Source of the DNA: Aminobacter niigataensis
GTDB taxonomy: Bacteria > Pseudomonadota > Alphaproteobacteria > Rhizobiales > Rhizobiaceae
NCBI RefSeq assembly: GCF_014200015.1
Contig: NZ_JACHOT010000003.1
Location: forward strand, 404,747 to 468,746
Length of the DNA: 64,000 nucleotides
Direction of reading: 5' to 3'
Under the pieces are notes generated by a model. It saw only the letters and a program-made list of their open reading frames with translations. It was not told the DNA's origin and did no database searches. Position numbers and translations under genes: made by a program. Below, piece by piece: positions 1-64,000 of this stretch (positions are counted from its first letter, which is position 1; every line of letters begins with the position of its first letter).

Positions 1-2917
1 CGCCTCGGTCGACGAGACGACCAGGCAGGTGACCGACCGGATCGAGAAGAAGCTCGAGGAGCTGGAAAGCCTCGACTTCAGCCGCAGCGTGACCACCGCC
101 GGCCAGACGATCATCTTCGTCAACCTCAAGCCGACGACCAAGGCGCGCGACGTCGCCCCGACCTGGGTTCAGGTCCGCAACATGGTGGGCGACCTGAGGC
201 CCAACTTCCCGCAAGGGGTGCAGGGGCCGTTCTTCAACGACCGCTTCGGCGACGTGTTCGGCAACGTCTATGCCTTCACATCGGACGGGCTGTCGATGCG
301 CCAGCTGCGCGACCATGTCGAGACGGTGCGCACCCGCATCCTGACCATTCCGAATGCCGGCAAGGTGGAGCTGATCGGCGCCCAGGACGAGGTCATCTAT
401 CTCGAATTCTCGACACGCCAGATCGCGGCGCTCGGCCTCAACCAGCAGGCGGTCATCGCCAGCCTGCAATCGCAGAACGCGATTGCGCCGTCGGGCGTCA
501 TCCAGGCCGGGTCGGAACGCATTGCGGTGCGCGTCGGCGGCCAGTTCACCTCGGAGGAAAGCCTGAGGGCAATCAACCTCAGGGTCAACGACCGCTTCTT
601 CCGGCTGAGCGACGTCGCCACCATCAGCCGCGGCTATGTCGATCCGCCGACCGCGCTGTTCCGGGTCAATGGCGAGCCGGCGATCGGGCTGGCGATAGGC
701 ATGAAGCCCAACGCCAACCTGCTGGAATTCGGCGAAGCGCTGAAGGAGCTGATGCATGAGGTGACGGGCGAACTGCCGATCGGCGTCGGCGTGCACCAGG
801 TTGCCGACCAGCCGGCCATTGTCGAGCATGCCGTCTCCGGCTTCACGCGGGCGCTGTTCGAGGCCGTCGCGATCGTGCTCGCCGTTTCCTTCATCAGCCT
901 GGGCATGCGCGCCGGCTTCGTTGTCGCGCTGTCGATCCCGCTGGTGCTGGCGATCACCTTCCTGGTCATGGCCTATCTGGGCATCTCGCTGCAGCGCATC
1001 TCGCTCGGCGCGCTGATCATCGCGCTGGGACTTCTTGTCGACGATGCGATGATTGCGGTGGAGATGATGGTAGCGCGGCTGGAGGTCGGCGACTCGCTGA
1101 GGAAAGCGGCGACCTACGTCTACACCTCGACGGCGTTTCCGATGCTGACCGGCACGCTGGTCACCGTCGCCGGTTTCGTGCCGATCGGGCTGAACAGCAG
1201 CCAGGCCGGCGAATACACCTACACGCTGTTCGTCGTCATCGCGGTGTCGCTGCTCTTGTCATGGATCGTGGCGGTGCTGTTTGCGCCGCTGCTCGGCGTC
1301 ACGCTCCTGCCGGCAACGATGAAGAAGCACGACGAGCGGCCGGGCCGCGTTGCCGCTGGCTTCTCCCGCATCCTCAATTGGGCCGTGCGCCGCCACTGGT
1401 TCACCATCATCGCCACCGTCGTGCTGTTCGCGTTGTCGGTCGTCGGGCTGACCTTCGTGCAGCAGCAGTTCTTCCCGCCCTCCGACCGGCCCGAACTGAT
1501 CGTCGACTGGAACCTGCCGCACAACAGCTCGATCGCAGAGACGCGCGCCGAGATCGAGCATTTCGAGGAGATCGCGCTGAAGGGCAACGCCGATATCGAC
1601 CACTGGAGCTCGTATATCGGCCAGGGCGCGGTGCGCTTCGTGCTGGCCTACGACGTGCAGCCGGCCAATCCCTATTTCGGCCAGACGGTCATCGTCACCA
1701 AGGATCTGGAAGCGCGGCATCGGGTGCAGCCGGCGATCGAGAAGATCCTGCGGGAACAGTTCGTCGGCACCGACGCCTTCGTCAAGACGCTGGAACTCGG
1801 GCCCCCGGTGGGCCGGCCGGTGCAATATCGCGTCAGCGGTCCCGACGTGCAGACGGTACGGACCCTGTCGCAGCAGCTGGCCGGCATCATCTCCGCCAAT
1901 CCGAAGATTCAGGCGCCGAGCTTCGACTGGAACGAGCCGTCGCGCGTGCTCAAGGTCGAGGTGCTGCAGGACAAGGCGCGCCAGCTCGGCATCACCTCCG
2001 AAGATATCGCCAGCGCGATGAACAGCGTGGTCGGCGGCGTGGCGATCACCCAGGTGCGCGACGCGACCTACCTGATCAACGTGGTGGTGCGGGCCCAGGA
2101 CGTCGAGCGCGGCTCGATCGAGACGCTGCGCAACCTGCAGATCCCAACCGGCAACGGCGAGGCGATCCCACTCGCGACGGTCGCCGATTTCCGCTACGAA
2201 CTGGAACAACCGACGATCTGGCGGCGCAGCCGGATGCCCACCATCACCGTCAAGGCCGGCATGGTCGGCGACACCTTGCCCGACACCGTGGTTGCAGAGC
2301 TCAAGCCCGCGGTCGAGGCTTTCGCCGCCAAGCTGCCGGCAGGCTACGCGGTAGTGACCGGCGGCTCGGTCGAGGAAAGCGTGAACAGCCAGGGTCCGAT
2401 CATTGCCGTCGTGCCGCTGATGCTGTTCATTATGGCGACGGTGCTGATGATCCAGCTGCAAAGCTTCCAGCGGTTGTTCCTGGTGGTCGCTGTGGCGCCG
2501 CTGGGGCTGATCGGCGTGGTGGCGGCGCTGGTGCCGACCGGACAGCCGCTCGGCTTCGTGGCGCTGCTCGGGGTGCTGGCGCTGGTCGGCATCCTGATCC
2601 GCAACTCGGTGATCCTGATCGTGCAGATCGAGGAGCTGATCGCCACAGGCACAGACAAATGGCACGCCGTGATCGAAGCCTCGGAGCACCGCATGCGGCC
2701 GATTGCGCTGACCGCTGCCGCAGCCAGTCTGGCGCTGATCCCGATCGCGCGCGAGGTTTTCTGGGCGCCGATGGCCTATGCGATGATGGGCGGCATCCTG
2801 GCCGGCACCGCGATCACGCTGCTGTTCCTGCCCGCGCTCTATGTCGCCTGGTTCAGGATCAAGGAGCCGAGCGAGGCGACACCGACGACCGAGGCTGCCG
2901 AGGCAGCTGTCGGGTAG
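1..2917 (+). CDS. RND-family multidrug efflux permease (AcrB/HAE1-like), 5' end outside the window
   Basis: This is the inner-membrane proton/drug antiporter of a tripartite efflux pump. The frame is open from base 2, so 971 residues are visible. Family members run to about 1,030, and by alignment to AcrB roughly the first 50 residues, including membrane segment 1, lie upstream. The GTG at 29 is internal and not the start. Seen: the Asp-Asp proton-relay pair in membrane segment 4 (visible residues 347-348, motif LGLLVDDAM), two large porter loops, and two sets of six hydrophobic segments. At the position of AcrB Lys940 the motif reads GILIRNSV, with Arg867 instead of Lys. The periplasmic adaptor gene is probably upstream of the window. 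The gene converges on the LIV transporter with an 18-bp gap. The substrate cannot be told from sequence. Confidence 0.93.
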   Translation, partial: ASVDETTRQVTDRIEKKLEELESLDFSRSVTTAGQTIIFVNLKPTTKARDVAPTWVQVRNMVGDLRPNFPQGVQGPFFNDRFGDVFGNVYAFTSDGLSMRQLRDHVETVRTRILTIPNAGKVELIGAQDEVIYLEFSTRQIAALGLNQQAVIASLQSQNAIAPSGVIQAGSERIAVRVGGQFTSEESLRAINLRVNDRFFRLSDVATISRGYVDPPTALFRVNGEPAIGLAIGMKPNANLLEFGEALKELMHEVTGELPIGVGVHQVADQPAIVEHAVSGFTRALFEAVAIVLAVSFISLGMRAGFVVALSIPLVLAITFLVMAYLGISLQRISLGALIIALGLLVDDAMIAVEMMVARLEVGDSLRKAATYVYTSTAFPMLTGTLVTVAGFVPIGLNSSQAGEYTYTLFVVIAVSLLLSWIVAVLFAPLLGVTLLPATMKKHDERPGRVAAGFSRILNWAVRRHWFTIIATVVLFALSVVGLTFVQQQFFPPSDRPELIVDWNLPHNSSIAETRAEIEHFEEIALKGNADIDHWSSYIGQGAVRFVLAYDVQPANPYFGQTVIVTKDLEARHRVQPAIEKILREQFVGTDAFVKTLELGPPVGRPVQYRVSGPDVQTVRTLSQQLAGIISANPKIQAPSFDWNEPSRVLKVEVLQDKARQLGITSEDIASAMNSVVGGVAITQVRDATYLINVVVRAQDVERGSIETLRNLQIPTGNGEAIPLATVADFRYELEQPTIWRRSRMPTITVKAGMVGDTLPDTVVAELKPAVEAFAAKLPAGYAVVTGGSVEESVNSQGPIIAVVPLMLFIMATVLMIQLQSFQRLFLVVAVAPLGLIGVVAALVPTGQPLGFVALLGVLALVGILIRNSVILIVQIEELIATGTDKWHAVIEASEHRMRPIALTAAAASLALIPIAREVFWAPMAYAMMGGILAGTAITLLFLPALYVAWFRIKEPSEATPTTEAAEAAVG

Positions 2918-2935
2918 CGAGCGTTTTTCGGCGGC

Positions 2936-3652
2936 TCAGTGCAGGCCGCCAACGCCGAGCAGCTTTTCCACCACTTCGGGCTGGGCGGACAGCTCCGCAG
3001 GCGTGCCCGACCAGGCGATGCGGCCGCGCTCGAGGATGATGGCGCGGTCGGCGAAATCAAGCGCGCTCTGAATGCGCTGCTCGACCAGCACGACGGTCAT
3101 CTCGCCGCCCGAGGCCAGTTGCGAGAACGCCACCATCAGCTCTTCGCAGATGACGGGCGCCAGGCCCTCCAGAGGTTCGTCGAGCAACAGCACGGTCGGC
3201 TTGCCGAGGATGGTGCGGGCAGTGGACAACATCTGCTGTTCGCCGCCGGAAAGCTGGGAGCCGAGGTTCCTGCGACGCTCCTTGAGGCGCGGGAACATCT
3301 GGTAGGCTTCCTCGATCGCCGAGCGGTCGCGACCCTTGAGCCCGACGAAGAGGTTTTCCTCGACGGTGAGCGAGGGAAAGATGCAGCGCGCCTGCGGCAC
3401 GTAGCCGAGACCGCTGCGGGCACGCGCCGAGCTTTCCTGGCTACTGAGATCGGTGCCGCCGAGGCGGATCGAACCGCCATAGCGCCTGGTCTGGCCGGCG
3501 ATGGTGGCGAGCAACGTCGTCTTGCCCATGCCGTTGCGGCCGAGCACGGCAAGCCGCGCCCCCGCCGGCACGGAGAAGGAGACATTCTCCAGCACGCGCG
3601 TCGGGCCGTAGCCGGCGCTCAGATCGGCGACTTCAAGCGGCGCTGCGGTCAT
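2936..3652 (-). CDS. LIV-type ABC transporter ATPase (LivF-like; PcaX/PcaW-like by context)
   Basis: This is the second cytoplasmic ATPase subunit of a branched-chain-amino-acid-type (HAAT) importer, 238 residues, last gene of a five-gene transporter run. Seen: Walker A GRNGMGKT near residue 40, signature LSGGEQQML, and Walker B followed by DEPLEGLAP. I chose the ATG at 3652 (MTAAPLEV) because it matches the family N-terminus. Its first 20 bases overlap the end of the preceding ATPase gene, so translation is probably coupled. Family members move amino acids, amides or aromatic acids. The pca/pob genes next door and the shared promoter architecture make protocatechuate or 4-hydroxybenzoate the likely cargo, as for the PcaMNVWX importer known from Sinorhizobium meliloti. 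That substrate is inferred. Confidence 0.9.
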   Translation of the reverse strand: MTAAPLEVADLSAGYGPTRVLENVSFSVPAGARLAVLGRNGMGKTTLLATIAGQTRRYGGSIRLGGTDLSSQESSARARSGLGYVPQARCIFPSLTVEENLFVGLKGRDRSAIEEAYQMFPRLKERRRNLGSQLSGGEQQMLSTARTILGKPTVLLLDEPLEGLAPVICEELMVAFSQLASGGEMTVVLVEQRIQSALDFADRAIILERGRIAWSGTPAELSAQPEVVEKLLGVGGLH

Positions 3653-4397
3653 TGGCGTAGCTTCCGAGATAGGCTTCACGCACACGGGCGTCCCTGGTGA
3701 CGTCCTGCGGCGAACCGTCGAAGATGATGGCGCCGGCGGCGAGCACGATGACACGCCTGGCGAAGCGAAAAACGAGATCCATGTCGTGCTCGATCATCAG
3801 CACGGCGAGGTCGGACGGCAGGCCGGCAAGGGCGGCCTCGATGCGCGGCGTGTCGCTCTGAGGCACGCCGGCGGCCGGCTCATCGAGCAGCAGCACCTTA
3901 GGCTTGAGCGCCAGGGCGAGCGCGATCTCGAGCAGGCGCTGCTGGCCATAGGCGATCTCGGCGACCTTGCGGGTGGCGATGTGATCGAGGCCGAGCGTGC
4001 GCAGCAGTTCGGCGACCTCGGCCATGACGTCCGCCTTGGCCTGGTAGTGGCCGAAGATCGCGCCGGTGCGGCCGGTGCGCTGCATCACGGCGAGCGCCAG
4101 GTGTTCTTCCGGCGTCATGTCGGGAAACAGGCGCGTGACCTGGAACGAGCGGACGAGGCCCTGGCGGACACGCGGCGTCGGCCCCAGTGAGGTGACATCG
4201 TTGCCGCCGAGCAGAACCTTGCCGGAATCGGGATCGAGATGGCCGGTGACGAGATTGACGAAGGTGGTCTTGCCGGCGCCGTTGGGGCCGATCAGGGCCA
4301 CGCGGTCGCCGGGGTTCATGGTGATCGACACGTCCTGCGTGACGGCCAGTCCGCCGAACGCCTTGTTGAGGTTCTGGACCTGGAAGACCGGGCTCAT
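3633..4397 (-). CDS. LIV-type ABC transporter ATPase (LivG-like; PcaW-like by context)
   Basis: This is the first ATPase subunit of the importer, 254 residues. Seen: Walker A GPNGAGKT near residue 38, Walker B with DEPAAGVP, and the switch histidine in [10 protein letters not shown]. The usual LSGGQ signature is replaced by [12 protein letters not shown], which is normal for LivG-type subunits. The ATG at 4397 shares a 4-bp ATGA overlap with the stop of the permease gene before it. The 3' end overlaps livF by 20 bp. The tight packing indicates one operon with the two permeases and the second ATPase. The substrate assignment rests on context only. Confidence 0.9.
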
Positions 4398-5404
4398 TTG
4401 CCGTTCCCCCTGAAGCGATCGGCAAGCGTGAGCGCCGTGCCATAGAGCCCACGCGGCGCGAACAGCACCACGGCGATCAGAAGCGCACCGACGATGGTGA
4501 GCCAGTGGAACGGATTGGCCGCCGAGACGAAATCCTCGAACCACATGAAGCTGACAGTGCCGATCAGCGCGCCATAGAGCGAGCCGGTGCCGCCAAGCAC
4601 GAGCATCACCAGCGCTTCGGCGGAGAGCGTGAAGCTGAGCGAGTCGAGGCCGACGACCTGGGTGGAGATGGCGTTGAGCGCGCCGCCTGTGCCCGCCACC
4701 GCGCCCGAGATGACATACATCTTGAGCAGCGTGCCCTGGACCGATGCGCCCATGGCGCGGATGCGGATCGGGTCTTCCTTGATGCCGCGGCAAAGCATGC
4801 CGAAGGGCGAACGGGTGATCAGCCGCAGCACGATGAAGGCGATGACCACCAGCGCGACGGCGAAGCCGTAGGCCGTGCGGCCCCAGAGGTCGAAGGCGAA
4901 GATACCGAAGATCGGGTCGGGCGAAATGCCCGACAGGCCGTCGCTACCACCGGTATACACGGAGGCCTTGTTGGCAGCCTCGTGGAACAGGTGGACGACG
5001 GCGATCGACAGTACCAGTTGCGCCAGCCCATGACCGCGCAGGATGACCGCGCCTGAGACGATGCCGGCAACAGCGCCACCAATGGCACCAACCACGACCA
5101 TCAGCAGCGGATCGGTGATGCCGAAATGCACCGCGGCGATGCCCGAGGCATAGGCACCAGCGCCGAAGAGTGCGGCATGGCCGAGCGTGGCGACACCGCA
5201 GAAACCGGTGACGAGATCGATCGACAGCACCAGCAGTGCAACACCCAGGATACGCGTCAGCAGCGCCAGATTGTTGGGGAACAGGAAGTAGCCGATGGCG
5301 GCCACGGCCAGGATGACTGCGAGGCCGAGGAGATCGCGCTTGAGCCAGTTCGGGCGAGCGGCGGCCTCAGGCTTGGCGGCGGAGGTGGTTTCGATGGCAG
5401 CCAT
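4394..5404 (-). CDS. LIV-type ABC transporter permease (LivM-like; PcaV/PcaN-like by context)
   Basis: This 336-residue inner-membrane permease forms half of the translocation channel. About ten hydrophobic segments follow a short Pro/Ala-rich cytoplasmic N-terminus. Seen: the LivM hallmark [20 protein letters not shown] near residues 67-86 and the EAA-like cytoplasmic region with RITRSPFG-type basic residues that contacts the ATPases. It starts immediately after the stop of the LivH-type gene, with no gap, and ends in a 4-bp overlap with the first ATPase gene. Function as one of two non-identical permeases is secure from family membership. The cargo is inferred from the pca context. Confidence 0.9.
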
Positions 5405-6304
5405 CTAGCTTCTCCTGCCCAAAAGGCCGCGCGGGAAGACGCAGACGATGGCGATGACGGCGAGGTAGAAGAAGAACTCGCCATATTCCGGCAGGAGATA
5501 GCGGCCGGTGGTGTCGATGGCGCCGAGCAGCAGGCAGGCAAGCAGCGCGCCGGGAATGGAGCCCGCACCACCGACAGACACGACGACGAGGAAGGTCACC
5601 ATGTAGCGCAGCGCGTAATAGGGCTCGATCGGAAGTAGCTCGGCGCCGACAATGCCACCGAAGGCGGCGAGGCCGACGGCAACCGCGAAGCTGACGGCAT
5701 AGACGATCCGTGTACGCACGCCCAGCGATGCAGCCATGGCGGCATTGTCGACCGAGGCGCGCAGCTTGACGCCGAAGGACGTCCTTTCGATCAGGTACCA
5801 GAGCGCGCCGGCAACGGCGACGCCGCAGGCGATGGCGAACAGCTTGTGAGCGGCAATCGAGCGGAAGCCGAGATCGACCGGACCGCGCAGCGTCTCGGGC
5901 AAAGGAATGGTCTTCAGCGTCGGGCCGAAGACGTAGTTGGCGATGCCGATGACGCAGAAGGTGATGCCGATGGTCATCAGCACCTGGGTAAGCTCGGGCG
6001 CGCCATAGATGCGGCGGTAGAGGAACCGCTCGACCGGGATGGCGATGATAATGGTGCCGACCACCGCGGCGAGGATGGCGACGCCGTAGCCGAAGCCGAG
6101 CGTCTGGGTGGCGTAAGAAGCGATGTAGCCGCCGATCATGGCGAATGCGCCATGGGCGAGGTTGACCACGCGCATCAGGCCCATGGTCACCGAAAGTCCT
6201 ATCGAGATGACGAACAGCACCATGCCATAGGCAAGGGCGTCGATCCCAACGCTGAGAACGGTTTGCATCGATTGATCCAGCAGCGGCCCGGACGCGTCAG
6301 GCAT
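5405..6304 (-). CDS. LIV-type ABC transporter permease (LivH-like; PcaN-like by context)
   Basis: This is the second channel subunit, 299 residues from the ATG at 6304. Seen: an LivH-type core with GLMRVVNLAHGAFAMIGGYI early in the protein and about eight membrane segments. Two starts are possible. The ATG at 6304 has AGGG five bases upstream but sits on the base of a strong inverted repeat (6285-6311). The ATG at 6268 (MQTVLSVGIDALAYG) lies just after that hairpin and also fits the family N-terminus, giving 287 residues. The gene follows the binding-protein gene by 27 bp and abuts livM exactly. Confidence 0.9.
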   Translation of the reverse strand: MPDASGPLLDQSMQTVLSVGIDALAYGMVLFVISIGLSVTMGLMRVVNLAHGAFAMIGGYIASYATQTLGFGYGVAILAAVVGTIIIAIPVERFLYRRIYGAPELTQVLMTIGITFCVIGIANYVFGPTLKTIPLPETLRGPVDLGFRSIAAHKLFAIACGVAVAGALWYLIERTSFGVKLRASVDNAAMAASLGVRTRIVYAVSFAVAVGLAAFGGIVGAELLPIEPYYALRYMVTFLVVVSVGGAGSIPGALLACLLLGAIDTTGRYLLPEYGEFFFYLAVIAIVCVFPRGLLGRRS

Positions 6305-6311
6305 CCGGGCC
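6285..6311 (-). other. Intercistronic hairpin after binding-protein gene
   Basis: GGCCCGGA at 6285-6292 pairs with TCCGGGCC at 6304-6311 across an 11-base loop, a perfect 8-bp GC-rich stem. It lies between the binding-protein stop and the permease coding region and is not followed by a T run. Such hairpins are known to stabilise upstream mRNA and lower expression of downstream permease genes. That role here is inferred. Confidence 0.55.
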
Positions 6312-6331
6312 CTGTCGTTGGCGTAACGCTG

Positions 6332-7516
6332 TTACTTCAGAGCCGCAAGGCCGGGGTCGCCCTGCTTTTCGAAGGTCGCGATTTCCTTGTTGTAGAAGGT
6401 GCCGTCCTCGGCCTTGGCGACCTCGCGCAGATAGATGTTCTGCGTCATGTGACGGCTGTCGGGATCGATGGAGACCGGTCCGCGCGGGCTTTCCCAGGCA
6501 AGGCCCTTGACGGCGTCGACCGCCTTCTGGGCGTCCTGCTCGCCGCCGGTGGCCTCGATCATCTTGTAGATGACGTGCATGCCGTCATAGGCACCGACCG
6601 AGGGGAAGGACAGTTCGGCCGGATTGCCGATAGCCTTGTGCGCGGCCTCGACGAACTTCTTGTTCTCGGCCGAGTCATGCGAGACGGCGTAGTGGAAGGT
6701 GGTGAGCAATCCGGATGCGGCTTCGCCGAGCGCCGGCAGATCGGACTCCTGCGTCAGGTCGCCGGGTGCGAGGAACTGCACGCCTGCCTTGGCAAGGCCG
6801 TTGTCATTGTAGGCCTTGACGAAGCCGAGCGTGGTCGGGCCCGACGGCAGGAAGGCGAAGACCGCATCGGCGCCGGAATCCTTGACGCGCTGCATGATCG
6901 GGCTGAAGTCGTTGGTCGACAGCGGCATGCGGACGGAATCGACAACCTCGCCGCCTTCAGCGGTGAAGGTGGTCTTGAAGGCGTTCTCGGAATCGACACC
7001 CGGGCCGTAGTCGGAGACCACGGTGATGACCTTCTTGACGCCTCGCTCCTTGGCGACCTTGGCCATCGGCGCCGAGGTCTGCCAGGTGGTGAAGGAGGTG
7101 CGCACGACCAGCGGGCTCTTGGTGACGATCGCCGAGGTGGCGGCGTTCATGACGACCAGCGGCACGTTGGCCTGCTCGAGCAGCGGGGTGACCGCCATCG
7201 CGTCAGGGGTGAAATAGAAGCCTGCGAGATACTGCACACCTTCCTTGACGACCAGTTCCTGGGCCAGCGCCTTGGACTGGGCCGGGTCGGCAGCCGGCAG
7301 GTCGCGGTAGACGATCTCGATGTCGTCGTCGCCGACCTTGGCGCCGTTGAGCGCGATCCAGGCGTCGATGCCGGCCTTGAAGTTCTTGCCCTGGATGGCG
7401 AACGGGCCGGAGAACGGACCGACGACGCCGACCTTGATGGTGTCGGCGAAGGCGGTGCCGGAAAGCGCAAGTACCGCCAGGGCGGCCAAAACAGACTTCT
7501 TCAATTTTTCCTCCAT
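6332..7516 (-). CDS. Periplasmic solute-binding protein of LIV-type importer (PcaM-like by context)
   Basis: This exported type I periplasmic binding protein (Peripla_BP_6/LivK family, about 394 residues) delivers cargo to the LIV-type permease. Seen: a signal peptide KKSVLAALAVLALSGTAFA and then the mature start DTIKVGVVGPFSGPFAIQG typical of the family. Two starts are possible. The ATG at 7516 has no clear ribosome-binding site. The TTG at 7504 is preceded by GGAGG at good spacing and begins exactly at the signal peptide, so it may be the true start. A PcaQ-like box with a shared promoter motif lies 75-116 bp upstream. With pobA and pca next door, the likely ligand is protocatechuate or 4-hydroxybenzoate (inference). 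Confidence 0.88.
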   Translation of the reverse strand: MEEKLKKSVLAALAVLALSGTAFADTIKVGVVGPFSGPFAIQGKNFKAGIDAWIALNGAKVGDDDIEIVYRDLPAADPAQSKALAQELVVKEGVQYLAGFYFTPDAMAVTPLLEQANVPLVVMNAATSAIVTKSPLVVRTSFTTWQTSAPMAKVAKERGVKKVITVVSDYGPGVDSENAFKTTFTAEGGEVVDSVRMPLSTNDFSPIMQRVKDSGADAVFAFLPSGPTTLGFVKAYNDNGLAKAGVQFLAPGDLTQESDLPALGEAASGLLTTFHYAVSHDSAENKKFVEAAHKAIGNPAELSFPSVGAYDGMHVIYKMIEATGGEQDAQKAVDAVKGLAWESPRGPVSIDPDSRHMTQNIYLREVAKAEDGTFYNKEIATFEKQGDPGLAALK

Positions 7517-7590
7517 CTGGACGAGCCGGCACTGTCGCGCGCGCCGGTCTCGGTATGTCCGTAGCCAAGTGTCATGTTCGAAACGGTAAT

Positions 7591-7632
7591 GTAAAATGAA
7601 AAGAATCGCGCAATCCATAACCTGAAAGATAT
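7591..7632 (-). promoter_or_regulatory. Predicted PcaQ-type operator and promoter of the importer operon
   Basis: On the plus strand the 16-mer ATAACCTGAAAGATAT (7617-7632) has one perfect half-site of the S. meliloti PcaQ box (ATAACC-N4-GGTTAA) and a degenerate second half. Seventeen bases away is GTAAAATGA (7591-7599). The same 9-mer at the same 17-bp spacing occurs beside the box in front of pcaD. Read toward the importer, the box would overlap the -35 position and the 9-mer (TCATTTTAC) the -10 position. Confidence 0.6.
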
Positions 7633-7655
7633 GTGACTGGCGCGATTCCCTTGGA

Positions 7656-8888
<1,233 letters not shown>

Positions 8889-8917
8889 TCAGGCGTTTTG
8901 TTGACGGGTGCCGCGGG

Positions 8918-9982
8918 CTAGTTGCCCGGCCGCGCACCTATGCTTTCGATCTGGCCGGCGAGTGCCGCCGCCTGCCTGAGCGCCGCCGCCGCCGACACGG
9001 CCATCTGCGGCAGGAGCAGCCATTCCAGCGTCCAAGCCGATCCCGAGCGTTCCTGCTCATGCACCAAAGCGTGGTGCATGCCCGACAGTTGCGTGGCGTT
9101 GAAACGGGCCAGCGTCACCAGCACCTCGGCCGCCACCGGGTTCTGCTTGTGCGGCATCGCCGAGGAGCCACCGCCGCCGGCGAGCGCAATCTCTGAGCCG
9201 TCCTGCGCCATCAGGGCAACGTCCTGGCCGAACTTGCCAAGGCTGCCGGTGATGAGCGACAGCAGGCCCGCGAAATCGGCCAACCGGTCGCGCTGGCTGT
9301 GCCATTGCGGAGCGTCGTGGAGGCCCAGCTTTTCGGCCAGCGATTTCCGCACGGCGAGCGCCTTGTCGCCAAGCTTTTCCAGCGTACCGGCGGCACCGCC
9401 GAACTGGACGACGAGAAGTTCATGGCGGATCGCAGCCAGCCGCGCGCGGTTGCGTTCGACCGGTTCGCGCCAGGCGCGGACACGGTCGGCGACGGTGATT
9501 TCGATCGCCGCCTGCATGCGCGTGCGGCCCATCAGCGGACGGGCACCAAATCTCTTCTCCACCGCCGCCAGCTTTGCGGCCGCCTCGGCGAGCAGCGCAT
9601 CGAGGCGCTCGACAACCGGCTTGAGACGGAGCACCAGCGCCGTGTCGACGACATCCTGGCTGGTGGCGCCGAAATGGACCTTGTCGCCATGCGGCGCGCC
9701 AACTGCCGAACGCAACTGGCGTACCAGTTCGGGCACGACCACGCCATCGCGGGCGACGGCATTCCTGAGAGCCGCAACGTCGGGCTCGAACGAGGCGAGT
9801 GCGGCGACAATCGCATCGGCTGCCTCGCGGCCGATCACGCCCTCGCCTGCCTCGGCCTCGGCCAGTGCGCGCTCGAAGGCAAGCATGGCGGCCAGTTCCG
9901 CGTCGGCGGAGAACTGGCGCGCAGTCTCCTCGTCACCGAGAAGGCCGGACAGCAAAGGGTGATCGAAGGGAGACACGGTCAT
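8918..9982 (-). CDS. pcaB: 3-carboxy-cis,cis-muconate cycloisomerase
   Basis: PcaB converts 3-carboxy-cis,cis-muconate to 4-carboxymuconolactone, the second step of protocatechuate ring cleavage. It has 354 residues and belongs to the fumarase/aspartase superfamily. Seen: the superfamily signature GSSAMPHKQNP at residues 272-282 and the conserved GATSQDVVDT region near 105-114. The ATG at 9982 (MTVSPFDHPLLSG) is the family start. It follows pcaG by 4 bp. The protein is somewhat shorter than many bacterial PcaB proteins of about 450 residues but has the length common in rhizobia. Confidence 0.94.
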   Translation of the reverse strand: MTVSPFDHPLLSGLLGDEETARQFSADAELAAMLAFERALAEAEAGEGVIGREAADAIVAALASFEPDVAALRNAVARDGVVVPELVRQLRSAVGAPHGDKVHFGATSQDVVDTALVLRLKPVVERLDALLAEAAAKLAAVEKRFGARPLMGRTRMQAAIEITVADRVRAWREPVERNRARLAAIRHELLVVQFGGAAGTLEKLGDKALAVRKSLAEKLGLHDAPQWHSQRDRLADFAGLLSLITGSLGKFGQDVALMAQDGSEIALAGGGGSSAMPHKQNPVAAEVLVTLARFNATQLSGMHHALVHEQERSGSAWTLEWLLLPQMAVSAAAALRQAAALAGQIESIGARPGN

Positions 9983-9986
9983 GTGC

Positions 9987-10601
9987 TCAGACGTCGAAGA
10001 ACACGGTTTCGTTGTCACCCTGCAGGTGGATGTCGAAGACATAGACATCGTCCTGGCGCGAGGCGATCAGCGTCGGCACACGCGAGCGATGCTCGATGCG
10101 GGCCAGCACCGGGTCCTCGGCATTGGCCTGTTCTTCGTCGGCAAAATACATCCGTGTCTGCAGGCCGAGATTGATGCCGCGGGCAACGATCCAGAAGGTG
10201 ATGTGCGGGGCCATGAGCAGGCCGGGCTTGTAGGGCACGCGGCCCGGCTTGATAGTCTCGAACAGGCATTCGCCCGAGACCATGTCGGTCGGCATGCGGC
10301 CCCAGCCGGTGAAATTGGGATCGGCGGCGCCGCGAATTTCGGTCGGAGAGTTGTAGAGGCCGGCGGCATCGGCCTGCCAGATCTCGATCAGCGCATCCTT
10401 GAGGGGCGTGCCGGTGCCGTCGAGCACGCGGGCGCGCACGGTGATGCGCTCGCCCTTGGTCTTGTCGTTGACCATTTCCGTGCCTAGGTCCTTTTCGAAG
10501 ACGCCGGCGATGCCGCAGAAATTGGGGGTGAGCCCGATATGGACATAGGGCCCGGCGGTCTGCGAGGGGCTTTCCCTAAGCCGGTTCAGCGACTGGACCA
10601 T
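9987..10601 (-). CDS. pcaG: Protocatechuate 3,4-dioxygenase, alpha subunit
   Basis: This is the structural subunit of the non-haem Fe(III) intradiol dioxygenase that opens the protocatechuate ring to 3-carboxy-cis,cis-muconate. It has 204 residues, normal for PcaG. Seen: the N-terminal SPSQTAGPYVHIGL typical of the alpha subunit and the intradiol core ALIEIWQADAAGLYN. The beta-subunit iron ligands are absent, as expected. Its ATG shares one base (10601) with the pcaH stop, and pcaB starts 4 bp after its own stop, so the three genes should be translated from one mRNA. Confidence 0.95.
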   Translation of the reverse strand: MVQSLNRLRESPSQTAGPYVHIGLTPNFCGIAGVFEKDLGTEMVNDKTKGERITVRARVLDGTGTPLKDALIEIWQADAAGLYNSPTEIRGAADPNFTGWGRMPTDMVSGECLFETIKPGRVPYKPGLLMAPHITFWIVARGINLGLQTRMYFADEEQANAEDPVLARIEHRSRVPTLIASRQDDVYVFDIHLQGDNETVFFDV

Positions 10602-11356
10602 CAGTTGCCCTCCAGACGGTTTTCGAACACCGACGAGCGGCGGCCGCGCAGCACGATGTCGAACTTGTAGGCGCGCGCATCCATCGGGATGGTCGACTGC
10701 ATGTCGAGTGCCGCGATGAGAGTCTCGACGGCTGCCCTATCGGGGATGGTCCTGACGATCGGGCAGAGCCAGATCAGCGGGTCGCCCTCGAAATACATCT
10801 GGGTGATCAGCCGCTGGGCGAAGCCATGGCCGAAGACCGAGAAGTGGATGTGGGCGGGGCGCCAGTCGTTGACGCCGTTCGGCCAGGGATAGGGGCCGGG
10901 CTTGATCGTACGAAAGGCGTAGGAACCGTCTTCGCCGGTGATGGTGCGGCCGCAGCCGCCGAAATTGGGGTCGAGGGCGGCGATGTAGCCCTCCTTCTTG
11001 TGGCGGTAGCGCCCGCCGGCATTAGCCTGCCAGAACTCGAGCAGTGCGCCCGGCACGCCCTTGCCGCGCTCGTCGAGCACGCGGCCATAGACGATGATGC
11101 GCTCGCCGATGGCGCTCTCGCCCGGCTGGGCGAAATTGTGGATCAGGTCGTTGTCGAGCTCGCCCAGCATGCCGTGGCCGAAGACCGGGCCGGTGATCTC
11201 GGAAATGGTGGTGTCGAGCGACAGCAGCGCCTTCTGCGGAGAACGCAGGACCGAGGTCTTGTAGCCAGGCGTGTAGGCCGGCGGATGCCAGGAGCGGTCG
11301 CGCTGGAAGAAGGCGCCGATCTCGGGCTGGCGGTTCGGCTTGGGGTCAATGCTCAT
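10601..11356 (-). CDS. pcaH: Protocatechuate 3,4-dioxygenase, beta subunit
   Basis: This is the catalytic subunit of the intradiol dioxygenase, 251 residues. The expected Fe(III) ligands are present: Tyr117 (in GGRYRH), Tyr156 (in GPYPW), His169 and His171 (in WRPAHIH), with Arg166 in the usual active-site position. The intradiol signature [16 protein letters not shown] is intact. Its ATG overlaps the end of pcaC by 4 bp and its stop touches the pcaG start, consistent with the fixed pcaDCHGB operon order in rhizobia. Confidence 0.96.
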
Positions 11357-11751
11357 CGGCCCGCATCCATTTCGGCAAAGACCTGCTTGGCGATCTTGAT
11401 GGCGCGGTTGGCCGCCGGCACGCCGGCATAGATCGCGACATGGAGGAAGGTTTCGCAGATGTCCTCGCGCGATGCCCCGGTGTTGGCGGTGGCGCGCACA
11501 TGCATCGCCACCTCCTCGTCATGTCCCAGGGCTGCGAGCAATGCCAGCGTCACCATCGAGCGCTCGCGCTTGCTCCAGGTCGGGCGCGCCCAGACCGTGC
11601 CCCAGGCGGCTTCGGTGATCAGTTCCTGGAACGGCCGGTCGAAATCGGTCGAGGCCGTTTCGGCGCGGTCGACATGGGCATCGCCGAGTACCGAGCGTCG
11701 GACGGCGAGACCCTGGCGATACCTGGTCGAGGCTGGCGCCGATGCGTTCAT
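11353..11751 (-). CDS. pcaC: 4-carboxymuconolactone decarboxylase
   Basis: PcaC decarboxylates 4-carboxymuconolactone to 3-oxoadipate enol-lactone. It has 132 residues and is a single CMD-fold domain, the stand-alone form rather than the PcaDC (PcaL) fusion. Seen: [21 protein letters not shown] and [20 protein letters not shown], which carry the conserved acidic and His/Cys residues of the family. The ATG at 11751 is the natural start, because the longer open frame upstream is antisense-like low-complexity sequence overlapping pcaD. It follows pcaD by 7 bp and overlaps pcaH by 4 bp. Confidence 0.94.
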
Positions 11752-11758
11752 TGTCAAA

Positions 11759-12556
11759 TCACTCCAGTGGAAGGCGGGCGATGAAGCGCCTGATGAGGGC
11801 GACGAGTTCGTCCGGCTTTTCGACGCAAGGGATATGGCCGGCGCCGTCGATGATCTTGAAGCGCGAGCCGGGAATGAGATCAGCCATCGAGCGCACCAGT
11901 GCAGGCGGCGTCGAGCCGTCCTGGTCGCCGACGACGCAAAGCGTGGGCACGGCAATCGCCTTTGCCGCCTCGGTGTAGTCGGCGTCGCGCAGGGCGGCAC
12001 AGGTGCCGGTGTAGCCGGCGAGCGGCTGGCGCGACAGCATGTTGCGGTAGCCAACGAGGTCAGGCTGGCGCTGCTCATGAAACTCGGGCGTGAACCACAG
12101 CTTCATCACGCCATCGGCGATCGAGGCGATGCCGTCCTTTTCGACGGCGGCGATGCGCGTGTTCCAGCTGTCGTTGGTGCCGATCTTGTGGGCGGTGTCG
12201 CAGAGGACGAGCGCACGGACGAGATCGGGGCGCCTGGCATAGAGGCCCTGCGCGATCAGCCCGCCGACCGACAGGCCACAAACGATGGCGTTCTTGACGT
12301 TGAGATGATCGAGCAGGCCGGCAAGATCAACGACATGGTCGTCCATCGAATAAGGAGCTGTCCCCGTGTCCGAAAGACCATGGCCGCGCTTGTCGTAGGT
12401 GACGATGGGAAAGTCGCCGGCAAGCCGGACGATAACGTCGCGCCAGATGCGGAAATCGGTGCCCAGCGAATTGGCAAATACCAGGACCGGCTTGTCCGCG
12501 GGCCCGCCGATGAGCTGGTGGTGCAGCGTGACGCCGCCGATGTCTGTGAATTGCAC
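11759..12556 (-). CDS. pcaD: 3-oxoadipate enol-lactonase
   Basis: PcaD hydrolyses 3-oxoadipate enol-lactone to 3-oxoadipate. It is an alpha/beta hydrolase of 265 residues. Seen: the nucleophile elbow CGLSVGG with Ser96, the oxyanion-side motif near FANSLGTD, and the catalytic His241 in GAGHIPCVEKP. The start is GTG at 12556, preceded at 7 bp by AGAGGAG. It is the first gene of the operon and is divergent from pcaQ with a 94-bp gap containing a PcaQ-type box. The genes turning 3-oxoadipate into succinyl-CoA and acetyl-CoA (pcaIJF) are not in this window. Confidence 0.95.
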   Translation of the reverse strand: MQFTDIGGVTLHHQLIGGPADKPVLVFANSLGTDFRIWRDVIVRLAGDFPIVTYDKRGHGLSDTGTAPYSMDDHVVDLAGLLDHLNVKNAIVCGLSVGGLIAQGLYARRPDLVRALVLCDTAHKIGTNDSWNTRIAAVEKDGIASIADGVMKLWFTPEFHEQRQPDLVGYRNMLSRQPLAGYTGTCAALRDADYTEAAKAIAVPTLCVVGDQDGSTPPALVRSMADLIPGSRFKIIDGAGHIPCVEKPDELVALIRRFIARLPLE

Positions 12557-12599
12557 TCGATTTCTCCTCTAGAAGACAGTGGATGAGATGTTTGGTTTG

Positions 12600-12641
12600 G
12601 TAAAATGATATTTTGTGGCCTTCTCTTAACTCCTGGGTTAT
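12600..12641 (-). promoter_or_regulatory. PcaQ operator and pcaD promoter
   Basis: On the minus strand ATAACC-CAGG-AGTTAA (12626-12641) matches the S. meliloti PcaQ recognition sequence ATAACC-N4-GGTTAA at 11 of 12 defined positions. Seventeen bases downstream toward pcaD is TCATTTTAC (12600-12608), placed where a -10 would be if the box overlaps -35. The box is also only 9 bp upstream of the pcaQ start, so PcaQ probably represses its own gene, as LysR regulators commonly do. Confidence 0.75.
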
Positions 12642-12650
12642 GAAAAGCCC

Positions 12651-13568
12651 ATGATCGAAAGCCGTGTCAGGTTCCGCCACCTCCAGACATTCCTAGAAGT
12701 CGCGCGCCAGAAAAGCGTGGTCAAGGCGGCCGGGCTGCTGAACGTCAGCCAACCGGCGGTGACCAAGACGATCCGCGAACTGGAGGAAGCGCTCGGCGTC
12801 AGCGTGTTCGAGCGCGACGGCCGCGGCATCAAGATCACGCGCTCGGGCGAAGTGTTCATGCAGCATGCCGGCATGGCGATCACCGCGCTGCGCCAGGGCA
12901 TCGATTCGGTCGCCAATGCACGGGCAGAGGGCGGGCCGCCGATCCGCATCGGCGCGCTGCCGACCGTTTCGGCGCACATCATGCCGCGGGCGATGAGCCT
13001 TTTCCTCGGCGAGGACACGGGCGCCACGATCAAGATCGTGACCGGCGAGAACGCGGTGCTGCTGGAGCAGCTCAGGCTCGGCGAGCTCGACCTCGTGGTC
13101 GGCCGCCTGGCCGCGCCCGAGAAGATGACCGGCTTCTTCTTCGAGCACCTCTATTCCGAGCAGGTGGTATTCGTGGTGCGCGCCGGCCATCCGCTGCTCA
13201 AGGGCGACACCGACGTGTTCGAGCGGTTGGGCGAGTTCCCGCTGCTGATGCCGACGCGCGGCTCGATCATCCGGCCCTTCGTCGAGCGCTTCTTCATCAC
13301 CAATGGCGTCGCCTCGATCCCGACCGAGATCGAGACCGTGTCGGACTCGTTCGGCCGCGCCTTCGTGCGCCAGAGCGATGCCGTTTGGATCATCTCGCAT
13401 GGCGTGGTCAGCGACGAGATCAAGGCCGGTACGCTGAAGATGCTGCCGGTGGACACCACGGAGACACGCGGCCCGGTGGGGCTGACCATGCGCACCGACA
13501 CGCAGCCTTCGGCGGCATTTTCGATCCTGCTCAAGACGATCCGCGAAGCCGCCGCCGAGCGCGGCTGA
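12651..13568 (+). CDS. pcaQ: LysR-type activator of the pca operon
   Basis: This is a transcriptional activator of the protocatechuate genes. In Agrobacterium and Sinorhizobium PcaQ responds to the intermediate 3-carboxy-cis,cis-muconate. It has 305 residues. Seen: an N-terminal winged helix-turn-helix with RHLQTFLEVARQKSVVKAA and SQPAVTKTIRELE (residues about 9-50), then a LysR effector domain. Its divergent position to pcaD with a matching operator between the two is the diagnostic arrangement. The ribosome-binding site is weak (GAAAAG). No other transcription factor lies in the aromatic block. Confidence 0.93.
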   Translation: MIESRVRFRHLQTFLEVARQKSVVKAAGLLNVSQPAVTKTIRELEEALGVSVFERDGRGIKITRSGEVFMQHAGMAITALRQGIDSVANARAEGGPPIRIGALPTVSAHIMPRAMSLFLGEDTGATIKIVTGENAVLLEQLRLGELDLVVGRLAAPEKMTGFFFEHLYSEQVVFVVRAGHPLLKGDTDVFERLGEFPLLMPTRGSIIRPFVERFFITNGVASIPTEIETVSDSFGRAFVRQSDAVWIISHGVVSDEIKAGTLKMLPVDTTETRGPVGLTMRTDTQPSAAFSILLKTIREAAAERG

Positions 13569-13636
13569 GAGCCGCGCCCCCTCGCAATGGCGAGATGCAT
13601 TCGCTACATACGCTGTAAGCTTGAAATGAGGATGCG

Positions 13637-14389
13637 ATGGCCGAGAAGACCGAAGGGCGAAAGACGATCGTTTTGACCGGAGCCAGCCGCGGCATCGGCC
13701 ATGCGACTGTGAAGCGCTTCTCGCGCGAAGGCTGGCGCGTCATCACCTGCTCGCGCCAGGCGTTTTCCGACGACTGCCCATGGCCCGCCGGTCCGGACGA
13801 CCACATCAAGGTCGACCTTGCCGACCAGGGCGACGTCGGCAGCGCCGTTTCGGAAATCCGCCAACGGCTGGAAAAGGAAGGCGGCCTGCTGCACGCGCTG
13901 GTCAACAATGCCGGCATCTCGCCCAAGCACAAGGGTGGCGGCCGCATGAACTCGATCGATACGCCAATGCATGTCTGGCGCGACGTGTTCCAGGTCAATT
14001 TCCTGGCGCCGATCATGCTGGCGCGCGGCCTGTTCAAGGAACTGGCCGCTGCCAAGGGTTCGGTGGTCAACGTGACCTCGATCGCCGGAACACGCGTCCA
14101 CCCCTTTGCCGGCACCGCCTATGCAACATCGAAGGCGGCCCTCGGCGCGCTGACGCGCGAAATGGCCGCCGACTTCGGCCCGCACGGCATCCGCGTCAAT
14201 GCGATCGCGCCCGGCGAAATCGACACTGCGATCCTGTCGCCGGGCACGGAGAAGATCGTCGAGACGATCCCGATGCGGCGCCTCGGCCTGACATCGGAAG
14301 TCGCCGACATCATCTACTTCCTGTGCTCGGGCCAGGCATCCTACGTCACCGGCTCCGAGATCCACATCAACGGCGGCCAGCACGTGTGA
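13637..14389 (+). CDS. SDR-family NAD(P)-dependent oxidoreductase
   Basis: This is a classical short-chain dehydrogenase/reductase of 250 residues. Seen: the cofactor motif TGASRGIG at residues 14-21, the NNAG motif at 90-93, and the catalytic triad Ser148, Tyr162 and Lys166 (YATSK). The C-terminus GSEIHINGGQHV is normal for the family. GAGGA five bases before the ATG at 13637 supports the start. It lies 68 bp after pcaQ on the same strand and ends before a bidirectional terminator. The substrate is unknown, and the location next to pca is not enough to assign it to aromatic metabolism. The Arg in the TGASRG motif is compatible with NADP(H). Confidence 0.88.
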   Translation: MAEKTEGRKTIVLTGASRGIGHATVKRFSREGWRVITCSRQAFSDDCPWPAGPDDHIKVDLADQGDVGSAVSEIRQRLEKEGGLLHALVNNAGISPKHKGGGRMNSIDTPMHVWRDVFQVNFLAPIMLARGLFKELAAAKGSVVNVTSIAGTRVHPFAGTAYATSKAALGALTREMAADFGPHGIRVNAIAPGEIDTAILSPGTEKIVETIPMRRLGLTSEVADIIYFLCSGQASYVTGSEIHINGGQHV

Positions 14390-14400
14390 AGCGATTCGTC

Positions 14401-14421
14401 CTTCTCCCCTTGTGGGAGAAG
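14401..14421. repeat. Short palindromic repeat (CTTCTCCC family)
   Basis: CTTCTCCC and GGGAGAAG form a perfect 8-bp inverted repeat around a 5-base loop. Elements of the form CCTTCTCCCC-N-GGGGAGAAGG are common intergenic palindromes in rhizobial and related genomes (general knowledge). A related, imperfect C-rich hairpin lies at 55038-55061. Confidence 0.5.
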
Positions 14422-14442
14422 GGAAGGCGCCATCGCCAAACG

Positions 14443-14470
14443 AAAAAGCCCGCCATTTGGCGGGCTTTTT
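14443..14470. terminator. Bidirectional rho-independent terminator
   Basis: The stem AAAAAGCCCGCC (14443-14454) pairs perfectly with GGCGGGCTTTTT (14459-14470) around ATTT. There is a T run on both strands, so it can serve the SDR gene on the plus strand and the convergent aminotransferase gene on the minus strand. Confidence 0.9.
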
Positions 14471-14493
14471 TCTGATGGCAGAGGTACCGTCGG

Positions 14494-15864
14494 TCAGGCC
14501 TTGACCTGTTTCGCCGCCTCGTCGAGCGACTTTTCGACCGCGTCGAAGATGTCGTCGACCTGCTTGTCGTTGATGATCAGCGGCGGGCAGAAGGCCAGCG
14601 CGTCGCCCATGTTGCGGGAGATGACGCCGTTCTGCTGCAAAATGCCGTTGACCAGGCCGCCGAGCGCGCCGGCAGCGCCCCAGGGAGCCTTGGTCGCCTT
14701 GTCGGCAACGAGTTCCATGGCGCCAATGAGGGCGATGCCGCGCACCTCGCCGACGAGGTCGTGCGAGGCTATGCGTGCCAGGCGCTTCTGCATGTGGGCG
14801 CCGACCTCGCGGGCGTTGGCGACAAGATTGCGCTCCTCGATGATGGCGATGTTTTCGAGTGCCACGGCTGCCGCCACCGGGTGGCCGCCGGCGGTGAAGC
14901 CGTGGCCAAAGGTGCCGATGCGGTTGCTCTCGTCGGCCAGCGGCTCGAACACCTTGTCGTTGATCAGCATCGCCGAGATCGGCAGGTAAGACGACGAGAT
15001 CTGCTTGGACATGACCATGATGTCCGGCTTCATCGCATAAGTCTCGGTGCCGAACATGTTGCCCGTACGGCCGAAGCCGCAGATGACCTCGTCGGCAACG
15101 AGCAGGATGTCGTATTTCTGCAGAACGGCCTGGATCTTCTCCCAGTAGCCGGCCGGCGGCACGACGACGCCGCCAGCACCCATGACCGGCTCGCCGAAGA
15201 AGGCAGCGATGGTCTCGGGGCCTTCGGCGAGGATCAGCTTTTCGAGATCATCGGCCAGGCGCGTCGAGAACTGCTGTTCGGTTTCGCCGGGCAGCGCTTC
15301 GCGCCAGTGGTGCGGCGAGGAGGTATGCAGCACATTGGCGATCGGCAGGTCGAAGGACAGGTGGTTGTTGAGCAGGCCGGTGAGGCTGGCCGAGGCGATG
15401 GTGACGCCATGATAGGCACGCTTGCGGCTAATGATCTTCTTGCGCTGGGGCTGGCCGAGCGCATTCGAGCGGAACCAGATCATCTTCATGGCCGTGTCAT
15501 TGGCCTCGGATCCGGAATTGGTGAAGAACGCCTTGCTCATCGGCACCGGCGCCATATTGACCAGCTTCTCTGAGAGGTCGACCAGCGGCGAATGCCCCTT
15601 GTGGGTGAAGTTGTGGTAGAAGGGCAGCTTGGACATCTGCCTGGTTGCGGCATCGACCAGACGCTGCTCGGAGAAGCCGACGCCGACACTCCACAGGCCG
15701 GACATCGCTTCGATATAGCGCTTGCCCGAGATGTCCTCGACATAAATGCCGTCACCCTTTTCGATGATCAGCGGACCGACTTCCTGATGCCGGCGGGCAT
15801 TGGTGTAGGCGTGCATGTGGTATTTCTTGTCGCGCGCCTCGGGCGAATTGGGCTGGGTGTCCAT
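14494..15864 (-). CDS. Class III PLP-dependent aminotransferase (omega-amino acid/polyamine type)
   Basis: This enzyme transfers a terminal amino group from an amine or omega-amino acid to a keto acid such as pyruvate. It has 456 residues. Seen: the PLP-phosphate site NSGSEAND at about residues 117-123, Asp258 in LLVADEVICGFGRTG that holds the pyridine nitrogen, and the Schiff-base Lys287 in VMSKQIS. The ATG at 15864 is preceded by AAGGA. The closest general types are omega-amino acid:pyruvate and putrescine:pyruvate transaminases rather than a canonical GabT. It is divergent from a GntR regulator. The succinate-semialdehyde dehydrogenase downstream of that regulator makes GABA or a polyamine a plausible substrate (inference). 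Confidence 0.87.
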   Translation of the reverse strand: MDTQPNSPEARDKKYHMHAYTNARRHQEVGPLIIEKGDGIYVEDISGKRYIEAMSGLWSVGVGFSEQRLVDAATRQMSKLPFYHNFTHKGHSPLVDLSEKLVNMAPVPMSKAFFTNSGSEANDTAMKMIWFRSNALGQPQRKKIISRKRAYHGVTIASASLTGLLNNHLSFDLPIANVLHTSSPHHWREALPGETEQQFSTRLADDLEKLILAEGPETIAAFFGEPVMGAGGVVVPPAGYWEKIQAVLQKYDILLVADEVICGFGRTGNMFGTETYAMKPDIMVMSKQISSSYLPISAMLINDKVFEPLADESNRIGTFGHGFTAGGHPVAAAVALENIAIIEERNLVANAREVGAHMQKRLARIASHDLVGEVRGIALIGAMELVADKATKAPWGAAGALGGLVNGILQQNGVISRNMGDALAFCPPLIINDKQVDDIFDAVEKSLDEAAKQVKA

Positions 15865-15967
15865 GACGGTTCCTTTGTTCGGTCCTGAGCCGCACCGGCG
15901 GCGATCCGCATGCAAGAACGATCCGGCCTAGCTGCGACCGCACTTGCAAAATCCGTGTTTTGCTGTT

Positions 15968-15977
15968 TGATGCATCA
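15968..15977. promoter_or_regulatory. Candidate GntR operator in the divergent promoter region
   Basis: TGATGCATCA is a perfect 10-bp palindrome in the 192-bp gap between the aminotransferase and the GntR gene. FCD-subfamily regulators typically bind short palindromes of this size. Assignment to the adjacent regulator is inferred from position only. Confidence 0.45.
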
Positions 15978-16056
15978 TGTTTTTCCGACCGCAGACTGTC
16001 AAGGGCCAGCACGCGCCCGCAGGCAGGCCAAGACAGGTCGACAGGATCAAGGATCG

Positions 16057-16743
16057 ATGAACGAGAGTTTCGGCTTGCGGGCGGTGGAACACGACAATCT
16101 CGGCGAGATCGTCTACGGCCAGCTGTCGGACGCGCTGATCAAGGGACGCTTCGCGCCTGACGCGCGGCTGACCATCCGCGATCTCGCGCAGTCCCTCGGC
16201 ACCAGCGTGACACCGGTGCGCGACGCGATCCTCAGACTGATCCAGGACGAGGCGCTGGTGCAGAAATCGGCGCGCGAGGTGCGCGTGCCAGTGATGACAC
16301 TGGGGCGCTATCTCGAGATACGCCAGATCAGGATGAATCTCGAAGGGCTGGCCGCCCGCGAGGCGGCGCTGAAGGCCGAGGCCAGGGACATGGCGCGGCT
16401 GCGCGATCTCATCGACCGCAATGAACAGGCGATCGCGGACGAGGACTGGGCCGGCGCGCTCGAACTCAACCAGACCTTTCATTTCGCCCTTGCCCAGATC
16501 GCCAACATGACGGTGCTGCGCGGCATACTGGGCCGGCTGTGGCTGCAGATGGGGCCGATGATCGCGGCGTCCTACCAGCATGGCGGCCGGGCCATGATCG
16601 ACCAACACCATGTCATCCTCGCCGCCATCGAAGCTCGCGATGCCGACAGGGCCGAACGCGCCATCGTCGACGACATCAGGGGCGCAAGCTCGGTCATCAT
16701 CGAGCAACTGAGCGCGCTGAAACCGGCCGGGGACGCTGCCTGA
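16057..16743 (+). CDS. GntR-family (FCD) transcriptional regulator
   Basis: This is a DNA-binding repressor or activator of 228 residues. Seen: an N-terminal winged helix with [19 protein letters not shown] and [10 protein letters not shown], followed by an all-helical FCD ligand domain. The FCD region holds the [13 protein letters not shown] stretch and the His residues ([17 protein letters not shown]) used to bind a metal and a carboxylate ligand. I chose the ATG at 16057, because the longer frame to 15910 is unlike coding sequence. Its stop is next to the start of the flavoenzyme gene at 16745, so the two are co-transcribed. In E. coli the related FCD regulator CsiR controls csiD-lhgO-gabDTP, and a similar role here is plausible. 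Confidence 0.88.
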
Positions 16744-16744
16744 C

Positions 16745-17866
16745 ATGGACAGCGTCGACTGCATCGTCGCCGGCGCCGGCGTCATCGGCCTGGCTGTTGC
16801 CCGCGAGCTGGCGCGCCGCGGCATGGAGACGATCATTGTCGAGGCGGCGAATGCCATCGGCACCGAGACCAGCTCGCGCAACTCCGAGGTGATCCACGCC
16901 GGCATCTACTATCCGCAAGGCAGCCTGAAGGCGAAGCTGTGCGTCGCCGGCCGCGACAGGCTCTATGCCTATGCCGCCGAGCGCAACATTCCGCACAAAC
17001 GCTGCGGCAAGCTGATAGCTGCGACGCTGCCCGGGCAGGAGGCGACGCTTGCCGGGATCATCGACAAGGCACGGGCCTGCGGCGTCGACGACCTGGTCAT
17101 GCTGAGTGATGCCGAAGCGCAGGCGCTGGAACCTTCGCTGAATTGCGTGGCAGCGGTGCTGTCGCCCTCGACAGGCATCGTCGACAGCCATGCGCTGATG
17201 CTGTCGCTGCTCGGCGATGCCGAGGAACATGGCGCCTATCTCAGCCTCAACACCGAAATCGTGTCGGGGCGGATCGAGGCGGACCGGTTCGTGCTGCAAA
17301 CGCGCGACGCCACGACCGGCAACGGCTTCGAGATCGCGGCGCGGCACTTCGTCAATGCCGCCGGGCTCGGCGCCAACAGCCTGGCGGCCTCGCTCGAAGG
17401 GCTCGACCCGCAATTCGTGCCGGAACTCAAGCTGGCGCGCGGCAGCTATTTTTCGGTTACCGGAAAGCCGGCCTTCTCCCGACTGATCTACCCGGTGCCC
17501 GAGCCGGGCGGGCTCGGCGTGCACCTGACGCTCGACCTCAATGGCGGCATGCGCTTCGGCCCCGACGTCGAGTGGATCGATACGAAAGATTATGCGGTCG
17601 ACCCGCGCCGCGCCGACCATTTCTATGGCGAGATCCGACGGTACTGGCCGGACCTGGCCGACGGCAGCCTGAGCCCGACCTATAGCGGCATCCGCCCCAA
17701 GCTCTCGGGGCCGGGCGAGCCGGCGTCCGATTTCGTCATCCAGGGTCCCGAGACCCATGGGGTCAAGAACCTCGTCAACCTGTTCGGCATCGAAAGCCCG
17801 GGGCTGACCTCGTCATTGGCGATCGCCGAACTGGTGGCACAAAGAATTATGCCACCCTATGTCTAG
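16745..17866 (+). CDS. FAD-dependent oxidoreductase, L-2-hydroxyglutarate dehydrogenase-like
   Basis: This 373-residue flavoprotein is of the LhgO/L2HGDH branch of the DAO superfamily. LhgO oxidises L-2-hydroxyglutarate to 2-oxoglutarate and passes electrons to the quinone pool at the inner membrane. Seen: FAD-binding [17 protein letters not shown] at residues 10-26 and the subfamily motif [20 protein letters not shown], with a C-terminal [16 protein letters not shown] as in LhgO. The gene follows gntR by 1 bp and precedes a succinate-semialdehyde dehydrogenase by 82 bp. The substrate may be another short 2-hydroxy acid, and no csiD-type glutarate hydroxylase is present to make L-2-hydroxyglutarate. 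Confidence 0.82.
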
Positions 17867-17948
17867 CGCAACCACCCGATTACGCGTTTAGGCCAGCGTC
17901 GACGCAAGCCTGAGCCCGCCCCTCACGAACGACCAGCAAGGACACGCA

Positions 17949-19382
17949 ATGTACCCTGACGTTAAACTGTTCATCGACGGCAAATGGACGGCCGCTGAAG
18001 GCGGCAACACCATCGACGTCTACAATCCCGCTACCAACGAGGTGATCGGCAAGGTGGCTTCGGCCGGCAAGGGCGACCTCGACCGGGCGCTTGCTGCTGC
18101 CGAACGCGGCTTCAAGGCGTGGCGCAAGGTCTCGCCGTTCGACCGCGCCAAGGTGCTGCGCCGCGCCGCCGAACTGATGCGCGAGCGTGTCGACCAGATC
18201 GCCACGCTGATGACGCAGGAACAGGGCAAGCCCATCGGCGAAGCCAGGATGGAAATCCTGTCGTCGGCCGACCTGTTCGACTGGTTCGCCGAAGAGGGCC
18301 GCCGCACCTATGGCCGCGTCATCCCGGCTCGCGCGCCCGGTGTCCAGCAGCTCGTCGTCAAGGAGCCGGTGGGCCCGGTGGCGGCGTTCACGCCGTGGAA
18401 CTTCCCGGTGTCGCAGGCGGTGCGCAAGATCGGCGCGGCACTCGCCACCGGCTGTTCGATCATCGTCAAGCCGCCGGAAGAGACGCCGGCGTCGCCGGCA
18501 TGCCTGGCCGACGTGTTCAAGGACGCCGGCCTGCCCGACGGCGTCCTCAACCTCGTCTACGGCAATCCGCCGGAGATCTCGAGCTACCTCGTGCCGCATC
18601 CGATCATCCGCAAGGTGTCGTTCACCGGCTCGGTGCCGGTCGGCAAGCATCTCGCAGCCCTTGCCGGCACGCATATGAAGCGGGCGACGATGGAACTGGG
18701 CGGCCATGCCCCGGCGATGGTGTTCGACGATGCCGACATCGACGCGGCAGCGGCGATCCTGGCGGGCTCGAAGTTCCGCAACGCCGGCCAGGTCTGCGTG
18801 TCGCCGACGCGCTTCCTGATCCAGGAAGGCTCGCATGACCGCTTCCTCGGCAAGTTCGTCGAGCATGTGCGCGCGGTGAAGGTCGGCGATGGCCTGGCCG
18901 AAGGCACCCGCATGGGCCCGCTGGTCAACGAACGCCGCCTCGAGGCGGTCGAGAAGCTGATCAACGAAGCGGTCAGCGACGGCGCCAGGATCGAGACCGG
19001 CGGCAAGCGCATCGGAAACAAGGGCTCCTATTTCGAGCCGACCGTGCTTTCGGCCGTCCGCCCCGACATGCGCATCATGAACGAGGAACCGTTCGGCCCC
19101 GTGGCGCTGGTGATGCCGTTCAAGACGTTCGAGGATGTCGTCGCCGAAGCCAACCGCCTGCCCTACGGGCTTGCGGCCTATGCCTTCACCAAGTCGAACA
19201 AGACGGTGACGGACCTCGGCTCCGAGATCGAAACCGGCATGCTGACCATCAACCATCTCGGCCTCGCCCTGCCCGAAACGCCGTTCGGCGGCATCAAGGA
19301 CAGCGGCTACGGCTCGGAAGGCGGCTCGGAGGCGCTGGAGGCCTACCTGGTCACCAAGTTCCTGACCCAGGTAGCCGTCTGA
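17949..19382 (+). CDS. gabD: NAD(P)-dependent succinate-semialdehyde dehydrogenase (GabD-like)
   Basis: This aldehyde dehydrogenase of 477 residues most resembles GabD-type enzymes, which oxidise succinate semialdehyde to succinate. Seen: Asn151 (in WNF) of the oxyanion hole, Lys174 of the cofactor site, the general base Glu249 in MELGGHAP, and the nucleophile Cys283 in RNAGQVC. The start at 17949 is preceded by AAGGA. It follows the LhgO-like gene on the same strand and is closed by a terminator. With the class III aminotransferase it could complete a GABA- or polyamine-to-succinate route. Related enzymes accept glutarate semialdehyde or alpha-ketoglutarate semialdehyde, so the symbol is tentative. 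Confidence 0.8.
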
Positions 19383-19393
19383 GACTGACAACA

Positions 19394-19424
19394 AACCCGG
19401 CGTCGCAAGCGGCGCCGGGTTTTC
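19394..19424 (+). terminator. Rho-independent terminator after gabD-like gene
   Basis: AACCCGGCG (19394-19402) pairs with CGCCGGGTT (19413-19421), followed by TTTCTT. It lies 12 bp after the dehydrogenase stop and can also serve the convergent Lrp gene. Confidence 0.85.
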
Positions 19425-19889
19425 TTACGACGCCTTCGGCCGTTTCGACTGCAGGATGTTGCGGATCGAAAAGCTGGAGTGGATGCGGGCGAGCCCCGGC
19501 AACGCCGACAGGATTTCCTTGTGCACGCGTTCGAAGTCGCCGGCACTGGCCACCTCGACGCGCAGGAAATAGTCGGAGTCGCCCGTCATCAGGTAGCACT
19601 CCTTGATCTCGGGGTAGCGCCGCACCGCAAGCTCGAAGCGATTGAAATAGTCCTCGGTCTGCCGCTCAAGCGTGATCTGGACGATGACGGCGATGCCCTC
19701 GTCGGCGGCAGCATTGCCGATGATCGCGGTGTAGCCGCGGATCACGCCTTCCTGTTCCAGCAGTTGCACGCGCCTGAGACAGGCGGACGGCGACAGGCCA
19801 ACCTCTTCCGCCAGCCTGGCATTGCTGATGCGCGCATTTGCACGCAGGGCGCGGATGATGTTGCGGTCGATGGCATCCAGGGACGGCAT
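19425..19889 (-). CDS. Lrp/AsnC-family transcriptional regulator (DadR-like by context)
   Basis: This is an amino-acid-responsive regulator of 154 residues. Seen: an N-terminal helix-turn-helix (LDAIDRNIIRALRANARISN, then LAEEVGLSPSACLRRVQLLE) and a C-terminal RAM effector domain with YLMTGDSDYFLRVEV. The ATG at 19889 is preceded by GGGAGGA at good spacing. It is divergent from alanine racemase and D-amino-acid dehydrogenase, the arrangement known for Lrp-type activators of dad operons that sense alanine. It is therefore the likely regulator of that operon (inference from position). Confidence 0.9.
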   Translation of the reverse strand: MPSLDAIDRNIIRALRANARISNARLAEEVGLSPSACLRRVQLLEQEGVIRGYTAIIGNAAADEGIAVIVQITLERQTEDYFNRFELAVRRYPEIKECYLMTGDSDYFLRVEVASAGDFERVHKEILSALPGLARIHSSFSIRNILQSKRPKAS

Positions 19890-19933
19890 CGCATTTCCTC
19901 CCAAACAGGCGAGAATAATTGCAGCAATCTCGT

Positions 19934-19947
19934 CTTGTTCGCACAAG
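19934..19947. promoter_or_regulatory. Candidate Lrp-type operator in the dad promoter region
   Basis: CTTGTTCGCACAAG contains a perfect 5-bp inverted repeat (CTTGT/ACAAG) around TCGC. It lies between the divergent Lrp gene and the alanine racemase gene. Lrp proteins bind degenerate AT-centred dyads, so the match is only suggestive. Confidence 0.35.
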
Positions 19948-20019
19948 CTGCGTCACATTGGCAAGATTTTCGACGATTGTTGCGGTATTGTCTTGACTAG
20001 GCGAGGACAGACCCCGGAC

Positions 20020-21153
20020 ATGACCATGAGCGTGCGTAGCGACATCGAGAGCCGTGCGGCCTGCGGGGTCCTGACCATCGACCTGAAGGCGCTGGTCTCC
20101 AACTACGACTTTCTTTGCCGGCAAACGGCACCGGCGAAGGCCGCCGCCGTCGTCAAGGCCGATGCCTATGGCCTGGGTGTCGCCCATGTCGCGCCGGCGC
20201 TCTACGAGGCCGGCTGCCGCGACTTCTTCGTCGCGCATTTCATCGAAGCCGTCAGGCTGAAGCCGTATCTCGCTTCCGACGCGCGCATCCTGGTGCTGAA
20301 CGGCCTGATGCCCGGCAGCGAAGGCGACTGCGCCGATCTCGGCGTCGTTCCCGTGCTGAACTCGCTGGAACAGGTCGCCAACTGGTCGGCGACCGCCAAG
20401 GCGCGGAACACGGTGCTTGCTGCAGCCCTCCAGGTCGACACCGGCATGTCACGGCTAGGGCTGGAACCCGCCGAGGTCGACGCCCTGCTGGCAGAGCCCG
20501 AGCGGTTGGGCAGCATCCATGTCGACATCATCATGAGCCATCTCGCCTGCGGCGACGAGCCGGCGCACGCCGCCAACGCCCGCCAGCTGGCGCGAATGGG
20601 CGCCGTCCGCAGCCGCTTTCCCGACGCAAAACTGTCCTTTGCCAATTCGGCCGGCATCTTCCTTGGCGAGGACTATCGCGGCGACCTCGCCCGTCCTGGC
20701 ATCGCGCTTTATGGCGGCGCGCCGCTGGCCGGAGCCGAAAACCCGATGCATCAGGTCGTGCGGCTCGAGGTCGGCGTGGTGCAGACCCGCACCGTGCCGG
20801 CCGGCTCAGAAATCGGCTATGGCGCGAGCTTCGTCGCCAAGTCGGAGATGCGACTTGCCACTATCGCCGCCGGCTATGCCGATGGCCTGCCGCGCCATCT
20901 CAGCAACACGGGCGCTGCCTGGTTCGGCGGCGTGCGCCTGCCCATCGTCGGGCGCGTGTCGATGGACAGCATCATCCTCGACATCACCGCACTGGAGCCC
21001 GGCACGCTGAAGATCGGCGACATGGTCGAGCTGATCGGCCCGCATCAGACGCTCGAAATGATCGCGGCGAACGCCGGCACCATTTCCTACGAAATCCTGA
21101 CCAGCCTGGGCCGGCGCTACGAGCGCCGCTACCTCAGCCCGGCAGCGCGCTAA
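20020..21153 (+). CDS. dadX: Alanine racemase (catabolic type)
   Basis: This PLP enzyme interconverts L- and D-alanine in the cytosol, 377 residues. Seen: the PLP-binding lysine Lys46 in VVKADAYGLG, the catalytic tyrosine region EIGYGASFVAK, and the C-terminal beta domain with VGRVSMDSIILD. The ATG at 20020 is followed by a second ATG two codons later, and either may be used because the upstream purine tract (GAGGA) is rather distant. The gene lies 15 bp before dadA, so it is the catabolic isozyme that feeds D-alanine to the dehydrogenase. It could also support peptidoglycan D-alanine supply if no second alr exists. Confidence 0.92.
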   Translation: MTMSVRSDIESRAACGVLTIDLKALVSNYDFLCRQTAPAKAAAVVKADAYGLGVAHVAPALYEAGCRDFFVAHFIEAVRLKPYLASDARILVLNGLMPGSEGDCADLGVVPVLNSLEQVANWSATAKARNTVLAAALQVDTGMSRLGLEPAEVDALLAEPERLGSIHVDIIMSHLACGDEPAHAANARQLARMGAVRSRFPDAKLSFANSAGIFLGEDYRGDLARPGIALYGGAPLAGAENPMHQVVRLEVGVVQTRTVPAGSEIGYGASFVAKSEMRLATIAAGYADGLPRHLSNTGAAWFGGVRLPIVGRVSMDSIILDITALEPGTLKIGDMVELIGPHQTLEMIAANAGTISYEILTSLGRRYERRYLSPAAR

Positions 21154-21168
21154 CTCACAGGGGCAATC

Positions 21169-22422
21169 ATGCGCATAGTCATCCTCGGCGCCGGCGTCAT
21201 CGGCGTCACCTCCGCCTACTACCTGGCCAAAGCCGGCCACAAGGTCACCGTGCTGGACCGCCAGCCGGGCCCGGCGCTGGAGACCAGCTTCGCCAATGCC
21301 GGCGAGATTTCGCCCGGCTATGCCTCGCCCTGGGCCGCCCCCGGCATTCCGCAGAAGGCGATAAAGTGGCTGTTCATGAAGCACGCGCCGTTGATCATCC
21401 AGCCGATGCTCGATGTGTCGACCTGGCGCTGGGTGACGGCGATGCTGCGCAACTGCACCTCGGCCCGCTACGCGCTCAACAAGAGCCGCATGGTGCGTCT
21501 CGCCGAATACAGCCGCGACTGCCTGATCAACCTGCGCGACGACACCGGCATCCAGTACGACCATCGGACGCAAGGCACGCTGCAGCTGTTCCGCTACCAG
21601 AAGCAGCTCGACGGCATGGCCAAAGACATCGAGGTGCTGCAGAGCGACGGCGTGCCTTATGAAGTGCTCGACGCCACCGGCTGCGTCGGCGCCGAGCCGG
21701 GCCTGGCGCCGGTGCGCGAAAAGATCGCCGGCGGCCTGCGCCTGCCCAATGACGAGACCGGCGACTGCTTCAAGTTCACCAACGAGCTGGCGAAGCTCGC
21801 CGAAGGGCTCGGCGTCGAGTTCCGCTACGGCGTGAAGCTCGAAGGCCTCCGCCATGAAGGCAATCGCATCGTTGCCGTCCGCACCTCCGAAGGCGAGTTC
21901 GAGGCCGACACGTTCGTCGGGGCGCTGGGCAGCTTCACGCCGTCCTTCGTCAAGCCGCTCGGGCTCAGGGTGCCTGTCTACCCGGTCAAGGGCTACTCGA
22001 TCACCGTGCCGATCGTCGACGAAAGCAAGGCGCCGGTGTCGACCATCATGGACGACACCTACAAGATCGCCATCACCCGCCTGGGCGACCGCATCCGCGT
22101 CGGCGGCATGGCCGAGATCGCCGGCTTCAACACCGACCTGTCGCCATCGCGCAAGGCGACGCTGCAGTTCTCGGTCGAGGACCTGTTCGGCGGCGCTGCC
22201 GACCAGAGCCGCGCCACTTTCTGGAGCGGGCTCAGGCCGATGACGCCGGATGGCACTCCGGTTATCGGCCGCACCCGGTTCGACAATTTCTACCTCAACA
22301 CCGGGCACGGCACCCTGGGCTGGACGATGGCCTGCGGCTCTGGCCGCGTGCTGGCCGACATGATCGGCGGCACCCGCCCCGACATCGACGTCTCGGACCT
22401 GGCGCTGTCGCGCTACGCCTGA
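21169..22422 (+). CDS. dadA: D-amino-acid dehydrogenase small subunit
   Basis: DadA is a membrane-associated flavoenzyme that deaminates D-alanine and other D-amino acids to keto acids and passes electrons to the respiratory chain. It has 417 residues. Seen: the FAD-binding GAGVIG at residues 7-12, the DadA hallmark [20 protein letters not shown] near 43-62, and the C-terminal [18 protein letters not shown]. It is co-transcribed with dadX and probably controlled by the divergent Lrp regulator. Together the pair converts L-alanine through D-alanine to pyruvate and ammonia. A strong terminator follows 15 bp after the stop. Confidence 0.95.
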
Positions 22423-22436
22423 GCACGGTAACTACG

Positions 22437-22471
22437 AAAAAAGGCGTTGGAGATCGCTCCAGCGCCTTTTT
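22437..22471. terminator. Rho-independent terminator after dadA
   Basis: AAAAAGGCG with TTGGAG pairs with CTCCAG and CGCCTTTTT around ATCG, with one G-T wobble. T runs on both strands suit both dadA and the convergent lipoprotein gene. Confidence 0.9.
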
Positions 22472-22503
22472 CGTTGCCGCAGCAACAGCGAGCCGTGTGT
22501 GCC

Positions 22504-23712
22504 CTAGAAGCCCGAGGTCGATTTTTCGATCTGCGTGAGCTTGCCCTTGTCGATGCGGAAGAACGGCATGGCGCGTTCGCCCGCACCATCCTGGCGGAAG
22601 CGGAAGACGCCGGTCGAGCCGCGAAAGCCGGTGGGGTTTTCGATCACCTTCCTGGTGAAGCCCTTCGGCCCCATGGCACTGGCGATGCCGGCGGCAAGCG
22701 CCACCGTGTCGTAGCCATAGGCGACATTGACGTCGGGCTCGTAGTTGTAGGTCTTGCGGAAACGCTCGGCGATCGGCCCAATCTCGGCGCTGTCGAGCGT
22801 GGCGATGTAGGCGCCCTGCAAGACCGGATCGTCGATGCCGTGCTCGAGCCAGCGATTGGAGCCGACCAGCGTGACGTTCTTGCCGAGCACGCCCCTGGCC
22901 TTCAGCGCCGAGACCAGCGGCGCCGGGTTGGCGCCGCCACTGGCGATGACGACCGCCTGCGGATCGCTGACCAGCGCCATCATGTCGGCCACCGCCTTTT
23001 CCGAACCGCCCGGGCCGAAAGGCAGCGCCACGGCAAGCGAGGCGCCGTAGATCGAGAGGCTGTTGGCGACGCGCTTTTCGACCGCCTTGCCGGCCTCGCC
23101 CTCGGCCATGAACAGCACGAACTTGCGCGGACCCTTGGCGGCGATGGCGGCAGCGCCGGCGGCGGCACTGTCGGCTTCGTTGAGCCTGACCGAATAGACA
23201 CCGGGCGCACCGGCATAATTGTCGGCAAGGGCCAGCACCAGCGGCCGGTTGGCACCCGAGATCGCCGCCAGTTGCCGCACGGCGCCTTGTTCGGAAGGGC
23301 CGATGACCAGCTTGGCGCCCGAGGCCAACGCACCCGTGGTCAGCGTGCGCGCCCGGCCGTCATTGCCGCCGGTGTCCTCGACATTGAGCGTGATGAGATC
23401 GTTGCCGAGGTCGGCCATGGCCAGCGCTGCCGCGTCGCGCATCTTGCGGCCGCGGTCGCCGGCGGCTCCACCGGCGGAGAGGGGCAAGAGCATCGCCACC
23501 TTGACCGGCCCCTTGCCCAGCGTTTCTCCGGCCTTGGCCGGGCCTGCCTTCGCGGCAGCTGCAGGCGCGGACGCGGCACTGCCGTCGGCAGCGGTGCCCA
23601 GCACGTCCTCGCTGCCGGTGCCAGACTGGCAGGCGCTAAGACCGAGCGGCAGCGTCAAGGCGAGAGCCAGCAATGCGGCATGCCGCAAGAAGCGCTGTCG
23701 GGATACCGTCAT
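22504..23712 (-). CDS. Lipoprotein with periplasmic-binding-protein fold (LpoA-like penicillin-binding protein activator family)
   Basis: This is a predicted lipid-anchored envelope protein of 402 residues. Seen: a signal peptide with a lipobox ending GLSAC, placing the modified cysteine at residue 28. A Ser/Ala/Pro-rich linker follows, and then a Peripla_BP_6 domain (VKVAMLLPLSAGG to the C-terminus). Proteins of this build are annotated as LpoA-like activators of penicillin-binding proteins or as ABC-type binding proteins. There is no transporter gene beside it, which favours the envelope role. Two ATG codons are adjacent. The one at 23712 has GGAGG at 4 bp and was preferred. The neighbour upstream is a lytic transglycosylase, also a peptidoglycan enzyme. 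Confidence 0.82.
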   Translation of the reverse strand: MTVSRQRFLRHAALLALALTLPLGLSACQSGTGSEDVLGTAADGSAASAPAAAAKAGPAKAGETLGKGPVKVAMLLPLSAGGAAGDRGRKMRDAAALAMADLGNDLITLNVEDTGGNDGRARTLTTGALASGAKLVIGPSEQGAVRQLAAISGANRPLVLALADNYAGAPGVYSVRLNEADSAAAGAAAIAAKGPRKFVLFMAEGEAGKAVEKRVANSLSIYGASLAVALPFGPGGSEKAVADMMALVSDPQAVVIASGGANPAPLVSALKARGVLGKNVTLVGSNRWLEHGIDDPVLQGAYIATLDSAEIGPIAERFRKTYNYEPDVNVAYGYDTVALAAGIASAMGPKGFTRKVIENPTGFRGSTGVFRFRQDGAGERAMPFFRIDKGKLTQIEKSTSGF

Positions 23713-23832
23713 CATTCCTCCCTGGCGCATGACCCCGATTTTCGGCAGGGCCCCGTGCGCAGATTCAAGGCGCCGCAGCGTCCGCGCGCCCAATGGGACA
23801 CGTGGCGCAGCAAGGCACCCCCGCATGCAGAA

Positions 23833-24570
23833 CTAGCCGCCAAACAGCTTGGCGCGCAAGCTGCGGATGTGACGCGCCTGAGCCGCCGGCCGGTATTCGG
23901 CGCAGCGCATGTAGCGCGGCCCCGGTACGAAGGAGCGCCTGACGCAGACGCCCTTGGGTGCCGCCGACCCGGTGGCCGTGACTTCGCCAAGGCCGGCCAC
24001 GGCTGCGAAACCGAACGTCGCCTCGGGCACCGTACCGGTCACCGTGTGCCCATCGCGTTGCAGGATCGCCCGCGCCCTCAGGCAATAGCGCACCGAAAGC
24101 GCGGAAAACCGCGTCTCGGCATGGCCTGCGCGGTATTTCATGACAGTCGTGCAGAGGTCGCCGCCGCCAAGCCGGAACGCGGCGGCGAGGTAGCGCACGC
24201 CAAGGGCGATGTTAGTGCGCGGGTCGGCCAGCTCGGCGAGCGTGCCGCGAAAACCCATCAGCCGGGCGGTGGCCGGCATCACCTGCATCAGCCCTATCTC
24301 GCCGTCGCCGCCGCGCGCCTCGGGATCGAAAAAGCTCTCGATCTCCATTACCGCAAGGGCGAACTCGGCCGGCAGGTCCCTGGCCGTGGCTTCGCAGGCG
24401 GCAAATGCACGGAAGGCTTCCCTGCCGGCATCGGCGCCCGGATCGGCGCATTGCGCCGGCGCCGCGACATGATCGGCCTGCGGCAGCCTGAACTCGGGAA
24501 CGGCGGCGGAAGCCGCGGTCGCCGCCAAGGCCAGGCAGCCAAGAGCCGCGGCAGCGAAGCGCCGTCCCAT
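23833..24570 (-). CDS. Exported lytic murein transglycosylase (SLT domain)
   Basis: This periplasmic enzyme cleaves glycan strands of peptidoglycan. Seen: signal peptide MGRRFAAAALGCLALAATAA, then an SLT/goose-lysozyme fold with the catalytic Glu78-Ser79 in MEIESFFDPEA and the motif GLMQVMPATA at about 93-102. From the ATG at 24570 it has 245 residues. An in-frame ATG at 24600 or GTG at 24618 would add 10 or 16 residues, and none has a clear ribosome-binding site. I chose the start directly before the signal peptide. The C-terminal 100 residues are not part of the catalytic domain, and I do not recognise them. It sits between a small exported protein and the lipoprotein gene, all on one strand. 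Confidence 0.85.
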   Translation of the reverse strand: MGRRFAAAALGCLALAATAASAAVPEFRLPQADHVAAPAQCADPGADAGREAFRAFAACEATARDLPAEFALAVMEIESFFDPEARGGDGEIGLMQVMPATARLMGFRGTLAELADPRTNIALGVRYLAAAFRLGGGDLCTTVMKYRAGHAETRFSALSVRYCLRARAILQRDGHTVTGTVPEATFGFAAVAGLGEVTATGSAAPKGVCVRRSFVPGPRYMRCAEYRPAAQARHIRSLRAKLFGG

Positions 24571-24643
24571 CGCGCTGGGCCGGGGCCCATCGGGCGGCAT
24601 CGCCACGGCGAAGGCCACAGGAGAACTCGTACCCTCTGCCCGG

Positions 24644-25018
24644 CTAGTTCATGTACTCGACCATGCGGCTGTGGAAGCACTCGCATTTGTTGAGGTAGTC
24701 TTCGTCGCGGTAGTTGGTCTTGAGATAGCCGTAGGCCTTGCCGCAGGCGACCTTGGCTTCGGAGGCCCAGACGAAGACCGGGCGCTTGGAATCGATCCAC
24801 TGCGAGCTGTTCGCCGCCGCAACCGCTTCGTCCATCAAGCGCACGACCTCAGTGCGGAGCTCGCCGACATTCTCGTTCAGCGCGAGGCTGGACGTGCCGG
24901 CCATGCTGCAATAGCTGACCGTGGGCATGTCGATCAGGTCGGCTGCCGCCGCCTGGCCGGCGAAGGCTGCCAGGCAAAGGCCGGCAAAGGCCGACCGAAT
25001 CTTCCAGTTGAAAGCCAT
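24644..25018 (-). CDS. Small exported cysteine-containing protein of unknown function
   Basis: This 124-residue protein has a clear signal peptide (MAFNWKIRSAFAGLCLAAFA then GQAAA) and a mature domain of about 99 residues. The mature part holds four cysteines (37, 92, 112, 114), so one or two disulphides are possible in the periplasm. The ATG at 25018 is preceded by AGGGGA. I do not recognise a family. It lies 83 bp downstream of another small gene and 73 bp upstream of the transglycosylase. A role in the envelope is all that can be inferred. Confidence 0.72.
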   Translation of the reverse strand: MAFNWKIRSAFAGLCLAAFAGQAAAADLIDMPTVSYCSMAGTSSLALNENVGELRTEVVRLMDEAVAAANSSQWIDSKRPVFVWASEAKVACGKAYGYLKTNYRDEDYLNKCECFHSRMVEYMN

Positions 25019-25100
25019 GAGAAGTCCCCTCTCCTGCCGGCGTTGCCGGCTGTCACCCATTCACGTCCCCGCCCGGAAAAGACCAGGCGTATTCAAAACC

Positions 25101-25508
25101 TCAAAGCGTGCCGTGCCCGGACGAGCCATCTTCCTCAAAAAGGATGGTGAACGGCACCATGGCGACGGCGGTGTCCCCGGCCATCTCGGCAACAACAACG
25201 TCGACCGGCGCCGAACCCGCAAGATCGGCCGCGGGCGCCAGCAGATGCGGGATCAGGTCGGAGATCTCGATGACTTCGCCGAACAGGGCGTCGGCGAAGA
25301 TCTCGCCGAGCGCTGCATGATCGGTTGCCGGCACCGGAGCCGGCGCGAGGGTTGGGCCGCTGTCGGGCAACAAATCTGACCCATCCGCAACCCAAGGCGA
25401 TGCCAACCCCAAATCGACCGCCAGGTGTACAGCGGCCTGCAACGGGTTCGACTCCGCCGGAAGATCGGCGGAGTCCTGATTGAGTCGTGGAGTAATCGAT
25501 CTGACCAT
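25101..25508 (-). CDS. Small acidic protein of unknown function encoded directly after the giant adhesin
   Basis: This frame encodes 135 residues, rich in Ala, Asp and Pro, starting 10 bp after the stop of the giant adhesin gene on the same strand. No signal peptide, membrane segment or known motif is visible. The C-terminal half is hydrophobic-acidic with a GSSGHGTL tail. The ATG at 25508 lacks a clear ribosome-binding site, but the short gap would allow coupling to the adhesin. It could be a partner of the adhesin, or a spurious frame. The base composition and codon pattern look coding. Confidence 0.5.
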   Translation of the reverse strand: MVRSITPRLNQDSADLPAESNPLQAAVHLAVDLGLASPWVADGSDLLPDSGPTLAPAPVPATDHAALGEIFADALFGEVIEISDLIPHLLAPAADLAGSAPVDVVVAEMAGDTAVAMVPFTILFEEDGSSGHGTL

Positions 25509-25518
25509 TGCTACTCAA

Positions 25519-28500
25519 TCAAGGAACCACAGGAGGTGTATGCTCCTCACCGTCGAACAGCACCCTAATTGAACTGCTCGCCGGATCATAGTTCTGAAGC
25601 GTCGCGACGGTCACGAAGTTGTTGCCGCCGCCGTCAACGTCGACCTGCAGGTCGGCGTTCGATCCGGAACCGACAACCCTGACATATTCGGCAACATTGC
25701 TGTTCGGTCCGAAATTGCTATCCAGCAGCGCCGACAGGTCGATCTTGTCGCCCTCGGAAGCATCGTAGTCGGTGATCAGGTCGGGCGCGTCGAGGTGTTC
25801 GATCACAAACAGATCGGCGCCATCGCCACCGGTCAGCGTGTTGAGCCCCTTCCCGCCAATGAGTACGTCGTTGCCACCCAGCGCGACCAAGATGTCGTCG
25901 CCATCGCCACCGATCAGGATTTCTCCGCTGTTCGTGCCGGTGATGGTCGAACCGGACACTCCGGTAACCGTCACCGATGCCGTGTCCGGCGTGGCCCCGT
26001 CGGTCGCGGTGTAGGTGAACGAGCCCGAGGCGAATGGAGAAGCTGTACCGCTGATCACGACATTGTCGAAATCGATGTCAGCGAATTCGTTGGCGTTGTT
26101 CTTTGACGTCATCAAGCCGCCGAGATCCAACGTATGGCTGCCGGCAGACAGATTGATGGTGGCGGTGAATGTCTGCCAGCCTGTGTCACCGGCCGTTGAC
26201 CCGTTATCCCCTTCCAACTCGTGAATGATGCCGCCCACGCCCAGGGCCGTGCCGTCGATCCGGGCAAGGACGCGCGCGTCGTCGTTGTTGTCGGTCTGGC
26301 CGCTCAACTGGAGACGATAGTCGAAGGTCAGCACGATGGTGGCAGCCTGGACGAGATTGAACGTCCTGCTGAATGCACCGTTCATATTCGTGCGATTGTC
26401 GTTTGTCCCTCCTCCGAGATCAATGTGCAGAGCACCCGCATTTCCATTGCCGGTTGAGGCACGGACACCGCTCGCATCATTTCCGGTACCGCCGAAGACC
26501 TGGTCAGAATAAACAAACCCTCCCAGGTCGGAACCATTTGCGCTGAAGTTGGCCGAAAAGCCAATTGCCACTGGATTGGTCGGATCGAAGACCGCCCCGT
26601 TGACGATCGTGCCACCGACCGGGCTTTGTACCGACGAAACGCTCAGCGGGTTGTTTCCCGGCGCATCGTTGTAGAGCAACGCCGCGTTGGGAATATGGAT
26701 CGCCGAATAGTCGGTGATATTTGTCAGGACGACGTCGTTGACCGCATTGGCAACATCGGCAACCGCAGTCACGCTGATTGTCGTCGTCGCCACGTTGCTG
26801 TCGGCCTGACCGTCATTCACCGTCACTTCTATCTCGCGCGGTTCGGTGGACGGATTCTCCGACGTGCTATGGAACGTGACCGCCTTGATTGCCGCCTGAT
26901 AGGCGGACAGCGAGGCGTGCCCGCTTAGCGTCACGGTGATCTGGCCGGCAACCGAGGTATCGACTGCGGCCGCGATGCCGGAAGGCATGCCGCTCCAGCC
27001 CATGACATCACCAGCCTTGGCGTTGGTAAGTACGATCCTGGCCGACTCCATATAGCTGTCGTCGCCGTCGGCAATAGTCGGGCCGGCCGCTGCGATGGAG
27101 ATTGGTGCACCGTTCTCGGTGTATTCGGTACTGTTGTTGGTGGACGACAGGAACCCTTGATAGTCGACGCGGATGTTGTCGAAATAGACACCCTCACCGT
27201 CTTCTTCCAGGTCGTTGTCTGCAACCAAGCGGATGGTTGTGTTGGCAGACATGTAGGACGAAATATCAAATGTGATGGACTTGTAGTCCGCATCCGTTCC
27301 CGGTGCGAACGTATGGATCGTCTGGAAACTGCCGCCATTCGTCGAGATCTGAACCTGAACGGTGTCGCTGGAGTTATCGAGCGATACGCGGCGGTAGTCG
27401 AATGTCAGCGTAGCCGACTGGGCACCCGTAAGGTCCACACTGCGCGCGATGTAGTCGGTTCCACCCGAGCCGGAGTCATCCCCGTCGGTCAGCCAAAGCC
27501 TGTTGTCACCCTTATCCGCCACAATCCTGATATCGCCTTCAGATGCTAGGCCGCCATCGTTAGTTTCGCTCCAACTGCCCTTCCAGCCCGATCCGCCAGC
27601 ATAGCCGGTGGACGAGAAATCCTCGACTGCCGCGCCTGGGCCAAAGTCGTTGAGCGCAAGAACGGGAGCAGCGTTCGGCGGAACGACATTGACAGTCACA
27701 TCGACCGAATCCTGCTTGGCGCCGCCGATGCCGGTGTTGCCGCCGTCATCGAAGGTGATCTTGACGGTGCGATCGGCTGCAGTCGGATTTGCCGAAGACG
27801 ACGAGAATGACAGGTTCTGGAGGATCGTCTCCGCCAGCGGATCGGTCGCGCTGCTATTGAGCGTGATCGTCACGTTCGCCGTACCATAGCCAGTGATGGT
27901 GCCGACGGCAGTTCCGCCAATCATCACGTTGCCGGCCGACTCCGACACCGGCCCGCCGACGAAGAAGGTCAGGCCATCGCCGGCAACCATGCCCGACGTG
28001 ATCTGGGCAGTAATCTTGCCGCCGGCGAAGTTGGTTGGATTGTCGGCATCGGTGACAGTGCCGGCAGCAAGAAGCTTAACCGCTGCACCGCTGGCATCGT
28101 AGGCGATCTCGGCCGGACTGTTGGGCTGTAAATCCGGAGCCAGATTGACATCCGTCACCGTCTTGCTGAGCGTGATGTCAAGATTGGCGGTCGACGTGTC
28201 GCCGTCGCCATCGCGAACCGTGTAGTTGAACTTTTCCACATAACCGGGGGGAACGTCGTTACCGTCGGCGGTAAGCGAATATACGTATGTGCCGCCAGCT
28301 TGCATGACCAGCTTGCCGTAGGTGCCGTTCACCACGAAGCCGCCGCCTGCTGGGTCGGTGTCCGAGTTCGTTCCCTGGAGTCCAACAACCGTCAAGCCGC
28401 CATCAGCACCAGCGTCGTCATTGGCCAGTACAGCGCCGTTGGTCGTGAGGGCCGACGAATTCGACGACACGAAACGAACCATGAGCTCGAACGGATTGCT

Positions 28501-31500
28501 GGCGCCTTCATTCGTGAATATCTCAGTGACAGGACTGCCCGATCCCTTGACGAGGCCGAGTACGTCGAGCGTGTAGTTTTGACCAGCGATTATCACCGTA
28601 CTCGTCGTCGACGTAATCTTGATGACGTCGCGTGAATCGACACCGTCATTTGGATTGTCGTTTCCGTCGTTCGGCGTCTCGTCATGAGTGAAGCTGACAA
28701 CGATCGGCCCGACATTGACTGGCTGACCGTTTACGATCGCCGTAAACGACACGCTGAGCTTGGTCGTGCTCAGGGTCGAACCATCGATAGGATTGTTGAA
28801 GTGCGTAAACGTGCCCAGCGAGAAGGTATTGTTGGTGACCAGATTGTTGAGGTTGGCCTGCGGCGCATCGACAAAGCCGTAGCCGGAGTCGGTGGCGTTG
28901 CTGCCCGTGCCGCCCCAGCGGATTTCATCGATCGCGACATCACCATCCCTGTCGATCTGGGTGGGCTCGCCGCCATTGGTAAGCACGCTTGTGGTCCAGC
29001 TGGCGACGATGTTCTGCACACCCAGCTGATCGATAACGATGTTGAGCGCGCCCGTGTCGTTCTGCGCCACCAGTACGTCGTCGATCACGGCGATGGAGGC
29101 GTTGAGCGGTACCTTGGTATCGCCCGCCGGACCGCCGCTGTCGGTGACCGTCACATAACCATTCAGGTTGATTGTTATCGCGTCCTCGGTGGACGGCGCA
29201 TGGACCGGATGATCCACGGGACCGTTGAGCGTGAAGGTGTACTCACCTGACGTCGGATTGAGCGTAATGGTGAAGATCTTGCTGTCGGTGACGGCTTCAT
29301 AACCGGCGAGGCCGCCTTTGTTGACGTAGCCGACGAGGTCACCGTTGCCATCAATTGCAAACAACACCGGCGCGCCGCCCGACTTCAGTGCACCGTTGGA
29401 TACGGTTTGCACCGCAGGATTGTTCGCGAACTCCTGGAACGCGAAGGTCAGGGTTCCTTCGTCGCCGCCGGTAATGAGGCTGCTGAAGTTGCCGCCAGCG
29501 ACATTGGTCGTATTGCCAAGGTTTCCTGGCTCATCGAGGTCAAGTCCCGGGACCAAAGCAGCAAAATCGTCGATGCCGCCCGACAGACCATGCTCTTCCT
29601 CGACGACGCCGGAGAGTCCGTCAGGATTGATCACCAGCGGCTTGTTGACGTCTATGACCGAGATGGTGTGCGCATCGGAATCCGTATCCCCGTCGCCATC
29701 GACCACCTTGATGGTGAAGGTCACATCCTTGCTGCCGGTCACCTGGTTGGCGAGGAACGTCCACGTACCCACGCCATTCACCGGCGCCTGCAGCGACAAC
29801 TTGCCATAGGCAGTGTCGATAGACTGTCCGTAGCTGACCTGGACCGTATGGGATGTCCCGTCATCGTAGCTGATCGTCAGCTTGTCAGGCACCACGCCAT
29901 CAGCACCGGGCTGCATGGTCCAATTGCCGCCGACTGACGTCCCTTCGTCGACCGTGCTCGAAGTCGGGCTGCCATTGTCGTCGCCGCCGATCGTCACCAT
30001 AGGCACGTCGTCGACGATGGACATGTTGATCTCGCCGGTCACTGTGTCGCCGGTGGCGTCCGTCACAGAGATCGGGATCGTGTCGGTCACCGGGGCGCCC
30101 GCACCCTGACCCGTGTGAGTCTGCGGCGACGTCAGCGCATAGCTGTAGCTCACCACCCCAGTGGCGGCATTGTAGCCGGTGATCGTCAGCGAGCCCTCGC
30201 CCGTGTTGACTGGAGCGATGCCGCTGAAGTTGTTGGCAGCGGCAGCAGCCTCGATAACCGCCGACGTTACCGTCGTTCCCGTCGCACCGCCAACCGTCAG
30301 CGTGAAGGCTTCGCCATTCGCAGTGACGGTGAAGGTGCCCGTCGCATCCGTCTCGCGGGCCGTAGAAGCCTGCGTGCCGCCGACGAGACCGTCTTCATAG
30401 ACGGTCCCAGTATCTCCGGTGATCACCGGCACATGCGCATCCGCGTTCACCTGAATCGTCAGCGTCGTCACCGACACGTCGCCGTCGTCATCGGTGACCT
30501 CGTAGGTGAAAACGTCCTGCAGGAACTGCCCAGGAGCCAATGTCGCGAACGCCGCCTTGGTGTAATCGGGCGTGTAGGTGTAGACGCCGTCAGCGCCCAT
30601 CACCAGCGTGCCGTAGGCGCCGGCTACGCCAGCTCCGCCGACATTGGCATTGGCGATGTTGCCAGAAGCCGTCTGGTTGCCAGCCGCAACACCCGTCACC
30701 GGACCGGCAATCGACGCACCGTCAGCGCCGAGCGGGTCGGCAACGTCTCCGCCAGCTTGGCCAAGTACCGCACTCCCCGCGACCGAGGCCGCACCTTCAA
30801 CCATCGCACGCACATCAGCCGCAGCCGTCGGAACATCGTCGTTGAATTTGATCGTCAACGTGCCGGTGTCGGTGTCGGTGGTCGACGTGTTGGCGTCGGA
30901 GTCACCCACGGTGTAGTCGAGCGCTGTAAAGGCGTTTGCTTCGTCGCCGCCGGCGGCGTGCAGGACGTTGTCGAGCAGCGTCAGCTTGTAGGCGCCGGTC
31001 GCCGTGTCGGTGATCTGAATGGTGAACAGTTCACCGCGCGGTCCAGTAGCAGTCAGCGTCTTCGACGTGTCATCCCAGCTATAAATGACCTGCTCCTGAC
31101 CAACTGTACCATACTTGGTATCCAGGTCGGCAAAGCTGAACACCAGCGCGCCATCGCCGCCGCTGCCCTCAAGCTTGCCAAGGAAGATCGCCTCGCTCGG
31201 ATCACCCGGGTCCACTTCTCCCACATTCGCGTCGATATCTCCGACTGAACCAGGGGCGTTATTGGCGCCTGGCAAGCCGTCTTCATCGACCGCAGCCCAG
31301 ACATTTCCTGCCTGAGGCTTCGACCCGCCAAGCTTGATGTCGAAGGCATCCGACACCGTGTCGCCGTCGCCATCCTTGCCGGTGACCTCGAAATTCAACT
31401 TGTCGATGAGTGCATCGGCGTGCGTTTCGCCACCGACGCTGATGAGCTTGAATTTCGGGCTATTGCCCTCGACTGCGACGGTCTCGAATTCAAGGCTGAA

Positions 31501-34500
31501 GAACTTCAAGCCCGGATCAAGGACAGGCGGAATCGTGACGAAGCCGTCCGAACTGATGTTCAAACTACTGCCGCTCGCGACAACGTTGCCGTCTTGATCT
31601 TTGGCGACCCAGTCGAGGCGAGCCGTTCCATTGCCAAAATGGTTGACACCAAGCTTGGCCGACGTCATCTCGACATCATAAACGACGGCAAACTTCTCGC
31701 CGGGATTCATGCCATTGTTGCCAATGCCAATGCCGTCTGCAGAGCCATTGAGCAGGCCGCCGTCGAGGCCCTTGAGGGTGAAGCCTTCGTAGTCCCTGGT
31801 CGCGGTCGGCCCAAAGCCACCCGAAACGGAGACTTCCGGCAGCGTGTTGCCGCCGCCAGGCAGCGAATTCACCTGGTTGAAGGTGTAGGTGCCGTCGCCA
31901 TTGAGCTGAAGCGTATAGAGCGTTGGGCCGTTCTGGCCGCCAATCGTGGCTGTCAGGGTCTTGCCATCGGGGGAGAGGCTGGTGGTGATGCCCTCGAGCT
32001 CGGGCCAACCGGTGATGCGCAGCCCGTTCGTGGCGTGCTGGCCGTCTTCGCCGAAGGCAAGGTTCAGGTCGCCGGTGACAGCCGCATTCAGGGCCGAAAC
32101 CGCGCCGTCCTCGATGCCGCCATCGACGAATTCAGGGCTGTCGTCGTCGACGTTGACGACGATATTGCCCGTCGCGGTGTCGCCGTCGCCGTCGGTAATT
32201 GTGAAGCCGAAGTCGAGCGCACGATTGTCCTCGAAGGAGGTCTCCTGCTCGCTCGTGTCAGGGTTGTCCGTAACCGAGTGCACCAGCGGCTGAAGCATGG
32301 TCAAGGTGTAGTTGCCGGAGGCGTCGATGGTCAGGGTGTAGACGGTGACACTGGTACCGTTGACGTCGATCGTGCCGGTGAGCGTGCCGCCAGCATCCGC
32401 ACCGTTCTGCGCCCAATTCTGGGCAACGTCGTACTGCGTCCCGATGCCATTGGCGACATGGATCGCCTTGAGGCCGTCAATGCCTTCTGCAACGATCGAC
32501 TTGAGCCCGTCGCTGCCGGCATCGAAATTGATCTTGCCGGTCGCGACATTGCCCGCGCCGTCATCGCCGGGGCCGCCCGCAATGCCCGTGGCACCGCCCG
32601 GCACATTCTCGTCATCTATGGTGGTGGTGTAGACCGCCTTCAGGCTGACATTGTCGAGCAGGGCGCCATGCTGGTTTTCGCTGCCGGTGCCCTTGAAGGC
32701 GAGCACGGCGTTGGGGCCGGTGGCGGTCACGTTGATCGTGATCTGCTGCAGACCGGGGGCAACATTGTTGTTGGCCGGGATCTCGTAGACGAGCTTGCCT
32801 TCGAACCAGACCTGCATGCCGCTGGAACCGGCGCCATCGCCGCCACGCGGCGAATAGGCGAAGGTGAGTTGGTAGGTCTGGCCGGCCTCCGTGCCAGCAA
32901 TCGTCTGCTGGATCGTGGCGTTCGTGGACGAGGTGGCGTTGATGTCACCGACGTTGCCGTTGGACGAATTGCCGACCGTGTCGGAGTCGAGCTCGACCAG
33001 CGCATTGCCGTACGGCGTGGTTACCCCGCCGGCACCACCCGTCTGGACCTCGAACGGCACGTTGCCGTCGGACGTCCAGCCGTCAAGCGAGTGGAAGATC
33101 TCCCAGTCCTGGTTGCCGAGGATGTTCTCGTGGCCAGTTTCGAAGCTGCCATTCTGGATCAGCTCCTCGCCAAGCGCGGGCACCGTCGGAACGACGGAGG
33201 TCACCTTCGGACCGTCGTCCTCAAACAGGACGCGGCCGGAAATGTCGGCGCTGCCCGTCGCGGTGTCGCCATCGCCGTCGGTCGCGGTGACGCTCACCGA
33301 AACCGTGTTGGCAGCAAGCGTGATGCCTTCGTCGTGGCTGTTGGTGTCGGGATGATGCAACGACACATACTGGGCGATCGTGATGACGCCCGTGCCAGCA
33401 TCGACATGCAGCGCGAAGGCGACCTTGTCGGTGCTGGTGACGCCGTTGCCGTCGGCGTCGTAGACACCGATGACCCGGCCGCTGGCGTCCTTGTAGAGGA
33501 AGATCGGCTTGCCTTCGGTGGTCTCCAGGCCGGAATTCACGCCATTGTCGTTGGCAAGTTCAAGTGCGAAGACCCGAGAGTTGTTGGCAGCCGGACCATC
33601 GGCGCCGAAGGCAATGTCGGCATTGACGATAGAGCCGGTGCCTTGGGCATACTGCACCGACATGTCGAGATCGGTGCCGGCGTTGACGTCATCGAACAGA
33701 TTTTCAATGGCCAAGGTTGCGGCCACTTCGTCCGAGGCAGGGTCGATGGTCGCGGTCTCGTCGATGACGATGATGTCGTTCAACTTGACGTTGGCGAGGT
33801 AGGTACCGGTGTTGTCGCCGGACGTGCCCACTTCGCGGAACTCGAGCGTATCGTTGTTGCCGCCGATGGCCGGAACGTTGATGACGATGGTCTGCATCGG
33901 ACCCGGGGTCGGCTGGTAGACGCCGACAACCTGGCCGTTCCAGATCACCTCGAGCTGGGCGCTGCCGGCAGCCGTGCCGTTTGCGGCGCCGATCTCGAAG
34001 GACAGGCCATAGCTCTCGCCGGTCGTCAGGCCTGAGATGGTCTGCGAGATCTGGATGTTGCCCGGCGAGGCCTCGAGATCGACCATGACGCTGTTGGTCG
34101 GGCTGTCGGCGCCGAGATAACCATCGGCGACCTTCTCCAGCACCACAGTGCCCGCACCTCCGGTCTCGGAGGCTTCGATCTTCCACCCGGCCGCCTGACC
34201 CGTGGCGGCGGTGCCGCTGCCCGTGCCCCAGGCGCCGTTGTTGCCTGTGAAGCCATCTATAAACAGGCCGTTGGCAACCGACTGCGGCGCAGTCACGGTC
34301 AGCTTCGGGCCGTCATCCTGGAACTTGATGACGTTGCCGACATTGACGGTGGCGCTGGTGGTGTCGCCGTCGCCATCCTTGGCCGTGAGGACGACCCTGA
34401 TGTTGTTGGCTGCGAGCGACAGTTCCTCGTCATGGCTGGCGCCCTGGTTCGGATGCTGCAGCGAGACATACTGGACAAGCGTGACCACGCCGGTCACCGG

Positions 34501-37500
34501 GTCGATGCCGACTGCGAATGCCGCAGGGTCGCCCTGGTCGATCTGGCCACCGGCAGCGTCGAAGCGGCCGACGATGATGCCCCCTTCGCTGAACAGCTGG
34601 ATCGCCCGACCTTCGGTGGTGAGCAGGGTCGTGCTCGCGGACCCGATGTTGAGCGCGTAGGTCAGCCCGCCGGCGCCATCCGCACCATAGTCGACGTTTG
34701 CCGTGACGATGGCGCCCTGCGACTGGGCGACGCCAATGGGGCCGACGCCGTTGTTAACGTGCGGGTCGCTGCCGGGGTTGAGAACGTTCAGCGGCGAAAT
34801 CGTGCCGGTGTCGTTGGCGTCGAGATCGTTGCCAGGCGTTTCGTCGTGAACCACGCCAGCACTCGCGACCGGCGCGGTGATCTTGGGGCCGTCGTCCTCG
34901 AACACGATCTTGTTGCCGATGACGACCGACCTCTCGACCGCATCGCCGTCGTTGTCGCTCGCTGTGAGAACGACTTTGACAAGGTTGCCTAGATTGACCG
35001 GCTCGTCGTGCGAATCGTTCAAGCCATTGCCCGGCTTCGGATGCTGCAGCGGCAGGTATTGGGCGATGCTGACGCCACCGTCCTGATCGAGGGCGACCGC
35101 GAAGGCGATCTGGCCGTTCGGATTCGCCGAGCCGTCGGCATTGTCCACGCGGCCGACGATCAAACCGTCCACGAGGTAGAGCGATATCTGGCTGCCGGAG
35201 GTTGTCTGCAGGTTGGAAGCAAGGCCACCCGTGCCGTTAACCTGGCCGTTGAGGGCAAGCGCGATCGACATCGTGATCGGCTCATCGGCACCCGGCGCAA
35301 GAAGGTCGGCGCCATATCTGACCACGTCGCTCTGGTGTGCGTAGCCAAGGGCCGCCGGCTGGTCGAGCGACGCGAACTGGGCGGCAATGTCCGCATCATC
35401 GATGTCATCGCCCTGGAGACCTGCCGTTTCATCATGCGTCACCGCGGCGCCGGTCGCCTTGATGTGGACCTGCGGGATGTCGTCGACAACTGACACGTTG
35501 ACCTTGCCGGCCAAGGTGACGGAATCGCCGTCCCGGTCCGTGGCCTGGATGACCGAGCCGAAGTCGATCGACGAGATCGGCGCGCCGTCGGTCTGCAAGT
35601 CCTCATTCTGATTGGCACCGGACGCCGGCGCAACATGATCGAGCTGGTCGACCAGGCGGAAGGTGAAGTCGCCATCGCCGTCGAGCGTCATCGTGAAGAC
35701 CGGGCGGTCCGGGCCATTGACGTTGTCGACGAAGGCGACAAGCGTGTTGCCGACCACGGCATAGCTCAAAGGCGAACCCTTGGACTGCAGTCCAAGCGCT
35801 TCCATCTGGTCGACCGCCGTCGCGGTGAACCCGAATCCACCGCCGGCAGCGGCGCCATCGGCACCGAAGTTGACCAAGCCTGCGACCGATTCCGACGCCT
35901 TTGCTGCGCCCGTAAACCACTCGGTGTCGCCGTCGGGCGATGTACCGTGCGAAAGCGCAGTCCAGATGTCGTCTTCGTCAACCTTGACGGACGCATTGCC
36001 CGGCTCGATCGACGGGCCGTCGTCCTTGAACACCAGATTGTCGCCGATGTTCAGGGTCGCCGACTGGCTGTCGCCGTCGGCGTCGGAGACTGTGGCGGTC
36101 AGCTTGACCAGATCTTCGGTCAGGCTGCGGGAGTCGTCGTTATTGTCTGGATTTTCGTGCCTGACGGCGCGGACCTGGTCGAGCGTAACCGTGCCGCTTG
36201 GGTCGACCTTGACGGTAAACACGAGGAGGCCACCGGCGGTCTTGCCCTCGACCGTGCCGTTGTTCATGCTCAGCACGACCTGCTGTCCGGTTGCGGTGTC
36301 GACGAGGCCGGAATTGCCGGCGACCACGCTCAGGGCGTAAGTGACGGATCCGGGACCATCAGCGCCGTGAGACGTAACAAAATTGCCGGCAAAGGACCCG
36401 GTTGCATTGGTGCCGAGGGTGGACTCGTCGACCGTGAGCACGGCCCCATCGCCGTTGCTGACGATCGTAGGCGTGTCGTCATCGACATTGATCTGCAGCG
36501 TGCCGTTGGCGGTGTCGCCGTCATTGTCGGTGACCTGATAGGTCAAGGTGAAGAACTGGTTGTTTTCGTTATCGCCCGTCGCGTGCTTGATCGGCGCATT
36601 CTGGGTCACGGTATAAGCGCCGGTGGCGCTGTCCAGCGTGACGGTGAGCACCTTGGTGCCGTTCTGGTAGACCTCCAGCGCACCGTCGGCGCCCGGCTTG
36701 TACTCGAAGCCCGTCGGGAAACCCGTCATCAGCCACGCGACCGAGCCGCCGTCGGCACCGAAATCGAGGCCGAGATTGTCGGAGACGTTGGCGCTGTCGG
36801 CGTCGTCGCCGGTACCGCTGGGATTGCCGCCCAGCGCGTCGTCGTCGAGAAGCACAACCTTGTTCTCGGACACGCTGGGACCGTCGTCCCTAAACACAAG
36901 GTTCGCACCGATATCCAGCGAGGCGGACTTGGAGTCTCCGTCTCCGTCGGTGATGGTCGCGGTCAGCTTGACCAGATTGTCGAGGAGGCTCTGGCTGTCG
37001 TCATGATTGTCCTGATCGGCATGCTTGACTGCGCGGGACTGGTCGAGCGTGACGTTGCCGTTAGCGTCAACCTTGACGGTAAACACCAGGGCATTGCCGA
37101 CAGCGGTCCTGCCCTCGACGACGCCGTTGTTCATGCTGAGCAGAACCTGCTCGCCGGTAGCGGTATCCAGGAGACCGGACTCGCCAGCAACCACACTCAA
37201 GGCGTAGGTGACCGTTCCTGCGCCGTCGGCGCCAAATGCCGTGACAAAGCTCGACGCAAACGACGTCGTTGCGTCGTCGGCGAAGTTAGATTCGTCGACG
37301 ACAAGCTCCGGCTCGCCGGCATCAGCCAGGCTGATTTCCGGGCTGTCGTCCTCAACCTCGATCGTGACATTGGCCGTCGCCGAACCGCCGTTGGGGTCCT
37401 TGACGGTCACCGGCACGTCGAAACCGATGACATCCTCCACGCTGTTCACGGGGTGGTCGATCGGCCCCATGATCGTGACCTGGAACGCACCGGTGCCGGG

Positions 37501-38388
37501 ATTGGTGATCTCCAGGCGGATGATCTCCGGACCTTCGCCGCCATCGATCTTGCCGACCAGCAGGTTGGGGCCGACGAGTTCCCAGGTAATCGGCTGGCCG
37601 CCGGAGGTGAGGCCGGGCGTAGTGGGCAGGCCGAGGCTGTAGGTCAGCGCATCGCCGTTGGGATCGGTCGCGCCGAAGAAGCCCGAGTAGCTGGCGCTGT
37701 TGGACTTGTCGTCCGGATCACCCAGATCATCCTGGATTCCGCCCCCGAGTCCCTCTTCCGAGAGACGAACCGAGAAGCCGGCGAATTCCGGATCAGCGTT
37801 CTCGCCGAGGGTCAGTTCGCGGCCATCGTATTCGGGGAAGGCCAGCGCGGTCGGCGGCAGAAGGGCCGACAGGTCGAAACCGTCGCCGATGCCGCCGGCA
37901 GGCAGTTCGAAGTTGCCGCCCGAGCTCGAGGCCGAGCCACCAGCAGCCGAAATCGAGCCATCGGCGCCGAAGGCGACGTTGATGCCGCCGGCTTCGAGCG
38001 CCGCAATCAGCGCGACGCGCGGAACTTCGACATCGCCGATCAGGAAGGTCGGAACGTTGGCAGCGGCGTCCTTGATGACGATGACGCTGCCGTCGGCCTG
38101 TTCGAGAACAAGGTTGTCGCCGTCGACCTTGATGTTGTCGATCGAGACGCTGGCCGGCAGGTGCACGACATTGGAAGCGTCAGCGACATATTCGGCCTGC
38201 GCCGGAGCGGCTGCGCTCGGCTGGGCCTGGACCGGCTGGCCGGAACCTGCGTCGACGGGAACGGGATCGGCTTGAGCTGCCGGCTGCAGTAGCGAGACGC
38301 CTTCGGCCTGCGCCAACTGGACCGTGCCTGCTGCCGAAGCACCTTCGAGTGCACCCGAGACGTTCTCAAACTCAATACTGGTCGCCAT
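25519..38388 (-). CDS. Giant repeat adhesin, RTX/type I secretion substrate (4,289 residues)
   Basis: This is a predicted surface or secreted biofilm-type adhesin. From the N-terminus: no Sec signal; a module at about residues 75-145 (VDGDNLVLEQADGSVIVIKD, GDVEVPRVALIAALE) like those opening alphaproteobacterial T1SS adhesins; a di-alanine site AAGG at 148-151; and then tandem DUF5801/T1SS-143-type repeats marked by DDGPS/DDDTP/DDSPE joints. The joints are at about bases 37350, 36885, 36475, 36010, 35475, 34890, 34305, 33215 and 32140. VCBS/cadherin-like repeats follow (about 30830-28160). Several jelly-roll-like inserts interrupt them. The C-terminus has RTX nonapeptides (GGDGDDILV, GGNDVLIGG; about 25925-25795) and a VC_A0849-type secretion domain (DLITDYDASEGDKIDLSALL). 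The ATG at 38388 has AGGGGG at 8 bp, better than the ATG at 38394. No T1SS, lapD or lapG genes are present. Confidence 0.9.
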   Translation of the reverse strand: MATSIEFENVSGALEGASAAGTVQLAQAEGVSLLQPAAQADPVPVDAGSGQPVQAQPSAAAPAQAEYVADASNVVHLPASVSIDNIKVDGDNLVLEQADGSVIVIKDAAANVPTFLIGDVEVPRVALIAALEAGGINVAFGADGSISAAGGSASSSGGNFELPAGGIGDGFDLSALLPPTALAFPEYDGRELTLGENADPEFAGFSVRLSEEGLGGGIQDDLGDPDDKSNSASYSGFFGATDPNGDALTYSLGLPTTPGLTSGGQPITWELVGPNLLVGKIDGGEGPEIIRLEITNPGTGAFQVTIMGPIDHPVNSVEDVIGFDVPVTVKDPNGGSATANVTIEVEDDSPEISLADAGEPELVVDESNFADDATTSFASSFVTAFGADGAGTVTYALSVVAGESGLLDTATGEQVLLSMNNGVVEGRTAVGNALVFTVKVDANGNVTLDQSRAVKHADQDNHDDSQSLLDNLVKLTATITDGDGDSKSASLDIGANLVFRDDGPSVSENKVVLLDDDALGGNPSGTGDDADSANVSDNLGLDFGADGGSVAWLMTGFPTGFEYKPGADGALEVYQNGTKVLTVTLDSATGAYTVTQNAPIKHATGDNENNQFFTLTYQVTDNDGDTANGTLQINVDDDTPTIVSNGDGAVLTVDESTLGTNATGSFAGNFVTSHGADGPGSVTYALSVVAGNSGLVDTATGQQVVLSMNNGTVEGKTAGGLLVFTVKVDPSGTVTLDQVRAVRHENPDNNDDSRSLTEDLVKLTATVSDADGDSQSATLNIGDNLVFKDDGPSIEPGNASVKVDEDDIWTALSHGTSPDGDTEWFTGAAKASESVAGLVNFGADGAAAGGGFGFTATAVDQMEALGLQSKGSPLSYAVVGNTLVAFVDNVNGPDRPVFTMTLDGDGDFTFRLVDQLDHVAPASGANQNEDLQTDGAPISSIDFGSVIQATDRDGDSVTLAGKVNVSVVDDIPQVHIKATGAAVTHDETAGLQGDDIDDADIAAQFASLDQPAALGYAHQSDVVRYGADLLAPGADEPITMSIALALNGQVNGTGGLASNLQTTSGSQISLYLVDGLIVGRVDNADGSANPNGQIAFAVALDQDGGVSIAQYLPLQHPKPGNGLNDSHDEPVNLGNLVKVVLTASDNDGDAVERSVVIGNKIVFEDDGPKITAPVASAGVVHDETPGNDLDANDTGTISPLNVLNPGSDPHVNNGVGPIGVAQSQGAIVTANVDYGADGAGGLTYALNIGSASTTLLTTEGRAIQLFSEGGIIVGRFDAAGGQIDQGDPAAFAVGIDPVTGVVTLVQYVSLQHPNQGASHDEELSLAANNIRVVLTAKDGDGDTTSATVNVGNVIKFQDDGPKLTVTAPQSVANGLFIDGFTGNNGAWGTGSGTAATGQAAGWKIEASETGGAGTVVLEKVADGYLGADSPTNSVMVDLEASPGNIQISQTISGLTTGESYGLSFEIGAANGTAAGSAQLEVIWNGQVVGVYQPTPGPMQTIVINVPAIGGNNDTLEFREVGTSGDNTGTYLANVKLNDIIVIDETATIDPASDEVAATLAIENLFDDVNAGTDLDMSVQYAQGTGSIVNADIAFGADGPAANNSRVFALELANDNGVNSGLETTEGKPIFLYKDASGRVIGVYDADGNGVTSTDKVAFALHVDAGTGVITIAQYVSLHHPDTNSHDEGITLAANTVSVSVTATDGDGDTATGSADISGRVLFEDDGPKVTSVVPTVPALGEELIQNGSFETGHENILGNQDWEIFHSLDGWTSDGNVPFEVQTGGAGGVTTPYGNALVELDSDTVGNSSNGNVGDINATSSTNATIQQTIAGTEAGQTYQLTFAYSPRGGDGAGSSGMQVWFEGKLVYEIPANNNVAPGLQQITINVTATGPNAVLAFKGTGSENQHGALLDNVSLKAVYTTTIDDENVPGGATGIAGGPGDDGAGNVATGKINFDAGSDGLKSIVAEGIDGLKAIHVANGIGTQYDVAQNWAQNGADAGGTLTGTIDVNGTSVTVYTLTIDASGNYTLTMLQPLVHSVTDNPDTSEQETSFEDNRALDFGFTITDGDGDTATGNIVVNVDDDSPEFVDGGIEDGAVSALNAAVTGDLNLAFGEDGQHATNGLRITGWPELEGITTSLSPDGKTLTATIGGQNGPTLYTLQLNGDGTYTFNQVNSLPGGGNTLPEVSVSGGFGPTATRDYEGFTLKGLDGGLLNGSADGIGIGNNGMNPGEKFAVVYDVEMTSAKLGVNHFGNGTARLDWVAKDQDGNVVASGSSLNISSDGFVTIPPVLDPGLKFFSLEFETVAVEGNSPKFKLISVGGETHADALIDKLNFEVTGKDGDGDTVSDAFDIKLGGSKPQAGNVWAAVDEDGLPGANNAPGSVGDIDANVGEVDPGDPSEAIFLGKLEGSGGDGALVFSFADLDTKYGTVGQEQVIYSWDDTSKTLTATGPRGELFTIQITDTATGAYKLTLLDNVLHAAGGDEANAFTALDYTVGDSDANTSTTDTDTGTLTIKFNDDVPTAAADVRAMVEGAASVAGSAVLGQAGGDVADPLGADGASIAGPVTGVAAGNQTASGNIANANVGGAGVAGAYGTLVMGADGVYTYTPDYTKAAFATLAPGQFLQDVFTYEVTDDDGDVSVTTLTIQVNADAHVPVITGDTGTVYEDGLVGGTQASTARETDATGTFTVTANGEAFTLTVGGATGTTVTSAVIEAAAAANNFSGIAPVNTGEGSLTITGYNAATGVVSYSYALTSPQTHTGQGAGAPVTDTIPISVTDATGDTVTGEINMSIVDDVPMVTIGGDDNGSPTSSTVDEGTSVGGNWTMQPGADGVVPDKLTISYDDGTSHTVQVSYGQSIDTAYGKLSLQAPVNGVGTWTFLANQVTGSKDVTFTIKVVDGDGDTDSDAHTISVIDVNKPLVINPDGLSGVVEEEHGLSGGIDDFAALVPGLDLDEPGNLGNTTNVAGGNFSSLITGGDEGTLTFAFQEFANNPAVQTVSNGALKSGGAPVLFAIDGNGDLVGYVNKGGLAGYEAVTDSKIFTITLNPTSGEYTFTLNGPVDHPVHAPSTEDAITINLNGYVTVTDSGGPAGDTKVPLNASIAVIDDVLVAQNDTGALNIVIDQLGVQNIVASWTTSVLTNGGEPTQIDRDGDVAIDEIRWGGTGSNATDSGYGFVDAPQANLNNLVTNNTFSLGTFTHFNNPIDGSTLSTTKLSVSFTAIVNGQPVNVGPIVVSFTHDETPNDGNDNPNDGVDSRDVIKITSTTSTVIIAGQNYTLDVLGLVKGSGSPVTEIFTNEGASNPFELMVRFVSSNSSALTTNGAVLANDDAGADGGLTVVGLQGTNSDTDPAGGGFVVNGTYGKLVMQAGGTYVYSLTADGNDVPPGYVEKFNYTVRDGDGDTSTANLDITLSKTVTDVNLAPDLQPNSPAEIAYDASGAAVKLLAAGTVTDADNPTNFAGGKITAQITSGMVAGDGLTFFVGGPVSESAGNVMIGGTAVGTITGYGTANVTITLNSSATDPLAETILQNLSFSSSSANPTAADRTVKITFDDGGNTGIGGAKQDSVDVTVNVVPPNAAPVLALNDFGPGAAVEDFSSTGYAGGSGWKGSWSETNDGGLASEGDIRIVADKGDNRLWLTDGDDSGSGGTDYIARSVDLTGAQSATLTFDYRRVSLDNSSDTVQVQISTNGGSFQTIHTFAPGTDADYKSITFDISSYMSANTTIRLVADNDLEEDGEGVYFDNIRVDYQGFLSSTNNSTEYTENGAPISIAAAGPTIADGDDSYMESARIVLTNAKAGDVMGWSGMPSGIAAAVDTSVAGQITVTLSGHASLSAYQAAIKAVTFHSTSENPSTEPREIEVTVNDGQADSNVATTTISVTAVADVANAVNDVVLTNITDYSAIHIPNAALLYNDAPGNNPLSVSSVQSPVGGTIVNGAVFDPTNPVAIGFSANFSANGSDLGGFVYSDQVFGGTGNDASGVRASTGNGNAGALHIDLGGGTNDNRTNMNGAFSRTFNLVQAATIVLTFDYRLQLSGQTDNNDDARVLARIDGTALGVGGIIHELEGDNGSTAGDTGWQTFTATINLSAGSHTLDLGGLMTSKNNANEFADIDFDNVVISGTASPFASGSFTYTATDGATPDTASVTVTGVSGSTITGTNSGEILIGGDGDDILVALGGNDVLIGGKGLNTLTGGDGADLFVIEHLDAPDLITDYDASEGDKIDLSALLDSNFGPNSNVAEYVRVVGSGSNADLQVDVDGGGNNFVTVATLQNYDPASSSIRVLFDGEEHTPPVVP

Positions 38389-38604
38389 CGCCATATCCCC
38401 CTGCCTAATTGGCTCGACAGAACAAGGCGCCAATCGTCATTGCAACCTAATGCGATCCACTAATATATATCTTGATATGTGATCTTTTCTCTTTTTTTCT
38501 TTTGGTAAACTGGCGGTGCATACCACAGTATGTAAAATTTTAGCATCCGAAGACTCAATTGATCAACGAACGGTTGCGGCGCCGGGCACCCGGCAGCGCC
38601 CGAA
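38389..38604 (-). promoter_or_regulatory. AT-rich upstream region of the giant adhesin gene
   Basis: This 216-bp gap is markedly AT-rich compared with its surroundings. It holds two perfect palindromes: ATATCTTGATAT at 38467-38478 (about 80 bp before the adhesin start) and TAAAATTTTA at 38533-38542. Either could be a regulator site. I cannot place a promoter with confidence. A short GC hairpin (GCCGGG-CAC-CCGGC, 38581-38594) follows the dehydrogenase gene without a T run. Confidence 0.45.
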
Positions 38605-39651
38605 CTAGATGAAATCGACGCCGAGCCGGGCAGCCTCGGCACGCAGTTTGTCGAATACGCCTTGATGAAGTGCGACACCCTGGACCAGTGCCTGGCGCTT
38701 GCGGCTGACGGCACTTTCGCCCGGCAAACGAACGCGCCCGACGCCTGGCCGGGGCGGGTTGTCGCGGCAGGCATCGGCCAGCCATCCGGTCTGATGCACG
38801 AAGGCCGCCTCGCCGGCAAAGGCGCTGGGGTCGATGACCTGCAGGAACACCGAGGCATTGGTGCCTTCCGGCTTGTCGGCGCGGCCGAAGCCGGCGAGCC
38901 CCTGGGTGAGGGCTTCGACCAGGATCGCCAGCGCGTAGCCCTTCTGGCCGTGGTCGAGGCCGCCGGCGGGCAGGATGGTGCCGCCGTCGTTCAACACATT
39001 AGGATCGTCGGTCGGATTGCCGTCGCGGTCGAGCAGCCACTGGTGATCGAATTTCCTGCCCTCGGCGATCAGTCGCGAGCTCATGTTGTTGGTGGTGATG
39101 GAGGCGCTGACGTCGATCAGGATCGGGTCGCCGTCGGTGGGGATGCCGGCGGCGATGGGATTGGGCGTGAAAACGCCGCGCGTGCCGCCGAAGGGGGCAA
39201 CCGAGGCGCCCGAAGGGCTGGAGCTTGCGAGCAGAGCCACATAGCCGCGATCGGTGGCGCGGGTGAGATAGGCGGCGAGGCAGCCGATATGATGGCTGTT
39301 GCCAATGGTCACGGTGACGGTGCCATAGGTGGCAGCACGCTCGACGGCGAGGTCCATGGCGGTGGCCGTCAGCCAGGCGCCGGGCAGGCGCAGTCCGTCC
39401 CAGGCAACGCAGGCGCCGCGGTCGGAAATCACCCGGGGCGCGCCTGATCTGGTCATGACGCCGTTGCGGATGCTTTCGAGATACCAAGGGGCGAGCGCCA
39501 GCCCGTGCGTCGTGTGGCCCATCAGGTCGGCCTCGACCAGGATCTCGGCCACCGCATGGGCCTTGCCAGGCTCGAGGCCCGCTGCCTTGAAGAGGGCAAA
39601 GGCGAGATCGGTCAGCGTATCGACGTCGTGGCGCCTGTCATCGGAGGCCAT
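38605..39651 (-). CDS. Malate/L-lactate (Ldh2/ComC-type) dehydrogenase family protein
   Basis: This NAD(P)-dependent oxidoreductase of 348 residues belongs to the Ldh2 family (malate/L-lactate, sulfolactate, ureidoglycolate, 2,3-diketogulonate dehydrogenases). The family generally acts on 2-hydroxy acids with S (L) configuration, with exceptions. Seen: GHTTHG at residues 45-50, the catalytic-histidine region GNSHHIG at 117-123, and the family stretch FTPNPIAAGIPT. The ATG at 39651 follows the stop of the D-2-hydroxyacid dehydrogenase gene by 2 bp, so the two are translated together. Such a pair can invert a 2-hydroxy acid through its keto acid, as described for sulfolactate dehydrogenases in Chromohalobacter. 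The substrate here is unknown. Confidence 0.85.
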   Translation of the reverse strand: MASDDRRHDVDTLTDLAFALFKAAGLEPGKAHAVAEILVEADLMGHTTHGLALAPWYLESIRNGVMTRSGAPRVISDRGACVAWDGLRLPGAWLTATAMDLAVERAATYGTVTVTIGNSHHIGCLAAYLTRATDRGYVALLASSSPSGASVAPFGGTRGVFTPNPIAAGIPTDGDPILIDVSASITTNNMSSRLIAEGRKFDHQWLLDRDGNPTDDPNVLNDGGTILPAGGLDHGQKGYALAILVEALTQGLAGFGRADKPEGTNASVFLQVIDPSAFAGEAAFVHQTGWLADACRDNPPRPGVGRVRLPGESAVSRKRQALVQGVALHQGVFDKLRAEAARLGVDFI

Positions 39652-39653
39652 GG

Positions 39654-40616
39654 TCAAACCCTTGCATGGAGGTTCTTGGCGAGCTGCTCGCCACGAAGGA
39701 AGGCAAGCACGTTGCCGGCGGTCATGATCGAGACGGCCCGGCGCGCATCTTCGGTGACGCCGGCGACATGCGGCGTCAGAATGAGGTTGGGCAACTGCCA
39801 CAGCGGGCTCTTGACCGGCGGCTCCTCGGCGAAGCTGTCGAGCCCGGCGCCGGCGATGCGGCCGCCTTGGAGTGCAGCGATAAGGGCCGGCTCGTCGACG
39901 ACCTCGCCGCGCGCGGTGTTGACGAGGTAGGCCGTGGGTTTCATCAGCGCGATCTCGCGCGCGCCGATCAGTCCGCGCGTGGCGTCGGTCAACGGACAGT
40001 GCAGGCTGACGACGTCACTTTCGCCAAGCAGGGCGTCGAGCGAGGTCGTGCGGCTGACGCCATCCGCAAAGGCCTCATCCGGCGCAAACGGATCGTAGGC
40101 CGAAACCTGCATGCCGATCGGAGCGGCCATGCGGGCGAGTATCTGGCCGATCAGGCCAAAGCCGACGAGACCGATCTTCTGGCCACGCAGCTCGCGCCCG
40201 GCATAGAGCTTCTTGTCCCACAGGCCGTTGCGGATATGGCTGTCCTGGCGCAGGAAATCCTTGGCCAGCGCCAGGATCAGCCCGAGGGCGTGCTCCGCGA
40301 CCGAGTGGGCGTTGGCGCCTGTCGCCATGATGACAGGGATGCCAAGCACCTTTGCCGCCGCGACGTCGATGTCATTGGTGCCGACGCCATGCTTGGCGAC
40401 GATTTTCAGATTGCGCGATGCGGCGAGCATGTCGGCATCGACCATCTCGACCAGCCGTATCACCAGCGCCGCAGGCTGGTGCCGTTCGATCAGCTCCAGC
40501 ACCTCGGATTTCCGGGGATAAGCCTCGGTCGAGATGCACTCGACCCCGGCATTTTCGAGCATGGCAAGGCCCTCGGCAGCCATGCGGCCGCCGACCGTAA
40601 CGATCGTCGTTGTCAT
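39654..40616 (-). CDS. D-isomer-specific 2-hydroxyacid dehydrogenase (SerA/SlcC-like)
   Basis: This NAD-dependent dehydrogenase of 320 residues is expected to interconvert a D (R) 2-hydroxy acid and its 2-keto acid. Seen: the Rossmann motif GFGLIG at residues 152-157 and the catalytic triad Arg236 (NTARGEVVD), Glu265 (SFAEEPP) and His283 (TPHVAGVT). The regulatory ACT domain of biosynthetic SerA is absent, so this is a catabolic member. It starts 50 bp after the GntR gene and is coupled to the Ldh2-type gene. Its stereospecificity is expected to be opposite to that partner. Confidence 0.88.
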   Translation of the reverse strand: MTTTIVTVGGRMAAEGLAMLENAGVECISTEAYPRKSEVLELIERHQPAALVIRLVEMVDADMLAASRNLKIVAKHGVGTNDIDVAAAKVLGIPVIMATGANAHSVAEHALGLILALAKDFLRQDSHIRNGLWDKKLYAGRELRGQKIGLVGFGLIGQILARMAAPIGMQVSAYDPFAPDEAFADGVSRTTSLDALLGESDVVSLHCPLTDATRGLIGAREIALMKPTAYLVNTARGEVVDEPALIAALQGGRIAGAGLDSFAEEPPVKSPLWQLPNLILTPHVAGVTEDARRAVSIMTAGNVLAFLRGEQLAKNLHARV

Positions 40617-40666
40617 CGTTCTTTCCTGTCGTGCCGCAAACGCGGCTGAAGTTCAGTCGACCGGGG

Positions 40667-41455
40667 TCAACGCGAGAGGTCGAGCACCTTGTTCTCGAAC
40701 AGGCGGTTGCGCGAGCCTTCGAGATGCTCGCGCATGCGGTCGCGCGCCAGCTCCGCCTCGCCTGCGGCGATGGCATCGCAGATGCCGCGATGCTCGTCAT
40801 AGACCTGTTCGAGCTTGGTCAGCGGTCCCATCAGGGACAGGCCGTGCAGGTTCATGCCGACGGCGATGTGCTGGCGCAGGGCGTCGAGGCAAGCGGTGTA
40901 ATAGTGATTGTTGGCGGCTTCCGCCACCGAACGATGAAACAGGAAATCGACATCGGAGCGGTGGGTCTGGTCGCGCGTCGCGTCGCGCAGCTCGGAAAGC
41001 GCTGCGCGCATCTTCTGCATCGCGGCGTCGTCGTGGCGAAGTGCTGCGAAATAAGCGGCCTCGGGCTCGATGGTCAGGCGGAACTCGTAGCAGCGCTGGA
41101 TGTCGGCGATGGTCTTGACCGGGGAGAAGCCGAGGTTGGTCTTCTGGGTGTCGAAGACGCGGACATAGGTGCCCGAGCCCTGGCGGGAATAGACGAGGCC
41201 GACGTCGCGCAGGCGGCCAAGCGCATCGCGCACCACCGGCCGGGAAACGCCAAGCAGCGTCGCCAGATCATGCTCGCCCGGAAGCTTGGAGCCCGACGGA
41301 AATTCGCCCGAGACGATGCGCTCCTGCAGCTGGTCGAACACCTTGTCGACCAGCTTGGGTGCCTTGGAGGCCCCCTTGGCGCTACCGTTGCCCGGCTTTT
41401 CGCCTGCCTCGGTCGCGTCCGGCTCTGTTCCGTCCTGCTGCAATTCGGTCGTCAT
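40667..41455 (-). CDS. GntR-family (FCD) regulator of the acid-sugar island
   Basis: This is a transcriptional regulator of 262 residues. Seen: a 35-residue polar Gly/Lys-rich leader, a winged helix (DQLQERIVSGEFPSGSKLPG, then VSRPVVRDALGRLRDVG) and an FCD ligand domain with RLTIEPEAA and FHRSVAEAANN. Its ATG overlaps the end of the kinase gene by 4 bp, so the regulator is made from the operon it probably controls. TGTACA-type sites in the 385-bp divergent promoter (48183-48567) are candidate operators. The likely ligand is the imported acid or a pathway intermediate. Confidence 0.88.
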   Translation of the reverse strand: MTTELQQDGTEPDATEAGEKPGNGSAKGASKAPKLVDKVFDQLQERIVSGEFPSGSKLPGEHDLATLLGVSRPVVRDALGRLRDVGLVYSRQGSGTYVRVFDTQKTNLGFSPVKTIADIQRCYEFRLTIEPEAAYFAALRHDDAAMQKMRAALSELRDATRDQTHRSDVDFLFHRSVAEAANNHYYTACLDALRQHIAVGMNLHGLSLMGPLTKLEQVYDEHRGICDAIAAGEAELARDRMREHLEGSRNRLFENKVLDLSR

Positions 41456-42528
41456 GTGTGTTCCGCCTGTTCCCGGCTCGGCGGTCGCAAGAGATCGGAA
41501 AGAACCGCGACCGTCCCGAATCCACCGGATTTTACGACACAGCGCAGCCCCTCGCCATGGCGTGTCGCGATGGTGAACCAGGGCAGGCCCGGCGCCACCT
41601 CGCCTTGCGGAAATAGCACGTCGGCGCCAAGCGCGCCAAGTATGGCCAGCGCCGTATCGCCGCCGCCCATGACCAGCGTCGACGGGCGAAGGCGCTCGAC
41701 GGCGTCGGCGACCTGCTCGGCGAAACGGGCGGCGATGCGACCCGGCTCCTCGACCATCTCGCCGGTGCAGCGCACGACCATTGGCAAGATCGTGTCATAG
41801 GGAAGCGCGAAGAGGCCATCGAGGGCGTCCGCGACGCCGGAATCGGGGTTGTCCTGAAGCAGTCGGGCCACTTGCTGGTCGGTGATGGGATCGCGCGAGC
41901 CGAAGGCAAACAGCACGTTCCGATCGCTTGTCGGCGCGGCGGTGGGCCTGAAGTTGGCGTGGAGACGGCGGGCGAAGGCGAGGCCCAGCCCCCTCGCCCC
42001 AACGGCAACGGCGTCGCTCCAATCGGTCTCGGCAACCACCCGGTCGAGTTCGGCGTCTGTCGCCGCATTGCGGACGGAAACGCGTCTGGTGGAGCCGGCA
42101 AATGCCGGCAGGATCGGCAGAGGCGTTTCGACGCCGCGGCCGACGACGGCGCCATCGCGCGTCGTGCGATCCTGGTCTGGAACCGCAGGTGCCACCACCA
42201 GCGCGTTGCGACCCGATGCTTCGGCCAGCGCGTCGGCTTCCGCGCCGACATTGCCCTTCAGGCGCGAGTCGATCTTCTTCATCACGATACCAGGGGCATG
42301 CGGCATCAACCGCTTGGCCATGTCGCGTACCCGGGCCGAGGCGACGTCGGCCGACAGCGCCCGCGAGGCGGTGCTGACGGCAAAGATGTCAGGCTCGCTG
42401 GCAAGCGCCTTGGCGGTCGCCTCCGGTATCATCGCCACCGCCACCTCGAGGCCCGACGCAACGAAGGGCGCCGACGTGTCGAGCGCTCCGGTCAGGTCGT
42501 CGGCGACGATGGCGAGCATCAGCGTCAT
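41452..42528 (-). CDS. Four-carbon acid-sugar kinase family protein (DUF1537)
   Basis: This family phosphorylates four-carbon acid sugars with ATP. D-threonate, L-threonate and D-erythronate kinases are characterised members. It has 358 residues, slightly short for the family (about 400-430). Seen: N-terminal ADDLTGALD at residues 9-17, the substrate-domain motif KKIDSRLKGN, and in the C-terminal nucleotide domain FAFGSRDPITDQQ and GGGDTALAILGALGAD. The ATG at 42528 overlaps the preceding ABC ATPase gene by 4 bp. A PdxA2-like dehydrogenase in the same island matches the known D-threonate pathway, in which the kinase product is oxidised and decarboxylated to dihydroxyacetone phosphate. The exact substrate is inferred. 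Confidence 0.87.
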   Translation of the reverse strand: MTLMLAIVADDLTGALDTSAPFVASGLEVAVAMIPEATAKALASEPDIFAVSTASRALSADVASARVRDMAKRLMPHAPGIVMKKIDSRLKGNVGAEADALAEASGRNALVVAPAVPDQDRTTRDGAVVGRGVETPLPILPAFAGSTRRVSVRNAATDAELDRVVAETDWSDAVAVGARGLGLAFARRLHANFRPTAAPTSDRNVLFAFGSRDPITDQQVARLLQDNPDSGVADALDGLFALPYDTILPMVVRCTGEMVEEPGRIAARFAEQVADAVERLRPSTLVMGGGDTALAILGALGADVLFPQGEVAPGLPWFTIATRHGEGLRCVVKSGGFGTVAVLSDLLRPPSREQAEHT

Positions 42529-43517
42529 CCCGCCGCCCCCACTTCGACGGCATGGCAGGCGACGTGGTGGCCGGGAACAACCTCGCGCCATTCGGGAACC
42601 ACCGCGCGGCACTTGTCCATGGCGATCGGGCAGCGCGTGTGGAAGCGGCAGCCGGCCGGCGGCGCCAGCGGGCTCGGCACGTCGCCGACGAGGATCTGCC
42701 GCTGACGCGTCTTTTCGAGTTCCGGGTCGGCCTCCGGCACTGCCGAAAGCAGCGCCCTGGTGTATGGGTGGAGCGGGTTGGAAAAGAGCTGTTCGCGCGT
42801 CGCGAGTTCCGCAAGACGGCCGAGATACATGACCCCGACGCGGTCGCTGATATGGCGCACGACAGCAAGGTCGTGGGCGATGAACAGATAGGTCAGCCCG
42901 TATTTTTCCTGCAGGTCGAGCAAAAGGTTGATGATCTGCGCCTGGACCGAGACGTCGAGGGCCGAAATCGCCTCGTCACAGACGATGAATTTCGGCTGGC
43001 AGGCGAGCGCGCGGGCAATCGCCACGCGCTGGCGCTGGCCGCCGGACAGCTCATGCGGATAGCGCGAGGCAAAGCGTGCGGGCAGCCCGACATCGGCCAG
43101 CAGACGTGTCACCTTTTCCGGCAATTCGGCCTTGGTGGCGAGCTTGTGGAACAGGATCGGCTCACCGACGACTTCGCCGATTGTCATGCGCGGGTTGAGT
43201 GTCGAATAGGGGTCCTGGAAGACGATCTGCAGTTCGCGGCGATAGGGCCGCATGCGCTTCTCGTCGAGCGAGACGATGTTCTCGCCCTGGAAGATGACTT
43301 TACCTGATGTGGCCTTCTGCAGGTTAAGCAAGGTGAAGCCGGTGGTCGACTTGCCACAGCCGGATTCGCCGACCAAGGAAAGCGTTTCGCCGGCGAAGAT
43401 GTCGAAGTTGACGTCGTCGACTGCGTGCACGGTGGCGCCGCGCTCGCCGAAGGCGCCGAGGCGGACGACGAAATGCTTGACGAGGTTCTCGACCTTGATC
43501 AGCGGTTCGGCAGCCAT
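42525..43517 (-). CDS. Opp/Dpp-type ABC transporter ATPase (OppF/DppF-like)
   Basis: This is the second ATPase of an oligopeptide-type importer, 330 residues. Seen: Walker [12 protein letters not shown], signature LSGGQRQRVAIARAL, Walker B FIVCDEAISALD, and the C-terminal Opp-type metal-binding extension GCRFHTRCP with paired cysteines. The ATG at 43517 has AAGGAGG at 7 bp and overlaps the stop of the first ATPase gene by one base. A GTG three bases earlier is possible. The Opp family carries peptides, nickel, oligosaccharides and glycoside conjugates. The surrounding sugar-acid enzymes point to a carbohydrate-like cargo. Confidence 0.92.
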   Translation of the reverse strand: MAAEPLIKVENLVKHFVVRLGAFGERGATVHAVDDVNFDIFAGETLSLVGESGCGKSTTGFTLLNLQKATSGKVIFQGENIVSLDEKRMRPYRRELQIVFQDPYSTLNPRMTIGEVVGEPILFHKLATKAELPEKVTRLLADVGLPARFASRYPHELSGGQRQRVAIARALACQPKFIVCDEAISALDVSVQAQIINLLLDLQEKYGLTYLFIAHDLAVVRHISDRVGVMYLGRLAELATREQLFSNPLHPYTRALLSAVPEADPELEKTRQRQILVGDVPSPLAPPAGCRFHTRCPIAMDKCRAVVPEWREVVPGHHVACHAVEVGAAG

Positions 43518-44527
43518 CACGCGGCCTCCTTCATCTGGCGCTGGGCGACAAAGCAGGCGACGCGGTGGCCGCTGGTGCCTGCGACCGACTCGAGCACCGG
43601 CACGCTCTCATGACAGACGCTTTCTGCCAGGGCGCATCGCGGCGCGAATGGGCAGCCCTTGGGGCGACGGCCCGGCTCGGGCGGCGTGCCGCCGATCGAC
43701 GACAGGCGGCTCGCCTGCTCGTCGGAGAGTTTCGGGATCGAGGCGAGCAAGCCGCGTGTGTAGGGATGGGTCGGGCGCGCGAAGAGTTCGCCGACCGGCG
43801 CGTCCTCGACCACGGTTCCGGCATAAAGCACGGCGACGCGGTCGACGAGGCCGGCGATCAGCGCGAGGTCGTGGGTGATCCACACCACCGACATGTTGAG
43901 CTTCTTGCGCAGGTCCTTCACCAGGTCAACGATCTGTGCCTGGATGGTGACGTCGAGTGCGGTCGTCGGCTCGTCGGCGATCAAAAGTTCCGGATCGCAG
44001 GCAAGGCCCATGGCGATCATCACGCGCTGGCGCATACCGCCGGACAGTTCGTGCGGATAGGCGGTGATGCGCTGCTCGGGGCCTGGGATACCGACCAGTC
44101 TCAGCAATTCAATGGCGCGCTTGCGGGCGTCGGCCTTGCTCATGTTGCGATGATAGATGAGCGGCTCGCAGAGCTGGTCGCCGATGCGCATCACCGGGTT
44201 GAGCGAGGTCATCGGATCCTGGAAGACAAAGCCGATCTTGCCACCGCGCACCTGGCGCAGCTCCGACTTCGACATCTTGAGGAGATCGCGGCCGGCGAAC
44301 TCGGCGGTGCCGCCCTTGACCTTGATCTTGTTGGGTAGCAGCCGCACCAGGGAGAGCATGGTCAGGCTCTTGCCGCAGCCGGACTCGCCGACGACGCCGA
44401 CGGTCTCGCCCTTGCCGACGGTCAAATTGATGCCGTCGACGATGATGGCCGGGCCACGGCGGGTTTCGATCTCGATGGTGAGGCCGCGCACGTCGAGCAG
44501 CGGCTTGTTGTCTGCGGGAGCGGTCAT
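43517..44527 (-). CDS. Opp/Dpp-type ABC transporter ATPase (OppD/DppD-like)
   Basis: This is the first ATPase of the importer, 336 residues. Seen: Walker [11 protein letters not shown], signature [16 protein letters not shown], Walker [14 protein letters not shown], and the Opp C-terminal cysteine motif GCPFAPRC. It overlaps the permease gene upstream by 4 bp and the second ATPase gene downstream by one base, so the transporter genes form one operon from 48182 downward. The substrate is not readable from the ATPase. Confidence 0.92.
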
Positions 44528-45489
44528 TTGCTGCCCCTCGGGTTGAGAGCGTCATTGAGGCCGTCGCCGAGGAAGGAGAAGGCGACGGTGGCGAGGCCGA
44601 GCACGGCTGCGGGTGCGGCGAGCAGATGCGGATAGTGCTGCCAGACGCGCAGGCCGTCGGAAATCATGTTGCCCCAGCTGGGCGTGGGTGGATTGACGCC
44701 GACGCCGAGGAAGGAGAATGCGCTTTCCAGAACCATCGCCGTTCCGAGGCCGGCGCTGACCGAGACGATCAGCGGGCCGATGGCGTTGGGAACGATGTAG
44801 CGTATCAGGATCAGGCGGTTGGTCAGGCCAAGCGCGCGCGCCGCCGTGACATAGGGCCGGCCGCGGATCGACAGTACCTGGGCACGGACGAGGCGGGCAT
44901 AGGGCGGCCAGCTGATCAGGGCCATCGAGCCGAACACCAGCAGGAAATCGACCCAGATGGTCTCGCGGTAGAACGGGTTGAGCGTCGCCTGGTAGCGCGC
45001 TTCCATCCAGGCGGTGAGCGGCGTCTTGAGCGAGGCATTGATGACGACGACCAGCAACAGGTTGGGCACCGACATGGTCATGTCCGTGAACCACATCACG
45101 ATGCGGTCGAAGAGGCCGCCGAAGTAGCCGGCCATGGCGCCGAGGGTGACGCCGATGACGACGGCGATCGTCGTCACGACGATCGCCACCACGAAGGCGG
45201 TGCGGGTGCCGTAGACGACGCGGGAGAAGACATCGCGGCCGAGATCGTCGGTGCCGAACAGATGTGCCAGCGACGGCGCCTGATTACGGGCGGCGAGGTC
45301 CTGGGTGAGGAAATCGTAGGGCGTCAGCCAGGGACCGAAGACGGCGACGAAGGCGAGCAGGATGACGACGGCGAGACCGGCGACCGCCAGCTTGTTGCGC
45401 AGCAGGCGGTGCCAGGCATCGCGCCACAGGCTGACGGGGGGCTCGTCGTCGGCCACGGTGGAGGAGAGATTGACGGGGGTCATCGTCAT
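44524..45489 (-). CDS. Opp/Dpp-type ABC transporter permease (OppC/DppC-like)
   Basis: This is an inner-membrane channel subunit of 321 residues. Seen: the OppC N-terminal pattern (WRDAWHRLLRNKLAVAGL, then HLFGTDDLGRDVFSRVVYG) and six membrane segments. The cytoplasmic EAA loop includes YVTAARALGLTNRLILIRYI, which docks the ATPases. The MTMTPVN start at 45489 lies 2 bp after the stop of the OppB-type gene. An unusual insert of about 30 residues (MEARYQATLNPFYRETIWVD) lies between membrane segments, as in some sugar-linked members of the family. Confidence 0.92.
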   Translation of the reverse strand: MTMTPVNLSSTVADDEPPVSLWRDAWHRLLRNKLAVAGLAVVILLAFVAVFGPWLTPYDFLTQDLAARNQAPSLAHLFGTDDLGRDVFSRVVYGTRTAFVVAIVVTTIAVVIGVTLGAMAGYFGGLFDRIVMWFTDMTMSVPNLLLVVVINASLKTPLTAWMEARYQATLNPFYRETIWVDFLLVFGSMALISWPPYARLVRAQVLSIRGRPYVTAARALGLTNRLILIRYIVPNAIGPLIVSVSAGLGTAMVLESAFSFLGVGVNPPTPSWGNMISDGLRVWQHYPHLLAAPAAVLGLATVAFSFLGDGLNDALNPRGSK

Positions 45490-45490
45490 G

Positions 45491-46447
45491 TCAGCGGCTC
45501 CTCATCGTGTCGTTGGCGCGCGGATCGAGCAGCGGATAGAGCACGTCGACCAGAAGGTTCGACAGCATCACCAGGAACGAGCCGATCAGCGTGATGGCGA
45601 GGATGACGGGATAATCGGAATTGGTCAGCGCCGAGACGGTGAGCCGGCCGAGGCCGGGAAGACCGAACACCAGCTCGACGAAGATGGCGCCGTTGACGAT
45701 AGTGATCATGATCAGGCCGAGCTGGGTGACGACGGGCGTCAGCACGGGCCTGAGGATGTGGCGGAACGCCACCACCATTTCGGGCACGCCCTTGGCGCGG
45801 GCAGTGCGGACGAAATCCTCCGACAGCACCTCGATGACGGCGGCGCGGGTCTGGCGCACGATCAGCGCGATCGGCTGGAAGGAAAGAACGAGCAGCGGCA
45901 GGATGATGCGTGCGTCAAAGATGCCGCCCCAGCCATAGGGAACGCTGCCACCGGGCAGGAAAAGGATCAAAAGCACCATCAGAAGCGGGCCGGCGACATA
46001 GGCCGGGATCGCCCACAGGAACAGCGCCGAGCCGAGGATCGCATAGTCGATCTTGGTGTTCTGGTTCATCGCCGCAATCATGCCAAGCGGAACGGCTACG
46101 ATGGCTGTCAGGATGACGGCGCAGAGGCCGAGCTTGAACGAGACCGGGGCCGCGGCCGAAACCATCGCCCACACCGAACGGCCCGAGGTCAGCGAATTGC
46201 CGAAATTGCCCTGGATCAGGTTGAGGATATAGCTGCCGAACTGGACGAGAAACGGCCGGTTGAGGCCGGCGGCATCGCGGATCGCCTCGATCTTCTCGGG
46301 ATTGTAGGCGACGTCGCCGGGGGCGCGCAGGAAGATCAGCTTGATCGGGTCGCCGGCGCCGAAATAGGCCATGGCATAGACGGCCAGCATGACCAGCAGA
46401 ACGGACGGGATCCACAGCAGCAGCCGTGTTGCAATATAACGCAGCAT
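45491..46447 (-). CDS. Opp/Dpp-type ABC transporter permease (OppB/DppB-like)
   Basis: This is the second channel subunit, 318 residues. Seen: the OppB N-terminus MLRYIATRLLLWIPSVLLVM, six membrane segments and the EAA loop DFVRTARAKGVPEMVVAFRH. I chose the ATG at 46447, because the longer open frame to 46561 runs through the intercistronic hairpin. GAGGAGC is not at the ideal place, so initiation may depend on flow from oppA. It is followed at once by the OppC-type gene. Confidence 0.92.
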   Translation of the reverse strand: MLRYIATRLLLWIPSVLLVMLAVYAMAYFGAGDPIKLIFLRAPGDVAYNPEKIEAIRDAAGLNRPFLVQFGSYILNLIQGNFGNSLTSGRSVWAMVSAAAPVSFKLGLCAVILTAIVAVPLGMIAAMNQNTKIDYAILGSALFLWAIPAYVAGPLLMVLLILFLPGGSVPYGWGGIFDARIILPLLVLSFQPIALIVRQTRAAVIEVLSEDFVRTARAKGVPEMVVAFRHILRPVLTPVVTQLGLIMITIVNGAIFVELVFGLPGLGRLTVSALTNSDYPVILAITLIGSFLVMLSNLLVDVLYPLLDPRANDTMRSR

Positions 46448-46493
46448 GGCGGGCGGCCTCCCACCGCTCGGTAAGTTCCAAAGAGGAGCATAA

Positions 46494-46514
46494 CACGGGG
46501 GCCGAGCCCCCGTG
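46494..46514 (-). other. Intercistronic hairpin between binding-protein and permease genes
   Basis: CACGGGGGC (46494-46502) pairs perfectly with GCCCCCGTG (46506-46514) around CGA, a very stable 9-bp stem. It lies 16 bp after the binding-protein stop and lacks a T run, so partial attenuation or mRNA stabilisation is more likely than full termination. Confidence 0.65.
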
Positions 46515-46529
46515 CGCTTCACCGGGGCA

Positions 46530-48182
46530 TCAGCCGACGGTGATTTCCCAAGGGGCGACAACCTGCCAGTCGAGGTTCTTGTCGATGCCCTTCACATTGG
46601 CATTGGCCCAACGCGACATCGCCTGCGCGTACCAGGGGATGAAGGTCCAGTCCTCGCGGAAGGTCTTCTGGGCTTCCTGGGCAAGGGCAATGCGCTGCGG
46701 GTCGTCCGCCGCCTTGCTAGCGGCTTCGGCCAGCAACTGGTCGACCTTGTCGTTCTTGTAGCCGCCGAGCTTGTTCTGGGCGTTGGACGAGGTCGAAGCG
46801 ATCGAGCCGGCGAGATAGCTCGCCGCATCGGGCACGCGGGTGCCGACGTCGTCGCGGAAGATCTGCACCGCGTTCTGGTCCGGACCGGCATAGGCGTCCT
46901 GCTGCGGCTTCATGTCGACGGCGGTGATGCCGAGATTCTGGCGCCACTGCTCGGCGATGAACTGGGCCGCCGCCTCGTTGGCCGGCGAAGAGATGCCAAC
47001 GAACAGGATCTTGGGCAGGCGCTCGGGGCCGCCATAGGTCGACTCGGCAAGCAGCTTCTTGGCGCCCTCCGGATCGTAGGGATAAGGCTCGAAGCCGGAA
47101 TTGTCGGCGCCGGGCACCGAGTTGAGGATCTGGTCGGTCTTCTTGTGCGGGCCGTCGGGGAACGAGGCCTTCATCAGTCCATCGCGGTCGACCGCCATGA
47201 TCAAGGCCTGGCGGACCTTGGGATCGTCCATCGGCGCGCGCTTGGAATTGAACCAGAAGTGCTGGCCGGTCGGGATGATCGGGCCGGCGGCGAAGTCGGC
47301 GCCGAGGTCCTGGACGATGGTCGAGGTGACGAGCTCGGTGTGGGCGTTGAATTCGCCCGACTTGAGCAGCGAAGTCGCCGTCACATTGTCCTCGATCGAG
47401 GTGATCTCGATGCGGGTGAGCTTGGGTTTCGGGCCGAAGAAATTCTCGTTGGGTTCGAACACCAGCTTGCCGCTGTCGATGTCGATGCTGGTCAGCTTAA
47501 ACGGGCCGGAATAGACCGCACCTGCATCCGGCGTGAACCAGTCCTGGATCTCGTTGCCGTCTTCGCCGCGCGACTGCGAGGCCTTGGTGATCGGCACGAT
47601 ATGGTTGGCGACGCGCATGAAATAAATCGGGTCGGCTTCGGTCAGCGTCACGACGACGGTGCCCTCATCAGGCGTGGCGACGCCCGAGATTTCGGTGGCG
47701 GTGCCGCCGGTCACCTCGGCGAAGCCAGCGACCTTGGCCAAGACTTGATCGGCGCGCTGGCTCTTGGTGCCGGGCATCGCAGCCACGTTCCACGAACCGG
47801 CGACGTCGCCCGAGGTGATCTTGCTGCCGTCGGAGAAGGTCGCCTTGGGATCGAGCTTGAAGGTCCAGGTCTTGGAGTCGGCCGAGCCTTCCCAACTCGC
47901 GAAGACGTAAGGGTGGATCTTGCCTTCGCTGTCGAAATACATCGGCGAGGCCCACCAGGCCGAGTTCCAGCGATAAGGCACGCCGCCGCCGCGCAGCGGC
48001 GACCAGTCCTGGTTGAAGGCAGGGTTGGCGACCTTCAGCACCTGACCTTCCTGCGCAAAGACGATCTTGGCATCGAGCCCGAGCAAGGTGAAGCCGACAG
48101 CACCGCCCAGGCCGAGCCTGAGCGCATCGCGGCGGGTCATCCCGGCGCGTGGCCGTGCAGTCTCGGAAATCCGTTTCGACAT
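46530..48182 (-). CDS. Tat-exported substrate-binding protein of Opp-type importer
   Basis: This is the periplasmic receptor of the importer, SBP_bac_5 (OppA/DppA) family, 550 residues. Seen: a twin-arginine signal (MTRRDALRLGLGG, residues 15-27, then a hydrophobic core ending VFAQ), so the protein probably folds in the cytoplasm before export. The SBP_bac_5 fold follows (YVFASWEGSADSKTWTFKLD and KVRQALIMAVDRDGLMKASF). The ATG at 48182 is preceded by GGGAGGA. It is the first gene of a nine-gene run reaching 38605. The ligand could be a sugar acid or conjugate handled by the enzymes of the island (inference). Confidence 0.9.
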   Translation of the reverse strand: MSKRISETARPRAGMTRRDALRLGLGGAVGFTLLGLDAKIVFAQEGQVLKVANPAFNQDWSPLRGGGVPYRWNSAWWASPMYFDSEGKIHPYVFASWEGSADSKTWTFKLDPKATFSDGSKITSGDVAGSWNVAAMPGTKSQRADQVLAKVAGFAEVTGGTATEISGVATPDEGTVVVTLTEADPIYFMRVANHIVPITKASQSRGEDGNEIQDWFTPDAGAVYSGPFKLTSIDIDSGKLVFEPNENFFGPKPKLTRIEITSIEDNVTATSLLKSGEFNAHTELVTSTIVQDLGADFAAGPIIPTGQHFWFNSKRAPMDDPKVRQALIMAVDRDGLMKASFPDGPHKKTDQILNSVPGADNSGFEPYPYDPEGAKKLLAESTYGGPERLPKILFVGISSPANEAAAQFIAEQWRQNLGITAVDMKPQQDAYAGPDQNAVQIFRDDVGTRVPDAASYLAGSIASTSSNAQNKLGGYKNDKVDQLLAEAASKAADDPQRIALAQEAQKTFREDWTFIPWYAQAMSRWANANVKGIDKNLDWQVVAPWEITVG

Positions 48183-48567
48183 GACATTCCTCCCGTGAAA
48201 TCCATGAACGGCGATGCTCTGGTCGGATGCAATGGCAGCAGACACGGAAGCGGCAACCGTGGCCGAACAAATGCCGCCATATTGTAAACATGTCAATTCA
48301 TTTTTTCAGATAGCGCGGCACGAAAATTAGCCCTCGGTGAAATGTACAATAAAATCTCTTTAGAAATCAATGTTGTACAGCACCATCAGATTCAAGCTGC
48401 GATCTGACATCGGAAAAAGCAACTTGACAACTTGCCTGCTTGCGATCAGTTTCCGACCATAAAGCCAAGTGCAGTTTGCGCCCCCGAGGGGCATGCGCTC
48501 GGGAGGATTCCAGCAAGCGGGGCGCCGAACGACCGGCACTGCCTGCGGACAAGACGGACAGGGAGCG
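48183..48567. promoter_or_regulatory. Divergent promoter region of the acid-sugar island with candidate GntR sites
   Basis: This 385-bp AT-richer gap separates the minus-strand importer run from the plus-strand pdxA2 run. It holds TGTACAAT at 48343-48350 and TTGTACAG at 48373-48380, centred 30 bp apart. It also holds the imperfect palindrome ATTGTAAACATGTCAAT at 48281-48297. All are the TGTACA/ACATGT type seen at FCD-GntR operators. No gene is evident in the gap. The region 48400-48567 downstream of the sites is the pdxA2 leader. Confidence 0.5.
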
Positions 48568-49557
48568 ATGGCGAGTTCTAGCCGCACGATTGGCATCACC
48601 ATGGGGGACCCCGCCGGGGTCGGCCCCGAGATCATCTGCAAGTCGCTGGCCGAAATGAATGCCGCCGACCGCGCCACCATGCGCGTCTTCGGCAATCGCG
48701 ACAGCCTGGAGGCGGCGGCAAGGATTGTCGGCGCGCCGCTGAAATTCGCCTTGGTCTCCGATGGAGCCGACACGGTGGCCGTCGAGCATGTCGCCATCGA
48801 GGGCGGCCCAATCGCCTTCGGCAAGATCGACACCCGTGCCGGCGACGCCTCGTTCCGCTTCATTGCGCGTGCGGTGGAGGCGGCGACCGCAGGCGAGATC
48901 GGCTGCATCGTCACCGCGCCGATCAACAAGGAAGCGCTGAACCTTGCCGGCCACCATTATGACGGCCACACCGGCATGCTGGCGCATCTCACCAATTCGC
49001 GCTCGTCCTGGATGCTGCTCGCCGCCGAACGCATGTCGGTGATCCACGTCTCGACGCATGTGTCGCTGCAAGAGGCGATCGCCCGGGTGAAGCCGGAGCG
49101 CATCCTCGAGACCATTCGTACCGGGTATCGCCATCTGCGCCGCATCGGCATTGAAAACCCGCGCATCGCGGTCGCCGGCCTCAACCCGCATTGTGGCGAG
49201 AACGGCCTGTTCGGCACCGAGGACGACGAGTTCATCGCTCCCGCAGTGGCCGCGGCCAAGGCCGAGGGCATCGACGCCTACGGTCCGGTTCCGCCCGACA
49301 CGGTCTTCCACCGCGCCTATTCGGGTGCCTTCGACCTCGTGGTCGCGCAGTATCACGACCAGGGTCACATCCCGATGAAGCTCGTCGCCTTCGACAGCGG
49401 GGTCAACATTTCGCTCGGCCTGCCCATCGACCGCACCTCGGTCGACCACGGCACCGCCTTCGACATTGCCGGGACCGGCAAGGCCAATCACGTCAACATG
49501 AACGCGGCGATCGCCTATGCGCGCAAGCTCGCCGGAACGCCTCGGGTGACCGCATGA
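48568..49557 (+). CDS. pdxA2: 4-phospho-D-threonate 3-dehydrogenase-like (PdxA2 family)
   Basis: This is a PdxA-family NAD-dependent metalloenzyme of 329 residues. PdxA acts in vitamin B6 synthesis, whereas the PdxA2 branch oxidises and decarboxylates 4-phospho-D-threonate to dihydroxyacetone phosphate. Seen: GDPAGVGPE at residues 13-21 and the metal-ligand histidines in [19 protein letters not shown] and [11 protein letters not shown]. The ATG at 48568 has AGGGAG before it. Two facts favour the catabolic branch: the DUF1537 kinase in the same island, and the 4-bp overlap with a DapA-family gene. Sequence alone does not fully exclude a biosynthetic PdxA. Confidence 0.85.
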
Positions 49558-50459
49558 CCAATTTCGCCATTTCCGGCGTCTTCTCCGCCGCCGCCACGCC
49601 GATCAATGCCGACCTTTCGCCCGACCACGGCCTGCTGGCTGCGCACTGCCAAAGGCTGCTCGACGAGGGCTGCCATGGTGTGGCGCTGCTCGGCACGACC
49701 GGCGAGGCCAATTCGTTCTCGCTCGGCGAGCGCAAGGCAATGCTGGAACGCGTCGTCAAGGCAGGCGTTGATGCCGACAAGCTGATGCCCGGCACCGGCG
49801 TCGCCGCCATCCCCGAAACCATCGAGCTGACCCGCCATGCGCTGTCGATCGGTATCGAGAAGGTCGTGATGCTACCGCCCTTCTACTACAAGGGCGTGTC
49901 CGATAGCGGGCTGTTCGACGCCTATGCCCGCATCCTCGAAGGCGTCGCCGACGACCGGCTCAAGGTCGTGCTCTACCATATCCCCCAGGTGTCGGGCATT
50001 CCGCTGTCAGTGGAACTCGTCGGCCGGCTGATCCAGGCCTTCCCGAAAACCGTCGTCGGCATCAAGGAATCCAAGGGCGATTTCGCCAACATGCAGGCGC
50101 TGGTGAAGGCCTATCCCGGCTTCGCGGTGTTCCCGGGCGCCGATCCGCTGATGCTGCCGCTTTTGCGCGAAGGCGGAGCGGGCTGCATCACGGCGACGTC
50201 CAACCTGATCGCGGATTCGCTGCGCACCGTGTTCGACAACCATGCCAACCCGACCGAACAGGCAAAGGTCGAGGCGGCGCAGGCGCGCATCAACGCCTGG
50301 CGCAACCTCTCCAACAGCTACGCCCAGATCCCGACCATCAAGGCGATGGTCGGCCTGAAGCATGGCGAGAAGGCATGGCAGCGGCTGCGGCCGCCGCTGG
50401 TCGGCTTGAGCGACGGCGAGATGGCAGAGCTGAAGCCGCAGCTCGAACAGCTGCCGTAA
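49554..50459 (+). CDS. DapA/NAL-family Schiff-base aldolase or lyase
   Basis: This is a class I aldolase-type TIM barrel of 301 residues, in the family that includes dihydrodipicolinate synthase, N-acetylneuraminate lyase and 2-keto-3-deoxy sugar-acid aldolases. Seen: GTTGE at residues 47-51 (pyruvate carboxylate site), Tyr141 in YHIP, and the Schiff-base Lys171 in GIKESKG. The ATG overlaps the pdxA2 stop by 4 bp (ATGA). In a catabolic island it more probably cleaves a 2-keto-3-deoxy acid to pyruvate and an aldehyde than makes lysine precursors. The iron-type alcohol dehydrogenase two genes on could then handle the aldehyde. Confidence 0.85.
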
Positions 50460-50469
50460 GGAGGTTTCG

Positions 50470-51675
50470 ATGACCACCAACGCGGCCCAAGCACAATCAT
50501 CCGCTGCAGTCATGACCCACGCGGATGTTGCCGCGCAGATGGACGGCAAGTTGCATCAGGTGTCTGTGGGACGCGCCGACGCGTTCCTGCCATCGCCGAC
50601 GGTGCAAAACCACGCCGCGAACCTCAGCCTGCTGCCCGACGGCACGCTCGCCTGCGTCTGGTTCGGCGGCACGATGGAAGGCATGGGCGACATCTCGGTC
50701 TACCTGTCGCGTCTGGCACCCGGTTCCGACACCTGGTCGGCACCGGAAAAGATGTCGGACGATGCGCAGAAATCAGAACAGAACCCACTGCTGTTCAACG
50801 CGCCCGACGGCAAGGTGTGCCTGCTCTACACCTCGCAGACCTCGGGCCACCAGGACGGCGCTATCGTCAAGCGACGCATCTCCGAGGATGGCGGCAAGAG
50901 CTTCGGCGAGGTGTCGGTGCTCTGCGACATCCCCGGGACCTTCGTACGCCAACCGATCATCATCAACGATCGCGGCGAGTGGCTGCTGCCGGTGTTCCGC
51001 TGCATCGGCCGACCGGGGACGCGCTGGAGCGGCGATGTCGACACCGCTGCCGTGCTCATCTCCACCGATGCCGGCACAAGCTGGACCATGCATGACGTGC
51101 CCGACAGCATCGGCGCCGTGCACATGAACATCGTGCCGCTCGGCGGTGACGAGATGGTAGCGCTTTACCGCAACCGCTTCTCCGAGCAGGTGCTGCGCAG
51201 CCGCTCGCATGACGGCGGCCGCCGTTGGAGCGCCCCTGAAACGACCGAGCTGCCCAACAATAATTCGTCGGTCCAGGCCGTGCAAACAGGCGATGGCCGC
51301 ATTGCCATCGTGTACAACCACGCCAATGCGTCGATGTCGGATGACCGGCGCCTTTCGCTCTATGACGAGATCGAGGGCGACGAGCCGGTCGCGACCGAGC
51401 CTGCTGCCGAGCCGGAGGGCCGCAAGGCCGTCTGGGGCGTGCCGCGCGCGCCGCTCAGCCTCGCCTTCTCGTCCGATGGCGGCGCAACCTTCGGCGAACG
51501 GATCGACCTCGAGACCGGCGATGGCTTCTGCCTGACCAACAATTCGAAGGACGGGCTGAACCGCGAGTTTTCCTACCCGTCGATCCTGGCGACTGACGAC
51601 GGCACGATCCACGTCGCCTTCACCTATTTCCGCCGCGCCATCAAATACGTCCGCCTCTCCCCGGCCGACAGCTGA
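50470..51675 (+). CDS. Sialidase-fold (BNR/Asp-box) protein without signal peptide
   Basis: This 401-residue protein is of the sialidase/neuraminidase-like six-bladed propeller superfamily. Seen: Asp-box-like repeats such as SEDGGKSFGE, STDAGTSWT, SHDGGRRWS and SSDGGATFGE, spaced through the protein, and an N-terminal NLSLLPDGTLACVWFGGTMEG. There is no signal peptide or anchor, so it acts in the cytosol on an imported compound. It starts 10 bp after the DapA-family gene with AAGGAGG upstream. Possible roles are hydrolysis or trans-elimination of a glycoside or ulosonic-acid conjugate. The family is catalytically diverse, and I cannot place the substrate. Confidence 0.78.
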   Translation: MTTNAAQAQSSAAVMTHADVAAQMDGKLHQVSVGRADAFLPSPTVQNHAANLSLLPDGTLACVWFGGTMEGMGDISVYLSRLAPGSDTWSAPEKMSDDAQKSEQNPLLFNAPDGKVCLLYTSQTSGHQDGAIVKRRISEDGGKSFGEVSVLCDIPGTFVRQPIIINDRGEWLLPVFRCIGRPGTRWSGDVDTAAVLISTDAGTSWTMHDVPDSIGAVHMNIVPLGGDEMVALYRNRFSEQVLRSRSHDGGRRWSAPETTELPNNNSSVQAVQTGDGRIAIVYNHANASMSDDRRLSLYDEIEGDEPVATEPAAEPEGRKAVWGVPRAPLSLAFSSDGGATFGERIDLETGDGFCLTNNSKDGLNREFSYPSILATDDGTIHVAFTYFRRAIKYVRLSPADS

Positions 51676-51715
51676 TGCCTGATCGCGGCGACCATATCCA
51701 GCAGGAGCATAGACG

Positions 51716-52846
51716 ATGACCGGTCTCAGCATGCCCATATCGATCGTTCGGCCTCCGGTCATCGAATTCGGTCCCGGCGTGGTTTCCCGGCTTGCCGGCT
51801 GGGTGAAGGCGCGCAACGCCAAGAAGGCACTCGTCGTCGCCGACGCCTTCAATGCCACGCGCGTGGCGACACTCGATCTCGGCATCGAAACGGTCGTCTT
51901 CGGCGAAGTGCGCCCTGAACCGGACCTGCCCAATCTCGAAAAAGTGCTGGAACTTGCCGCGCTGTCGCAAGCCGACCTGATCGTCGGTTTCGGCGGCGGC
52001 AGCGCGATGGATCTCGCCAAGCTCGTCTCGGTGATGGCCGGTAGCGGGCAGCGGCTGCAGGACATCGTCGGCGTCGGCAAGGCGGCCAAGCGCCGGGTCG
52101 CGCTCGCCCAGGTGCCGACGACGTCGGGCACCGGCAGCGAGGCCGGCATCCGCGCCCTGGTCACCGACCCGGAGACGCAAGCCAAGCTCGCCGTCGAAAG
52201 CATCGAGATGCTGGCCGACATCGCCATCGTCGACCCGGCGCTGACGATGACCGTGCCACCGGCCGTCACCGCCGCCACCGGCGTCGATGCCATGGCCCAT
52301 TGCGTCGAGGCCTACACCAACAAGAAGGCGCATCCGATGATTGACCTCTACGCGCTGGAAGGGGTGAAGCTGGTCGGCCGCTATCTCGCCCGCGCGGTCA
52401 AGGACGGCAGCAACGTCGAGGCCCGCGCCGGGCTGGCGCTCGCCTCGCTCTATGGCGGCTTCTGCCTGGGCCCGGTCAACACCGCCGGCGGCCATGCGCT
52501 CGCCTATCCGCTGGGCACGCGCTGGCACATCGCCCATGGTGCGGCCAACGCACTGATCTTCCCGCATGTGCTCGCCTTCAACCTGCCGGCGGCCTCGGAA
52601 AAGACCGGGCACATCCTATCAGCACTCGGCCTGCCAGAGGCGAATGCCGTGCAGGACGTGTTCGGGTCGACGCATGACTATTGCGCCTCGCTCGGCATCG
52701 AGATGAGGCTGTCCCAGCTCGGCGTGCCGGAGAACGACCTGGAGACGATGGCAGACGACGCCTTCGCCATCCGCCGTCTGCTCGACAACAACCCGCGCGA
52801 ACTGGCGCGAGGCGACATCCTGTCGATCTACCGGACAGCCTACTGA
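51716..52846 (+). CDS. Iron-containing alcohol dehydrogenase family protein
   Basis: This group III NAD(P)-dependent alcohol dehydrogenase has 376 residues. Seen: the nucleotide-binding GGGSAMD at residues 93-99, TTSGTGSE at 135-142, and the metal ligands Asp191, His195, His260 and His274. It is the last gene of the four-gene plus-strand run, 40 bp after the sialidase-fold gene. Members reduce aldehydes, oxidise hydroxy acids or process maleylacetate. Here reduction or oxidation of an aldehyde released by the DapA-family enzyme is the simplest idea (inference). It converges on a CoA-ligase gene with an 18-bp gap. Confidence 0.9.
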   Translation: MTGLSMPISIVRPPVIEFGPGVVSRLAGWVKARNAKKALVVADAFNATRVATLDLGIETVVFGEVRPEPDLPNLEKVLELAALSQADLIVGFGGGSAMDLAKLVSVMAGSGQRLQDIVGVGKAAKRRVALAQVPTTSGTGSEAGIRALVTDPETQAKLAVESIEMLADIAIVDPALTMTVPPAVTAATGVDAMAHCVEAYTNKKAHPMIDLYALEGVKLVGRYLARAVKDGSNVEARAGLALASLYGGFCLGPVNTAGGHALAYPLGTRWHIAHGAANALIFPHVLAFNLPAASEKTGHILSALGLPEANAVQDVFGSTHDYCASLGIEMRLSQLGVPENDLETMADDAFAIRRLLDNNPRELARGDILSIYRTAY

Positions 52847-52864
52847 GGCAGCGGCTGCCGGGGA

Positions 52865-54103
52865 CTATTCGAGCGGACGTTCGTCGGCGATGACCTTGCC
52901 GTCATTGGGCAGGCTGCCGGGGGCGACGATCTCGACGGCGCCCTTCATCTTGGTCGCGGCCTGCAATGCCGCCTCGAGCTCAACACGGAGTTCGTCGCTC
53001 GCCGCGCCGGCTTCGGCCTTGAGCAGCATCGTGTCCTGTGCGCCGTCGCGGCCGACGACGAGGCGAAGCCGGCCGAGACCGGAAAACCTGCGTCCGATGG
53101 CGGCAACCTGGGCCGGGTCGACGAACATGCCCTTGACCTTGGTGCGCTGGTCGGCGCGGCCCATCCAGCCGGCGAGCCGCATGTTGGTACGGCCGCAGGA
53201 GCTGAGGCCGGAGAGCACCCGCGACAGGTCGCCGGTGCCGAAACGCAGCAAGGGATATTCCGGGACGAGGCGTGTGACCACGACCTCGCCAACCTCGCCA
53301 TCGGCCACAGCCTCGCCGGTGCCCGGGCGTACGATCTCGACGATCAGCCCCTCGTTGACGACAAGGCCCGAGCGCGCCGTGGTCTCATAGGCGGCGACGC
53401 CGAGTTCGGCGCTGGCATAGGCCTGGTAGGCGTCGATGCCGGCGCCGGCGATCTCCTGCTGCAGCGAGGCCGGGAACGCGGCACCCGATACCAAGGCGTG
53501 GCGGAACGGATTGACGGCACCGGTGGCACTCATGCGGTCGAGCAGGATCTTGAGGAAGTCGGGCGTGCCTATATAGCCGGACGGCTTGAGCGCTACGACC
53601 GCCTCGACCTGTTGGTCGGTGTTGCCGACACCGGCGGGGATCACCGCGCAGCCGAGCGCATGGGCACCCGATTCCATCATGTGGCCGCCCGGTGTCAGGT
53701 GGTAGCTGAAGGCATTGTGGACGATGTCTTCCCGACGCATGCCGGACGCGAAAAGGGCCCGCGCGGCCCCCCACCAGTCGTCGCCGCGGCCTTCGGGATC
53801 GAAGATCGGCCCGGGGGAGACGAGCAGGCGCTTCAGCGCGCCTGGCCTGACGGGCGACAGGCCGGCGAAGGGCGGATCCTTGGCCTGCAGGGCAAGCAGG
53901 TCGCCCTTGCGGATGACCGGCACCTGCTGGAGCGCTGCACGGTCGATGAGGCTCGCAGCCGCAATGCCCTCGAGCTGCTGGCGCAGCGCCGGCGCGCCGG
54001 CTTGCGCGCCATCGAGCAGCGACTGCAGCCTAGCAAAAAGTGCGGCCTCGCGGACGGCCGGATCCTGGGTTTCCGCGGCATCGTAATGTGCGTTCGTGAC
54101 CAT
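52865..54103 (-). CDS. Phenylacetate-CoA ligase-like adenylate-forming enzyme (PaaK family)
   Basis: This is an ANL-superfamily enzyme of 412 residues, similar in build to PaaK-type aryl-acid CoA ligases. Seen: YQAYASAELGVAAYE at the A5 position, LLRFGTGD (A7) and GRADQRTKVKGMFVDP (A8). The P-loop (A3) is divergent, with LLVSPGPIFDPEGRGDD in place of the usual YTSGTTG. This is common in PaaK-like genes linked to LIV transporters. The ATG at 54103 is preceded by AGGTGA. It is the last gene of the LIV cluster and probably activates the imported carboxylic acid or a catabolite. The substrate is unknown. Confidence 0.82.
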   Translation of the reverse strand: MVTNAHYDAAETQDPAVREAALFARLQSLLDGAQAGAPALRQQLEGIAAASLIDRAALQQVPVIRKGDLLALQAKDPPFAGLSPVRPGALKRLLVSPGPIFDPEGRGDDWWGAARALFASGMRREDIVHNAFSYHLTPGGHMMESGAHALGCAVIPAGVGNTDQQVEAVVALKPSGYIGTPDFLKILLDRMSATGAVNPFRHALVSGAAFPASLQQEIAGAGIDAYQAYASAELGVAAYETTARSGLVVNEGLIVEIVRPGTGEAVADGEVGEVVVTRLVPEYPLLRFGTGDLSRVLSGLSSCGRTNMRLAGWMGRADQRTKVKGMFVDPAQVAAIGRRFSGLGRLRLVVGRDGAQDTMLLKAEAGAASDELRVELEAALQAATKMKGAVEIVAPGSLPNDGKVIADERPLE

Positions 54104-54179
54104 GGTTCACCTAGGTTCTGGACGATGAGGGCGCGCCGCCCAACGGCATGACCGCGCAGCACCCGGAAAATGAAGCGGT

Positions 54180-55016
54180 TCAGGCGAGCCAGCGCTTGCG
54201 CCGCTTGTAGCTCTTGACCTCGCGGAACGACTTGCGGCCCTCGCCGCCAATGCCGAGATAGAATTCCTTGACGTCCTCGTTGTCGCGCAACGAGGCGGCG
54301 TCGCCATCCATGACGATGCGGCCGGTTTCCATGATGTAGCCGTAGGTGGCGTATTTCAGCGCCATGTTGGTGTTCTGCTCGGCCACCAGGAACGACACGC
54401 CCTGCTTGTCGTTCAGGTCCTTGACGATCTCGAAGATCTCGTCGACCACCTGCGGCGCGAGCCCCATCGACGGCTCGTCGAGTAGGATCATCTTGGGACG
54501 GCTCATCATGGCGCGGCCGATGGCGCACATCTGCTGCTCGCCGCCCGAGGTGTAGCCGGCCATCGACGATCGGCGCTGCCTCAGCCGGGGGAAGTAGCCG
54601 TAGATCATGTCGAGGTCGTCACGGATGGCGCGGTTGCCGTCGCGCCGCGTGAAGGCACCGGTGAGCAGGTTTTCCTCGATGCTGAGATGGCCGAAGCAGT
54701 GCCGCCCCTCCATCACCTGGATGCAGCCGCGCCGCACCAACTCGTTCGGGCTGAGGCTGTCGACACGTTCACCGTCGAACTCGATCGAGCCCTTGGTGAC
54801 CTCGCCGCGCTCGGCATGCAGAAGATTTGAGATCGCCTTCAGCGTCGTCGTCTTGCCGGCGCCATTGGCGCCGAGGATGGCGACGATGCCGCCCTGCGGG
54901 ACAGTCAGCGACACGCCCTTGAGAACGAGGATGACGTGATCGTAGATCACTTCGATGTTGTTGACCGACAGCATCGGGCGGGCCGGCTCGACCGCGTTGG
55001 AAGCATGTTCAGACAT
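54180..55016 (-). CDS. LIV-type ABC transporter ATPase (LivF-like)
   Basis: This is the second ATPase of the second LIV importer, 278 residues. Seen: Walker A GANGAGKTT, signature TSGGEQQMCAIGRAMM, and Walker B MILLDEPSMGLAP. A C-terminal extension of about 35 residues (LGIGGEGRKSFREVKSYKRR) is typical of LivF proteins in CoA-ligase-linked clusters. The ATG at 55016 has GGAG at 8 bp. It follows the binding-protein gene across a hairpin (55038-55061). Confidence 0.9.
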   Translation of the reverse strand: MSEHASNAVEPARPMLSVNNIEVIYDHVILVLKGVSLTVPQGGIVAILGANGAGKTTTLKAISNLLHAERGEVTKGSIEFDGERVDSLSPNELVRRGCIQVMEGRHCFGHLSIEENLLTGAFTRRDGNRAIRDDLDMIYGYFPRLRQRRSSMAGYTSGGEQQMCAIGRAMMSRPKMILLDEPSMGLAPQVVDEIFEIVKDLNDKQGVSFLVAEQNTNMALKYATYGYIMETGRIVMDGDAASLRDNEDVKEFYLGIGGEGRKSFREVKSYKRRKRWLA

Positions 55017-55037
55017 CAGCAAGCTCCGGGACAAAGG

Positions 55038-55061
55038 TCCCTCCCCCTGACGGGGAAGGGA
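55038..55061 (-). other. Intercistronic hairpin after LIV binding-protein gene
   Basis: TCCCTCCCC (55038-55046) pairs with GGGGA-AGGGA (55052-55061) with one bulged A and a 5-base loop. It lies between the binding-protein stop and the livF start, and there is no T run. It resembles the C-rich palindrome at 14401-14421. Confidence 0.5.
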
Positions 55062-55080
55062 CAGGGTTCAAGCTGCAGCC

Positions 55081-56412
55081 TTACGAGGCGTCGCAGGCCT
55101 CGGCGCGGGCCGGCCACGGTGCGTTCTTCTCGGCATAGGCCTTGGCGTCGGCATCGAGCAGCGGCCCGACCTTGTCGCTCATCGGCGCGATGTAGTCGGA
55201 CACCTTCTCGTAGGTGGTGCCGTTCCAGCTCTGGACGAAGGTCGAGAAGTGGCCGTTGTGGTCGGCGCAGGAGAGCTTGACCGCACCGGTGAAGCCTTCG
55301 AGGCCGATTTCCTTGAGCCGCGCCTCATCGATGTTGAGGCCTTCCAGGCCGCGGCGAACGTCCTCGCCGGTGACCGCCTTCTTGCCGGTGATCTCCTGCG
55401 CCTTGCGGATCGCCTCGGCGATCAGCATCGAATTGTAGATGCCGCGGTTGTAGAGAACCTGGCCGACCTTGTCCTTGCCAGAAACCTGGCTTTTGCCGGC
55501 ATCGACGACGTGCTTCTGGATGTCGGCGAGAAGCGGGAAGTCCGCACCAACGGCATGCCAGTTCAGCGTCTTGAAGCCCTTTGCGCCGTCGCCGGCACCC
55601 TTGGCGTCATCCTCGCTCGGCCACCAGATCGAGATGAACTTCTCCATCGGGTAGTTGGTCTTCACCGCTTCCTTGACGGCGGTGGCATTCAGCGCGCCCC
55701 AGCCGTAGAGGATCATGTAGTCGGGCTTGTCGCGGCGAACGCTCAGCCACTGCGACGACTGGTTCTGCATGTCGGCGGCGGCCACCGGATAGAGCTTGGC
55801 CTCGAAGCCGAGTTCCTTCGACAGCTGCTCGATCAGCGGCAGCGGCTCGCGGCCGAAGCTGGCGTCGAGATAGATGTAGCCGATCTTCTTGCCCTTGAGC
55901 TTGTCGATGCCGCCGCCTTCCTGGGTGGCGATGTATTGCAGGATCTGGGTGAAGCCGTCCCAGTAGGTTGCCGGCGGGTTGAAGATCCATGGGAAGGTGT
56001 CGCCCTTGGCCGAGGCCGACAGGCCGTAGGCCATCGACAGCACCGGGATTTTGTCCACGGCCGCCTTGGGGATCAGCGGCAAGGTGATGCCTGTCGACCA
56101 CGGATTGACGATCACCGGCTTCTTGGGCTTCACCGATTCATAACATTCGAGGCCCTTCTTGGTGTCGTAGCCGGTCTCGCACTCCTCAACGATCAGCTTG
56201 ACGCCGCCGATGCCGCCGTCGCGCTCGTTGAGAAGCGTCAGGTAGTCGTGCATGCCGTTGGCGATCGGCGTTCCGGACCCGGCAAACGGGCCGGTGCGAT
56301 AGGTGAACAGCGGCACGTAGATCGATTCTTCCTGGGCCTGCGCGCCGTGCACGGCCGGCAAGGTCAGCGATGCTGCTGCAGAAAGTGCGTATAGCCAGTT
56401 CTTGAGCGACAT
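55081..56412 (-). CDS. Periplasmic substrate-binding protein of the second LIV importer
   Basis: This type I periplasmic binding protein has 443 residues, with a signal peptide (MSLKNWLYALSAAASLTLPA to VHGAQA). The mature part starts QEESIYVPLFTYRTGPFAGS and carries Peripla_BP_6-type lobes. Cysteines in EECETGYDTKKGLEC could form a disulphide. The family binds amino acids, amides, aromatic acids or dicarboxylates. The two CoA ligases in the cluster suggest a carboxylic acid. It sits within the operon after the permeases rather than first. Confidence 0.88.
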   Translation of the reverse strand: MSLKNWLYALSAAASLTLPAVHGAQAQEESIYVPLFTYRTGPFAGSGTPIANGMHDYLTLLNERDGGIGGVKLIVEECETGYDTKKGLECYESVKPKKPVIVNPWSTGITLPLIPKAAVDKIPVLSMAYGLSASAKGDTFPWIFNPPATYWDGFTQILQYIATQEGGGIDKLKGKKIGYIYLDASFGREPLPLIEQLSKELGFEAKLYPVAAADMQNQSSQWLSVRRDKPDYMILYGWGALNATAVKEAVKTNYPMEKFISIWWPSEDDAKGAGDGAKGFKTLNWHAVGADFPLLADIQKHVVDAGKSQVSGKDKVGQVLYNRGIYNSMLIAEAIRKAQEITGKKAVTGEDVRRGLEGLNIDEARLKEIGLEGFTGAVKLSCADHNGHFSTFVQSWNGTTYEKVSDYIAPMSDKVGPLLDADAKAYAEKNAPWPARAEACDAS

Positions 56413-56460
56413 TTCGTTCTCCTCCCTACTTCTTTTGCAATTCCGTCTTGTGCATGGCCC

Positions 56461-57537
56461 CTAGTAAGGGAAGGGCCACACACGAAGCTTCTGCTTGGCG
56501 ATCTGCCAGAGCCGCGCGAGGCCGTGCGGTTCGACGATCAGGAAAAAGATGATGAGGGCGCCGACGATCAGATACGTCAGGTGCTCCACCGTTGCGGCAG
56601 CAATGGGCAGGCCAAGCGCCTCGGGCAGCATGCGGATGACGATCGGCAGGATGTGGATCAGCGCTGCGCCAAAGAAGCTGCCGATCATCGAGCCGAGGCC
56701 ACCGATGATGACCATGAACAGCAAAAGGAACGACAGCTTGATGTCGAAGGCCGATGGCTCGGCGGCCCCGAGCCAGAGGAAGACCATGAGCGCGCCCGAA
56801 ACGCCGCAGTAGAAGGACGACACCGCAAACGCGAGCAGCTTTGCCGGCAAAAGGCGGATGCCCATCAGCTGCGCTGCAATGTCCATGTCGCGCACCGCCA
56901 TCCAGGTGCGGCCGATCCTGCCATGGACGATGTTGGAGGCGAGCAGGGTCATGACGACGACGATGACCAGCACCACGAGGTAGCGCGTGACGGGCGTGGC
57001 CGAGGGTCCGGTGATGGCCAGGCCGAACAGCTTCCGCGCCGGCACTTCGATGGCGCCGGACGGATTGTCGTTGTAGAGCCAGCTGATGCGCACGAAGCAC
57101 CACTGCAGGAAGAACTGCGCGGCCAGCGTCGCGACCGCCAGGTAGAAGCCCTTGATGCGCAGCGACGGCAGGCCGAACAGCACGCCGATGCCTGCGGCGA
57201 AGAAGCCCGAGCAGAGGATCCAGACCAGGATGTTGACGCCTGGAAAGATGGTCGACAGCTTGTAGGCCGAATAGGCGCCGACCCCCATGAAGGCGGCCGA
57301 GCCGAGGGAGAGCAGTCCGGTGTAGCCGACAAGGATGTTGAGCCCGATTGCGCCCAACGACAGGATCAGGAACGGCACCATCACCGAGGCAAGCAAGAAC
57401 TCGTTGCCGAACAGGGGCACCGCGACGAAGGCGATGAGCAGGATGAAGGCCAGGCCGAACCGGTCCTGCAGGATCGGGAACACTGCCTGGTCGGCCGCGT
57501 AGCTTTGCTTGAACTGGCCCGTCTCGCGATAGAACAT
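56461..57537 (-). CDS. LIV-type ABC transporter permease (LivM-like)
   Basis: This is an inner-membrane channel subunit of 358 residues with about ten hydrophobic segments. Seen: the LivM hallmark LVGYTGLLSLGSAAFMGVGAYS and the cytoplasmic loop VHGRIGRTWMAVRDMDIAAQ that meets the ATPases. It begins 4 bp after the LivH-type stop. It differs clearly from the LivM of the first cluster, so the two importers are not recent duplicates. Confidence 0.9.
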   Translation of the reverse strand: MFYRETGQFKQSYAADQAVFPILQDRFGLAFILLIAFVAVPLFGNEFLLASVMVPFLILSLGAIGLNILVGYTGLLSLGSAAFMGVGAYSAYKLSTIFPGVNILVWILCSGFFAAGIGVLFGLPSLRIKGFYLAVATLAAQFFLQWCFVRISWLYNDNPSGAIEVPARKLFGLAITGPSATPVTRYLVVLVIVVVMTLLASNIVHGRIGRTWMAVRDMDIAAQLMGIRLLPAKLLAFAVSSFYCGVSGALMVFLWLGAAEPSAFDIKLSFLLLFMVIIGGLGSMIGSFFGAALIHILPIVIRMLPEALGLPIAAATVEHLTYLIVGALIIFFLIVEPHGLARLWQIAKQKLRVWPFPY

Positions 57538-57541
57538 GGTG

Positions 57542-58516
57542 TCAGATCCGCTCGATTATCTTGTCGCCGAACAGACCCTGCGGCCGATACAGCAGGAACA
57601 GCAGGGCTATGGCGTAAGCAAACCAGCTCTCGATGCCGCCGCCGAGCAGGGGGCCCCAGTAGAATTCGCCGAGCTTTTCGCCGATGCCGATGATCAGCCC
57701 GCCGACGATCGCGCCGGGCACCGAGGTCAGCCCGCCCAGCACCAGCACCGGCAGCGCCTTGAGCGCCACGATCTCGAGCGCGAAGGAGACGTCGGAACGG
57801 GCGCCCCACATGATGCCGGTCACCAGTGCGACCAGGCCGGCGGCGAACCAGACGATAACCCAGATCTGGTTGAGCGATATGCCGACCGAAAGCGCTGCCT
57901 TGTGGCTGTCGGCAACGGCGCGCAAGGCCCGGCCGATGCGGGTCTTCTGGAAGAACAGGGCGAGCCCGACGATCATCACGGAGGCGATGACGGCGGCGGC
58001 GATGTCGATCTTCTGGAAGCTGACAAGGCCGCCGAGCATCTCGACGTCGACCGAGCCGCTGGGCAGGAACAGCTCGCTGGCGATCATCTGCTTGGGGTCG
58101 CCGCCGAACACCATCTCGCCGAAGCCGATCAGCACATAGGTGACGCCGAACGTCGCCATGAACAGGATGATGTCGGGCTGGTTGACCAGCGGCCTCAGCA
58201 CGACGCGCTCGACCAGCATCGCCAGCACGAACATCACGCCCGCCGTCAGGATCAGCGCGACGAAGGCCGCGGTGTGGCCGGAAAAGCCCGCGGCCGAAAA
58301 CTTCTCGTAGAAGCCGACGAGGGTAAGCGCTGAAAACACGACCATGATGCCCTGGGCGAAGTTGAACACGCCCGACGCCTTGAATATGAGCACGAAGCCA
58401 AGGGCGATCAGCGCATAGAGGACGCCCGACACCAGCCCCTCCCACAGGGTCTGGACCAAAAGGTCGGGCATCTGCACCATCTGCACGAAGGGGTCGATGA
58501 AGATGTTGTAGAGCAT
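57542..58516 (-). CDS. LIV-type ABC transporter permease (LivH-like)
   Basis: This is a channel subunit of 324 residues. Seen: the LivH motif LIFKASGVFNFAQGIMVVFS early in the protein and the loop KTRIGRALRAVADSHKAALS that contacts the ATPases. The ATG at 58516 has a purine-rich GGAGG tract upstream. A 131-bp gap with no recognisable gene separates it from livG, larger than elsewhere in the cluster, so a secondary promoter there is possible. Confidence 0.9.
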   Translation of the reverse strand: MLYNIFIDPFVQMVQMPDLLVQTLWEGLVSGVLYALIALGFVLIFKASGVFNFAQGIMVVFSALTLVGFYEKFSAAGFSGHTAAFVALILTAGVMFVLAMLVERVVLRPLVNQPDIILFMATFGVTYVLIGFGEMVFGGDPKQMIASELFLPSGSVDVEMLGGLVSFQKIDIAAAVIASVMIVGLALFFQKTRIGRALRAVADSHKAALSVGISLNQIWVIVWFAAGLVALVTGIMWGARSDVSFALEIVALKALPVLVLGGLTSVPGAIVGGLIIGIGEKLGEFYWGPLLGGGIESWFAYAIALLFLLYRPQGLFGDKIIERI

Positions 58517-58647
58517 CGGTCTCCCTCCTCAGCCGGCCCGGCGCGTCGGACAGGCCTGGCGACATGCCGAGCCGCCTGCCGTCGTCTCCGCTGCCCTGCG
58601 TCTCGTGTTCATGCGGATTTTTCCTCCTCCACCAGACACCGGCATGG

Positions 58648-59420
<773 letters not shown>

Positions 59421-59424
<4 letters not shown>

Positions 59425-61394
59425 GCGGCGACCCCAAGCTTGGCGACTTGCGCAACCTCAGCCTCGGCGATGCGGACCCTGGCGGATATGATACCCTTGC
59501 GGCCGTCCTCGAAGGTCACTTCGGTCGAGATGTCGGAGGCCTCCGAGCCATTGTAGAGCGCGTCGACCAGAGGCTTGTAGCGTTCGGCGATGAAGCCACG
59601 GCGAACCTTCTGCGTGCGCGTCATCTCGCCGTCGTCGGCGTCGAGTTCCTTGTGCAGGATAAGGAAGCGCTTGATCTGCGCCGCCGCCATACGCGGCTCG
59701 GCGGCCAGCGCCCGGTTCACCTCGGCGACGTGACCGGTGAACATTTCATAGACCTCGGGGCGCTGCGCCAGCTCCTGGTAGGAGCCGTAGGCGATGTTCT
59801 TGCGTTCCGCCCAATTGCCGACCGCCGTCAGGTCGATGTTGAGCATGACCGTGACGAAGTCGCGGTCCTGCCCGAAGGCCACGGCTTCCTTGATGTTGGG
59901 GAAGAACTTCAGCTTGTTTTCGATGTATTTCGGCGCGAACAGCGCGCCCGAGCTCAACTTGCCGACATCCTTGGCGCGGTCGATGATGGTGAGGTGGCCG
60001 TCGGGATCGAAGAAGCCGGCGTCGCCTGTCTTCACGTAACCTTCCGGGGTGACCGTTTCTGCCGTGCGTTCAGCGTCCTTGTAATAGCCGACGAACTGGC
60101 CGGGTGAGCGATAGAGCACCTCGCCATCGTCGGCGATGCGGATCTCGACATTGGGCGTCGCCGGCCCGACCGTGCCGGCGCGGATCTGCCCGTCAGGCTG
60201 CGCGGTGACATAGAGAAAGGCCTCTGTCTGGCCGTAGAGCTGCTTCAGGTTGAGGCCGAGCGACCGGTAGAAGGAAAACAGGTCCGGTCCGATTGCCTCG
60301 CCGGCCGTGTAGGCGACGCGAATGCGGGAAAAGCCGAGCACGTTCTTCAGCGGCGCGTAAACCAGCAGGTTCCCGATCGAATAGCCGAGGCGGGCGCCGA
60401 GCGGCACCTTCTCGCCGTCGAGGATCTTTTCGCCCCAACGCCTAGCTACTCCGATGAAGTAATTGAACATGCCGCGCTTGAGCGCTCCGGCATCCTCCAT
60501 GCGGATGGTGATCCGGGTCAGCAGCGTCTCGAACACGCGCGGCGGCGCGAAATAGAAGCTCGGCCCGATCTCCTGCGTGTCGGCTTCCGCCGTTTCCCGG
60601 CTTTCGGGACAAGCGACGCAGAAGCCCGCGACCATAGACTGGGCGTAGTTGAGGTAGTGATCGCCGACCCAGGCCAGTGGCAGGTAGGCGAGCACTTCGT
60701 CGCGGTCGGTCAGCTTGTCGAAGGTGACGGTATCGCGCGCAGCCGCGATCGAGCCGCCGGCGGTCAGCAGCACACCCTTGGAGCGGCCTGTCGTGCCGGA
60801 GGTATAGAGGATGATGGAGATGTCGCTGGCCTGACCGCGGTCGCGCTCGGTATCAATCGCAGCGGCCGCGGAGCCGTCAGCCGCCAGTCGGACACGCCCC
60901 TGCTCGATGATGTCATGGATGGCGTGGAGCCGGCTGTGATCGTAGTCGCGCAAGCCGCGCGGCTCGTCATAGAGAACGGTGCGGAGCTTCGGCACGCGGT
61001 CCTGGACCGAGATCAGCTTGTCGACCTGCTCCTGATCCTGCACCGCCGCAAAGGCGACGTCGGCGTGGTCGAGCACATAGGCCATCTCGTCCGCGACCGC
61101 ATCGGCATAGACCGGCACGGGGATCGCCCCCAGCCATTGCGCGGCGAGAATGGTCCAGTACATGGCCGGCCGGTTCGCGCCGATGACGGCGATGGTCGCG
61201 CCGCGCTCCAGACCGAGTTGCTGCAAGCCGGCGGCATAGGCGCGGATGGTTTGGGCCAGCTCGCTCCAGTCCCATGTCCGCCAGATGCCGAGATCCTTGT
61301 GACGCATCGCCGGGCGGTTGGGCCGCAGGCGAGCATGCTCGCACAGCAGCTTGGCAAACGTATCGAGCTCGCGCGTTACGCTCCCTTGTGCCAA
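59421..61394 (-). CDS. AMP-dependent long-chain acyl-CoA synthetase-like protein
   Basis: This ANL-superfamily ligase of about 657 residues (FAA1-type) activates a carboxylic acid to its CoA thioester. Seen: P-loop ILYTSGTTGRSKGV (A3), YGQTEAF (A5), YVKTGDAGFF (A7), DRAKDVGKLSSG (A8) and a C-terminal TRTQKVRRGFI. The start is uncertain. A TTG at 61394 has GGGAGG at 7 bp and is preferred. A GTG at 61400 is too close to that site, and an ATG at 61508 has none. It is the first gene after the Crp-type regulator and is coupled to livG. The real substrate may be an aryl or branched acid rather than a long-chain fatty acid. Confidence 0.86.
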
Positions 61395-61540
61395 AGGCAC
61401 GCCTCCCGTTTGTTCCCTCGTAGATCGCCGGGTGTTCCCGGTCGTTGGATCGAAGCTCGCAACCTTGGCAGGCTTTTTCAAGGGCTGGCTTGACAGACAG
61501 GACGCCAATGTTCAGTCTTGGGTACCGGCCTCATGCGCCC

Positions 61541-61560
61541 TAGGCGTAATTGCACGCCTA
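61541..61560. promoter_or_regulatory. 20-bp palindrome upstream of the CoA-ligase/LIV operon
   Basis: TAGGCGT (61541-61547) and ACGCCTA (61554-61560) are perfect inverted repeats separated by six bases. They lie about 147 bp upstream of the ligase start in the gap after the Crp/Fnr-type regulator gene. The size suits a dimeric regulator, and Crp-family assignment is inferred from proximity. Confidence 0.45.
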
Positions 61561-61612
61561 ACCCTTTGAAATCATAGATATTCATAAACCACGCGCCACG
61601 CCGGCGGCCGCG

Positions 61613-62287
61613 CTACTCGCCGTAGCCGCGCAGCTTTTCCAGATCCAGGATCGTAACGCCGCCGCTCTCATTGCGGAGCAAGCCGGCCTTTTCCAGTTCT
61701 TGCAGGATTCGGTTGGCTACAGGCCGCGACACGCCGGCCAGCAAACCGATCTCCTCCTGGCTGATGTCGATGTGCGAACCGACGAAGGGACTGATCACCG
61801 GGTTGAACAGCGAGGCCAGGCTGCGCGCCACCTTGCCGGTCGAATCGAGCGTACGATCATGCTCGACCTGCGCAATGAACTGCCCGAGCCGCTCGTTGAT
61901 GAGCCGTACCAGCAGCCGGTCGAAGGCGACGCTGTTTTCGAAGAGCCAGAAAAATGTCGAGCGGTTGAGTAGTGCCACCTGCGTACGCCGCAGGGCAAGA
62001 ACGTCATACTGGCGCGGCTCGTCCTTGAGCAACGACCCTTCGCCGAACCAGCAACTCGGCGGCAGGCCGGCATAGGTCACGGCCTTGCCCGAGGTGGTGA
62101 TCGAACCCAGCCGCAACAGTCCGCTGACGACGCCGATCCAGTTGTCGATGCGATCGCCGCGATGGATGAAATAGGTCCCCGGCTCAAGGATGCGCAGCAT
62201 GATGCCGCGACGCGCACGCTCACGCTCATCCTCCGGCAGTTCCCGCGCCCAGAATACCGACGACAGAAATTGTTCCGGGCTTATCAC
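61613..62287 (-). CDS. Crp/Fnr-family transcriptional regulator
   Basis: This regulator has 224 residues. Seen: an N-terminal cyclic-nucleotide-binding-like barrel (GTYFIHRGDRIDNWIGVVSG) without an obvious iron-sulphur cysteine cluster, and a C-terminal winged helix with ISQEEIGLLAGVSRPVANRILQELE. The GTG at 62287 has AGGAG at 6 bp and is the best start. An ATG at 62347 would add 20 residues without a ribosome-binding site. It lies upstream of, and in the same direction as, the CoA-ligase/LIV operon, so it is the likely regulator. The effector is unknown. Confidence 0.86.
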   Translation of the reverse strand: MISPEQFLSSVFWARELPEDERERARRGIMLRILEPGTYFIHRGDRIDNWIGVVSGLLRLGSITTSGKAVTYAGLPPSCWFGEGSLLKDEPRQYDVLALRRTQVALLNRSTFFWLFENSVAFDRLLVRLINERLGQFIAQVEHDRTLDSTGKVARSLASLFNPVISPFVGSHIDISQEEIGLLAGVSRPVANRILQELEKAGLLRNESGGVTILDLEKLRGYGE

Positions 62288-62619
62288 GCGCGCTCCTGCA
62301 CACTGCCATGAAGGACGTGCGTACCATGCGGTGTGTGCCCTCGTCACGCCGGGAGGTCAGCTAATCGCCGCCAATCCGCTCTGCATTGCGAAATTTGGCC
62401 TTGAGTTTCTCGCGTCCGGCAATTAGCTAGTCGCTACCAGGCCGGGCCCCTCTGGCAGTCCATCAGGACTGTGATGTCGGACTGGACGTTCCAATCCGGG
62501 TGGCCTGGCTTTTGAAATCCCTACGCTGTAGCAGCACTTTTTGACACGCGCGGAATCCGCGTTGCCTACGGCTATGATTGCAAGCCGCGCCGCCCCCAGC
62601 TGAAAGCAAAGGGTGCCGC
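62288..62619. other. 332-bp gap between the Crp-type regulator and terC; no gene seen
   Basis: No convincing coding sequence is visible on either strand. The left half should contain the promoter of the Crp-type gene. The right half holds several inverted repeats described separately as a candidate structured leader of terC. A purine tract AAAGGG before the ATG at 62620 is the terC ribosome-binding site. Confidence 0.6.
62437..62513 (+). ncRNA. Candidate structured leader RNA upstream of terC
   Basis: The outer stem CCAGGCC (62437-62443) can pair with GGCCTGG (62502-62508). It would enclose a perfect hairpin CAGTCC-ATCA-GGACTG (62456-62471) and a second hairpin TGGA-CGT-TCCA (62483-62493). 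This gives a three-way-junction shape ending in CTTTT. Further hairpins CTAC-GCT-GTAG (62521-62531) and CGCGG-AAT-CCGCG (62549-62561) follow before terC. It could be a cis-regulatory leader or a small RNA with its own terminator. It does not match the manganese yybP-ykoY core that I would expect before terC genes. Confidence 0.35.
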
Positions 62620-63276
62620 ATGACAGAATTTTTCACTCCCGAAGCAATGACCGCTCTATTCCAGGTGATCATGATCGACCTGGTCCTGGCGGGTGACAAC
62701 GCGATCATCATCGGCCTTGCCGCTGCAGGCCTGCCCAAGGACCAGCGCGCAAAGGCCATTCTCATCGGCATTGTCGCAGCAACCGTGCTGCGCATCGGCT
62801 TTGCCGCCGCAACGACCCAGTTGCTGCAAATCGTCGGCCTGCTGTTTGCCGGCGGCGTGCTGCTGTTGTGGGTGTGCTGGAAGATGTGGCGCGAGCTTCG
62901 CCAGAACCACGCCGAGGAAACGCAGGCCATCGAGGCGCTTTCGGAAAGCGACATCGACAAGGACGGCAAGGTTGCAGGTGCTGCCCCGCGCAAGACCCTT
63001 GGCCAGGCAGCCTGGCAGATCCTCATCGCCGACGTGTCCATGTCGCTCGACAATGTGCTCGCCGTCGCCGGCGCTGCGCGCGACCATCCCAACGTTCTGG
63101 TCTTCGGTCTTGTCCTGTCGATCGCATTGATGGGCATTGCCGCGAGCTTTATCGCCAACCTGCTGCAGAAGCATCGCTGGATCGCCTATGTCGGCCTGGC
63201 GATCATCCTCTATGTCGCCGGCGAGATGATCTATCGCGGCGCCCACGAATTGATGCCCTTCATCACCGGCTCCTGA
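62620..63276 (+). CDS. TerC-family integral membrane protein (YjbE-like)
   Basis: This inner-membrane protein of 218 residues has about seven membrane segments and is of the TerC family. Members are linked to tellurite resistance and to manganese or calcium export and metallation of exported proteins. Seen: the two family motifs with paired acidic residues, MIDLVLAGDNAII (Asp20, Asp26) and ADVSMSLDNVLAVAG (Asp138, Asp144). An acidic loop (EALSESDIDKDGKV) joins the halves. The ATG at 62620 has AAAGGG upstream. No ter operon genes are nearby, so a metal-export role is more likely than tellurite resistance (inference). Confidence 0.88.
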   Translation: MTEFFTPEAMTALFQVIMIDLVLAGDNAIIIGLAAAGLPKDQRAKAILIGIVAATVLRIGFAAATTQLLQIVGLLFAGGVLLLWVCWKMWRELRQNHAEETQAIEALSESDIDKDGKVAGAAPRKTLGQAAWQILIADVSMSLDNVLAVAGAARDHPNVLVFGLVLSIALMGIAASFIANLLQKHRWIAYVGLAIILYVAGEMIYRGAHELMPFITGS

Positions 63277-63330
63277 GAGCCCGGCAGGCTGGCCGGAGAA
63301 GCCTCTCTGGCCAGCCTTTGCCACATGATC

Positions 63331-63355
63331 AGGCCCGCTTCGCGCGGGCCTTTTT
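63331..63355 (+). terminator. Rho-independent terminator after terC
   Basis: AGGCCCGC (63331-63338) pairs perfectly with GCGGGCCT (63344-63351) around TTCGC, followed by TTTTC. It lies 54 bp after the terC stop. Confidence 0.92.
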
Positions 63356-63415
63356 CATGACCGCAAGGCACCTGGAATCAGCCTCTGGCATTGGAGCGGT
63401 CAACGCCAAGACACG

Positions 63416-63853
63416 ATGCCGGCCCATCGACTGCTCACTTTTCTTTCGCCGCTACTCGCCCAGGCGCTGGTCGCATTCGACGGTGGGCAGGCTTCTCTGG
63501 CCTTCGACGGTGCGACGCGCTTCGGCCCGCAGGACCGCACCTATATCGCCGGCACTAGAGGCAGCCTGTCGAGCACCGGCCCCGACCTCGGCATTCAGGC
63601 GATCGTATTGACGACCATGGCCGGCACGGCACGGCCGGAACTCGCAGGCAGTTGGTTCAACGACGGCTTTGCCGGCACGATGGGGGAGCTTCTGTCGGCC
63701 ATCGAAGACGGCCGCGAGCCGCTCAACGGTGCCCGGGCCAATCTGCGGAGCCTTGGACTGACCTTCGCCGCGATCGCCTCGACGCATCGCGGCACACCGG
63801 TCGTGCCCGGCGCCGTTCGCAGCCTGGCAGAAGTGAAGCGCTCCGCTGGCTGA
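63416..63853 (+). pseudogene. C-terminal remnant of a Gfo/Idh/MocA-family oxidoreductase
   Basis: The 145 residues from the ATG at 63416 resemble only the C-terminal domain of a Gfo/Idh/MocA sugar or inositol dehydrogenase (GATRFGPQDRTYIAGTRGSL, GSWFNDGFAGTMGELLSAIE, FAAIASTHRGTPVVPGAVR). The N-terminal Rossmann domain and catalytic lysine (about 200 residues) are absent. The terC gene and its terminator lie where that domain should be. The frame stays open for some codons upstream of the ATG without family similarity. I read this as a gene truncated by an old rearrangement. Expression as a stand-alone domain cannot be excluded. Confidence 0.6.
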
Positions 63854-63877
63854 AGCCGGCGCTTGATACGACAAAGT

Positions 63878-63906
63878 CCCGCCGGTTTTCACCGTGCGGG
63901 CCTTTT
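63878..63906 (+). terminator. Rho-independent terminator after the oxidoreductase remnant
   Basis: CCCGCCGG pairs with CCG-T-GCGGG around TTTTCA, with one bulge, followed by CCTTTTTG. It lies 25 bp after the stop at 63853, suggesting that the remnant once ended a functional transcription unit. Confidence 0.8.
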
Positions 63907-64000
63907 TGATTTTGGAGCCAGGATTCTGTCTTTTCTGTCCGGCTTTGTCGGCGTTGGCCTGCTTGGGGGCGGCTGATGCGGTTCCAATCGGAGCGTCACC

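What the first reader, a model, noticed from the sequence alone, without database searches (positions are those of the whole stretch)
38605..52846. Thirteen-gene island for an unknown acid-sugar or conjugate: candidate undescribed pathway
A DUF1537 kinase plus PdxA2 would suffice for D-threonate, but the island adds a DapA-family lyase, a cytosolic sialidase-fold protein, an iron-type alcohol dehydrogenase, two 2-hydroxyacid dehydrogenases and an Opp-type importer. I know of no described pathway with this set. A model: the importer brings in a glycoside or ulosonic-acid-like conjugate, the propeller enzyme releases the parts, the lyase gives pyruvate plus an aldehyde processed by the alcohol dehydrogenase, and the C4 acid is epimerised, phosphorylated and turned into dihydroxyacetone phosphate.
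Basis: inference. Interest (0 to 1): 0.72.

Follow-up and report, generated by a model that had tools for sequence, protein, structure and literature searches.

The report
Pathway for eating pectin's C7 sugar
A block of genes that stays together in many root-associated bacteria is predicted to break a rare seven-carbon acid sugar, likely the Dha of plant pectin, down to pyruvate and a glycolysis intermediate, which would be a food route that I found no description of.

Summary
The thirteen genes are real. Eleven form a conserved unit: DapA-family lyase, sialidase-fold protein, iron ADH, PdxA2, DUF1537 kinase, FCD-GntR regulator and a five-gene Opp importer. All five enzymes lie together in 73 of 80 related loci; flanking genes do not follow. 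One 15-bp site between the two strand runs recurs in 72 of 72 promoter regions. The two 2-hydroxyacid dehydrogenases are an add-on (18 and 17 of 80) that elsewhere occurs without the sialidase-fold protein and with its own importer. Most likely chemistry: the lyase splits a C7 2-keto-3-deoxy diacid into pyruvate and D-threuronate; the ADH reduces this to D-threonate; kinase plus PdxA2 (fused in Cupriavidus) give DHAP and CO2. In Pantoea vagans the matching kinase and PdxA pass curated D-threonate cut-offs. The natural C7 acid that fits is Dha of rhamnogalacturonan II. In one plasmid the core lies beside pectinases and a homologue of half of 5mqr, recalled to be BT_1020, the Dha side-chain enzyme. 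The sialidase-fold protein has the GH33 fold but His at the catalytic Glu position. Substrate, sialidase-fold chemistry and the add-on's role are untested. No paper on Dha breakdown after release was found.

The parts
38605..39801 (-). Ldh_2 family (L-type) 2-hydroxyacid dehydrogenase; add-on module; true start probably later (match begins at residue 60)
   Evidence: PF02615 E 2.7e-86; in 17 of 80 loci
39654..40616 (-). D-isomer-specific 2-hydroxyacid dehydrogenase; add-on module
   Evidence: PF02826/PF00389; in 18 of 80 loci
40667..41455 (-). FCD/GntR regulator
   Evidence: PF07729, PF00392
41452..42528 (-). DUF1537 four-carbon acid sugar kinase, likely D-threonate kinase
   Evidence: PF07005/PF17042; best PDB 4xfm, 4xfr; best NCBIfam model D-threonate kinase, below cut-off
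42525..43520 (-). Opp-type importer ATPase
   Evidence: PF00005 + PF08352
43517..44527 (-). Opp-type importer ATPase
   Evidence: PF00005 + PF08352
44524..45489 (-). Opp-type importer permease (OppC)
   Evidence: PF00528 + PF12911
45491..46561 (-). Opp-type importer permease (OppB)
   Evidence: PF00528 + PF19300
46530..48182 (-). Solute-binding protein, family 5, Tat-like signal (TRRDALRLGLGG)
   Evidence: PF00496; translation
48282..48296 (.). Predicted operator TTGTAAACATGTCAA between the divergent runs
   Evidence: consensus TTGTAAANATGTCAA within 2 mismatches in 72 of 72 regions, 1 of 360 shuffles; only site with up to 3 mismatches in the 64-kb window
48568..49557 (+). PdxA2-type dehydrogenase, likely D-threonate 4-phosphate dehydrogenase
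   Evidence: PF04166; best PDB 2hi1 and 6e85; a second PdxA, 41% identical, elsewhere in the genome
49554..50459 (+). DapA-family pyruvate lyase (type I)
   Evidence: PF00701; Lys171 and Tyr141 invariant in 14 aligned sequences; four other DapA-family genes in the genome
50470..51675 (+). Cytosolic sialidase-fold (BNR_2) protein
51716..52846 (+). Iron-type alcohol dehydrogenase, likely aldehyde reductase
   Evidence: PF00465 + PF25137; D191, H195, H260, H274 invariant in 13 aligned sequences

Best explanation
The island is a conserved catabolic unit that is predicted to take up and degrade a C7 2-keto-3-deoxy diacid, likely Dha (3-deoxy-D-lyxo-2-heptulosarate) of pectin RG-II: the DapA-family lyase would cut it into pyruvate and D-threuronate, the iron ADH would reduce that aldehyde to D-threonate, and the DUF1537 kinase and PdxA2 would convert D-threonate via its 4-phosphate to DHAP and CO2. 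Shown: gene families, co-inheritance, and one shared conserved site in the divergent promoter. Inferred: every substrate and reaction order. The sialidase-fold protein would prepare the imported compound for the lyase, by cleaving a ketoside or by opening the ring; it keeps the fold but not the classic catalytic Glu, so an ordinary retaining sialidase reaction is unlikely. The two hydroxyacid dehydrogenases would feed a second, related 2-hydroxy acid into the same lyase. NADH used by the ADH would be regained by PdxA2; one ATP would be spent.
For: Co-inheritance: 73 of 80 loci hold all five enzymes. The enzymes recur with wholly different importers (annotation plus probe matches): Opp (rhizobia), sodium:solute symporter (L139, L140, L141, L145), ABC (Azospirillum), tripartite tricarboxylate transporter, MFS (P. 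vagans). D-threonate branch: P. vagans kinase 520 bits against cut-off 450, PdxA 658 against 583; P. stewartii PdxA 659; in Cupriavidus KK10 kinase and PdxA are one 775-residue protein inside the cluster. Lyase then ADH: two DapA subfamilies (type II 21-27% identical to the window's) fill the same slot; in type II the Arg that aligns with the Arg of E. coli DapA YNVPSRT is kept in 6 of 7 members of that alignment, Lys in the seventh, while NanA has Leu; this Arg (R138) is recalled to bind the carboxylate of aspartate semialdehyde, a C4 aldehyde-acid like D-threuronate. Stereochemistry (worked out by hand): C5 and C6 of D-lyxo Dha become exactly D-threonate. RG-II context: in Croceibacterium the core lies among pectinesterases, GH28, GH95 and an annotated pectate lyase and near a protein matching 5mqr residues 618-1096, E 6.5e-147. 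That 5mqr is BT_1020, the bimodular RG-II enzyme, is recalled; a paper passage describes that B. thetaiotaomicron enzyme as beta-L-arabinofuranosidase plus Dha hydrolase (PMC6811678, passages). That core also encodes a sialidase-like domain. In plants Dha is known only from RG-II (PMC12168206, passages). Plant cue: in R. leguminosarum 3841 pdxA2 is pRL90097 (PMC7105596, passage); [quoted passage not shown]
Against: Window kinase (132.8 bits against 450) and PdxA (340 against 583) miss the D-threonate cut-offs. The window's DapA is type I and lacks the Arg. The pectin context is a single locus; the 5mqr-type protein was found in 0 of 385 Alphaproteobacteria searched, and the two Bacteroidota loci with that protein gave no DapA, ADH or PdxA match. 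The core is not always whole: no kinase was matched near PdxA in P. stewartii L009 and in L137, no kinase or PdxA in Roseomonas L010, and P. agglomerans L004 holds the symporter, sialidase-fold, YhcH and SDR genes with none of the core in 19 kb. The window's own genome has no GH28, so Dha would have to come from other degraders. The role of HacidDH/Ldh_2 does not follow from Dha. pRL90101 is assigned by gene order, not by a printed tag.
Confidence: 0.52

Rival explanations
1. Same core chemistry, but the substrate is another C7 acid (an isomer of Dha, a heptarate or a 3-deoxyheptarate), with the sialidase-fold protein acting as a lyase, lactonase or dehydratase and the hydroxyacid dehydrogenases oxidising a 2-hydroxy acid.
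For: Importers for small acids (Tct, MFS) and HacidDH stand in clusters where no sialidase-fold gene was matched; His rather than Glu in the propeller active site; SMP-30 lactonase-like gene beside the ADH in Roseomonas.
Against: No natural source of such acids is known to me; the one informative context is pectin.
Confidence: 0.25
2. A neutral C7 ulosonate is split to pyruvate and D-threose, which the ADH oxidises to D-threonate.
For: D-threose to D-threono-lactone to D-threonate is known chemistry (PMC10079672, passages).
Against: The closest solved Fe-ADHs are named methanol, propanediol and lactaldehyde enzymes, which act between alcohol and aldehyde; Tct importers suit diacids; the conserved Arg in type II DapA suits a carboxylate on the aldehyde.
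Confidence: 0.08
3. The island degrades an imported glycoside or conjugate of which D-threonate (or erythronate) and an acid sugar are separate parts.
For: Opp importer and sialidase-fold protein; Opp-type (PepT) systems can carry oligosaccharides (PMC3333776, passages).
Against: The core persists with importers of small acids and without a matched propeller gene, so both halves probably come from one small molecule.
Confidence: 0.1
4. A sialic acid or other nonulosonic acid pathway.
For: Sialidase fold, DapA/NanA superfamily, NanR-like regulator score below cut-off, YhcH family gene in Pantoea.
Against: No NanE- or NanK-like gene among the thirteen; the product of NanA is an amino sugar, which leaves ADH, kinase and PdxA2 without work.
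Confidence: 0.03

Closest known systems
D-threonate pathway (DtnK kinase + PdxA2 / D-threonate 4-phosphate dehydrogenase)
   Same: Both genes present in the unit; the P. vagans version of this cluster passes the curated models
   Different: Here joined to a lyase, an ADH and a sialidase-fold protein that would make D-threonate inside the cell; the window proteins fall below the cut-offs
RG-II degradation in Bacteroides (GH143 Dha hydrolase; recalled as BT_1020, PDB 5mqr)
   Same: One relative of the core is near a homologue of the (alpha/alpha)-half of 5mqr among pectinases
   Different: That system, in the passages seen, describes release of Dha; I found no description of what follows
GH33 exo-sialidases
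   Different: 12-18% identity in the listed rows; His218 at the catalytic Glu; His48 where the RIP-motif Arg is expected (motif reading); no signal peptide seen in the window protein
Sialic acid (nan) catabolism
   Same: Pyruvate lyase of the DapA/NanA superfamily; YhcH family protein in Pantoea
   Different: No amino-sugar enzymes; C4 acid branch instead
DUF1537 + RuBisCO-like route (recalled as D-apionate catabolism)
   Same: DUF1537 kinase; such a pair is annotated in the Rufibacter pectin locus
   Different: Partner is a RuBisCO-like protein, not PdxA2

Membership tests
D-threonate pathway (DtnK + PdxA2) | Kinase over NF047819 cut-off (450 bits) | tested here: not met
   Window kinase 132.8 bits; P. 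vagans kinase of a matching cluster 520.4
D-threonate pathway (DtnK + PdxA2) | PdxA over PRK03371 cut-off (583 bits) | tested here: not met
   Window 340.2; P. vagans 658.3, P. stewartii 658.8
D-threonate pathway (DtnK + PdxA2) | PdxA closer to PdxA2 / D-threonate 4-phosphate dehydrogenase than to biosynthetic PdxA | tested here: met
   2hi1 (named PdxA 2) 311 and 6e85 305 bits against 1ps7/1ps6 PdxA about 183; second PdxA in the genome
D-threonate pathway (DtnK + PdxA2) | Activity on D-threonate | not testable with these tools
   needs assay
DapA-family pyruvate lyases | Schiff-base Lys and catalytic Tyr | tested here: met
   K171 and Y141 invariant with E. coli DapA and NanA aligned
DapA-family lyases acting on an aldehyde-acid | Arg at the E. 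coli DapA R138 position | tested here: not met
   Window type I has Val; type II has Arg in 6 of 7, Lys in one
GH33 sialidase | Sialidase six-bladed propeller fold | tested here: met
GH33 sialidase | Glu of the Tyr/Glu pair | tested here: not met
   His218 aligns with it against two sialidase types; invariant in 34 sequences; which residue is the catalytic Glu there is recalled
GH33 sialidase | Three active-site Arg and the Tyr | tested here: inconclusive
   Arg234 aligned; R326, Y369 and H48 (for the first Arg) placed by motif only
GH143 Dha hydrolase | Homology to the 5mqr propeller | tested here: inconclusive
   5mqr only at E 0.027 over 61 profile positions
Iron-type ADH | Four metal ligands (D, H, H, H) | tested here: met
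   D191, H195, H260, H274 invariant in 13
Opp/Dpp importer | SBP_bac_5, two permeases, two ATPases | tested here: met
Opp/Dpp importer | Peptide as solute | not testable with these tools
   best PDB hits are peptide binders, with agrocinopine-type binders and AgaA lower in the list
nan sialic acid pathway | NanE and NanK beside the lyase | tested here: not met
   none among the thirteen

The most novel reading that the evidence does not exclude
This is the bacterial pathway for Dha, the C7 acid sugar of rhamnogalacturonan II: lyase, ADH, D-threonate kinase and PdxA2 turn it into pyruvate, DHAP and CO2. It is spread over alpha- and gamma-proteobacteria (and a Cupriavidus) with interchangeable importers, and it uses a His-type sialidase-fold enzyme with a new reaction. 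It would also explain where intracellular D-threonate comes from.
Probability: 0.42. Interest if true: 0.8.

Novelty: new variant of a known kind. Interest (0 to 1): 0.66.

Why it matters
Dha sits in the pectin of vascular plants, and what bacteria do with it after release appears undescribed in the papers I could search. If right, a widespread accessory operon of root symbionts gets a substrate, D-threonate kinases get a physiological source, and many 'exo-alpha-sialidase' names in rhizobia, Pantoea and Klebsiella would be misleading. It is directly testable with a handful of purified enzymes and deletions in laboratory rhizobia.

Tried and rejected
Chance or mis-called ORFs: rejected. Sialic acid pathway: no NanE/NanK. 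D-threonate alone as imported substrate: does not explain the lyase and the ADH. D-apiose genes in the Croceibacterium locus (split transketolase plus FGGY kinase): suggested from memory, not confirmed by NCBIfam, so not used. 5mqr-type protein in Alphaproteobacteria: 0 of 385, with no positive control in that draw. GWAS hits in S. meliloti for a 'four-carbon acid sugar kinase' and a DapA-family protein (PMC12904279, passages): not shown to be these genes. Residue map by structure: model coordinates were not at hand, so the GH33 map beyond the HMMER alignments rests on motif reading. The best 50 VIA rows are sialidases (one row, 4j9t, is titled a designed metalloprotein); GH143 was not among them, which excludes nothing. 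No paper on Dha catabolism after release was found in the search listings (CC-licensed PMC only; one search listed 20 of 27 papers, 20 of 51, 10 of 12, 8 of 752). Zhang et al. 2016 on DUF1537 is not held and is known here from recall and a reference list. Functions of DapA R138, the GH33 catalytic residues, the identity of 5mqr with BT_1020 and of DUF1537 + RuBisCO-like genes with D-apionate catabolism are recalled; two papers searched for BT1020 do not name it.
Full report
OBSERVATION. The window lies in a 5.28-Mb genome whose best named relatives are Aminobacter. Likely kinase, PdxA and DapA starts agree with relatives' gene lengths and give the short overlaps typical of operons.

THE UNIT. 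With the window proteins as probes: BNR 80, PdxA 79, DapA 77, Fe-ADH 77, Opp ATPases 76, GntR 74, OppB and binding protein 74, OppC 73, kinase 72, HacidDH 18, Ldh_2 17 of 80. With divergent probes added, all five enzymes occur together in 73 of 80. The seven exceptions lack the kinase (L049, L084, L085, L086, L089), the Fe-ADH (L018, L049) or PdxA, DapA and Fe-ADH (L088) in the stretch held. In L084 a piece of the kinase lies at the very edge, and in L085, L086 and L089 the regulator lies within 0.4 kb of the edge, so those four are probably cut, not missing. Five flanking window genes served as a control: one appeared, in one of 80 loci. The sample is skewed to Rhizobiaceae, so these are not independent events. 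Within the genus 6 of 10 genomes hold the BNR gene, so the unit is accessory. It lies on plasmids in Aminobacter SR38, R. etli and R. leguminosarum.

ONE REGULON. Between the two runs lies TTGTAAACATGTCAA (48282-48296). The consensus TTGTAAANATGTCAA occurs with 0, 1 or 2 mismatches in 42, 23 and 7 of 72 such regions, and within 2 mismatches in 1 of 360 mononucleotide shuffles; it is the only site with up to three mismatches in the window. Shared ancestry of these regions inflates the contrast. It is a candidate site for the FCD-GntR protein.

MODULES. Outside the rhizobial type the enzymes are mostly kept and the rest changes (annotation, with probe matches). Sialidase-fold protein with sodium:solute symporter and SDR (and a YhcH family gene in the first three): L139, L140, P. 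stewartii L009 and L145 (Cupriavidus). With an ABC importer and SDR: Azospirillum. With other Opp systems: Agrobacterium, S. meliloti, Qingshengfaniella. With HacidDH (sometimes Ldh_2), a tripartite tricarboxylate transporter and no matched sialidase-fold gene: Chelatococcus, Roseinatronobacter, Rhizobium TCK, Salipiger, Roseivivax. With HacidDH and MFS: P. vagans and L138. L141 matches both modules with both importers, and Pararhizobium has sialidase-fold plus HacidDH and Ldh_2, as the window does. Results against a fixed core: no kinase match in L009 and L137; neither kinase nor PdxA in Roseomonas L010; in P. agglomerans L004 the symporter, sialidase-fold, YhcH and SDR genes stand without any core gene in 19 kb; L134 shows Fe-ADH, symporter and sialidase-fold gene near a contig start, with only a weak DapA match (29%) and no kinase or PdxA. 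So two entry modules appear to feed one core (inference), and the parts can be separated.

THE C4 BRANCH. The window PdxA is closest to PdxA2 (2hi1) and D-threonate 4-phosphate dehydrogenase (6e85); a second PdxA sits elsewhere in the genome. The kinase is the only DUF1537 gene found in the genome and is closest to 4xfm and 4xfr. Neither window protein passes the curated D-threonate models, but the P. vagans pair does and the P. stewartii PdxA does. In Cupriavidus KK10 one 775-residue protein carries both kinase domains (11-226, 259-413) and PdxA (473-763) between Fe-ADH and the sialidase-fold gene, so the two steps are probably successive. D-threonate kinase plus the 4-phosphate dehydrogenase give DHAP (PMC10079672, passages). 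PdxA2 is a known relative used in organic acid catabolism (PMC9997740, passages).

LYASE AND ADH. The DapA slot is filled by two subfamilies: type I (window, Rhizobium, Devosia, Croceibacterium and others; 47-69% identical to the window's) and type II (Agrobacterium, Azospirillum, Pantoea, Chelatococcus and others; 21-27%). That two branches of one superfamily serve the same partners argues that the slot is a pyruvate lyase. Type II keeps the Arg of the E. coli DapA YNVPSRT motif in 6 of 7 aligned members, Lys in the seventh (L145); NanA has Leu and the window has Val. The Fe-ADH has all four metal ligands in 13 of 13. Reduction of the lyase's aldehyde product gives the CH2OH that the kinase would phosphorylate, so DapA, ADH, kinase and PdxA2 line up as one linear route from a C7 diacid to pyruvate, DHAP and CO2 (inference).

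WHY DHA. Working backwards from D-threonate through reduction and aldol cleavage gives a 3-deoxy-hept-2-ulosarate whose C5 and C6 have the configuration of the D-lyxo isomer; that isomer is Dha, in plants known only from RG-II (PMC12168206, passages). C4 is not fixed by this argument. Independent context: on the Croceibacterium plasmid NZ_CP156083 the core lies within a 50-kb stretch with two pectinesterase, two GH28-type, one GH95 and one 'pectate lyase' gene (Pfam gave no lyase domain for the last) and TonB receptors. A 522-residue protein two genes from the core's regulator matches 5mqr residues 618-1096 with 494 bits. I recall 5mqr as BT_1020, the bimodular enzyme; the passages describe a B. 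thetaiotaomicron enzyme with a beta-L-arabinofuranosidase site and a Dha-hydrolase site on a five-bladed sialidase-like propeller, without naming it (PMC6811678, passages); another passage puts Araf at the end of an RG-II disaccharide side chain of this kind (PMC12282258, passage). Pfam places the matched half with (alpha/alpha)-type glycosidases, so it is the arabinofuranosidase half (inference). Within the core a 797-residue protein with a Sec-like start carries a sialidase-like domain related to the window's (hhalign probability 97.4%). The kinase and DapA of this core have their best plasmid matches in clusters of this kind or in related species (kinase 41% to Chelatococcus, about 40% to rhizobia; DapA about 50% to Rhizobium). 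It is one locus; 385 Alphaproteobacteria gave no further 5mqr-type protein, and the two Bacteroidota loci that have one gave no match to DapA, ADH or PdxA.

PLANT CUE. In R. leguminosarum 3841 the cluster is on pRL9. pdxA2 is pRL90097 (PMC7105596, passage); [quoted passage not shown]

OPEN. Substrate; reaction of the sialidase-fold protein; role of HacidDH/Ldh_2; solute of the Opp importer; how a genome without GH28 obtains Dha (probably from other degraders).

Noticed in passing
window 25519-38433, minus: A 4304-residue open frame with nine DUF5801 repeats, a Big_9 domain and an RTX calcium-binding motif: a giant surface or secreted repeat protein next to the island.
   Followed up: no
window 52865-61508, minus: AMP-dependent CoA ligase of PaaK type, branched-chain-amino-acid-type ABC importer genes, a second AMP ligase and a Crp-type regulator at 61613-62347: looks like an uptake and CoA-activation operon for a carboxylic acid.
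   Followed up: no
L145 (Cupriavidus sp. KK10 plasmid NZ_CP073678) 11109-13436: DUF1537 kinase and PdxA fused in one 775-residue protein inside the same kind of cluster.
   Followed up: partly
L150 (Rufibacter tibetensis plasmid NZ_CP012644): Pectin locus with a 5mqr-half homologue, a sialidase-family gene, GH28, pectinesterase, and a DUF1537 kinase beside a RuBisCO-like protein: another DUF1537 route in a pectin setting.
   Followed up: partly
L151 (Bacteroides finegoldii plasmid NZ_OY725969): A plasmid record with GH140, GH78, GH28, GH43, a lyase and a 5mqr-like protein, so RG-II-type loci may be mobile.
   Followed up: no
Klebsiella, Kosakonia, Yersinia, Aeromonas proteins among P0127-P0246: The 120 listed relatives (77-100% to the Pantoea protein) are, where named, called exo-alpha-sialidase, sialidase family, neuraminidase or glycosyl hydrolase; the active-site finding suggests that such names mislead.
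   Followed up: partly
L088 (Methylobrevis pamukkalensis): Regulator, kinase, Opp importer and sialidase-fold gene without PdxA, DapA or Fe-ADH in the 19.6 kb held.
   Followed up: no
L004 (Pantoea agglomerans plasmid NZ_CP083808): Symporter, sialidase-fold, YhcH and SDR genes beside each other without the core: the entry module can travel alone.
   Followed up: partly
L149 26432-28825 (L011 6590-8983): A sialidase-like domain fused to a formylglycine-generating-enzyme-like domain, with a Sec-like start, inside the core.
   Followed up: partly
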